A DNA stretch of 36,152 nt from contig VMSS01000157.1 of NCBI GenBank assembly GCA_013791995.1, forward strand, positions 1 to 36,152, given 5' to 3'. Origin of the DNA: Desulfurivibrio sp. Its GTDB lineage: Bacteria; Desulfobacterota; Desulfobulbia; Desulfobulbales; Desulfurivibrionaceae. Shown in pieces: positions 1 to 36,152 of the stretch. The notes beneath the pieces were generated by a model. It ran no database searches. It worked only from the letters and a program-made list of their open reading frames with translations, and was not told where the DNA came from. Position numbers and translations under genes: made by a program. The stretch's first letter is position 1. Every line of letters begins with the position of its first letter.

Positions 1-338
1 CGCATCTCGGTGATGGACATGGCGGACATGATGATGTCCACATTCTTGCGTTCCAGGGCGGGGATCTGCTTCTCCCACTCCAGTTCAACAAGTTGGAGCC
101 TGCTGTGGAGGCGCTCGGCAAGCAGGGCGGCACATTCGGCTTCAAGTCCTGAAATCAGGCCGGTGTCTGCTGTTTTATGGATGAGTCCGGGATAGTTCGG
201 CGTGACCCCGACTCGCAAAACCCCGTTTTCCCAAGAGGGACGAACGCTTCTTTGGTTCAGGCTGCAGGCGGCAAGGCTCAAAAGCAGGCAGCCGCACAGC
301 ACGGAGATGATTTTTTTTGCATTTGTTGTGCTAGGCAT
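1..338 (-). CDS. Solute-binding lipoprotein, amino-acid ABC type (partial, C-terminus outside window)
   Basis: An open frame runs from an ATG at 338 to the left edge, 112 codons without a stop. The start has a GGGAG ribosome site six bases upstream and lies 14 bases after the ackA stop, so it is probably co-transcribed with ackA. The N-terminus is a lipoprotein signal: a Lys pair, a hydrophobic run and the lipobox LAAC near residue 25. The mature part opens with LRVGVTPNYPGL, the usual first strand of SBP_bac_3 proteins, and continues with GLEAECAALLAERL and DIIMSAMSIT, also typical of that fold. The role would be binding of a small solute in the periplasm; the ligand cannot be told from this fragment. 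Confidence 0.75.
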   Translation of the reverse strand, partial: MPSTTNAKKIISVLCGCLLLSLAACSLNQRSVRPSWENGVLRVGVTPNYPGLIHKTADTGLISGLEAECAALLAERLHSRLQLVELEWEKQIPALERKNVDIIMSAMSITEM

Positions 339-352
339 GGTGTACTCCCAGA

Positions 353-1558
353 CTATTCAGCTCCCAGGCAGACAACCGTCTGTTCGGCAATCTCCAGCTC
401 TTCGTTGGTGGGGACAACCAGGATTTTCACCCGGCTGGTCCTGTTCTCCAAGGCAAAGCATCCTTTTCGTCGCCCAATGTTTTTCTCATTATCCATTTCC
501 AGGCCCAAATGCGCAAGGTTTTCACAGCATCCCGCCCGGATAAAATCGGCGTTTTCCCCGATGCCGCCGGTGAAGATCAGCCCGTCCAGCTCTCCAATCA
601 CCGCCTGGTAAGCGCCGATATATTTTTTTATTCGGTAGCAGTACATGGCGACGGCAAGCTGCGCTTCCGCATTGCCGGACCCTGCCATCTCCCCAATGGT
701 GCGCATGTCGTTGACCCCGCAGATTCCCTTGAGTCCGCTCTCTTTGTTGAGGATTGCTTCGATCTCCCCGGAAGAAAGCCCCGTTTCCCGTGCCAGATAA
801 AAGATGATGGCCGGATCGAGATCCCCGCAGCGGGTGCCCATGATCAATCCTTCAAGGGGGGTGAATCCCATGGAGGTGTCAATGCATCTTCCCTGCTGAA
901 TAGCGGCGGCGCTGGCTCCGTTACCCAGATGCAGGCTGATCAGGTTGAGGGTGTTAAGGGGTTTTTCAAGAAATTCCGCAGCCTTTTTCGCCACATAGCG
1001 GTGGGAAGTGCCATGAAAGCCATAGCGACGGACTTGATGTGTTTCGTACAGTCTTTTGGGAATCGCGTAGCGGTACGCGTGGGGTGGAATGGATTGATGG
1101 AAGGCGGTGTCGAAGACGGCAACCTGGGGAACCGACGGAGCAGTCTCCATGGCCACCTCCATCCCCAGGAGATTGGCGGGATTATGCAGCGGGGCAAGGG
1201 GAATCAGCGCTCGGATCGCGGCAAGGACCGCAGGGGTAACGCGGGCTGGGTCTTTGAATTGTTCGCCGCCGTGTACGACCCGGTGGCCAATGCCTCTGAG
1301 TTCGCCGGTATCGGCCAGTGCTCCTGTTTCCCGGAGGATGGCGGAAATCAACTCAAAGCCCTGTCGGTGATCGGGAATCGGCAGGGTTCGGATTGTTTTT
1401 TCCATCTCGGCCAAGGGTGTTCGCACATAATGGCTGAGATGGCTGCCCGGTTCGCCGATCTGTTCGACGCTGCCTGCAGCCAATACCGATTCGTCCCGCA
1501 TGTCGAACAGCTGGTATTTGATGGACGAACTGCCGGAGTTGAGTACCAGAATTTTCAT
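353..1558 (-). CDS. ackA: Acetate kinase
   Basis: AckA interconverts acetyl phosphate plus ADP and acetate plus ATP in the cytoplasm, giving substrate-level ATP or activating acetate. The 401-residue protein matches the family length of about 400. It opens with KILVLNSGSSSIKYQLF, the phosphate-binding N-terminal motif. It also carries HLGNGAS, DTSMGFTPLEG, the catalytic Arg stretch GTRCGDLDP, and FTGGIGENADFIR near the C-terminus. The ATG at 1558 is preferred over one six codons upstream because AAGGA lies nine bases before it and the protein then begins MKILVLN. It follows pta in the same direction, with a large inverted repeat between them, and precedes a solute-binding lipoprotein by 14 bases. 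Confidence 0.97.
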   Translation of the reverse strand: MKILVLNSGSSSIKYQLFDMRDESVLAAGSVEQIGEPGSHLSHYVRTPLAEMEKTIRTLPIPDHRQGFELISAILRETGALADTGELRGIGHRVVHGGEQFKDPARVTPAVLAAIRALIPLAPLHNPANLLGMEVAMETAPSVPQVAVFDTAFHQSIPPHAYRYAIPKRLYETHQVRRYGFHGTSHRYVAKKAAEFLEKPLNTLNLISLHLGNGASAAAIQQGRCIDTSMGFTPLEGLIMGTRCGDLDPAIIFYLARETGLSSGEIEAILNKESGLKGICGVNDMRTIGEMAGSGNAEAQLAVAMYCYRIKKYIGAYQAVIGELDGLIFTGGIGENADFIRAGCCENLAHLGLEMDNEKNIGRRKGCFALENRTSRVKILVVPTNEELEIAEQTVVCLGAE

Positions 1559-1620
1559 GGATTTTTTCCTTGGCATCTATTCAGTTGAAACTGTTTAAAA
1601 CAGGCTTAAACATTTCAATG

Positions 1621-1726
1621 GTACCTGAGCAGCAATGCCGCAGATGCGAGGAAGAGGTCTGTGAAGTGTGCTAGTGCACACGAGCAGGCCGATGACAACG
1701 CAGATGTGGTGTTGCTGCTCAGGTAC
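1621..1726. repeat. Large inverted repeat between pta and ackA
   Basis: The 15-base arm GTACCTGAGCAGCAA (1621-1635) is matched perfectly by its reverse complement at 1712-1726. Inside lies a second hairpin, GTGTGC-TAGT-GCACAC, near the centre. The bases between outer and inner stems are partly complementary and include CGCAGATG on both sides. The right arm contains the TGA stop codon of pta (1719-1721), so the RNA stem begins at the end of pta and closes before ackA. There is no T-run, so it does not look like a classic terminator. It could be an RNA stability or attenuation element, or a small repeat inserted at the gene end. Confidence 0.8.
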
Positions 1727-3815
1727 TCGTGGCTTGGGCCTGGATGGCGGTGATCGCCACGGTATTGACGATGTCGGGCACGGTGCAGCCGCGGCTCAGG
1801 TCGTTGACCGGCTTGTTCAACCCCTGGAGGACCGGGCCGATGGCCACCGCATTGGCGGAGCGCTGCACGGCCTTGTACAGGTTATTGCCGGTGTTCAGAT
1901 CCGGGAAGATGAACACCGTGGCCTTGCCCGCCACCTGACTGTCCGGCAGCTTGGTTTTCGCCACCCCGGCATCCACTGCGGCATCGTACTGAATAGGCCC
2001 TTCAATTTTGAGATCCGGTCGGAGTGCGTTGGCGATCCGGGTCGCCTCGCGTACCTTGTCCACGTCGGCCCCCTTGCCCGAGGCGCCTGTGGCGTAAGAG
2101 CACATGGCGACCAAGGGGTCAATGCCATAGAGCTTGGCAGTTTCCGCCGAGCTTATGGCGATCTCCGCCAGCTGCTGGGCGTTGGGGTCCGGGTTCACCG
2201 CGCAGTCACCGTAAACCAGGACTCGATCGGCAAGGCACATCAGGAAGACACTGGAAACAATGGAAACACCCGGCTGAGTACGGATGATCTGCAGGGCCGG
2301 TCGGATGGTGTCCCCTGTGGTGTGCACCGAACCGGAAACCATGCCGTCGGCCAAACCTTTGTGGATCATCATGGTGCCGAAATAGTTGACGTCGGCCACC
2401 GTGTCGAAGGCGGTCTTTTCGGTTATGCCCTTGTGGCTGCGAAGCGCGAAATAGGTCTGGGAAAAATCCTCTCGAAAGGGTGAAGTTGCCGGATCGATAA
2501 TTTCGATCCCCGTAAGGTCAAGACCGAGGTTGCTGGCTGTGCCCCGGATTTCCTCGGGGTTCCCCAAAAGGGTAATCTCGGCGACACCACGTCGGATAAG
2601 GATTTCACTGGCCCGCAGGATCCGTTCCTCCGCGCCTTCGGGCAGGACGATGTGTTGTCGCTGCTTCTGGGCCATCTCCACCAGATTGTATTCGAACATG
2701 ATCGGGGTCACCCGTCTGGATTTAACAAGGGAAATCCGGCTTTCCAGTTCAGACAGGTTGACGTGCGTTTCAAAAAGTCCCAGGGCGGTGGCAATTTTTC
2801 GATCGTTGTCCGGGGTCAGCATGGGTGGCACATTGCTGGCGTTCATGGCCGTGGTAAAGGTGTCGGTCTGCACGCTGATGATGGGTACTGTCCCTCGGTA
2901 GCTGAGGCCCTGGAGGAGACGGGAGATTTGGGGGTCCGGAAGGAAGCCCCCCGAGAGCAGCAGTCCGGCAATGCTCGGGTAGGTGCTTGAGAAATTGGCG
3001 GCCAGGCTACCGAGAATGATCTCCGAGCGGTCGCCCGGAGCGATGATCAGATCTCCTTCCACCAGATGGTCGAGAAAATGCGGCAGACTCATGGCCGCCA
3101 CCTTGAAGTCGGCCACTTCCCGGTTCATTTCCTCCGAGTCCCCCATAATGATTTTTGCGTTCAGCGCTTTGGCAATTTCTCCCACGGTGGGCTTGCCCAG
3201 AAACGGTTCTTCCGGCAGGATATAAACCGGACCGCACTCCCTGCCGCACGCTGTAATTTTTTCCTGCATCGTCCCCATGAGATCCGGCTCCACCCGGTTG
3301 ACCACGCTTGCCAGGATGGTACAGCCCTTTTTCAGGAAGGAATCCTGGGCCACATGCAGGGCATCAAGGATGTCCTCCGGAGATTTTGCATGGCAGTTCA
3401 AGAGCAGGAGAATAGTGCAGCCAAGGTTGTTTGCCACCTCTGCGTTGAACTCGAATTCAAAGGGCAGAGAAAGCCCGCTGAAATCAGTGCCTTCGCAGAG
3501 GACAAAATCGCACTTGCTTTCCAACTGTTTATATTTGTCGAGAATGGTTTTAAGGATCAGGTCGGTGTTGCCTTCGGCGGTAAGATGCTGTGCCTCGTCA
3601 TGGGACATGGCAAACATTTCGTCATAGGCAAATTCAAGGCGGTAGCGGTTTTTGATCAGTTGCAGATTGTTGTCTACCGCATCATGGGTAGGAATTATCG
3701 GGCGGAAGTAGCCGACCCGGCGTAAGCGGCGGGAGAGCAGCTCCATGATGCCCAGCGCGACAACCGACTTGCCGCTTTGGGGGCCGATTGCCACAATATA
3801 CACGCTTTGCGCCAT
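1719..3815 (-). CDS. pta: Phosphate acetyltransferase (long form)
   Basis: Pta converts acetyl-CoA plus phosphate to acetyl phosphate and CoA, feeding AckA or running in reverse. The 698-residue protein has the long architecture known from E. coli (714 residues): an N-terminal BioD-like P-loop domain with GPQSGKS at about residues 11-17, a middle DRTGG-type domain, and a C-terminal catalytic PTA_PTB domain from about residue 370. Catalytic-domain landmarks include SGSVHTTGDTIRPALQ, KIEGPIQYDAAVD and FPDLNTGNN. AAGGA sits seven bases before the ATG. The gene starts 37 bases after the end of the upstream RNA methyltransferase, so shared transcription is likely. Confidence 0.97.
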   Translation of the reverse strand: MAQSVYIVAIGPQSGKSVVALGIMELLSRRLRRVGYFRPIIPTHDAVDNNLQLIKNRYRLEFAYDEMFAMSHDEAQHLTAEGNTDLILKTILDKYKQLESKCDFVLCEGTDFSGLSLPFEFEFNAEVANNLGCTILLLLNCHAKSPEDILDALHVAQDSFLKKGCTILASVVNRVEPDLMGTMQEKITACGRECGPVYILPEEPFLGKPTVGEIAKALNAKIIMGDSEEMNREVADFKVAAMSLPHFLDHLVEGDLIIAPGDRSEIILGSLAANFSSTYPSIAGLLLSGGFLPDPQISRLLQGLSYRGTVPIISVQTDTFTTAMNASNVPPMLTPDNDRKIATALGLFETHVNLSELESRISLVKSRRVTPIMFEYNLVEMAQKQRQHIVLPEGAEERILRASEILIRRGVAEITLLGNPEEIRGTASNLGLDLTGIEIIDPATSPFREDFSQTYFALRSHKGITEKTAFDTVADVNYFGTMMIHKGLADGMVSGSVHTTGDTIRPALQIIRTQPGVSIVSSVFLMCLADRVLVYGDCAVNPDPNAQQLAEIAISSAETAKLYGIDPLVAMCSYATGASGKGADVDKVREATRIANALRPDLKIEGPIQYDAAVDAGVAKTKLPDSQVAGKATVFIFPDLNTGNNLYKAVQRSANAVAIGPVLQGLNKPVNDLSRGCTVPDIVNTVAITAIQAQATST

Positions 3816-3852
3816 TGAATATTCCTTGCGTGGAATTATGCTGCGGTGAAGG

Positions 3853-5880
3853 CTACGCCTTTGGTTCCAGAAGAATCAAGATTTCGAGATTGGCCGATCC
3901 CGGAAACATGTCCAGGGGGGCGATGCGACGCGCCTGGTAGCCGTTGGCCTGCCACTCCTTGAGGGAGGGCGGGATCTGGTCTACGCCGCAGAAGATATGA
4001 AGGACCTTTTTTGGCCTCCTCCGGGCCAGGGAGGCAATTACCCCTGGCAGTGGACCCTGCCGGGGCGGGTCGAGGAGGATTGTCTCATTGGCCATGGGCG
4101 GCGGCAGCGTTTTTTCCAGATACCCGACTGTAATCCGGTGGGCAAGAAATTTGGTTTGCCCGCCGCGGTTTTTGTTCAGGTGGCTGTTGGCCTCGGCTGC
4201 GCGAATGGAAGGGCCTTCGCCGTCAACGGCCAGCACCTGTCGGTAAGCAGGTGCGAGAAAATGGCTGAACAAGCCGTAGCCGCAATACAGGTCGAGGAGC
4301 GACTGGTCCGGGGCCGGGGCCAGCAATTCCTTGGCCCGCTCCAGCATGGTTTCCACCATGGATTCGTTAATCTGGGAAAAGGAGGTTGGGTGGAACTGGT
4401 AGCGGCAACCGGAGTAAGTTGCTCCCAGCTGATCCGGGCCGAAGAGTTTTTTGAAATGAAGGGTCTCGGCCGGGCGTTTGGTTTCCAGATAGTAGTCGGA
4501 CTGGCTGGGGTCAAGGTAGACAAAGGCCGCAGATATATTCACAGGAAGCTTCTGGAGATGGGCGCTCAGCAGTTTCATTTTGCGGACCAGCGGCCCGTTC
4601 ATCAGGTCCACATTGAAGATCACCGCCTGTTCCGTGTAGTTGCCGCGGATGATGAGATAGTTGAGATGGCCGGCGATGAGCCGGAAGGCTGGTTCGCTGA
4701 GTTTTTGCTGGAGAAAGCGGTAGATGACTTCGTGTTCTTTGGGCTCCAGCGGTGAGACGGTAAAATATTGGCGGTTCTTGGGCAGCGCTCCCTTGTCCCC
4801 CAGAAGCAGGTACAGGGTGGAACCGTGGAGGAACCCTTTGCGCTTTGAGGTGGTGCGGTAGCCCCGGGCCTTGGGGGAGCGGATTATTTGTTCCGGATGG
4901 CCGGCGAGTCGGTGCTGTTTCCAGAATGCCAGCAACCCCTGGTCTTTGACTTGCAGTTCTAGGGAATAATCGAGATGGGCCAGGGGAGAGCTGTACAGGA
5001 TTGTCCGGATTTCTTCCGGGGAAACCGGTCGCGGGATAAGCGGCTTGAGAAAACTGGCAAAAGAGCGATCGGTTGGCGCGGTAGGATTCCAGAATGTTTC
5101 TTCTTCGGATATATCAGATTGTGATTTTTTGGCGCTTTTAAACCCACGATCGGGAGAGGAATCAGCGGCAGACCTGCGGGTTTTTGGGCCGAAGGTTTTT
5201 ACTGGCGGTGATTTTCTCTTGCGGCTGGGTGGGCGGTCGGGTGACGAGGCAGGCGGTCGGCAGGGTTCTTCCTCGAATTCGCATCTTTCTGTCCGCGGTT
5301 TTCTGCTGCCGGTAAACCCACGACCGGGAGCGGAAGCAACACCAGGCCTGCGGGTTTTTTTGTCGAAGGGTTTTTCTGATGGGGATTTTCTTTTGGTGCT
5401 GGATGGACGATCAGTTGCCGCTATAGGGGTCCGGAAGTTTTCTTCCTCGGATCGTTCCGACTTTGGTTTTCTGGCCCCGCTGTGAGCACGACCGCGAGGG
5501 GAAGCAGCGTCCGGCCGAGGACCTTTTTGGGCGAATGGTTTGTCGGGAGATGCTTTCCGCTTATTGGTGGGCGGGCGACCGGATGTTCTGGAAGGCGTTT
5601 CGAACCATTCCTCGTCGGAGTTTGCCGACTGCGGTTTTTTGCTTCTGGTGAAGCTATGGCCGCGAGGGGAAGCAGCCTCCGGTCCCGGACGCTGGGTCTT
5701 TTCACCGAAAGGTTTTTCTCGCGGTGTTGTTTTTCGGCCGCCAGGCGACCGGCGGGGGGCAGAGGTTTTGCTTGGGCTGCCGGCTTGGCTGGTGCTTGAT
5801 TTTCGGGTTGTCGTTTTTTTCTTGAAAGACAAGGGGGTCACCACAAAGAAAGAAGGGAAAGAAATAAAAAAAGTATACAC
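3853..5880 (-). CDS. TrmA/RlmD-family RNA methyltransferase with repetitive basic N-terminal region
   Basis: The C-terminal 400 residues are a SAM-dependent RNA (uracil-5)-methyltransferase of the TrmA/RlmD type. Landmarks are GYRTTSKRKGF, FSQIN, the SAM loop LDLYCGYGLFS, DPPRQG (D604) and a Cys at about 631 in HIFCGVD, where the family normally has SCNP. The putative base Glu is in NLEILILL. The first 270 or so residues are unlike the family: a low-complexity, Lys/Arg/Pro/Ser-rich stretch with four repeats of about 55 residues, each running roughly PF..K..RP...SP.RG....KP...S.EE.F..P....DRP...KRK. The start is uncertain: the frame opens at a GTG (5880), with other GTG and TTG codons near 5844-5832 and no clear ribosome site. 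The target base is unknown. Confidence 0.85.
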   Translation of the reverse strand: MYTFFISFPSFFVVTPLSFKKKTTTRKSSTSQAGSPSKTSAPRRSPGGRKTTPREKPFGEKTQRPGPEAASPRGHSFTRSKKPQSANSDEEWFETPSRTSGRPPTNKRKASPDKPFAQKGPRPDAASPRGRAHSGARKPKSERSEEENFRTPIAATDRPSSTKRKSPSEKPFDKKTRRPGVASAPGRGFTGSRKPRTERCEFEEEPCRPPASSPDRPPSRKRKSPPVKTFGPKTRRSAADSSPDRGFKSAKKSQSDISEEETFWNPTAPTDRSFASFLKPLIPRPVSPEEIRTILYSSPLAHLDYSLELQVKDQGLLAFWKQHRLAGHPEQIIRSPKARGYRTTSKRKGFLHGSTLYLLLGDKGALPKNRQYFTVSPLEPKEHEVIYRFLQQKLSEPAFRLIAGHLNYLIIRGNYTEQAVIFNVDLMNGPLVRKMKLLSAHLQKLPVNISAAFVYLDPSQSDYYLETKRPAETLHFKKLFGPDQLGATYSGCRYQFHPTSFSQINESMVETMLERAKELLAPAPDQSLLDLYCGYGLFSHFLAPAYRQVLAVDGEGPSIRAAEANSHLNKNRGGQTKFLAHRITVGYLEKTLPPPMANETILLDPPRQGPLPGVIASLARRRPKKVLHIFCGVDQIPPSLKEWQANGYQARRIAPLDMFPGSANLEILILLEPKA

Positions 5881-6019
5881 CCCAGCCGGAGATGCATAAA
5901 GAAAATTCGTCCCAAGGCCATGGGAGGCAAGGGTGGAGTGGTTGTGGTTTTTTCTGCGGTGTTGCGCCGAGGAGGGTGGGAGTGCGCTGTTTTTTCGGGC
6001 GGAGATTCGGCGGAACTTG

Positions 6020-6048
6020 CTGACAAAATGCGTTTTTTGGAGTATATA
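6020..6048 (+). promoter_or_regulatory. Probable promoter of prfC
   Basis: CTGACA (6020-6025) and TATATA (6043-6048) are separated by 17 bases, 53 bases before the prfC start codon, in the gap between two divergent genes. Confidence 0.45.
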
Positions 6049-6100
6049 CGCTGTTCCGTGGGTCGGGTTTCGACCTGGAAAGCAGAGAGAGAAGGATCAC

Positions 6101-7687
6101 ATGAGCAGTATACTGGAAAAAGAAATCAAGCGCCGCCGGACCTTCGGCATCATCAGCCATCCCGATGCGGGCAAGACCACCCTCACTGAAAAACTGCTGC
6201 TTTTTGGCGGGGCCATCCAGATGGCCGGGGCGGTCAAGTCGCGTAAAACCGACAACCATGCGGTCAGCGATTGGATGGCCATCGAGAAGGAGCGGGGCAT
6301 TTCGGTGACCACCTCGGTGATGCAGTTCAACTACCGCGACTTTGAGGTCAACCTGCTGGACACCCCGGGTCATAAGGATTTTTCCGAGGACACCTACCGG
6401 GTACTCACCGCGGTGGACAGCGCCCTGATGGTCATCGACAGCGCCAAGGGGGTCGAGGCCCAGACCGAGAAGCTCATGGAGGTCTGCCGGATGCGCAACA
6501 CCCCGGTGATCACCTTCATCAACAAGCTGGACCGTGAGGGCCGCGAGCCCTTGGATATCTTGAGCGAGATCGAGGAGAAACTGCAGATCGAGTGCACCCC
6601 GCTTACTTGGCCCATAGGCATGGGTAAGGGCTTCAAAGGGGTTTACAACATCATGCGTCAGGAGCTGAACCTCTTTACCCCCAGCAAGGACAGGCGGCCC
6701 CAAGACTCCATCATGGTTAAGGACCTGGATGATCCTCTTTTGGAGCAGATGCTGGGCAGCTATGCAGAGCGGCTCCGCGAGGACCTCGAACTCCTGGCCG
6801 GGGCGGCCAGTCCCTTTGATCACAAGGAATATCTCAAGGCCAGCCAGACTCCGGTCTTCTTCGGCAGTGCCGTCAATAATTTCGGGGTGAAAGAGCTGCT
6901 GGACGCCTTTGTCGAGCTGGCTCCATCGCCGGGCCCCCGCGCCACTACGACCCGCATGGTTTCCCCGGACGAGGAGGCTTTTTCCGGCTTCACTTTTAAG
7001 ATCCAGGCCAACATGAACCCGGCCCATCGTGACCGGATCGCTTTTTTCCGTATCTGCTCCGGCAAGTTCACCAAGGGAATGAAGGTCATGCACCACCGGC
7101 TCGGTAAGGAGGTTGCACTGGCCAACGCCACCATCTTCATGGCTCAGGATCGTACCAATGTGGAGGAAGCCTGGCCCGGCGACATCATCGGCATCCATAA
7201 CCACGGGACCATCAAGATCGGCGATACCTTCTCCGACAAGGAGCCACTCAAGTTCACCGGTATTCCCAACTTCGCGCCGGAGCATTTTAGGCGTGTGCTG
7301 ATCAAGAATCCGCTTAAAATCAAGCAGCTGAACAAGGGATTGGTGCAGCTGGCCGAGGAAGGCGCGGTGCAGCTCTTCCGGCCGACCATGGGCAGCGATT
7401 ATATCCTAGGTGCGGTGGGTGTGCTGCAGTTCGAGGTGACCATGGCCCGTTTGAAAGCGGAATATGGGGTGGATGCGGTATATGAGCCGGTGAGCTACGC
7501 GACTGCCCGTTGGATCGACTGCGAAGATCGCAAGAAACTTGATGAGTTCAAGAGCAAGAACCAGGCCCATCTGTCCCTGGATGCCGAGGGGCATCTGGCT
7601 TATCTGGCGGAAAGCGAGTGGCGGTTGGGCAGGGTTCAGGAGTTGTTTCCGGAGATCGTTTTCCGCAAGACCCGCGAGCACAGCTGA
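6101..7687 (+). CDS. prfC: Peptide chain release factor 3
   Basis: RF3 is a cytoplasmic GTPase that recycles RF1 and RF2 from the ribosome after peptide release. The 528-residue product matches the family size (E. coli 529). The GTPase motifs are all present: SHPDAGKTT at about residues 19-27, [14 protein letters not shown], and NKLDREGR. The switch region reads [13 protein letters not shown], and the C-terminal domain has [10 protein letters not shown]. The frame is open well upstream, but ATG 6101 is preceded by AGAAGGA at a five-base distance and the protein then begins [20 protein letters not shown], aligning with the known N-terminus. It is divergent from the methyltransferase gene. Confidence 0.97.
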
Positions 7688-7703
7688 GCAGAGGCAAAAG
7701 GAT

Positions 7704-7772
7704 GCCCCGATGAGGCTTCGCCGCTGAGCAGTTGTGGGGAACTACAGTGGGGTGGAAAGCGGCCATCGGGGC
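7704..7772 (+). ncRNA. Possible structured RNA downstream of prfC
   Basis: Three nested stems can be drawn: GCCCCGATG (7704-7712) with CATCGGGGC (7764-7772), GCCGCT (7720-7725) with AGCGGC (7758-7763), and AGTT (7730-7733) with AACT (7740-7743). The two outer stems stack directly on their 3' side. No T-run follows, so it is not an ordinary terminator. I could not match it to a known riboswitch or small RNA. Strand is assumed from the flanking genes. Confidence 0.35.
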
Positions 7773-7851
7773 GTACTTGTATTGTCGGTGAAATCGGCAG
7801 GGAAAAGCAAGCGAAAAAAACAGTTTTTGTTGGCGACGGGAAGGGGTGCTG

Positions 7852-7881
7852 TTGACCGGGTTGGGCAAAAAATGGTATTGT
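7852..7881 (+). promoter_or_regulatory. Probable promoter of the PilZ gene
   Basis: TTGACC (7852-7857) and TATTGT (7876-7881) are 18 bases apart, ending 58 bases before the ATG at 7940. Confidence 0.4.
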
Positions 7882-7939
7882 TGAGGCCGTTCCGGTTTGT
7901 TGCTAGAGTGAGCCTGAGCCGGAGGGAGTTGTATACAGG

Positions 7940-8653
7940 ATGGAAGATTCAGACATTGAGATTGTGCGCAATGCCGGAGCGGTCAGCCGGATATTTGAGC
8001 AGATGCTGGAGCGACGCAAACCCTTGAGCATTGTCCAGCACGGGCATGGCAGTGACGCCTGGGTTGTCAAGAGTTCCCCCACGCGCTCGATCCTGGCCAA
8101 ACGCGATAAAGCTTCAAAATTCACTGCCGAACCGGTGGAGTTCCAGTTTCGTGACGTGCTTGGGCGCAATATCATCGGCAAGAGCCGGATCCTTCGGCTG
8201 AAGAATGAGTACCTGGAACTTGCGCTTCCCGCAGAGGTTACTATCATCCAGCGTCGGCATGCGTACCGGGTCGTGCCCACCGCCGACAGTTTCGCCATCT
8301 TTCTGACAGCCACGAAATGGGTTCTTTCCGGTCGGATTGAAGACTTGAGCACCACAGGGGTACTTGTCCGGCTGCCGCAGGCAACCCCGGTTGTCGTGCC
8401 CAGCGATATCCGGGCGATTTGCCTCCAGCTCAACCATGCGCTGCCTGCAAGCGAATTTACCCCTGCCGGAACAATGGAGAATTTCAAGGTCGCGCTCAGG
8501 GGCGCAACCATTGCCAGAAAGGCCGACAATGGGGCAACGAAGTTCGCGACCTATGGTATTCAATTGACGCCGACCATTGCCGAGGACCGGCAACTGGCGC
8601 AGATTATTCTCAGCTTCGAACGGGCCACCCGATTAAAAGGGATTCCTGTCTAG
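7940..8653 (+). CDS. PilZ-domain protein, YcgR-like two-domain layout
   Basis: The 237-residue soluble protein has a flagellar-brake-like N-terminal domain (about residues 20-100) followed by a PilZ domain (about 103-230). The two c-di-GMP-binding signatures are intact: RxxxR at 106-110 (RHAYR) and DxSxxG at 135-140 (DLSTTG). By family knowledge it should bind cyclic di-GMP and act on motility, surface structures or another effector. No flagellar or pilus gene is in the window, so the output is open. It has its own promoter-like sequence and stands alone between prfC and a dispersed repeat. Confidence 0.85.
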   Translation: MEDSDIEIVRNAGAVSRIFEQMLERRKPLSIVQHGHGSDAWVVKSSPTRSILAKRDKASKFTAEPVEFQFRDVLGRNIIGKSRILRLKNEYLELALPAEVTIIQRRHAYRVVPTADSFAIFLTATKWVLSGRIEDLSTTGVLVRLPQATPVVVPSDIRAICLQLNHALPASEFTPAGTMENFKVALRGATIARKADNGATKFATYGIQLTPTIAEDRQLAQIILSFERATRLKGIPV

Positions 8654-8692
8654 AAGGGTGTTGCTCCAAAACGATCGAAGCAAATCGTTCGG

Positions 8693-8780
8693 CCTGAGCC
8701 CTTCGACAAGCTCAGGAGAGCCCTGTCGAAGGATAGTCTTGGCAAAAAAACAGCGGTTCGACAGGCTCACCGCGAACGGT
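8693..8780. repeat. Dispersed palindromic intergenic repeat
   Basis: Two overlapping inverted repeats occur: CCTGAGC (8693-8699) with GCTCAGG (8710-8716), and CCTTCGACA (8700-8708) with TGTCGAAGG (8724-8732). A related segment with GGTTCGACAGGCTCACC follows at about 8755-8771. The wording (TTCGACAAGCTCAGG) is that of a dispersed repeat I recall from many bacterial genomes. It lies between convergent genes and may also serve as a terminator. Confidence 0.6.
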
Positions 8781-8849
8781 AGCTGTCTTATTGGAAGGAT
8801 TTTTTCGGCGCATCGATTCCGGCATCAGCGCGGATATCCTCTTCCCGGA

Positions 8850-10478
8850 TCACGCGGCTTGATGCCCTGACTTGCGTAGATAGTATTCGTAATCCCCCCC
8901 GTAGGACCGCATTTCCCCGTGGTCCACTTCCATGACCCGGTTTACCAGCGAGCGAAGAAAATGCCGGTCATGGCTGACCAGCACCACGGTGCCGTTGAAT
9001 TTTTGCAGCGCTCCCAGCAGAATCTCCCGGGACTGGATATCCAGATGGTTGGTGGGCTCGTCCAGGATCAGAAAGTTCAGCGGCTTCGCCAGCATGGTGG
9101 CCAGTACCACCCTGCTTTTTTCGCCGCCGGAAAGCAGCTTGATCTGCTTGTCCACGGTGTCGCCCTGAAAGAGAAAGGCGGCGCAGAGATTGCGCACCGT
9201 GCCGATGTTGGCCTGGGGCAGGGCGTCCTGTACGGTGTCAAAAACGGTTCGCTCCGGGATCAGGACATCCATGGCATGCTGGCTGAAATAACCGAAGCTG
9301 ACGTTGGCCCCGATGGTGGCGTTGCCGGAGCTGGGTTCGGTCTGCCCGGCCAGGACCTTGAGAAAGGTTGATTTTCCCGCGCCGTTGACCCCGACCACGG
9401 CCACCTTTTCTCCCCGCTGGATCACCCCGGAGATGCCGCTGAACACCGGCCGTTCCCCACCCCCGTCCAGAGGCCAACTCTTGGCCAAACCTTCCATCCG
9501 GACCACATCATCGCCGCTGCGGGGCGGTTCGCTGAATTCAAAACTGATCAGCCGCTGTTCCACGGGCAGCTCGATGCGCTCGATCTTCTCCAATTTCTTG
9601 ACCCGGGATTGCACCTGGGAGGCATGGGATGCGCGGGCTGCGAAGCGGGCGATGAAATCCTCCTCCTTGGCCAGCATTTCCTGCTGGCGGCGGAAGCTGG
9701 CGGCCAGCTGTTCCCGCCGGATCTCCCGCTCGCGCAGGTAGAAGTCGTAATTGCCGCTGTAGGTGGTGATGATGGAGTTGGCCACCTCGATGATTCGGGA
9801 AACCAGCCGGTTCATGAAGTCTCGGTCATGACAGGTCATGAGGACCGCGCCCTTGAAATCCTTGGCCAGCCATTCCTCCAGCCAGACGATGGACTCCACA
9901 TCGAGATGGTTGGTGGGCTCATCAAGCAGCAGGACATCGGGGTTCATGGTCAAAATGCGGGCCAGGGCGATGCGCATCTTCCAGCCGCCGCTGAAGGATT
10001 CCACCGGCCGGTTAAAATCCTCCGGACCGATGCCGAGGCCGGTCAATACCGCCTGGGCCCGGGATTCCAGATCGTAGCCGCCGCGATGCTCAAACTCCTC
10101 CATGGCGTCGCCGTATTTCTCCAGCAGCGCGGTCATGGCATCGTCCTCCATGGGCAGAGCCATGGCCGCCTCCATCTCCTTGAGTTCCTCGCCCAGCCGT
10201 ATCACCTCGCTCACGGCGGACATGGTTTCCTCAAGGGCCGAGCGGCCGGACATCTCGCCTACCTCTTGGGAGAAGTAACCGATCACCGTTTTCTTGGCGC
10301 AGGAGATCTCGCCTTTGTCCGCTTCTTCCTCGCCGGTGATCAGGCGAAAGATGGTGGATTTTCCCGTGCCGTTTGGTCCGACCAGGCCGGTGCGGACGCC
10401 GGGGAGTATCTGCAGGCTGGCGTTGGCAAAAAGAATTTGCGAACCATGCTGTTTGCTGATATTGGTGAGGTGAATCAT
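8850..10478 (-). CDS. ABC-F family ATPase (translation factor type)
   Basis: Two ABC ATPase domains sit in one soluble chain of 542 residues, with no membrane domain, as in the ABC-F family (Uup, EttA, YbiT, YheS). Walker A motifs are GPNGTGKST at about 34-42 and GVNGAGKST in the second half. The signatures are SGGWKMR and LSGGEKSR, and both Walker B boxes read LLDEPTNHLD or LILDEPTNHLD. The inter-domain linker is charged and helical. By family knowledge it acts on the ribosome; I cannot assign the subgroup. ATG 10478 starts the protein at MIHLTNISKQHG with GGAG eleven bases upstream; an ATG ten codons earlier has no ribosome site. Confidence 0.9.
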   Translation of the reverse strand: MIHLTNISKQHGSQILFANASLQILPGVRTGLVGPNGTGKSTIFRLITGEEEADKGEISCAKKTVIGYFSQEVGEMSGRSALEETMSAVSEVIRLGEELKEMEAAMALPMEDDAMTALLEKYGDAMEEFEHRGGYDLESRAQAVLTGLGIGPEDFNRPVESFSGGWKMRIALARILTMNPDVLLLDEPTNHLDVESIVWLEEWLAKDFKGAVLMTCHDRDFMNRLVSRIIEVANSIITTYSGNYDFYLREREIRREQLAASFRRQQEMLAKEEDFIARFAARASHASQVQSRVKKLEKIERIELPVEQRLISFEFSEPPRSGDDVVRMEGLAKSWPLDGGGERPVFSGISGVIQRGEKVAVVGVNGAGKSTFLKVLAGQTEPSSGNATIGANVSFGYFSQHAMDVLIPERTVFDTVQDALPQANIGTVRNLCAAFLFQGDTVDKQIKLLSGGEKSRVVLATMLAKPLNFLILDEPTNHLDIQSREILLGALQKFNGTVVLVSHDRHFLRSLVNRVMEVDHGEMRSYGGDYEYYLRKSGHQAA

Positions 10479-10544
10479 TGTGAGGGTATCTCCACGAAAA
10501 AACGGCATTTATAGCATGATGGCCAATGGGGTGCAACCCAATTC

Positions 10545-10563
10545 TGCCCCAATGTGTGGGGCA
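10545..10563. repeat. Short hairpin in divergent intergenic region
   Basis: TGCCCC and GGGGCA form a perfect six-base stem around a seven-base loop, just upstream of a promoter-like sequence. It could be an operator; function unknown. Confidence 0.4.
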
Positions 10564-10576
10564 CTGACGCCCACCA

Positions 10577-10605
10577 TTGTCAAGGAAAGGGCTGTCTGCT
10601 ATGAT
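10577..10605 (+). promoter_or_regulatory. Probable promoter of the CHAP-like gene
   Basis: TTGTCA (10577-10582) and TATGAT (10600-10605) are exactly 17 bases apart, 58 bases before the preferred start codon. This argues against the ATG at 10577 being used. Confidence 0.45.
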
Positions 10606-10663
10606 GCGGGAAAGGGTCAGGGCGTGGCACGCCTCAGAGCAATCAGAGAAGAGCGGAATTTTC

Positions 10664-11332
10664 ATGCAGCGAAGCGCACCCCGAACGGCCAGGGTAATTT
10701 TTCTGAGCGCGCTGCTTTTTTCCGGATATGCTCGACACGAAGCCTTGGCAGATCTCTCTACGGATCGGGAAGCGACACAGGAGATATGGGCTGCTGTTCC
10801 GGGGAATGAAATTTCTCCGGGAGAGACCCTTGCTCCGGTGGATTTCATCGTCCCCCTTGCCGGGAATGGCCTCGCCACCGCAGAGTGTTTTCAGCTGCGT
10901 CCCGGCGCCATCGGTAGAAAAGGGGAGAAGTCAAGACGCTGCGAACCCCAGAGCCTCCCCTTTGCCCGCTGCCGGAGCGGCATCGACAGCTGCCGCCTGG
11001 GCCATGAAAACGGCCCCCTCACCTGGTTTGCCTGTGAGCAGCAGCGCGGCAACACCTCTGTAGAGCCACAGCGCGGCAGCATCCTCATTCTTGCTGCCAA
11101 TGGCCGCCGTAAGATGGCCACCGGGCACGTCGCTTATGTCGAAGAGGTTGTCGCCCAAAGTACCACGGTCTACCGGCTTATTTTTACGCACACCAACTAC
11201 GACCGCAGGTGCAGTCTGGAGTCACACATCGAGGCAACCTACGACAGCGTTGCCCGCACCCTGGATATTCACACCGGTGCTTGGCAGGCCTGGGGAAAAA
11301 GGCTTCCGGTGGCCGGATTTATCCTTGAGTGA
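10664..11332 (+). CDS. Exported CHAP-like protein
   Basis: The predicted 222-residue product starts with a signal peptide (Arg-rich start, VIFLSALLFSGY, cleavage near ALA-DL). Its C-terminal half has RGSILILAANGRR, then GHVAYVEEV, then VYRLIFTHTNYDRR, the strand pattern and His box of CHAP amidase domains. CHAP enzymes cut peptidoglycan peptides with a Cys-His pair. The Cys is not obvious here: the stretch from about 80 to 140 is Cys- and Arg-rich and does not read like a normal CHAP N-lobe, so the protein may be divergent, inactive or hit by compensating frameshifts. ATG 10664 is chosen because it gives a clean signal peptide and lies downstream of a good promoter. Confidence 0.6.
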   Translation: MQRSAPRTARVIFLSALLFSGYARHEALADLSTDREATQEIWAAVPGNEISPGETLAPVDFIVPLAGNGLATAECFQLRPGAIGRKGEKSRRCEPQSLPFARCRSGIDSCRLGHENGPLTWFACEQQRGNTSVEPQRGSILILAANGRRKMATGHVAYVEEVVAQSTTVYRLIFTHTNYDRRCSLESHIEATYDSVARTLDIHTGAWQAWGKRLPVAGFILE

Positions 11333-11448
11333 CATCGGGCAGGTGATCGTAAGCCTTGCTCACACAATAAGTTTGTCCTTTCGGTGGCGAAAACGGCAGC
11401 AACGCTCCTGTTGACGACCCCTAAGCTCAAAAAGAGATATACTGGTAT

Positions 11449-12375
11449 ATGATTGTGCGGAGAAAAAAACGTCCTGGCCTTGACTGGCGTCGGGCCATGT
11501 GTCTGGGGCTTCTCTTTTTTCTGTTGGCCGGCTGCGAGGTCGGGCAGGAAGAAAAAACGGGTCAGGAGCGTCTGGTCCGCCTGGACAACCTCCAGCAACT
11601 CCCGGACAGGCAAGTCGATCCGGACTTGCAATCGCTCCGGATCGGGGTGGGGGCCATTCTGTCTCCCCAGGGTACGGCGCTGTCTTACCAGCCGCTCATC
11701 GATTATCTGGGCCGCAAGATGGGCAAGCCGGCAATTCTGGTGCAACGCAAAACCTATCAAGAACTGAACGACCTGCTGGCCAGAAATGTGGTGGACCTGG
11801 GCTTCATTTGCACGGGAGCCTATACTGAAGGTGCCCGGAACGGGACAATTTCGTTGCTGGTTGTCCCGCAGATCAACGGCAAGACCACCTATCGTTCTTT
11901 TGTCATCGTGCCTGCCGCTTCTCCAGCTCAGGGTGTTGTAGACTTGCGCGGCAAGGTGTTTGCCTTTACCGATCCGCTTTCCAATACCGGCTATCTCTAC
12001 CCGCTTTCTCTGTTGCATGCTATTGGGCAGCAACCTGAAACATTTTTCGGCCGGACTATTTTCACTTACAGTCATGACCGTTCCATTGCCGCAGTGATGG
12101 AGGGCCTCTCGGATGGAGCTTCAGTGGATAGTCTGGTCTATGAATTTGCCGGAAAGCGCAACGAGGCAATCGGCCGACAGACCAGGGTGATATGGGAGTC
12201 GCAGGATTTTGGGATCCCGCCGGTGGTTGTGCCGCGCACCATCTCCCCGGCAAGGAAGGCCATGCTGAAAGAGCTGCTCCTCGGCCTGCATCATGATGCG
12301 GACGGGGAAAAAGCCCTGGCCGAGTTGGGGGTGGAACGCTTCGTGGAGCCTGATCCAGGGATGTATGGATTATAA
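11449..12375 (+). CDS. PhnD-like periplasmic binding lipoprotein, probable oxyanion sensor
   Basis: The 308-residue protein has a lipoprotein signal (Arg/Lys-rich start, LGLLFFLLAGC) and a phosphonate/phosphate-type binding domain. Landmarks are LRIGVGAILSPQGTALSYQPLIDYLGRKMGKP, VDLGFICTGAY, and DLRGKVFAFTDPLSNTGYLYP. No ABC permease or ATPase follows; instead a histidine kinase starts six bases after the stop. That arrangement is known from AioX-AioS-AioR, where a PhnD-like protein presents arsenite to the kinase, and from tetrathionate sensing. With arrAB downstream, an arsenic oxyanion is the likely ligand (inference). No clear ribosome site precedes the ATG, and a TATACT box ends five bases before it, so a leaderless transcript is possible. 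Confidence 0.82.
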   Translation: MIVRRKKRPGLDWRRAMCLGLLFFLLAGCEVGQEEKTGQERLVRLDNLQQLPDRQVDPDLQSLRIGVGAILSPQGTALSYQPLIDYLGRKMGKPAILVQRKTYQELNDLLARNVVDLGFICTGAYTEGARNGTISLLVVPQINGKTTYRSFVIVPAASPAQGVVDLRGKVFAFTDPLSNTGYLYPLSLLHAIGQQPETFFGRTIFTYSHDRSIAAVMEGLSDGASVDSLVYEFAGKRNEAIGRQTRVIWESQDFGIPPVVVPRTISPARKAMLKELLLGLHHDADGEKALAELGVERFVEPDPGMYGL

Positions 12376-12381
12376 GGAGAG

Positions 12382-13854
12382 ATGTCTGTGCCTGTTGCCC
12401 TGACCCCTGTGGGAATGTTTTTCCGGAAAGCCGCGCACAAGGGCAGATCCTTTCTGCTCAGTGTGCCGCTGAAGTTGAAGATTCTGGGGTTGGCCCTTGC
12501 CCTGATCCTTCTCTTTGGCGCGGTCACCATTTATAAGGTGCAGGCGGCACTCAGCGAGAACTTCGACGCCTTTCTTCGGGAAGAGAGTCGCTTTGTGGCA
12601 AAGGAACTATCCTATCAGGCCCACGATTATCTATTGATAAACGATATGTATGGCCTGACCCAGATGCTCAGAAACACGGTGCAGAATCGTCCCGATTTGC
12701 GTTACGTCTTTGTTCGCAATGCCGCAAATCAGGTGGTTGCCCATAACTTTGAGGGAGGGTTTCCTGTGGATTTGATAGCCCCCCCCACCGACTTTCCGCT
12801 ACGTGATTCCGGTCCGAAACTGCTTCGCACCAATGAAGGGGACATATGGGAGGCGAGGGCCGTTATCAGCAATGGGAATGAGGGTGCGGTGGTGGTTGGG
12901 GTGAAGGGTGACAGCCTGCGCAGCCAGATCGAAGCGATCACCCAGTCTCTTTTTCGGGCTACTCTGTTGGTCGCGGCCTTTGGAATACTCTTGTCCCTCG
13001 GGATGACCTGGATCATCACCCGGCCGGTGGGCAGGCTGCTCGAAGCAACCAGGGCCGTGCGACGCGGGGATTATTCCGTGGCCCTGGACTCGACGGAAAG
13101 TCAGGATGAACTGGGAAAACTCATGGAGGGATTCAACGCCATGGTGCTTTCTCTTGCCAGTGCGGATAAGGCCCGCTTGGAAAAGGAGCATCTCCAGCGG
13201 GATTTCCTGCACCGGGTCATGGCCGGGCAGGAAAGCGAAAGAAAACGGATTGCCCGCGAGCTCCACGACCAGACCGGTCAGGCCCTGGCCTCGGTCATGG
13301 TTGATCTTAAGATGCTGGAAAACGCGAAAAACAAGACAGAGACCAGCCAGAGTATCGGTCGGTTGAGAAAGGCCATAACCGAGGAGATGGAGGCGATCCA
13401 TGATCTGGCGGTGGCGCTGCGACCCAGTGTGCTGGACGATCTTGGCCTGGTTCCGGCGGTGGAGATGTTAGTCCGGGGTTTTATCGGCCGGCAGGGGATT
13501 GCGGTGGAGCTGACCATCATCGGTTTTGCCGAGAAAAGGCCGGATACCTGCACGGAAACCTGCGTCTACCGGATTGTGCAGGAAGCCCTCGTCAATGTGG
13601 CGCGGCATGCCCAGGCCACCGAGGTGAGTGTGCTTCTGGAATGGCGCGGGGAGAAGATCAGGGGGGTGATCGAGGACAACGGGATTGGTTTTGCGCCGGA
13701 ACTGGTTGACTCCAAGGCCAAGCTCGGAGTGCTGGGCATGCGGGAGCGGACCCAGTTGCTGCAAGGGGCTTTCCGGATTGAAAGCAGTCCGGGCGAGGGC
13801 GCCATGCTGGTTTTTGAAATGCCTGCCAAGGCGGGGGTCTGCCATGAGCAATGA
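12382..13854 (+). CDS. Membrane sensor histidine kinase (HisKA_3, NarX/DegS type)
   Basis: The 490-residue protein has a first membrane helix at about 31-53, a periplasmic sensor region of about 135 residues, a second helix at about 193-212, a HAMP linker, and a HisKA_3 dimerisation domain with the phospho-acceptor His at about 295 (ARELHDQTGQ). A GHKL ATPase follows with EALVNVARHA, DNGIGF and GMRER. AGGAG precedes the ATG by a few bases. It sits between the binding lipoprotein and a response regulator whose start overlaps its stop by 11 bases, so the three should act as one sensing unit. The periplasmic domain carries no motif I recognise and probably contacts the lipoprotein. Confidence 0.93.
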   Translation: MSVPVALTPVGMFFRKAAHKGRSFLLSVPLKLKILGLALALILLFGAVTIYKVQAALSENFDAFLREESRFVAKELSYQAHDYLLINDMYGLTQMLRNTVQNRPDLRYVFVRNAANQVVAHNFEGGFPVDLIAPPTDFPLRDSGPKLLRTNEGDIWEARAVISNGNEGAVVVGVKGDSLRSQIEAITQSLFRATLLVAAFGILLSLGMTWIITRPVGRLLEATRAVRRGDYSVALDSTESQDELGKLMEGFNAMVLSLASADKARLEKEHLQRDFLHRVMAGQESERKRIARELHDQTGQALASVMVDLKMLENAKNKTETSQSIGRLRKAITEEMEAIHDLAVALRPSVLDDLGLVPAVEMLVRGFIGRQGIAVELTIIGFAEKRPDTCTETCVYRIVQEALVNVARHAQATEVSVLLEWRGEKIRGVIEDNGIGFAPELVDSKAKLGVLGMRERTQLLQGAFRIESSPGEGAMLVFEMPAKAGVCHEQ

Positions 13855-14500
13855 AATGATTCGGATTCTGGTGGTTGATGATCATCCGGTGCTCCTCTCC
13901 GGCTTGAGCCTGCTGCTCAATGCCGAAGCGGATATAGAGGTGGCGGGCACGGCGGATTCGGGGCCAAAGGCCCTGGCTCTGGTCAAGGAGTTGCAACCGG
14001 ACATCGTGCTTCTTGATATCTCCCTGCCTGGGACCAGCGGGCTTCTGCTCTTGCCGGAGATCTTGCGGCTGGCGCTTCAGACCCGCGTCCTCATGCTGAC
14101 CATGCACGAGGACCATCAGTATCTCAAGGAAGCTGTGGCCAAGGGCGCCAAGGGCTTTATTCTCAAAAAATGCCTGGATGTCGATCTGCTCTACGCTATC
14201 CGTACGGTGATGCGGGGACAGATGTACATCCATCCCGCCATGATGCCTGATATCCTGGCCGAGCAGGACAAGGGAGCCGCCTCCCCCGAGGAGATGCTCT
14301 GGCTCTCGCTCAGCAAACGGGAGCAGCAGGTCATGCTCGCGGTGGCCATGGGGTTCACGAGCAGGGAGATTGCCGAGCAGCATTTCTTGAGTGAAAAAAC
14401 CGTGGCCACCTACCGCTCCAGGGCCATGGCCAAGCTTGGTCTGGAAACCAGGGCCGAACTGGTCGAGTTTGTTTCGCACCAAAAACGAACTGCTGGGTGA
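13844..14500 (+). CDS. NarL/FixJ-family response regulator
   Basis: A receiver domain (ILVVDDHP, phospho-acceptor Asp 58 in VLLDISLPG, Lys in FILKKC) is followed by a LuxR-type helix-turn-helix (LSKREQQVMLAVAMGFTSREIAEQ, SEKTVATYRSRAMAKLGL). The 218-residue length is typical. The ATG at 13844 lies inside the end of the kinase gene, indicating translational coupling. By family logic the phosphorylated protein binds DNA as a dimer next to sigma-70 promoters. The porin and the arr operon downstream are the obvious candidate targets; a tandem direct repeat starting 31 bases after this gene might be one of its sites. Confidence 0.93.
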   Translation: MSNEMIRILVVDDHPVLLSGLSLLLNAEADIEVAGTADSGPKALALVKELQPDIVLLDISLPGTSGLLLLPEILRLALQTRVLMLTMHEDHQYLKEAVAKGAKGFILKKCLDVDLLYAIRTVMRGQMYIHPAMMPDILAEQDKGAASPEEMLWLSLSKREQQVMLAVAMGFTSREIAEQHFLSEKTVATYRSRAMAKLGLETRAELVEFVSHQKRTAG

Positions 14501-14530
14501 TCCATTCCTGACAGACACCTGTCGAGGAAA

Positions 14531-14575
14531 TCCCTACAGAGAAATCAAAAAACTCCTACAAAGAAATCAAAAAAT
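14531..14575. repeat. Tandem direct repeat of about 22 bases
   Basis: TCCCTACAGAGAAATCAAAAA (14531 on) is followed directly by TCCTACAAAGAAATCAAAAA (14554 on). The two units differ at a single substitution and one length change. They lie just past the response regulator gene, in the long leader region before the porin gene. Confidence 0.7.
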
Positions 14576-14704
14576 CCCCGCTTTTTTTCCTTCTGCGTTT
14601 CTCCTATCCTGATCCAAATTCTTTGTTTATCCAGCTTTTTATTCTCCCGGCCCTCGGTCAAAACAGGGTCTGTCGTGGTTCCGTCAATCACAATGGCGGA
14701 GCCT

Positions 14705-14805
14705 ATGGGAGTGATCGAAGCGATTAACATCCGCGAGAAAATGCCTGGCGAAAAAAAAGCGCCTGGAATTTTTCTGGCGGAAAACTGGGGGATCATCAGT
14801 TACCT
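14705..14805 (+). pseudogene. Remnant of a MOSC-domain gene
   Basis: Read from 14705, the frame gives MGVIEAINIREKMPGEKKAP then GIFLAENWGI, which is the N-terminus of a MOSC protein and aligns with the intact copy at 17633 (VEAVCVSEKKGMVKKEVPEIVLKENWGI). At DNA level, 16 bases (GAAAACTGGGGGATCA) are identical at 14780-14795 and 17717-17732. The homology stops right after the GI, where the intact gene continues GDAHAG. The frame then runs on into the start of the porin gene out of phase. I read this as the 5' stub of a deleted second MOSC gene. Confidence 0.65.
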
Positions 14806-14858
14806 GCGTCGAAAACGGGAAGAAAACTTTATAAACCCTACGGAGAAAGGAGAAACAG

Positions 14859-16163
14859 ATGAGAAAGGTATTATCAGCGGCAGCAGCTCTTGGCGTTTGC
14901 CTCGCCCTGCCCTCCGCCGCCCTGGCTGGCGCAGACATGAGCAATGAACAGATTTTGAAGGAGCTTGAGTATCTGCGCAACAAGGTCCAGTCCCAGCAGG
15001 AGCAAATCGAGGCTCTCGGGTCCATGGTAGATAAAAAGGTCGCGGCAAAGGTGGAGGAAGAAGTGAAAAAAGCCGGCACCAGCAAGGTGGCATTGGCAAA
15101 TGAGTTCATTGATCAGCTCACGCTTAAGGGCGACTTGCGGGTGCGTTACGAGGTCTTGGACAAGAATTATAAGGATGGAAAGCAGGGAGCTACAGATATT
15201 TCCAACCGTGATCGGGTGCGAACCCGTTTCCGGCTCGGCGGCGTTTGGGATAACAAGGCTGAAAACTGGCAGATCGGCGCAGGACTTGCCACGGGCAGCG
15301 ATGACCCGACCAGCACTAACGACACTTGGAGCGATGCCAAGCCTTTTGAAACCGGGGCTATTAATCTTGACTACGCCTATGCCAAGCACAAATGGAACGA
15401 TTTTGTCTTCATCCTTGGTCAGTCCGAGAATCCTTTCACAAGTTCCTGGGTTTTTTGGGATAGCGATGTGCGTCTCGCTGGTATGACCGCTCAGTACGGC
15501 CAAAAAGATGGGGTCTTTGCAACCTTGGGCGGTTACGGCGCTAAGTATGTAAATGGTGACAACTTTGCCACCTTGTTGGCCGGGCAGGCCGGGTATAAGG
15601 GCAAGGTGGCTGCAGCCAAGTATACCCTGGCCGCAGGATACCAGACCTACAGCAAATCCCTGATCAACGAGGCCAGCTCCACCTTTTTGCTGAATAATGT
15701 CGATGCCAACAAGTATGAGCTCAACATCGGCGACCTGTACGGCGATGTCTCTTTTCCTGTTGGGAATGTCAAGCTCAAGCTCTACGGGCAGATCTGGCAG
15801 AACTTCGGGGCAGACGGCAATATTGGCCAGAGTCAGGCAGGCAGCAGCTTCACCAAAAAGCCGGGTGATGCCGATCAGGGTTTTGTGTTCGGGGCCGATG
15901 CCAAATACGACGCCTTCAAGCTAGGATACGCCTACTCGGTGGTCGAGGCGGATTCTCTCTTTGGATATCTCGCCGATGCTGATTTCGGTGATGGCCTTTC
16001 CAAGACCAACAAGAAAGGGCACCGGGTGAATTTTGGCTATGATCTGAGCAAAAACTGGGGAACAAGCCTTACTTGGCTCAGCTATGAGCGTGACGAGGAT
16101 TGGGCTGCCGCCAAGGAAGACCAGGTTGATCTCGTTCAGTTTGACGTAAGTTATAAGTTCTAG
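14859..16163 (+). CDS. Outer-membrane porin with N-terminal coiled coil
   Basis: The 434-residue protein has a signal peptide cleaved near ALAGAD, a heptad-like segment (ILKELEYLRNKVQSQQEQIEALGS, about 30-75), then a long series of alternating beta strands rich in Gly, Tyr, Asp and Asn, ending in the outer-membrane C-terminal signature VSYKF. This is the layout of the putative-porin family common in deltaproteobacteria. The ATG has AAAGGAG seven bases upstream. Lying between the sensing genes and the arr operon, it may admit arsenate or another anion to the periplasm (inference); no substrate-selectivity motif can be read from sequence. Confidence 0.85.
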   Translation: MRKVLSAAAALGVCLALPSAALAGADMSNEQILKELEYLRNKVQSQQEQIEALGSMVDKKVAAKVEEEVKKAGTSKVALANEFIDQLTLKGDLRVRYEVLDKNYKDGKQGATDISNRDRVRTRFRLGGVWDNKAENWQIGAGLATGSDDPTSTNDTWSDAKPFETGAINLDYAYAKHKWNDFVFILGQSENPFTSSWVFWDSDVRLAGMTAQYGQKDGVFATLGGYGAKYVNGDNFATLLAGQAGYKGKVAAAKYTLAAGYQTYSKSLINEASSTFLLNNVDANKYELNIGDLYGDVSFPVGNVKLKLYGQIWQNFGADGNIGQSQAGSSFTKKPGDADQGFVFGADAKYDAFKLGYAYSVVEADSLFGYLADADFGDGLSKTNKKGHRVNFGYDLSKNWGTSLTWLSYERDEDWAAAKEDQVDLVQFDVSYKF

Positions 16164-16531
16164 TGTTATTGTGAAAGTGGGAAGAAAGCACAGGTCTACG
16201 ATTCAACCCCAGAAGCTTGCCGGGTACAATCTGTTGGCATCTTTTCTGCCCCAGTTTCAGCTAAAAGATAGTCGGGGAAAAGGCCAGGCCATGGAGATCA
16301 ACGCCTTTATGTCTGAGACCATTCGGTCTGGCCGAAATCCTTTCCACTATCAATTAGGCGCTGGTAGACGGAGTATGATGATGCTTTTAAGGTTTTCGTC
16401 TGCATTCCTTTTTTGGCGTTTGGAAGACAAGCGGAGAGAAGCGCAGCTATAAACAGGCATGTCAGGAAAAAGCCTACGCGTCTATGGGGTAGTGTCAGGC
16501 ATTCATTGACAAATAAATTCAGCAAAAAAAA
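16164..16531. other. Intergenic region after the porin, no supported gene
   Basis: About 370 bases before the inverted repeat. A plus-strand frame (16171-16452) and a minus-strand frame with a lipoprotein-like start (16307-16525) exist, but neither has a convincing ribosome site or start. A TTGACA hexamer at 16506-16511 could be part of the moaA operon promoter, but no well-spaced -10 box follows. Confidence 0.5.
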
Positions 16532-16569
16532 CCGCTATTATTATGCCTAAAAAAGCATAATAATAGCGG
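16532..16569. promoter_or_regulatory. Perfect 15-base inverted repeat upstream of moaA (operator or terminator)
   Basis: CCGCTATTATTATGC (16532-16546) pairs without mismatch with 16555-16569 around the eight-base loop CTAAAAAA. It ends 64 bases before the moaA start. On the minus strand it is followed by eight T, the form of an intrinsic terminator in that direction, but no minus-strand gene ends here. The outer CGCTAT...ATAGCG with an AT-rich interior resembles ModE operators, which control molybdenum genes in other bacteria. Either reading is possible. Confidence 0.65.
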
Positions 16570-16633
16570 TGTGTTGTCAAAGAAAAAAGCTCCATAGCGC
16601 ATATTGCGCAGTTCCCATGGACTGAGGAGGCTC

Positions 16634-17626
16634 ATGCCGAATACTCTTTGTGACTCCCATGGCAGAAATATCAACTATCTGCGTCTGGCCGTCACCGACC
16701 GTTGCAATTTGCGTTGCACCTATTGTATGCCGAAAGGTTGCTTCGCTCCCAGAAACGAACTGCTCAATTATGATGAACTGCTCCGTGTGGTCAGAATTTT
16801 TGCCGGTCTCGGAATTGGCAAAATCAGACTGACCGGTGGAGAACCTTTTGTCCGCAAAGGCTTTGTCGATTTTTTGGCGGAGATACACAGCGTGACGGGC
16901 ATCAAGGAAGTCGGCATTACTACTAATGGGACGCTCTGTTTTGATCAGATACAGCGCCTCAAGGCATCGGGGGTTACCGGTATCAACTTCAGTCTGGATA
17001 CGTTGTCGCCTACCCGGTACCAAAAAATCACCGGCTCGGACCTGTTTCATGAGGCGTTTGCCGCCATCATGGAGGCAATTATTCAGGGAATTCGCGTTAA
17101 GATTAATGTTGTTGTCTTGGATAACGACAATTCCGATGAGCTGCTTCACCTGGCCAGGCTGGCGGAAAATTATCCCGTGGAGGTGCGTTTTATCGAGCCC
17201 ATGCATTTTAATGGCAGTGGAAAATTCACCCCGCCGCATTGGAACGCAATGCGGCTGAAAGGTTTTTTTCTGGAAAATCTCTCCGGCTGCGTCGAGATAC
17301 TCAAAAAAATACGACCCCACGGCTCCACGGCTCAGCTTTTTAAGGTAAAAAATTATTCCGGGATAGTGGGCATCATCGCGGGGCACTCACGAAGTTTCTG
17401 CGCATCTTGCAACAAGGTTCGTCTGACTCCGCAGGGTATGCTGAAAAATTGCCTGTACGATAACGGCGTTCTTGACATGAAAGGGTTGTTGCGCAGCGGC
17501 GCCGATGACAGGGAAATAATCATCGCCATCCAGAACGCGGTGGCGGCAAAGTCTGCGGATGGTTTTATCGTTGAAAAAGATCGCCGCGATTTCGTTCCGC
17601 GTTCCATGGCGACAATTGGAGGGTAA
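16634..17626 (+). CDS. moaA: GTP 3',8-cyclase (molybdenum cofactor synthesis)
   Basis: MoaA is a radical-SAM enzyme that starts molybdopterin synthesis from GTP. The 330-residue protein has the N-terminal CX3CX2C cluster motif (C24, C28, C31 in TDRCNLRCTYC), GGEP, and the C-terminal cluster motif CX2C-X13-C (FCASCNKVRLTPQGMLKNC). It ends in the Gly-Gly tail needed for activity (MATIGG). ATG 16634 follows GAGGAGG closely; the upstream ATG at 16604 lacks one. The gene is six bases before a MOSC protein and the pair leads into arrAB, so it probably serves the arsenate reductase cofactor supply. An additional moaA elsewhere in the genome is likely but cannot be seen. Confidence 0.95.
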   Translation: MPNTLCDSHGRNINYLRLAVTDRCNLRCTYCMPKGCFAPRNELLNYDELLRVVRIFAGLGIGKIRLTGGEPFVRKGFVDFLAEIHSVTGIKEVGITTNGTLCFDQIQRLKASGVTGINFSLDTLSPTRYQKITGSDLFHEAFAAIMEAIIQGIRVKINVVVLDNDNSDELLHLARLAENYPVEVRFIEPMHFNGSGKFTPPHWNAMRLKGFFLENLSGCVEILKKIRPHGSTAQLFKVKNYSGIVGIIAGHSRSFCASCNKVRLTPQGMLKNCLYDNGVLDMKGLLRSGADDREIIIAIQNAVAAKSADGFIVEKDRRDFVPRSMATIGG

Positions 17627-17632
17627 GAAAAA

Positions 17633-18100
17633 ATGAATACCGGATGCGTGGAAGCAGTCTGCGTCAGTGAAAAAAAAGGCATGGTGAAAAAAGAGGTGCC
17701 TGAGATTGTTCTGAAAGAAAACTGGGGGATCACCGGGGATGCCCATGCCGGTGACTGGCACCGTCAGGTGTCGTTGCTGGCCGGGGAAAGTATCGATGCG
17801 GTAAAGAAAAAGATGCCCCACCTGAAGCATGGGGTGTTTGCCGAGAACATCGTTTGCCGGGGGTTGGATTTGCTGCAGCTTGCCATTGGCGACCGTTTGG
17901 TGATCGATGGCATGGTGGTACTCGAAGTCACCCAGATCGGCAAGGAATGCCACAACGACGGCTGCGCCATCAAAAAAGCCACAGGGGATTGCATTATGCC
18001 CAAGGAAGGGATCTTCACCAAGGTGATCCACGGCGGAGTTGTCAAGGCGGGTTTCGCCATTGAAATAGAAAAGATTACGGACGTGACAAGGGTAGCATAG
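17633..18100 (+). CDS. MOSC-domain protein
   Basis: A single-domain MOSC protein of 155 residues, a family linked to molybdenum cofactor sulfuration and sulfur carrying. The core reads GITGDAHAGDWHRQVSLLAGESI, then GVFAENIVCRGLDL, EVTQIGKECH and DCIMPKEGIFTKVI. The Cys of GKECH is the conserved candidate sulfur-binding residue. Many deltaproteobacterial homologues are fused to or lie beside MoaB/MogA-type proteins. Here it is six bases after moaA and 27 before arrA. Together with the remnant at 14705 this shows two MOSC genes were once present in this cluster. Confidence 0.88.
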   Translation: MNTGCVEAVCVSEKKGMVKKEVPEIVLKENWGITGDAHAGDWHRQVSLLAGESIDAVKKKMPHLKHGVFAENIVCRGLDLLQLAIGDRLVIDGMVVLEVTQIGKECHNDGCAIKKATGDCIMPKEGIFTKVIHGGVVKAGFAIEIEKITDVTRVA

Positions 18101-18127
18101 CCTGAAGCAAACAAAGGAGATAAATGC

Positions 18128-20668
18128 ATGAAGATTAAAAGAAGGGATTTTCTCAAACTGAGTGCTGCAACCGGTTTGGCGGTCGCAGCCTTCAAGGGAA
18201 CCACCTTAAGCGCCTTGGCCGAAGTACCGAAAGGTACCATCGGCGGCGAGAAACCCGGCAAGTGGATGGCCTCCACCTGTCAGGGCTGCACCACCTGGTG
18301 CCCCATAGAAATCTTTGTGCAGGACGGGCGAGCCACTAAGGTGCGCGGCAATCAGCTCAGCAAGGCCAACAACGGCTACTGTTGCGTGCGTGGTCATCTG
18401 ATTATCCAGCAGATTTACGATCCGGACCGGATCAAAACCCCGATGAAGCGGACCAACCCGGTCAAGGCCCGCGGCGCCGATCCCAAGTTCGTGCCCATCA
18501 CCTGGGACGAGGCTTTGAACACCATCGCCGGCAAGATCATGGAATTGCGCGACAATAACGAGACCCACAAGTACATGCTGATGCGCGGTCGCTACTCCTA
18601 CAACAACGACATCCTCTACTCCAATCTCACCAAGGTGATCGGTTCTCCCAATAATATCTCCCACAGCGCCCTCTGCGCCGAGGTGGAGAAGATGGGCTCT
18701 TACTATACCGAGGGCTACTGGGGCTATCGAGACTATGATCTGGAGAACATGAAATACCTTATCGTCTGGGGTTGCGATCCGCTTTCCTCCAACCGCCAGA
18801 TCCCCAATGCCATCAGCAAATTCGGCAATCTGCTGGACAACGGCACCGTGGTGGCGATTGACCCCCGGATGACCAACTCTGCGGCGAAAGCACACAAGTG
18901 GCTGCCGATCAAGCCCGGCGAGGACGGCGCCCTGGCTACGGCCATGGCCCATGTCATCCTCTCCTCCGGCCTGTGGAACAAGGATTTCTGCGGCGACTTC
19001 AAGGACGGCAAGAACCTGTTCAAGGCCGGTCAGGCCGTGGACGAGGCCGCCTTTGACGAGAAGCGCACCCACGGCCTGGTCAAGTGGTGGAACATCGAAC
19101 TGAAAGACCGCACCCCGGAATGGGCTGCCAAGATCACCGGGTTGAACACGAAGGACATTGTTGAAGTGGCCACCGGCTTTGCCAAGGCGGCGCCCCGCTG
19201 CGCGGTGTGGAATGGTCCCAACATGATGCCCCGCGGCACTTATGGCGCCATGGCCATGTATGCTTTGAATGGTCTGGTAGGGGCCACCGACAGCGTCGGC
19301 GGCGTCTGTACCGGTATGAGCGGCCCCAGCAGCGATCATCCCAAGGTTGATGACTTTCTGGACGACATCGCCAAGGCCGGCAGCAAGAACAAGAAGATCG
19401 ACCAACGCGGCACTCTGGAGTTCCCGGCTCTCTCCGCCGGCAAGGTGGGCGGCGGCGTGGTCACCAATAACGTGGCCAACGCCATCCTGGCGGCCAAGCC
19501 TTACGACATCAAGGTTGCCATCGGCTATTTCTGCAATTTCAACTTTTCCGGAGCCGAGGGCGGCCGCTGGGACAAGGCGTTGGCCAAGGTCCCTTTTTTC
19601 GCTCATATCACCACCATGGCCTCGGAAATGAGTCAGTTCGCCGATATCGTTTTGCCCTCGGCTATGCATCACAGCGAACAGTGGGCCCCGGTCAAGAGCA
19701 AGGCCAACCTCCATGGCCACATTTCCCTGCAACAACCGGTGGTCAAGCGGATGTTCGAGGTCAAGGCGCCGGAGACTGAGTTTGTCTGGTTGCTCGCCGA
19801 AAAGCTCAAAGCCAAGGGTTTTGACCAACCGATGAACTGGCTCCTCTCCTACAAGGATCCGGAAACCGGCAAACCGGCCACCAGTGCCGAGGACTTCGCC
19901 ATTGTTGCCACCAAGGTCTTTACCCGGAAGGCTTGGGACCCGGCGGAGAACAAGGATTTTAAGGGCGATCGGCCCACCGGTTGGGCCGAGTTTGTCGAAA
20001 AGGGCATCGTCAACTCCGAGAAGTTTACCTTCGGCAAGAAGTGGGACAAGGGCTTTGAAAAAACCGTGACCAAGAAGTTCGAATTCTACAGCGAGACCCT
20101 GAAAAAAGCCCTCACCGAACATGCCGAGAAGCAGAAGGTCACCATTGACCAGGCGCTGGAGGCGATCAACTACACCGCCCGCGGTGAGCAGGCCTTTGTG
20201 CCCCACTACGAACCGGTCCGCCGCCACGGCGAGGTCAAGGACTTCCCCTTCACTCTGGTGGACATGAAGTCCAAATTGAACCGTGAAGGGCGCAGCGGCA
20301 ACCTCCCCTGGTACATGGCCTTCAAGCAGTGCGATCCCGGTGACATCAACAACGAGGACGTTCTCCAGATTAATCCGACCGACGCCAAAAAGCTTGGGGT
20401 CAAGGAAGGCGACATGGTCAAGGTGACCTCCACGGTGGGCAGCCTCACGGTCCGCGCTCGCCTTTGGGAAGGGGTGCAACCCGGCACCCTGGCCAAATGC
20501 TTCGGCCAGGGCCATTGGGCCTATGGTCGGGTTGCGGCCAAGGATTACGCCAAGGCCATTCCCCGCGGTGCCAACTTCAACGAGATCATGCCGGATGACT
20601 ACGATCGCATGATCGGCGCGACCTGCCGTAACGGCGGCTTCACCGGTCTGAAGATCGAAAAGGCCTAA
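18128..20668 (+). CDS. arrA: Respiratory arsenate reductase, catalytic molybdopterin subunit
   Basis: ArrA reduces As(V) to As(III) in the periplasm as the terminal step of arsenate respiration. The 846-residue protein (known ArrA about 850) begins with a Tat signal (RRDFLK). The [4Fe-4S] motif is C51-X2-C54-X3-C58-X27-C86. The stretch MRGRYSY (R155, Y156), NNISHSALCAE (candidate Mo ligand C183), K188 and YYTEGYWGYRDYDL agrees closely with Shewanella ArrA as I remember it, with a constant offset of about ten residues at the substrate pocket. The C-terminal molybdopterin-binding domain is complete. AGGAG lies eight bases before the ATG. Antimonate or other related reductases are less likely given the neighbouring arsR and acr3. 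Confidence 0.9.
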   Translation: MKIKRRDFLKLSAATGLAVAAFKGTTLSALAEVPKGTIGGEKPGKWMASTCQGCTTWCPIEIFVQDGRATKVRGNQLSKANNGYCCVRGHLIIQQIYDPDRIKTPMKRTNPVKARGADPKFVPITWDEALNTIAGKIMELRDNNETHKYMLMRGRYSYNNDILYSNLTKVIGSPNNISHSALCAEVEKMGSYYTEGYWGYRDYDLENMKYLIVWGCDPLSSNRQIPNAISKFGNLLDNGTVVAIDPRMTNSAAKAHKWLPIKPGEDGALATAMAHVILSSGLWNKDFCGDFKDGKNLFKAGQAVDEAAFDEKRTHGLVKWWNIELKDRTPEWAAKITGLNTKDIVEVATGFAKAAPRCAVWNGPNMMPRGTYGAMAMYALNGLVGATDSVGGVCTGMSGPSSDHPKVDDFLDDIAKAGSKNKKIDQRGTLEFPALSAGKVGGGVVTNNVANAILAAKPYDIKVAIGYFCNFNFSGAEGGRWDKALAKVPFFAHITTMASEMSQFADIVLPSAMHHSEQWAPVKSKANLHGHISLQQPVVKRMFEVKAPETEFVWLLAEKLKAKGFDQPMNWLLSYKDPETGKPATSAEDFAIVATKVFTRKAWDPAENKDFKGDRPTGWAEFVEKGIVNSEKFTFGKKWDKGFEKTVTKKFEFYSETLKKALTEHAEKQKVTIDQALEAINYTARGEQAFVPHYEPVRRHGEVKDFPFTLVDMKSKLNREGRSGNLPWYMAFKQCDPGDINNEDVLQINPTDAKKLGVKEGDMVKVTSTVGSLTVRARLWEGVQPGTLAKCFGQGHWAYGRVAAKDYAKAIPRGANFNEIMPDDYDRMIGATCRNGGFTGLKIEKA

Positions 20669-20693
20669 TTTCTGGATTCAGGAGGAACATACA

Positions 20694-21449
20694 ATGACGC
20701 AATATGCGATGGTTATAGATCTTCACAAATGCTCAGGCTGCGGAGCCTGCGCTCTGGCCTGCAAGACCGGGAACAACACCGCGAACACGGCCAACGGCCA
20801 GGCCCACAACTGGGCCGATTTCCAGGCCGAGGTCAGCGGCAAATTTCCGAAAACCAAGTACTCCATGCGACCGGTGCTCTGCAATCACTGCGCCAATGCC
20901 CCCTGTGTCAAGGCCTGCCCGGTGACACCCAAGGCCATGTACAAGACCAAGGACGGGATCACCATGCACAACGACGAGCGCTGCATCGGTTGCCGTGCCT
21001 GCCAGGAGGCCTGCCCCTACTCCAAGATGGAGGTCAAGGGCAATGAGTACAGTGTCATCAGTTACAACGAAGAGGGCAAGCCCTATCGGGCCGATTTCGC
21101 TGATAAGACCGAGATGATTCCGGGCTGTACAACCTCCGGCGCCGAATTGGCTGCCAAGGCCGGGGCCAGCCCGGCTCACCGCACCGCCTACGACCATCCG
21201 GATTATCAGGATGTGCGCCGGGACAACATCACGGAAAAGTGTATTTTCTGTGAACATCGGGTGAAGAAGGGTGAGTTGCCGAACTGTGTGGTTGCCTGTC
21301 CCGCCAAGGCCAGGATCTTCGGCGACATCCAGGACAAGAACAGCGAGGTTGCTCAGCTGGTCAAGAAGTACAAGGGCACGGTTCTCATGGCGGAAAAAGG
21401 CACCAAGCCCAATGTGTATTATATCCGGAGCTTCAGCGTTGCCAAGTAG
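20694..21449 (+). CDS. arrB: Respiratory arsenate reductase, Fe-S subunit
   Basis: The DmsB/NrfC-type polyferredoxin of 251 residues carries electrons to ArrA. Sixteen Cys form four [4Fe-4S] motifs: C13/C16/C19/C23, C63/C66/C71/C75, C97/C100/C103/C107, and C183/C186/C198/C202. No signal peptide is visible, consistent with co-export on the ArrA Tat signal. The start has AGGAGGAA upstream and follows arrA by 25 bases. A strong terminator follows, so arrAB may be the main transcript, with the chaperone and polyferredoxin made from read-through or a second promoter. Confidence 0.92.
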   Translation: MTQYAMVIDLHKCSGCGACALACKTGNNTANTANGQAHNWADFQAEVSGKFPKTKYSMRPVLCNHCANAPCVKACPVTPKAMYKTKDGITMHNDERCIGCRACQEACPYSKMEVKGNEYSVISYNEEGKPYRADFADKTEMIPGCTTSGAELAAKAGASPAHRTAYDHPDYQDVRRDNITEKCIFCEHRVKKGELPNCVVACPAKARIFGDIQDKNSEVAQLVKKYKGTVLMAEKGTKPNVYYIRSFSVAK

Positions 21450-21483
21450 TCCGGGCAATGCGTAGATCAAAGGCTCTGTGTCG

Positions 21484-21519
21484 GGGGCGGGATGCGGGAG
21501 CGTTCCGCCCCATTTTTTT
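21484..21519 (+). terminator. Intrinsic terminator after arrB
   Basis: GGGGCGGGA (21484-21492) pairs with TTCCGCCCC (21503-21511) with one wobble, followed by A and seven T (21513-21519). Confidence 0.85.
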
Positions 21520-21617
21520 AGGGGCTGCTGTGCTCCTGCAATGTTAAGACCAATGGTGTTCACAAAACAGCGACGGGGTGACACCCCAACCTTTTCACAT
21601 TTTTTTGAGGGATTTTT

Positions 21618-22268
21618 ATGAGCACTGATCTTGCGCGACCTGACCTGGCCCGAAGCGACGCCTACCGTTTGCTTGCCGCCTGCTTTTATGAGCCGGACCG
21701 GGAGATGTTTCTTGAGGAAAATCTCTGTGTCAATCTGGCCGGCCTGATGGTGGAGCTGTCGGTACCGATGGAGGAGTCCTGCCACCGCCTGGGACAGGGT
21801 CTCCAGGAAAACAGCCGGGAAGAGCTGCTGGTGGATTACGCCGCCCTTTTTCTGGGGCCCTTCGGCGCCCCGGCCCAGCCCTACGGTTCGGTTCACCTGG
21901 AGGAAGAACGGCAGCTCATGGGCGACTCGACCATGAAGGTCCAGAAAATATATGGTGAAGCAGGGGTGAAGCAGGAGACCGATGGCCCTCCGGACCATAT
22001 TGCCATCGAACTGGAATTCATGAGCTTTCTCGGGCAGCGGCTCGCCCAGGCTACAGCAACTGCGGACGAAACTGCGGTGACGGAATTTTCTGCCATTCAA
22101 ACCAGATTCTTCAACGGCTTCCTGGCCCCATGGGCGCCCCTGCTGGGCCGGGCCATTCAGGAGCACGCCCAGCTGACCTTTTACCGCGCCTTGGGCGAGT
22201 GCCTGCTCGGTTTTATCGGCGCGGAACAGCAGCGTCTTCAGAAACCAGCCGTTTCCCCCAGGCCATGA
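21618..22268 (+). CDS. arrD: TorD/DmsD-family chaperone for the arsenate reductase
   Basis: A helical protein of 216 residues of the cytoplasmic chaperone family that guards cofactor insertion and Tat export of molybdoenzymes. The family signature is present in DGPPDHIAIELEFMSFL, and an earlier YAALFLGPFGAPAQPYGSVHLEE matches the usual substrate-binding half. GAGGG lies a few bases before the ATG. Its stop overlaps the next start by ATGA. ArrA is the nearest Tat-borne molybdoenzyme and thus the expected client; the symbol is used by analogy with arr clusters that carry such a gene. Confidence 0.85.
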   Translation: MSTDLARPDLARSDAYRLLAACFYEPDREMFLEENLCVNLAGLMVELSVPMEESCHRLGQGLQENSREELLVDYAALFLGPFGAPAQPYGSVHLEEERQLMGDSTMKVQKIYGEAGVKQETDGPPDHIAIELEFMSFLGQRLAQATATADETAVTEFSAIQTRFFNGFLAPWAPLLGRAIQEHAQLTFYRALGECLLGFIGAEQQRLQKPAVSPRP

Positions 22269-23284
22269 GCCTCGCCGACCGGTTTGTCGACCGGTTCAAG
22301 AACGGCGCGGTTCCGGCCCTTGAGATTATCTTTCGCCGTTGCCTGCGGACCCGCTTTCAGGGTAGTTCCTGCGACCGCTGCGCCAAGGAATGTCCGGTAG
22401 AGGCCCTCCGTCTTGAGCCGGGGAAGATCACCCTTGATCCGAAGCGCTGCGTGGGCTGTCTGGCCTGTATCGCGGTCTGTCCGGCAGAGGCGCTGCTCGG
22501 GTGCGACTCCCGCCTGGCTGCGGCCCCAGCCAAGGTGGTTGCGGGGAAAGCGGTCTCTTTTTGCTGTGAAAAGGGGATCCGCACCGGAGAGGAGATCATT
22601 CTTCCCTGTCTGGGCGCACTTTCCGAGGAGCATCTGGTCGCCTTCGCCGTCCGGGCAGGAAAAACTGTTTGCCTGAACCTTGTCCGGTGCACCGATTGCC
22701 GGGCCACGTTTGTCCCGGATATTCTGGTCCGGCGCCTGCAGGCTCTTGAAAGAAAACTGGGGCGCGATGGCCTCACCTCTGTAATCAGGCTGATTACGCG
22801 GGAGGAAGAGGTCGAGGCAGGGCAGACGGCGAATTCATTGAGCAGGCGCGCTTTTTTTCGTGCCTTCCGTGAGCTTTCCTTCCATGCCGCCACCGAGACC
22901 GTTATCGCCCTGCAGGCGGATCCAAATCCAAGGGAACAACACGCGCACAAGCATCAACCTGCCCGGTTGGCCGTGCTTCGCCAGACTCTGGCTGAATGCG
23001 ATGAGGAATCCATCCGTCTGGCCCTGCTGCGTTTCTTCTTTACCCTTGCGGTAAGCAGTGATTGCAACTTTTGTGGCGCTTGCGTTGGTATGTGCCCCAC
23101 CGGTGCGCTTAAAAATATCTGGGAAGAGGGCGTGAAACAACTGCGATTCGACTGGGCCCGCTGTAGCGGTTGCGGGCTTTGTCTGGAATTTTGTCGGGAA
23201 AAGGCGCTCACCCTCGTTGCCGGTCGCTCGGCGGAGAGCATCGACCAGGGAAAAGATATCCTTTTGCAGGCGAGTCGTGCATAG
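22265..23284 (+). CDS. Polyferredoxin with two pairs of Fe-S motifs, possible arr electron carrier
   Basis: I do not recognise this 339-residue protein as a named subunit. It starts at the ATG that overlaps the chaperone stop. An N-terminal ferredoxin pair lies at C36/C39/C43 (one Cys fewer than usual) and C62/C65/C68/C72. A C-terminal pair is CNFCGACVGMC and CSGCGLCLEFC. The middle (about 95-150: FCCEKG, ILPCLGALSEEHLVAF, LNLVRCTDC) resembles the small Fe-S domain of heterodisulfide reductase and hydrogenase partners. No signal peptide or membrane helix is seen, so it should be cytoplasmic. Linkage to the chaperone suggests a role in maturation or electron supply for ArrAB; that is inference. 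Confidence 0.75.
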   Translation: MSLADRFVDRFKNGAVPALEIIFRRCLRTRFQGSSCDRCAKECPVEALRLEPGKITLDPKRCVGCLACIAVCPAEALLGCDSRLAAAPAKVVAGKAVSFCCEKGIRTGEEIILPCLGALSEEHLVAFAVRAGKTVCLNLVRCTDCRATFVPDILVRRLQALERKLGRDGLTSVIRLITREEEVEAGQTANSLSRRAFFRAFRELSFHAATETVIALQADPNPREQHAHKHQPARLAVLRQTLAECDEESIRLALLRFFFTLAVSSDCNFCGACVGMCPTGALKNIWEEGVKQLRFDWARCSGCGLCLEFCREKALTLVAGRSAESIDQGKDILLQASRA

Positions 23285-23330
23285 AGTTGTTGTTTAACCC
23301 GCAGGACATAGCCCGAATGGACGCCTTCCC

Positions 23331-23780
23331 TTATTTGTCAAGGGCTCCAATAAAATCCTTGGCCTTGTCTCCTCGCAACTGCTCGGCCAGACCGAGCAGT
23401 CCATCGGTGAGATACTTTGCCGTATATCCTTTTGTGGTCAGATACAGGCGCGCCATGCTGGCCCGGTCATAATGCGGACAGGCGGTGACGATGATTTTGT
23501 TCCTGTCCAGTTCGTTCAAGCGGGACGGTAACTCATTGAGTGGGATATTTCTGGCGAAGCCCATACGCCAGGCTGCGTATTCCTCGGGGAAACGGACATC
23601 AATAAGTTGCGCTTTGTCGGTCTTGAGCAACTCAAGCAACTCTTTGGTGTTGATCTTCATTTCTTTACGTTCCTGGTAGTCAAAGTCGGCCAGGTATTCG
23701 TCAAGGGTGACGGCCAGCGCCGGACTGAAAAAAAGGAGCAGGAGCAGGCCCACCATCGACAACCGTTGTATCGTTTTCAT
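23331..23780 (-). CDS. Exported rhodanese-domain protein
   Basis: The 149-residue protein has a signal peptide (MVGLLLLLFFSPALA) and one rhodanese domain: QLIDVRFPEEYAAWRMGFARNIP, then an active loop CPHYDRAS with the candidate sulfur-carrying Cys, then GYTAKYLTDGLLGL. Such periplasmic rhodaneses move sulfane sulfur. GGAGG lies before the ATG. It starts 39 bases after acr3 in the same direction, so it is probably the last gene of the arsR-acr3 operon. A link between sulfur and arsenic (for example thioarsenate chemistry) is a guess from position. Confidence 0.85.
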   Translation of the reverse strand: MKTIQRLSMVGLLLLLFFSPALAVTLDEYLADFDYQERKEMKINTKELLELLKTDKAQLIDVRFPEEYAAWRMGFARNIPLNELPSRLNELDRNKIIVTACPHYDRASMARLYLTTKGYTAKYLTDGLLGLAEQLRGDKAKDFIGALDK

Positions 23781-23819
23781 CTGATCTTTTCCTCCTAAAA
23801 GGTAATGAATATTTTTGGG

Positions 23820-24908
23820 TCATGGTTTGCAGGAAACATGGCAGATTCCGGCCAGAGTTTCCTTGACGAAGGGGAAGTGCTTTATCTTGAGCCGGAGGGC
23901 CACATTGACCAGAGCGATCAGCACAGGCACCTCCACAAGCGGTCCGATCACGGCGGCAAAGGCCACGCCGGAGTTGATGCCGAATACGGCTATGGCCACG
24001 GCGATGGCCAGCTCGAAGTTGTTGGAGGCGGCGGTGAAGGAGAGGGTGGCGGATTGCTCGTAGGTGGCCCCCACCTTCATGGCCATGAAAAAAGAAACCA
24101 GGAACATGACCAAGAAGTAGATGGTGAGCGGGATCGCGATGCGGAGCACGTCAAAGGGCAGTTGTACGATGTATTCGCCTTTGAGGGAAAACATCACCAT
24201 GATGGTGAAGAGCAGGAAGATCAGGGTGAAGGGGCTGATCTTCGGGATCAGTTTTTCCTGGTACCAGGCGTCGCCTTTGAGTTTTACTCCGATAAAGCGG
24301 GTCAACATCCCGGCGAGGAAGGGGATGCCGAGATAGATAAAGACCGATTGGGCGATCTCTGCCATGGAGATGTCCACCGCCGCGCCTTCAAGACCCAGCC
24401 AACCGGGAAGCACGGAGATGAAGAGCCAGGCGTAGACCGAGAAGAACAGGACCTGGAAGATGGAGTTGAAGGCCACCAGCCCGGCACAATATTCGGTGTC
24501 GCCGCCGGCCAGATCGTTCCAGACAATGACCATGGCGATACAGCGGGCCAACCCGATGAGGATGAGGCCCACCATGTATTCGTGGTGGCCGGAGAGAAAG
24601 GTGATGGCCAGGAGAAACATGAGAACTGGGCCGATGATCCAGTTTTGCACTAGGGAGAGGGCCAGCACCTTGTAGTCGCGAAAAACCTCGTGGAGCTTTT
24701 CATAGCGCACCTTGGCCAGAGGCGGATACATCATAAGGATCAGGCCGATGGCGATGGGGATGTTGGTGGTGCCGACCTGAAAGGAGTTGATGATCTCGGT
24801 GACCGGCGGATAGAGATAACCGGTCATGACCCCGATGAACATGGCCAGGAATATCCAGAGGGTGAGGTACTGGTCGAGGAAACTTAATTTTTTTTCGGTG
24901 CTTGGCAT
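23820..24908 (-). CDS. acr3: ACR3-family arsenite efflux permease
   Basis: The inner-membrane carrier of 362 residues has about ten hydrophobic helices and exports arsenite. ACR3 landmarks are present: [10 protein letters not shown], the conserved helix-4 Cys in [19 protein letters not shown], and [25 protein letters not shown] with the conserved Glu. ATG 24908 (MPSTEKKL) has GGGAG six bases before it and is preferred over the GTG at 24926. A palindrome resembling the arsR operator lies about 57 bases upstream. It protects the cell from arsenite made by ArrAB or taken in. Confidence 0.95.
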
Positions 24909-24964
24909 GGAAATCTCCCGTGTCACTTGCCCAAATTTGTCGTCGGGGTTAGCTATTTCTTTTT

Positions 24965-24980
24965 ATCCGCATATGCAGAT
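24965..24980. promoter_or_regulatory. Second ArsR-type operator, before acr3
   Basis: ATCCGCATATGCAGAT is a near-perfect palindrome with one mismatched pair. Its first six and last three bases are those of the operator in the arsR promoter. It lies between the arsR stop and the acr3 start. Confidence 0.55.
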
Positions 24981-24996
24981 GAGTACGGCAAAAAAA

Positions 24997-25338
24997 TCAG
25001 GCGCATTTTTTTTTGGTGCGCCGGAAAGCCTCCAGTGTTTTGTAATCCTGTTGTGTGTCCGGTAACTCGGCCAATCTCCTGTCGAGCAATTCAAGCAGTT
25101 CCTTGGCAAGCGGGGTCTCCATCTCGGCGAGCCGGTAATACATCCAGACCCCTAGGCTTCTGCTTTTCACCCAACCGGTGTTGTGCAGATAGGCAAGGTG
25201 CCGGGAAATCGTGGATTGCGGCAACTGGAGTACGGCCATCAGGTCGCAAACACAGAGCTCGCCGCTCAGTAGCAGGGCCAGGATTCGCAGGCGTGGTTCT
25301 TCGGATAAGGCTTTGAAAAATTGTGCTGTTGTTTGCAT
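24997..25338 (-). CDS. arsR: ArsR-family arsenite-responsive repressor
   Basis: A winged-helix repressor of 113 residues. The metalloid site ELCVCDL is present at the start of the DNA-binding region, followed by the recognition helix QSTISRHLAYLHNTGWV and RSLGVWMYYRL. By family knowledge arsenite binds the Cys pair and releases the protein from DNA. ATG 25338 has AGGAG five bases upstream; an ATG seven codons earlier does not. It is the first gene of the arsR-acr3-rhodanese operon, and its promoter contains a perfect palindrome, so autoregulation is expected. Confidence 0.95.
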   Translation of the reverse strand: MQTTAQFFKALSEEPRLRILALLLSGELCVCDLMAVLQLPQSTISRHLAYLHNTGWVKSRSLGVWMYYRLAEMETPLAKELLELLDRRLAELPDTQQDYKTLEAFRRTKKKCA

Positions 25339-25398
25339 ATGTCTCCTGGTTGTGTTCATTCAGGGGTGTCTTTTGTGGAAAAGTTATGAGCAAATCTG

Positions 25399-25427
25399 AT
25401 TATATCCGCCTAGGCGGATGATAGCAA
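25399..25427 (-). promoter_or_regulatory. arsR promoter with embedded operator palindrome
   Basis: On the minus strand, TTGCTA (25422-25427) and a perfect TATAAT (25399-25404) are 17 bases apart. The 16-base perfect palindrome ATCCGCCTAGGCGGAT (25404-25419) fills the spacer, so a bound repressor would block polymerase. Confidence 0.8.
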
Positions 25428-25557
25428 GCGTTGTGTCGCGCAGGTCTTGAATGTGGCGGCCCATTTCCAGCATGTACTTTTCACTGTATCTGGCATACAA
25501 TGGCGGTGTGAATTTTTTTGAAACGAATTCCCACGCTACATGTGACAGGGCACAACC

Positions 25558-26373
25558 ATGGTTATTTTTTTCCAGGAATTAAATCCGGTTCTTCAGGCTC
25601 TGCTGGCTACCCTGTTTACCTGGGGCGTGACCGCTGCAGGCGCGGCCCTGGTTTTTGTGACCAGAACCGTGAACCAGAAGATGATGGATTCCATGCTCGG
25701 CTTTGCTGCGGGCGTGATGATCGCTGCGAGTTTCTGGTCGCTGCTCGCCCCCGGTATCGAGATGGCCCAACAGATGGGCTTTATACCTTGGCGGACCGCT
25801 GCCATGGGCTTTCTGGCCGGCGGCTTGTTCATGCGGCTTATTGATTTATTCCTGCCCCATCTCCATCCCGGTCTGGACATCAGCAAAAGCGAGGGAGTCA
25901 AGACCTCCTGGCAGCGTAGCACCCTGCTGGTGCTGGCCATTACCCTGCACAACATTCCCGAAGGTTTGGCGGTGGGGGTTGCCTTCGGCGCAGTGGCAGC
26001 CAATATTCCCTCGGCGACTCTGGGCGGCGCTATTGCCCTGGCCATCGGCATCGGCTTGCAGAATTTTCCCGAAGGCACGGCGGTGTCCATGCCCCTGCGA
26101 CGGGAAGGGATGAGCCGGGGAAAAAGTTTCATGTATGGTCAGGCTTCTGGCATTGTGGAGCCGGTGGCCGGGGTGCTGGGCGCCTATTTTGTCCTGAGTA
26201 TGCAGTCCGTTCTGCCGTATGCCCTGTGCTTTGCGGCTGGAGCCATGATCTTTGTCGTGGTGGAAGAACTTATCCCGGAATCGCAGCAGAATCCGAAGCA
26301 TATTGATATCGTCACCATGGCGACCATGGTCGGTTTCGCGGTGATGATGGTTCTTGACGTGGCGCTGGGCTGA
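25558..26373 (+). CDS. ZIP-family metal transporter (GufA type)
   Basis: The inner-membrane protein of 271 residues has about eight helices. The two metal-binding helix motifs are [14 protein letters not shown] and [12 protein letters not shown], and a later helix has [10 protein letters not shown] short His-rich loop ([10 protein letters not shown]) lies between helices 3 and 4. ZIP proteins bring zinc or other divalent metals into the cytoplasm. No good ribosome site precedes the ATG. It is divergent from arsR, but no shared operator is seen on its side, so it need not belong to the arsenic system. Confidence 0.92.
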
Positions 26374-26379
26374 GGCAAT

Positions 26380-26514
26380 GCAGAATGAAAAATGAAAAGT
26401 GGATAGTGAAGACTGAAGGAGAAAAAAATTAAAAAGCAAAATGATCGATGCGGTTTGGGGTGTGGGGTGAATGATTTCTCCCTATTTTTCATTTTTCACT
26501 CTTCACTTTTCACT
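26380..26514. repeat. Low-complexity inverted repeat of ATGAAA/GTGAAG units
   Basis: AATGAAAAATGAAAAGTG near 26385 is answered by CATTTTTCACTCTTCACTTTTCAC near 26490-26513, with about 90 bases between. Simple repeats of this kind occur between genes in many bacteria. It may act as a terminator for the ZIP gene. Confidence 0.55.
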
Positions 26515-26541
26515 GCGTTACAATGACTCTCATTGTAACGC
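26515..26541. promoter_or_regulatory. Perfect hairpin spanning the srkA start codon
   Basis: GCGTTACAATGA (26515-26526) pairs perfectly with TCATTGTAACGC (26530-26541) around a three-base loop. The ATG of the next gene (26523-26525) lies in the left arm. No other plausible start or ribosome site is nearby. It could be an RNA structure that limits translation, or a DNA operator. Confidence 0.75.
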
Positions 26542-27533
26542 CCCACGCGCACTCGGCCTTTCAGCGCTTGAACCCCGATGTGGTTCTCGGCCTGGTGGAA
26601 AAGGCGCTGGATATTCGCTGCACCAATCTCTGTCGGCCCCTGGCCAGCTATATCAACCGGGTTTACGAGCTGGAAGGCGAGGACGGCGAAGGGCTGGTGG
26701 TGAAATTTTACCGACCTGGTCGCTGGACCTATACTGCGCTCCAGGACGAGCACGAGTTTCTCCTTGAGCTTGCCGGTCGGGAGATTCCGGTCATCGCGCC
26801 TCTTGTCTTACAGGGCAATGGCAGCCTCGGCGAGCATGAGGGGATGTATTTTACAGTGTTTCCCAAATGCGGCGGCCGCAGCTCGGACGAATTTACCGAT
26901 GAGCAGTGGCTGGAGATTGGCCGGTTGCTTGGCCGCACCCATGCCGTGGGAGCCGGACGGATTCCGGAGGGACGGATTACCATGAGTCCGGACAAGTCAA
27001 CCCGGCAGCAGGTTGACTATCTTCTCGACGGGAAGTTTATGGACGCGGATCTTGCCGCGCAATTCGGTGAGCTGGCGAAAACATTGATCTCCGAAATAAG
27101 CCCGCTCTTTAAGAATACCGAGATGATCCGAATCCACGGCGACTGCCATTTTTCCAACCTCATCTATCGGCCCGGCGAATCCTTTTATCTCATTGATTTT
27201 GACGATATGGCCCTTGGGCCGCCGGTGCAGGATTTCTGGATGCTTCTGCCTGGTTACCGGGAAGAGACTTTTGCCGAAATAGACCTTTTTCTCGAAGGTT
27301 ACGAAACCTTCCGTGATTTTGACCGCAGGAGTCTGCGTTTGATCGAACCGCTCCGGGCCATGCGCTATATCCACTACATGGCCTGGTGCGGGTATCAGGT
27401 GGCCGAAGAAGGACTGAGTCGGGTGGCGCCGGATTTCGGAACCCGCGAGTACTGGCAGCGGGAGCTGCGCGATCTTGCTGAGCAGCTGCAACGGATCAGG
27501 TCCGCGCCTGCGCCCCAGGGGAACTGGCTCTGA
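26523..27533 (+). CDS. srkA: Stress response kinase A (YihE family)
   Basis: A Ser/Thr protein kinase of the choline-kinase-like fold, 336 residues (E. coli SrkA 328). Shared features are SYINRVYELE, VVKFYRPGRWT, the catalytic loop IHGDCHFSNLIY, the metal-binding DFDD, and IEPLRAMRYIHYMAW. By family knowledge it counters stress-induced cell death by acting on toxin or envelope-stress pathways. The start ATG lies inside a perfect hairpin. A bidirectional terminator separates it from the convergent peptidase gene. Confidence 0.9.
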   Translation: MTLIVTPHAHSAFQRLNPDVVLGLVEKALDIRCTNLCRPLASYINRVYELEGEDGEGLVVKFYRPGRWTYTALQDEHEFLLELAGREIPVIAPLVLQGNGSLGEHEGMYFTVFPKCGGRSSDEFTDEQWLEIGRLLGRTHAVGAGRIPEGRITMSPDKSTRQQVDYLLDGKFMDADLAAQFGELAKTLISEISPLFKNTEMIRIHGDCHFSNLIYRPGESFYLIDFDDMALGPPVQDFWMLLPGYREETFAEIDLFLEGYETFRDFDRRSLRLIEPLRAMRYIHYMAWCGYQVAEEGLSRVAPDFGTREYWQRELRDLAEQLQRIRSAPAPQGNWL

Positions 27534-27544
27534 GCATTGGCGGG

Positions 27545-27568
27545 AAATAAGGTGTTGCTGCCTTATTT
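27545..27568. terminator. Bidirectional terminator between convergent genes
   Basis: AAATAAGG (27545-27552) and CCTTATTT (27561-27568) form an eight-base stem with an eight-base loop, followed by further T on the plus strand. The right arm includes the stop codon of the minus-strand gene. Confidence 0.65.
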
Positions 27569-28585
27569 TTCTCGCTTCCGGCCGTTTTTGGGTGCAGGGA
27601 TTGTTTTGATTCTTGCCAAGGTCTGGCGAAAGTTGTCAAGGAGCGGACCGCCAAGCTCCACGGCTCGTTGCGCCGCATCCAGAGCCTCTTTTCGCTTGCC
27701 CTGTTCGGCCAGAACATGGGCCAGGTTGTTGAAAGCCATCCCGTTTTCCGGTTGAAGCAGGGTTGCCCTGCGAAAGGCTTCGGCTGCGCCGGCATGATCG
27801 CGCAGGCCATACCGGCTGTTGCCAAGCCCCATCCAAGCGCCAAAACTCTGCGTCCATCGTTTTTGCGCTACGCCATACCCGATTGCGGCTTCCCGCCACT
27901 GTTCGGCCTTTTCCAGCCCTGCAACAGCGGTAAGCCAAGCCTCCTCCGTCACTCCAGCCGGAAGCCGATCCGGCGGCAGGATCAGGAGCCCCCAGTACTC
28001 GCTGCGTTTCCAGATATTCATGAAAACCGTGGAATTGAGATGCTCGTTGGCATTCAATCCTGAGTGAAGGATAACCTCACCGCGTTCCTGATCATAGCCG
28101 ATCACCACAGCATAATGCCATTTCGGGTACCAGAAGAAACCGAGGTTGACCAGAACAATGACCGGATGCCCAGCCGAGACCTCGGCCAGCAGGGATTCAC
28201 TGCCGGCAATGGGATATGCCACCCGGCCATGTCTGCGGGCTGAGCCGATCAGACCGCTTTGCAGGCTGCCCTGGAGGCCGGGGCTGAACACTTCAGGGGT
28301 GAGATCGGAGGGTTGTACTGCAAGTCCGCTCCAGTGGAGCGCCATGGCCAGGGCCGCCGGGCCGCATTGCAGTTCTTCCTGGGCGAAAAAAGGCACCCCG
28401 GCAACCATGGCCCTGGGAGGGCTGTTTACCGTCTGGGGCAACCGACCGGTTGACACGAGGCCGCAGCCGGAGAGAAAAATGGGCAGCGTTAAAAGCAACA
28501 GGCCGGCAATCATCCGATTACCGGCCTGAATGAAATGCGACTGTGTCTGGCGTTTAACGCTTGTGGTTAACGAATGAAAAAACAT
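27563..28585 (-). CDS. C39-type cysteine peptidase lipoprotein with TPR (PA2778-like)
   Basis: The 340-residue protein has a hydrophobic lipoprotein signal (LTLPIFLSGC), a papain-like C39 domain with Cys in EELQCGPAALAMAL and His in KWHYAVVIGYD, and C-terminal TPR helices (FGAWMGLGNSRYGL, AFRRATLLQPENGMAFNNLAHVLAEQGK). This is the layout of the PA2778 family, usually encoded beside a PA2779-family protein, as here. Its start overlaps the end of that gene by 32 bases; a second ATG at 28513 would give a shorter signal peptide and cannot be excluded. Substrate unknown; the family is thought to work at the envelope. Confidence 0.85.
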   Translation of the reverse strand: MFFHSLTTSVKRQTQSHFIQAGNRMIAGLLLLTLPIFLSGCGLVSTGRLPQTVNSPPRAMVAGVPFFAQEELQCGPAALAMALHWSGLAVQPSDLTPEVFSPGLQGSLQSGLIGSARRHGRVAYPIAGSESLLAEVSAGHPVIVLVNLGFFWYPKWHYAVVIGYDQERGEVILHSGLNANEHLNSTVFMNIWKRSEYWGLLILPPDRLPAGVTEEAWLTAVAGLEKAEQWREAAIGYGVAQKRWTQSFGAWMGLGNSRYGLRDHAGAAEAFRRATLLQPENGMAFNNLAHVLAEQGKRKEALDAAQRAVELGGPLLDNFRQTLARIKTIPAPKNGRKREK

Positions 28586-28961
28586 GCGTGAGTCCGAGGA
28601 GATCAGTGATCAACAGCACCACAAAGATGAAAACTGCGGCACCAATGATCGCCCCTATTCCATCGCCGCCTGCAGGCAGTTGCTCCATGGCTTGGGAAAT
28701 TTTCGCCAGCTCCGCATCGGAAAGAGAGGCCACCCTTTTTTGCGCCTCGACAGCATCAATACCCTGCTGAATCATGACCTGCCGCACATCTTCACGACCC
28801 AGAAAGGCGGTAACCTGTTCCCGGTCCGCGCGTTCTTTCTGCGCCGCAATCACGGTGTTGGTGTCGATCATCCGCGCGTGTGCTGTCTGCACGGAAAAAT
28901 CGAGCAGGAGAAAAGAGAAAACCAAAAAGAAACTCACGGGTTTGAGCATTTTCTGCAGCAT
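28554..28961 (-). CDS. PA2779-family small membrane protein
   Basis: The 135-residue protein has a signal-like N-terminal helix (FFLVFSFLLLDFSV), a soluble part with VTAFLGREDVRQVMIQQGID and VASLSDAELAKISQAMEQLP, and a C-terminal membrane helix (AIIGAAVFIFVVLLITDLLGL). The set matches the PA2779 family found next to PA2778-like peptidases. ATG 28961 follows AAGGAAGAG; longer versions lack such a site. The Gly-rich stretch before the last helix resembles small secreted or membrane-inserted peptides, so a substrate or partner role for the neighbouring peptidase is conceivable (inference). Confidence 0.8.
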   Translation of the reverse strand: MLQKMLKPVSFFLVFSFLLLDFSVQTAHARMIDTNTVIAAQKERADREQVTAFLGREDVRQVMIQQGIDAVEAQKRVASLSDAELAKISQAMEQLPAGGDGIGAIIGAAVFIFVVLLITDLLGLTHVFSFVNHKR

Positions 28962-29199
28962 AGGGACTCTTCCTTGTGTTGAAATTGAGGAGCTGTTACA
29001 CCATAGCCTGGCCATATTTAGTAAAAATCATACCCTATAAAAAAACACCCTTCCTATATAAAGAATAGGGGCTAATACTGCAATGGCTTTCCCGCTTGTG
29101 GTCCAGGCTTCCGGAAAATTGTGTCGCAGGAAACCTGAAGGCAAAGGGGTTTCCTGACTGTACGTTTTTTAAAAGCCGGAAGTAGCTCCCCTGCATGGC
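28962..29199. other. Intergenic region with no supported gene
   Basis: About 240 bases between the tusA terminator and the PA2779-like gene. Only a shadow frame on the minus strand crosses it. It should hold the promoter for the two minus-strand genes, but I see no convincing -35/-10 pair. Confidence 0.4.
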
Positions 29200-29239
29200 A
29201 AAAAAAATCCCGACAGCATAATTGCTACCAGGATTTTTT
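29200..29239 (-). terminator. Intrinsic terminator of tusA
   Basis: On the minus strand AAAAAATCC (29231-29239) pairs with GGATTTTTT (29202-29210), with an inner AGCA/TGCT stem, and the T-run extends to 29200. Confidence 0.7.
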
Positions 29240-29272
29240 CTTTGCGCCGGACACTCAAACCGTGGGTGGCTG

Positions 29273-29515
29273 TTACCCTTTCTTAATATAAAAACAGAAA
29301 ACCCCGGCGTCTTCCTTGTTGCCCAAAAATTCATGGCCGGAGCGCGCGCACCAGTTGGGCAGATCATTCTTGGAACCGGGATCGGTGCCAAGAACCTCCA
29401 GAATCTGGCCGGAAGTGATCGCCTCAATGGCTTTTTTGGTCTTAAGCAAGGGCATTGGGCAGCACATGCCTTTTACATCAATGGTCCGGTCCGGCTTAAC
29501 GATTGAGAGATCCAT
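29273..29515 (-). CDS. tusA: TusA-family sulfur carrier
   Basis: The 80-residue protein has the TusA fold and the sulfur-carrying motif GMCCPMPLLKTKKAI, with Cys 19 of the CPMP motif as the expected persulfide site. A second Cys-rich region is SKNDLPNWCARSGHEFLG, and it ends with the usual strand FCFYIKKG. It moves sulfur in the cytoplasm for tRNA thiolation, molybdenum cofactor or dissimilatory sulfur metabolism. ATG 29515 has GAGGAGA seven bases before it, so the longer frame to 29554 is rejected. It stands alone with its own terminator. Confidence 0.92.
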   Translation of the reverse strand: MDLSIVKPDRTIDVKGMCCPMPLLKTKKAIEAITSGQILEVLGTDPGSKNDLPNWCARSGHEFLGNKEDAGVFCFYIKKG

Positions 29516-29619
29516 GCATTTCTCCTCTTTTGTATGATTGTATAATTCCCCCATGGTGACAAATGCACCAACCCTGTTCGGAAACGCTTATATTCATGCC
29601 GCAGCAGGCACATGATGAA

Positions 29620-30420
29620 TTACTTGTACAGTTCATGCGCTGTCCCATGGCATTGGCTGCATTGCGGGAAAGTCTGATGCATGGCCGCGGCGTGCGGTTT
29701 TGGGCCATGGCAGCTCTGGCACTGGGGGATCATTTTATGTTTCTCCTGGTGACAGGTGGCGCATTCCAGTTTGGTGTGCTTGGCTGTGCTCTTTTTCAAT
29801 TTTTCATAGGCTGCGGCATGACAACCGCTGCAATTGCTGGAGGCTGTGTTTGCAGGGTAGGTGACGTTCCGCGGCATGTGAGCCTTGTGGCAGGTCAAGC
29901 AATCCTTCTGCACCTGTCCTTCGGCATGGGGGGAATGACAATCGGTGCAGTTTGGAATAAGGCCGTGGCGTTCACGGTGGCAGGTGGAGCAGGCCACGGT
30001 GGTGTGTTTGCTGACTTCCTGCTTCAATTGGGTAATCTGTTCGCTATGGCAGCTCAGGCAGGGTTCGGTGATTCCAGAGGGAATTGTTACCGTCAGCGGA
30101 GTGTGTGGGTTGCTATGGCACCCGTTACAGCCCTTTAATTTATAGTGGGGGGTGTCGGCATGGCAATTACTGCAATTCGGGATGATATCGTTGCTTCTGG
30201 GAGGATGGCTGACATGGCAGTCCACACAGGTTACTTTTTCCTTGTGCGCTCCACCGGCGGTGGCAATATCCTTGGGCGCCTGATCATGACATTTCACGCA
30301 ATCACTGGGCAGGAGTTCAACCGCTTTCTGGTTGGCCTGCGCCCATGCCGTCATAGTCAGAAACACACCGCTGGCAATTACCCACACCAAATATTTTCTA
30401 CCGCTTTCTAATCGAATCAT
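29620..30420 (-). CDS. Periplasmic dodecaheme cytochrome c, triplicated tetraheme module
   Basis: The 266-residue protein has a signal peptide (YLVWVIASGVFLTMTAWAQA) and twelve CXXCH heme motifs with no membrane helix after cleavage. The motifs fall into three sets of four with a common pattern: one lone CXXCH, then a His-rich spacer leading to CxxCHxxxH, then IPxCxxCH, then KxCxxCH or similar. Sets two and three share KHT...CxTCHxEKHxxIPxC. Such proteins store and pass electrons in the periplasm. It could link a quinol dehydrogenase to ArrAB or to other periplasmic reductases, but nothing in the sequence proves the partner. Confidence 0.92.
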   Translation of the reverse strand: MIRLESGRKYLVWVIASGVFLTMTAWAQANQKAVELLPSDCVKCHDQAPKDIATAGGAHKEKVTCVDCHVSHPPRSNDIIPNCSNCHADTPHYKLKGCNGCHSNPHTPLTVTIPSGITEPCLSCHSEQITQLKQEVSKHTTVACSTCHRERHGLIPNCTDCHSPHAEGQVQKDCLTCHKAHMPRNVTYPANTASSNCSGCHAAAYEKLKKSTAKHTKLECATCHQEKHKMIPQCQSCHGPKPHAAAMHQTFPQCSQCHGTAHELYK

Positions 30421-30985
30421 CCCTGATTGAACCTTTTGGAAATTTTTTAATAATTATTCATGCACCCGGCATCAATACCGCAACTCCGGATTACATTCAG
30501 CAATTCCCATGCCATTGCAGTCATCCCCAGTGAAGGTTCTCTTAAAACCACGTAACTTCGGTTGTTAATAAGCAGACAATTTTTCCCCCTGTCCCGCAGG
30601 TGCCCTGTCGACTCATCAACAAATGATCAGAGCCGTCAGAAACTGTTGACCAAAGAGATACGGAAAAATTGTGTGAAGAACGGATAGGCCGGCACCCACT
30701 CGTGGTTAGTACGCGTGGGAAAGAGGGGAATTCCGCCTTTGGCTTTTTCTGCGCAGAAAATGATTTCTTGAAATCTTTTCCTTCAGGGAGAGAAAAGACT
30801 GTCGCTGACGTCTCAAAAAATAAAAGAAAAATGTCGGCAAGCTGACAGAGTTTTTTATCGGGGCAACGTACGTTGTTCTCTGAGGGCATAGTCGTTCCAG
30901 GCCTCATAACCGGTGGCTGCAAGGGTTTCGCATGAAAACCCGATTGTTGGTTTACCAAATCTATTGAGCTGGAGAGGAGGAAAAA
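30421..30985. other. Long intergenic region with palindromes, no supported gene
   Basis: A divergent gap of 565 bases between the cytochrome and the DUF3034-type gene. It holds a Crp-family-like palindrome (30832-30847), a perfect 12-base palindrome CAACGTACGTTG (30864-30875) and a small hairpin GGGTTT/AAACCC about 45 bases before the next start. A minus-strand frame of 248 codons crosses it and the next gene, but has no coding character. Confidence 0.55.
30832..30847. promoter_or_regulatory. CooA/Crp-type palindrome, or terminator hairpin
   Basis: TGTCGGCAAGCTGACA has the form TGTCG-N6-TGACA, close to the CooA site TGTCG-N6-CGACA. It is also a stem of about six pairs followed by six T, so a terminator reading is possible. 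It lies about 140 bases before the DUF3034-type gene. Confidence 0.4.
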
Positions 30986-31834
30986 ATGAAGAAAGAAAAG
31001 GGAATTTGTCTGTTGGTTGGTGGACTGTTTGTTCTTACGAATGTATCTCCGGCGTTTGCCGGGCCTCCTCTGACAAATGTTGAGGGGGTTGGCGGTGTCG
31101 CCCTGAATCCTCTTGCCTATGTCGCAAATCCCATTGGCAAGGATGAAACGGGACTGTTCGGCAGCAGCATCGTCAGTAAACCAAACATAGGCGCGTGGCA
31201 TATCAGTCTGCCGGCCAGCGATATAAATTGGGAAGCAGCAGGGGTCAATATCAGTTTTTTCAACCGTCTTGAACTCGGCTACAGCCACGAGTCAGTGGAT
31301 ATTGATGCGCTCCACGGACAAGTTGATAAGGACAATCTCTCCGCCAAGCTGAATCTGCTGCCGGAAGGCGGTTTCGATCTGGCTTATCTGCCGGCGATTT
31401 CCGTTGGAGTTATCCATAAGAGGACCGATTTTGTTGGGGCAACGAACAAGAATGACGAGGATTATTATGCAGTGGCGACAAAGACCATTACAGCGCTTCC
31501 GGTCCCGGTGATCGTGAGTGCCGGCGCACTTTCCACCAAGGGATATGTGCGTGGCGTGCTCGGCTTTGGTGAGGACCGCGATGAGGCCTTTTTCTGCAAC
31601 ATCGAAACAATTCCACTTGAAAATGTTATTGTTGGCTGGGAATACACTCAGGGAACCAAGGTTGGTGACGGTGTCAGTACCCATTCAATGTGGGAAGCCC
31701 ATGTAGCGTGGATGATCAACGATCTTACCCTGGTTGCCTCATATTGTGACACCGGCTCTGAAAATCTTTATTCATCCTCTTCGGCCTCGGCTTTTGGAGA
31801 TGGTTGGGTCATCTCCGCTCAGTATGCATTCTAG
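30986..31834 (+). CDS. DUF3034-type outer-membrane protein
   Basis: The 282-residue protein has a signal peptide cleaved near AFAGPP, then TNVEGVGGVALNPLAYVA, the opening of the DUF3034 family. It continues with alternating strands (RLELGYSHESVD, ISVGVIHKRTDF, YAVATKTI, LVASYCDTGSEN) and ends in the aromatic C-terminus SAQYAF expected of an outer-membrane barrel. Function of the family is unknown to me. GGAGAGGAGG lies just before the ATG. It is followed by a MITE-like element and then cooA, in the same direction. Confidence 0.8.
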   Translation: MKKEKGICLLVGGLFVLTNVSPAFAGPPLTNVEGVGGVALNPLAYVANPIGKDETGLFGSSIVSKPNIGAWHISLPASDINWEAAGVNISFFNRLELGYSHESVDIDALHGQVDKDNLSAKLNLLPEGGFDLAYLPAISVGVIHKRTDFVGATNKNDEDYYAVATKTITALPVPVIVSAGALSTKGYVRGVLGFGEDRDEAFFCNIETIPLENVIVGWEYTQGTKVGDGVSTHSMWEAHVAWMINDLTLVASYCDTGSENLYSSSSASAFGDGWVISAQYAF

Positions 31835-31870
31835 GTAAAAGTGTATAGAATAACAGCAGGGTAGTTCAAC

Positions 31871-32039
31871 TGAGGTTGGCTGAAAAAAAATGGACACCTA
31901 AGTTCTGATCAACCATAGTAGAGGCTTAACAAGCAAAGAAGAAAAATAGAGCTATTTAACCGGCTGCCTGCAAGCTCGTTTTAACCAACAGCAACTGGCA
32001 GTGTCATGATGTGATGTCCATTTTTGATAGCCGACCTCA
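31871..32039. mobile_element. MITE-like element or IS remnant
   Basis: Terminal inverted repeats of about 25 bases, TGAGGTTGGCT...ATGGACA at 31871-31896 and its counterpart at 32015-32039, differ at a handful of positions and enclose about 118 bases with no open frame. The ends and total size of 169 bases fit a miniature inverted-repeat transposable element or an internally deleted insertion sequence. I see no clear target-site duplication. Confidence 0.65.
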
Positions 32040-32040
32040 G

Positions 32041-32080
32041 TGTTGGACCTTCGCAACCGGGTGTAAAGTTACGCTATAAT
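32041..32080 (+). promoter_or_regulatory. Probable cooA promoter with a Crp-family-like site
   Basis: A perfect TATAAT (32075-32080) lacks a good -35 box, as expected of an activated promoter. TGTTG-N6-CGCAA (32041-32056) upstream is a partial match to the CooA site form TGTCG-N6-CGACA. Its centre is about 26 bases before the -10, a little closer than usual. Confidence 0.4.
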
Positions 32081-32123
32081 TTCGCAGGGCCAGAAAATCG
32101 CGGGCCTTGCCAGAGAGCGCACC

Positions 32124-32825
32124 ATGAAAACGGATCTTTTCTCGATAGACCTGATCAGGGAGCTGCAAAAGCCGGAATACAGCGGGGTGCGGGCTGAATT
32201 CACCGAAAAATCATTCCTTCGCAATGTTCTAATCTTTCCGCCGGATGACCGCGCTGGCCAGGTGTTTATCGTCAAAAAAGGGAGGGTGCGAGTCTATCTT
32301 GCTTTTGAGGATAAGGAGTTTTCCCTCGCCATCTTGAAAAAAGGTGATATCTACAGCACCCACACCAGGGCTTATGTCACCACGCTCGATGATACGGTGC
32401 TTTTGGTGATGCCCACCGCCAAATTCCATCGTTTTATGATCTTGCACCCGGTTTTTTCCCGAACCGTGATGGGTATTTTTGGCGAGCTGCTCAAGCAATC
32501 TTTTTCCATTATTACCAGTCTGGTTTTTAAAGACGTCACGCAACGGCTGGCCGAGTTTCTGCTGTATGAGGCGAGAAGTCATGGCAGGCCGGAGGACGGC
32601 GGTGTCTCTCTGACCATCGATTTAACCATGGAGCAACTCGCTGCCGTGGTCGGCTCTTCCCGGCAAACCGCATCGACTCTTATCAACGAAATGATAAGGG
32701 CTGGGGTGCTAGTTAAGCGCAGCAGGAGAGAGCTATTTCTGCCAAGACTTGAACTATTGAAAGATTTCTCTATGGGGGAAGGGCATGATGTTTATGCCTC
32801 CAAAGAAAGAAGAAAAATGGCGTGA
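32124..32825 (+). CDS. cooA: CooA, CO-sensing heme transcription factor
   Basis: A Crp/Fnr-family activator of 233 residues. The sensor domain has KKGRVRVYLAFEDKEFSLAILKKGD, closely like Carboxydothermus CooA, and the heme-ligand His (His77 in Rhodospirillum rubrum) matches His 80 in GDIYSTHTRAY. The Cys that binds ferric heme in R. rubrum is Ser 78 here. The DNA-recognition helix SSRQTASTLINEMI matches CooA SSRQTTSTALNSLI. By family knowledge CO displaces one axial ligand and turns on CO-oxidation genes. cooS starts 95 bases downstream in the same direction. Confidence 0.87.
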   Translation: MKTDLFSIDLIRELQKPEYSGVRAEFTEKSFLRNVLIFPPDDRAGQVFIVKKGRVRVYLAFEDKEFSLAILKKGDIYSTHTRAYVTTLDDTVLLVMPTAKFHRFMILHPVFSRTVMGIFGELLKQSFSIITSLVFKDVTQRLAEFLLYEARSHGRPEDGGVSLTIDLTMEQLAAVVGSSRQTASTLINEMIRAGVLVKRSRRELFLPRLELLKDFSMGEGHDVYASKERRKMA

Positions 32826-32876
32826 AGCTGATATAATATTGTGCAGGAGCAACTGATGATCTTGCTGTAGAGTTTA

Positions 32877-32896
32877 GTTGTTTCAGGCATTACAAC
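32877..32896. promoter_or_regulatory. Inverted repeat GTTGT-N10-ACAAC before cooS
   Basis: GTTGT (32877-32881) and ACAAC (32892-32896) contain TGT-N10-ACA, the spacing of Crp/CooA sites. It ends 24 bases before the cooS start, so it may lie in the transcript leader rather than at an activating position. Confidence 0.35.
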
Positions 32897-32920
32897 AGTG
32901 ACCACAGAGGAGGATGCATC

Positions 32921-34795
32921 ATGGCAAGGGAAAAACGATCGATAGAGGAAAAATCCATCTGGCCCGATGCCAGGCAAATGCTTGCCAAGGCCGAACGCGA
33001 CGGGGTGGAAACGGCCTGGGATCGTTTGGAGCAGCAGACCCCGCATTGTAAATTCTGCGAGTTGGGCACCACCTGCCGCAACTGTGTGATGGGCCCGTGC
33101 CGGATCAGCGAGAAGATGAAACGCGGCGTCTGCGGCGCAGACGCTGACGTGGTTGTGGCCAGAAACTTCGGCCGTTTCATTGCCGGCGGTTCTGCCGGGC
33201 ATTCCGATCACGGCCGGGACCTGGTCGAAGTGCTGGAAGCGATTGTCGAAGGGAACACCAAGGATTACCGAATCAAGGATGAAGCAAAGCTGACCCGCAT
33301 CGCCGGAGAGATCGGCGTTAAAACCGAGGGTCGGAAGATTCTCGATATCGCCCGTGATGTTTTGGATGTGTTTTATGGTGATTTCGGCAGCCGCAAGAAA
33401 GAAGTTTCCTTCATGTGCCGGGTGCCTGCCAAGCGCCGTGAAATCTGGCAGAAGCTCGGCATGACCCCGCGCGGCGTTGACCGGGAAATCGTCGAGATGA
33501 TGCACCGCACCCACATGGGCTGCGACAACGACGCGCCCAACACCATGATCCACGCGGCGCGCACCGCCCTGGCCGACGGTTGGGCCGGATCGATGATCGG
33601 CACCGAACTCTCCGACGTGATCTTCGGCACCCCCACCCCCAGGAAAGCCAAGGTGAACCTCGCGGTAATCAGGAAAGACCAAGTGAATATCCTGGTCCAT
33701 GGCCATAATCCGGTGGTGAGCGAGATGATCGTTGCCGCTGCCCAGGATCCGGCATTGCTGGCAAAGGCCAAGGGGCTCGGCGCCACAGGCATCAACATCG
33801 CCGGTCTTTGCTGTACCGGCAACGAGATCCTGGCCCGCCAAGGCATCCCCATGGCCGGCAACCATCTGATGACCGAACTGGCGGTGGTCACCGGCGCGGT
33901 GGAGGCGATTGTTGTCGATTACCAGTGCATCATGCCGAGCCTGATCCCTGCGGCCGCCTGCTATCACACCAAATTCATCACCACTGCCGACAAGGCTAAG
34001 TTCACCGGGGCCATCCATTTCAGCGTCCATCCGGAGACCGCCCTGGCCCAGGCCAAGGAGATCGTCAATATCGCGGTGGATGGATTTAGCAAGCGCGACC
34101 CCAACCGGGTGGAGATTCCTGGAGAGCCGGTGGAGATCATGACCGGTTTCAGCAACGAGGCGATCCTTGCTGCCTTGGGCGGTAGCCTTACCCCGCTGCT
34201 TGATGCGGTAAAAGCAGGAAAGGTACGGGGCTTTGTCGCCATTGTCGGCTGCAACAACCCTAAATTGCAGCAGGATTCCTGTAATGTCGGGTTGGCCAAG
34301 GCGTTGATTGAAAAGGACATCATGGTGCTGGTCACCGGCTGCGTGACCACTGCCGCAGGCAAGGCCGGGTTGCTGATGCCCGAGGCGATTTCCATGGCCG
34401 GGCCGGGCCTCAAGGCGGTGTGCGGTTCTCTTGGCATCCCGCCGGTCCTCCACATGGGCAGTTGTGTGGACAATGCGCGGATCCTCCAGCTTTGTGCGTT
34501 GATCGCCAACGAATTGGGGGTCGATATCTCCGACTTGCCGGTGTGCGCTTCCTCGCCCGAGTGGTACTCGGAAAAGGCGGCGGCCATCGGCCTGTATGCG
34601 GTGGCTTGCGGCATCTATACCCATCTGGGTTTGCCCCCCAACATCCTCGGCTCCAAGGTAGTCACCGATCTGGCCTTGAATGGGCTGGAAGCCCTGGTGG
34701 GAGCCAGCTTTGTCGTTGAGCCCGATCCGATTAAGGCGGCTGAGCTGTTAGACCAGCGGATTATCAGCAAGAGGAAGGCACTGGGTCTTTCCTGA
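32921..34795 (+). CDS. cooS: Anaerobic carbon monoxide dehydrogenase, catalytic subunit (Ni-Fe)
   Basis: CooS oxidises CO to CO2 with a Ni-Fe-S C-cluster; 624 residues, normal for the family. The N-terminal Fe-S region reads C43-X2-C46, then TTCRNCVMGPCRI (C52, C55, C60) and C71. The first pair is a CX2C form of the D-cluster rather than CX7C. Other landmarks are HRTHMGCDNDAPNTMIHAARTALADGW, VHGHNPVVSEM, GLCCTGNE, VDYQCIMPS, GCNNPK and GSCVDNAR. AGGAGG precedes the ATG. It follows cooA; no cooF ferredoxin or cooC nickel-insertion gene is adjacent, so partners must be elsewhere. Confidence 0.96.
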   Translation: MAREKRSIEEKSIWPDARQMLAKAERDGVETAWDRLEQQTPHCKFCELGTTCRNCVMGPCRISEKMKRGVCGADADVVVARNFGRFIAGGSAGHSDHGRDLVEVLEAIVEGNTKDYRIKDEAKLTRIAGEIGVKTEGRKILDIARDVLDVFYGDFGSRKKEVSFMCRVPAKRREIWQKLGMTPRGVDREIVEMMHRTHMGCDNDAPNTMIHAARTALADGWAGSMIGTELSDVIFGTPTPRKAKVNLAVIRKDQVNILVHGHNPVVSEMIVAAAQDPALLAKAKGLGATGINIAGLCCTGNEILARQGIPMAGNHLMTELAVVTGAVEAIVVDYQCIMPSLIPAAACYHTKFITTADKAKFTGAIHFSVHPETALAQAKEIVNIAVDGFSKRDPNRVEIPGEPVEIMTGFSNEAILAALGGSLTPLLDAVKAGKVRGFVAIVGCNNPKLQQDSCNVGLAKALIEKDIMVLVTGCVTTAAGKAGLLMPEAISMAGPGLKAVCGSLGIPPVLHMGSCVDNARILQLCALIANELGVDISDLPVCASSPEWYSEKAAAIGLYAVACGIYTHLGLPPNILGSKVVTDLALNGLEALVGASFVVEPDPIKAAELLDQRIISKRKALGLS

Positions 34796-34879
34796 CCAGT
34801 TTTGTTCGTGTGACGATACAGACGATGGCAGCAGCAAATGATGATGCAGGAACTGAATCATAAAAAAGGAGATATTTGC

Positions 34880-35302
34880 ATGGCGACCGGTAAATGGGTG
34901 CTTGTCATTGTCCTGTTGATGTTTGTTCCTTCCTGCCAAACCACCGGAGGAAATGTGTCGGTAAATATGCCTGGAGAACGGATGGAAAAAGACCGCGGCG
35001 GTCCTCCTGACCATGCGCCGGCGCACGGTTATCGGAAAAAATTTCGCTACCGTTATTACCCTGATGCCTATGTGTATTTCGATTTGGATAGGGGGGTGTA
35101 TTTTTATCTTGATAGCAATAACTGGAAGAAAAACAGTTCCTTGCCTTATGAATTAAAAACCCGCCTTGGAAATGGTGTGGAAATCGAGATGGACAACGAT
35201 AGTCCTTACATCGACTTTGAGGGACACAAAGGCAAATATCCACCGGGACAGATGAAGAATAAGGAAAAAGATAAGCAGAAAAAGGACAAAAAGAGAGACT
35301 GA
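34880..35302 (+). CDS. Small lipoprotein, function unknown
   Basis: The 140-residue protein has a lipoprotein signal (MATGKWVLVIVLLMFVPSC) and a Pro/His-rich stretch GPPDHAPAHGYRKKFRYRYYP. A compact domain follows (AYVYFDLDRGVYFYLDSNNWKKNSSLPYEL, VEIEMDNDSPY) and a Lys-rich tail. I recall similar lipoproteins of unknown function in several proteobacteria. ATG 34880 has AGGAGAT eight bases before it and gives a proper signal peptide; the earlier ATG at 34838 does not. It starts 84 bases after cooS and may be read from the same transcript, but no CO-related role is implied by its sequence. Confidence 0.8.
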   Translation: MATGKWVLVIVLLMFVPSCQTTGGNVSVNMPGERMEKDRGGPPDHAPAHGYRKKFRYRYYPDAYVYFDLDRGVYFYLDSNNWKKNSSLPYELKTRLGNGVEIEMDNDSPYIDFEGHKGKYPPGQMKNKEKDKQKKDKKRD

Positions 35303-35366
35303 GGCAGGATGTCGGCATGAAAATGCAGAACATCATTTCGATATCCACTGTTTGGCCGTTCGATGG

Positions 35367-36152
35367 CTACCAGCTCGCAGCCGCAGCGGGTACAGCAGCA
35401 CGGTCGATCAGGCGGATGGCCTCGTGCTGGCAAGCGGGGCGGCAGATTCCGCAGCCGTAGCAGGCGGTGACGTTGATTTCACATTTCTTGTTGTCGCGGT
35501 CAAAGGTGATGGCATCAAAATAGCAGCGCTTGCTACAGAGATTGCAGCCGGTGCAGCGCAACGGGTCGATTTTGGCCACGTACTCCGCCTTCCACATGGT
35601 GCGGGTTACCCCCAGGGTTATCTGGGCCCGGTAGGCCATGCAGTCCTGGTCGCAGTTGCAGATCGCGCCGATAAAAGGGGTGTTGAAGGTCCAGACGCTG
35701 TGGGTCTTGCCCTCCTGATCGAGTCGGCGGATAAAGGTGATGGCCTGATCACGGGTCCAGTACTCGAAGGCGGCAAAGTCCGGCACTTCACTGAGGATCG
35801 GAGTCAGATCCATTCCCACCCCGAAGCAGTACCGTTTTTCAGTGCCGAGGGAGACCCTCCGGCAGACGCAGGGGAGCCGCACGATGTGCTCAACCTGCGA
35901 GAGGATCGTTTCTATATCCTCCAGCGGCACGATTTGGCCGAAGTGGGTTTTCTCCATCTTGCGGGAGAGGAGCGGGTAGGCGATGAAGCGGTAAATGCGG
36001 GGGAAGCGGCGTTGCCAGCGGGAAGCTGTGGCGACATCATCCCGGAGCGACTTGGAAAAGTTGCGCAGGAAACGGAGAAGGTTTTGTTCGGAATTGACCT
36101 GGTGGAACACCTCGGCCGTGTAATTGGCCATGTTCTCGTACCACTTTTTCCC
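35367..36152 (-). CDS. 4Fe-4S ferredoxin-type protein (partial, N-terminus outside window)
   Basis: The frame is open to the right edge. An ATG at 36131 has no ribosome site, and the residues before it (KKWYENMANYTAEVFHQV) read as protein, so the true start is probably outside the window. The N-terminal half has a Cys-containing region (HIVRLPCVCRRVSL, KRYCFGVG, GAICNCDQDCMAYR). The C-terminus has a standard two-cluster ferredoxin domain: CTGCNLCSKRC and CYGCGICRPAC. It is a cytoplasmic electron-transfer or regulatory Fe-S protein of a type common in deltaproteobacteria; I cannot name its partner. It converges on the small lipoprotein gene. Confidence 0.82.
   Translation of the reverse strand, partial: GKKWYENMANYTAEVFHQVNSEQNLLRFLRNFSKSLRDDVATASRWQRRFPRIYRFIAYPLLSRKMEKTHFGQIVPLEDIETILSQVEHIVRLPCVCRRVSLGTEKRYCFGVGMDLTPILSEVPDFAAFEYWTRDQAITFIRRLDQEGKTHSVWTFNTPFIGAICNCDQDCMAYRAQITLGVTRTMWKAEYVAKIDPLRCTGCNLCSKRCYFDAITFDRDNKKCEINVTACYGCGICRPACQHEAIRLIDRAAVPAAAASW

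Follow-up and report, generated by a model that had tools for sequence, protein, structure and literature searches.

ArrXSR was described in Chrysiogenes arsenatis (Badilla et al., 2018, PMC5908839), where the regulator ArrR is CitB-like and carries no AAA+ domain. ArrX of this bacterium binds arsenate with a Kd of 1 uM and phosphate with a Kd of 150 uM, and does not bind arsenite (PMC5908839). The pocket residues alone are not decisive for arsenite versus arsenate, and the listed carriers of arrXSR are Firmicutes, Epsilonproteobacteria, and Chrysiogenetes (PMC5908839).

The DNA analyzed here (the window) is the whole stretch of 36,152 nucleotides from Desulfurivibrio sp. Since ArrXSR has been described (PMC5908839), the window represents a member of a published kind, and we consider it very probable that it encodes an ArrXSR arsenate-sensing system together with its target operon. 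A first-pass annotation had named a PhnD-like lipoprotein, a kinase, and a regulator, followed by a porin, moaA, MOSC, arrA, arrB, a TorD-type chaperone, and a polyferredoxin; each of these genes is present on the plus strand and in that order according to the open reading frames, Pfam, and NCBIfam. The first-pass observation holds and its reading was right, most of it is accounted for by published work, and the more interesting question lies in the relatives. The window adds a lineage of sediment-dwelling anaerobes (Desulfobulbales) to the range of the published arsenate-sensing system. New here are a candidate ArrR operator, the remnant of a MOSC gene together with a mosaic ancestry of the locus, and, in relatives, the sensor, operator, and MOSC gene in front of a TtrB-NrfD-TtrA/SrdA-like operon.

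The binding protein ArrX

11449..12375, plus strand: arrX, periplasmic binding lipoprotein of the PhnD/AioX family, 308 aa (PF12974, E 2.7e-57)

Among solved structures, the top sequence match of this protein is ArrX of Chrysiogenes arsenatis (6x6b, E 7.6e-49), followed by AioX (about 1e-28) and then by PtxB/HtxB and PhnD. An AF2 model (mean pLDDT 82.1) has ArrX as its top structural matches (Z 33.8; arsenate-bound ArrX 6xl2 with Z 33.2 and an rmsd of 1.5 over 248 residues), with lower values for AioX (Z about 31.5) and for transporter proteins (at most Z 30.4). Because the gap in Z between ArrX and the others is small, the family claim rests on the sequence result. By sequence and predicted fold the PhnD-like lipoprotein is ArrX, being nearer to ArrX than to AioX. 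The likeness to AioX that had been proposed in the first-pass annotation holds for the logic of the system, but the closest relative is ArrX and the system has already been published (PMC5908839). In the ArrX tree, the placement of Chrysiogenes ArrX is insecure (long branches). Among the matches listed, plasmid records contain only AioX/ArxX-like relatives of the window ArrX (31-39% identity).

In AioX numbering, the binding pocket is defined by Tyr88, Cys106, Tyr131, Ser161, Ser163, His192, and Asp210 (PMC5908839). The window ArrX reads Y-C-Y-S-T-H-D and keeps all seven oxyanion positions including the cysteine, with a threonine at the Ser163 position as in most of its relatives. With either Ser or Thr at this fifth position, the pocket is kept in 39 of 40 related-genome loci (in the remaining one, Glu replaces Asp) and in every one of the 82 ArrX from 80 named-genome loci. 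The arsenic pocket is missing from five further PF12974 proteins encoded in this genome, and two more are too partial to judge.

Many PF12974 proteins serve ABC transporters, and the PhnD-like gene might be part of a transporter with an accidental adjacency to arr. No permease or transport ATPase was found next to it among the window genes (Pfam), as the first-pass annotation had pointed out, and the nearby ABC protein at 8850-10508, with two ATPase domains and ABC_tran_Xtn, is of the ABC-F type. The X-S-R triplet is moreover conserved across phyla. A transporter binding protein, lacking a permease and contradicted by synteny, was ruled out, and this explanation is extremely improbable.

The kinase ArrS and the regulator ArrR

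12382..13854, plus strand: arrS, membrane histidine kinase with HAMP, HisKA_3, and HATPase_c domains (Pfam; H-box and N-box)
13844..14500, plus strand: arrR, NarL/FixJ-type response regulator, 218 aa (Response_reg and GerE)

The H-box of ArrS reads RELHD, at His291, and its periplasmic part resembles sCache only below the Pfam cut-off. The start codon of arrR is likely the ATG at 13844 rather than the TTG of the longest open reading frame. AioXSR systems are recognized by an RpoN-dependent AAA+ regulator; ArrR consists of Response_reg and GerE only, without an AAA+ domain. The adjoining kinase and a regulator of the CitB/NarL-FixJ class without AAA+ domain are the arrangement that marks ArrXSR.

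Locus L096 (5427-10041) encodes an ArrX-type sensor of about 600 residues with two PhnD domains, paired with a HisKA kinase and a regulator of the sigma-54 AAA+ type in place of HisKA_3 and NarL, and similar sensor lengths occur in L063, L066, L067, L077, L106, and L108 (other families of the order). The sensor type is therefore joined to at least two kinds of two-component systems.

The enzyme genes behind the sensor

14859..16163, plus strand: outer-membrane porin (Porin_5; PF16930, E 3.9e-19)
16604..17626, plus strand: moaA, molybdenum cofactor synthesis (TIGR02666, above the NCBIfam cut-off)
17633..18100, plus strand: MOSC-domain protein (PF03473; MoaC/MOSC model, 181 bits)
18128..20668, plus strand: arrA, catalytic subunit of respiratory arsenate reductase with Tat signal and RGRY motif (NF041714, 6cz7)
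20694..21449, plus strand: arrB, Fe-S subunit (NF041715 as best model, 237.6 bits, cut-off 450)
21618..22268, plus strand: TorD/NarJ-type chaperone, arrD-like (PF02613, E 6e-31)
22265..23284, plus strand: polyferredoxin with Fer4 clusters at both ends (PF00037, three stretches)

The true start codon of moaA may lie slightly downstream of 16604, and the polyferredoxin most likely starts at the ATG at 22265, because the start of its open reading frame (22130) falls within torD. NCBIfam model NF041714 is by far the best model for ArrA and covers positions 2-847 of 848 with 1090 bits, below the strict cut-off of 1600 bits, which is a naming threshold and not a biological feature. The Shewanella ArrA structure 6cz7 is matched over residues 43-844 (E 6e-291). 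Given this full-length similarity to proven ArrA and the adjoining ArrB, the arrA product is predicted to be a respiratory arsenate reductase.

ArrA and ArxA form sister clades, which raises the alternative of a reductase running in reverse, as an ArxA-type arsenite oxidase. The two are told apart by (R/K)GRY in ArrA versus XGRGWG in ArxA (PMC6549141), and the translation of the window gene reads RGRY, with no XGRGWG. An ArxA-type oxidase is ruled out by this motif; in addition, no NrfD-type ArxC gene adjoins and the best full-length match is ArrA, making the reverse reaction highly improbable.

The window cluster contains no NrfD/ArrC gene. Three matches to NapC/NrfH-type cytochromes lie on other contigs of the same genome, one of which could act as a CymA-like quinol dehydrogenase for ArrAB. 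A strong terminator-like hairpin is located between arrB and the chaperone gene (21484-21511), and may either dampen distal gene expression or delimit a second transcript. Another hairpin, long and near-perfect (CGCTATTATTATGC...GCATAATAATAGCG, 16526-16575), precedes moaA and is terminator-like on the minus strand. Rfam and tRNA scans of the window returned nothing.

Chromosomal setting

23331..23780, minus strand: rhodanese-like protein with a signal-like N-terminus, conserved neighbor (PF00581)
23820..24926, minus strand: Acr3-type arsenite exporter, conserved neighbor (sequence read by eye, not by HMM)

The product of the latter gene we take, from knowledge of the family, to be an Acr3-type exporter. 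Both genes are found on the right side in three congeners (L098-L100), where Acr3 is 91-93% conserved. One thought is that rhodanese and Acr3 beside arr handle thioarsenate in sulfidic sediment.

The comparison of gene order with relatives, which had been suggested as a check, bears out the cluster: eight congeners (L094, L097-L100, L103, L110, and L111) have it at the equivalent place in the chromosome. The gene order that returns in congeners is abcF, CHAP-like, arrXSR, (moaA), MOSC, arrAB, torD, and polyferredoxin. Locus L136, apparently from the culturable relative Desulfurivibrio sp. AMeS2, likewise has arrXSR and arrAB. As the site is stable across congeners, the arr cluster is no freshly arrived island. 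The term ‘island’ used earlier is loose: synteny of the neighboring genes extends through the genus, and what is exchanged, on our reading (see below), is the enzyme cassette within a fixed site. In two congeners, L094 (7780-10689) and L097 (9615-12302), a large protein gene lies between arrR and moaA, with GGDEF-EAL predicted by Pfam in L094; the ArrR of both is just 60% identical to that of the window. Farther along the window (32124-34795), a CRP-family regulator is followed by an apparent CooS-type carbon monoxide dehydrogenase, as read by eye.

The adjoining Acr3-type exporter and the retained pocket cysteine, which binds arsenite in AioX, would both suit a sensor that answers arsenite like AioX and thus signals arsenic exposure generally instead of the respiratory substrate. 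In sequence and fold, however, the window protein resembles ArrX more than AioX, and Chrysiogenes ArrX has the same cysteine without binding arsenite (PMC5908839), so we find an arsenite sensor quite improbable and keep to arsenate as the expected ligand.

A candidate operator and promoter downstream of arrR

14533..14552, plus strand: candidate ArrR operator, extra copy CCTACAGAGAAATCAAAAAA, within a 22-bp repeat (direct repeat)
14555..14574, plus strand: candidate ArrR operator, conserved copy CCTACAAAGAAATCAAAAAA (alignment and genome matches)
14581..14610, plus strand: candidate promoter just 3' of the operator, CTTTTT, 18 nt, TATCCT (alignment)

Alignment of the DNA behind arrR from seven loci reveals a single block, CCTACAAAGAAATCAARAAA, with 19 of its 20 positions invariant while the flanks vary. 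Exact matches to CCTACANNGAAATCAANAAA in 38 genomes number eight, in seven genomes, each directly downstream of arrR in arr loci; the reversed control pattern had no match in the same 38 genomes. Allowing one mismatch adds three sites, one of which precedes a MOSC-TtrB-NrfD-TtrA-like operon in a congener. With at most one mismatch, the site is present in seven of the eight loci outside the window whose ArrR is 82-93% identical, and in these seven it starts 25-37 nt past the last sense codon of arrR. Locus L120, with an ArrR that is 89% identical, has a poor match only. The operator fades as ArrR diverges, most loci below about 75% ArrR identity being near the shuffle level, and it was not found in distant loci. 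The extra 22-bp copy of the window is absent from the six aligned congeners.

Shared descent accounts for part of this conservation, because most of the loci are close relatives; the contrast between the invariant block and its variable flanks argues for a function. We propose CCTACAAAGAAATCAAAAAA, just after arrR, as a candidate ArrR operator; it is comparatively conserved and opens the regulation to direct testing. No copy was found before moaA or arrA, with only the hairpin at 16526-16575 and a degenerate resemblance before moaA. Inverted-repeat (FixJ-like) sites were also sought after arrR and none was convincing, the conserved signal being a direct, non-palindromic 20-mer. The candidate promoter at 14581-14610 is weak, because it was read from the alignment and missed by the consensus scan: no sigma-70 match was obtained on the plus strand in the region after arrR. 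In relatives, the position of CTTTTT reads CTTGTT.

The earlier proposal of an AioX-like sensor and two-component pair governing an arsenate reductase fits the sequence, the pocket, the predicted fold, the synteny, and the candidate operator. In the mechanism that we infer, ArrX, anchored in the periplasm, would bind arsenate and activate the membrane kinase ArrS, which would phosphorylate ArrR. ArrR would then bind the CCTACAAAGAAATCAAAAAA sites just past its own gene and switch on the genes behind, from porin to polyferredoxin and including arrAB and the chaperone gene, presumably as one transcript. The porin would let the oxyanion enter, moaA and MOSC would supply the cofactor, and the neighboring Acr3 would export the arsenite formed.

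A probable cassette exchange behind a resident sensor

14704..14795, plus strand: 5' remnant of a MOSC gene, truncated and frame-shifted (match to the MOSC gene of genome G111)

This remnant is 77% identical to the MOSC gene of G111 over 95 nt (E 2.8e-14), and three control gaps compared with MOSC gave nothing below E 0.1. It sits between the operator and the porin gene, and in six congeners MOSC directly follows the operator. A relative of the window porin (60%) is present in the arrXSR locus of G111.

The sensor and enzyme genes of the window have different nearest relatives. ArrS and ArrR are 85-93% identical to their counterparts in G006, G007, and G011, compared with 73-75% for G016 and 60% for G003. 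The window ArrA shares 94% identity with its G016 counterpart and 91% with the one in G103, which belongs to another family, but only 58-62% with those of the other congeners. In the ArrA tree, the window, G016, and G103 form one fully supported clade, with the other congeners in at least three further clades. On the simplest reading, these sequence comparisons suggest that a foreign moaA-MOSC-arrAB cassette, together with the porin, replaced the native one behind the resident arrXSR, and the MOSC remnant is likely the scar of this exchange. The mosaic ancestry agrees with published phylogenies, in which regulators and enzymes differ (PMC5908839); the physical scar is the addition here.

TtrA/SrdA-like enzymes in the same slot

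One congener (G001) encodes arrS, arrR (ArrR 92%), the operator with one mismatch, MOSC, a TtrB-like protein, NrfD, and a TtrA/SrdA-like enzyme of 1066 residues; its arrX, together with the beginning of arrS, is found at one end of a different short contig. In G111 and G052, which belong to other families, arrXSR also precedes a TtrA/SrdA-like enzyme, and the enzymes of the three genomes share 89-91% identity. The sensor-linked enzymes score 490-508 bits against the TtrA model, the cut-off of which is 1750.

Among 146 genomes of the order, a TtrA-like enzyme (at least 43% identity) occurs in 14 and ArrA in 32, and none has both; about three such genomes would be expected (p 0.026), a modest effect calculated with relatedness ignored. 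ArrX is found in 41 of the 46 order genomes with ArrA or a TtrA-like enzyme versus 10 of the 100 without (p 3e-21, relatedness likewise ignored). In the 80 named-genome loci, which were fetched by an ArrX profile and chosen by two peptide patterns and are not a census, the nearest molybdoenzyme is TtrA-like for 37 ArrX and ArrA for 14. The TtrA-like-linked ArrX stem mostly from Chloroflexota, and also from a Trueperaceae genome and Methanoperedens-type archaea. Mapped onto the ArrX tree, the ArrA and TtrA-like labels need 12 changes, at least four of which are forced by well-supported branches. TtrB-(NrfD)-TtrA/SrdA-like operons were found in L197, L070, L072, L069, L198-L203, and with about 37 ArrX of L114-L193, mostly directly behind ArrX-type sensors and in several phyla.

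The TtrA/SrdA clade includes tetrathionate and selenate reductases as well as the Pyrobaculum arsenate reductase (PMC7331816, PMC10100899), so an arsenic activity of the TtrA-like enzyme is plausible. A sensor for phosphate or some other oxyanion (selenate, sulfur oxyanions, or thioarsenate), with arrA as one of several enzyme partners, would be in line with the weak binding of phosphate by ArrX (PMC5908839) and with the presence of the same sensor type beside enzymes whose clade has tetrathionate and selenate reducers as well (PMC7331816). Yet the cysteine-bearing pocket is conserved in every TtrA/SrdA-type locus, Acr3 genes lie near several of the TtrA-like cassettes, and phosphate-uptake genes were not identified among the scanned neighbors; we therefore regard such a sensor as unlikely and prefer a sensor of arsenate.

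From these sequence patterns, the sensor-linked TtrA/SrdA-like enzyme emerges as a candidate second arsenic-oxyanion reductase. A literature search, mostly without subscription papers, found no link of ArrX/AioX sensors with TtrA/SrdA-like enzymes. The broader reading combines a fixed ArrXSR and operator slot with exchanged cassettes and a second, widespread, and unrecognized class of respiratory arsenic-oxyanion reductases, formed by the TtrB-NrfD-TtrA/SrdA-like enzymes of this slot in Desulfobulbales, Chloroflexota, a Deinococcota genome, and Methanoperedens-type archaea. We advance it tentatively, at somewhat less than even chances. If the TtrA-like enzymes are arsenic reductases, surveys based on arrA only would overlook a considerable fraction of arsenate respirers, including many Chloroflexota, with implications for estimates of arsenic release into groundwater.

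Comparison with described systems

The transporter binding proteins PhnD, PtxB, and HtxB have PF12974 and the fold in common with the window ArrX, but are only 17-22% identical to it in structural alignments, and the window has no transporter genes. With AioXSR (Rhizobium NT-26) and ArxXSR, the window shares the fold of the binding protein, the seven pocket residues, and the X-S-R logic. AioR and ArxR, however, belong to the AtoC type, with an AAA+ domain and action at RpoN promoters (PMC5908839), whereas the window ArrR is of the NarL/FixJ type; the enzymes of those systems oxidize arsenite and the window enzyme is of the ArrA type. The clade of TtrA, SrdA, and the archaeal arsenate reductase is absent from the window and stands behind the same sensor and operator in its relatives.

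The ArrXSR-ArrAB system of Chrysiogenes shares with the window a binding protein, a kinase, and a regulator of the CitB/NarL-FixJ class beside arrAB, as well as the pocket residues, and both ArrX have the same fold (Z 33-34; Chrysiogenes structures 6x6b and 6xl2) at 36% identity. Unlike Chrysiogenes, the window has a porin, moaA, and MOSC between the regulator and arrA, and its enzyme genes are followed by those for a chaperone and a polyferredoxin. Its host belongs to Desulfobulbales, outside the carrier list of PMC5908839, and its candidate operator is unlike the putative FixJ-like site tcaggtttttccctga reported upstream of arrA in Chrysiogenes.
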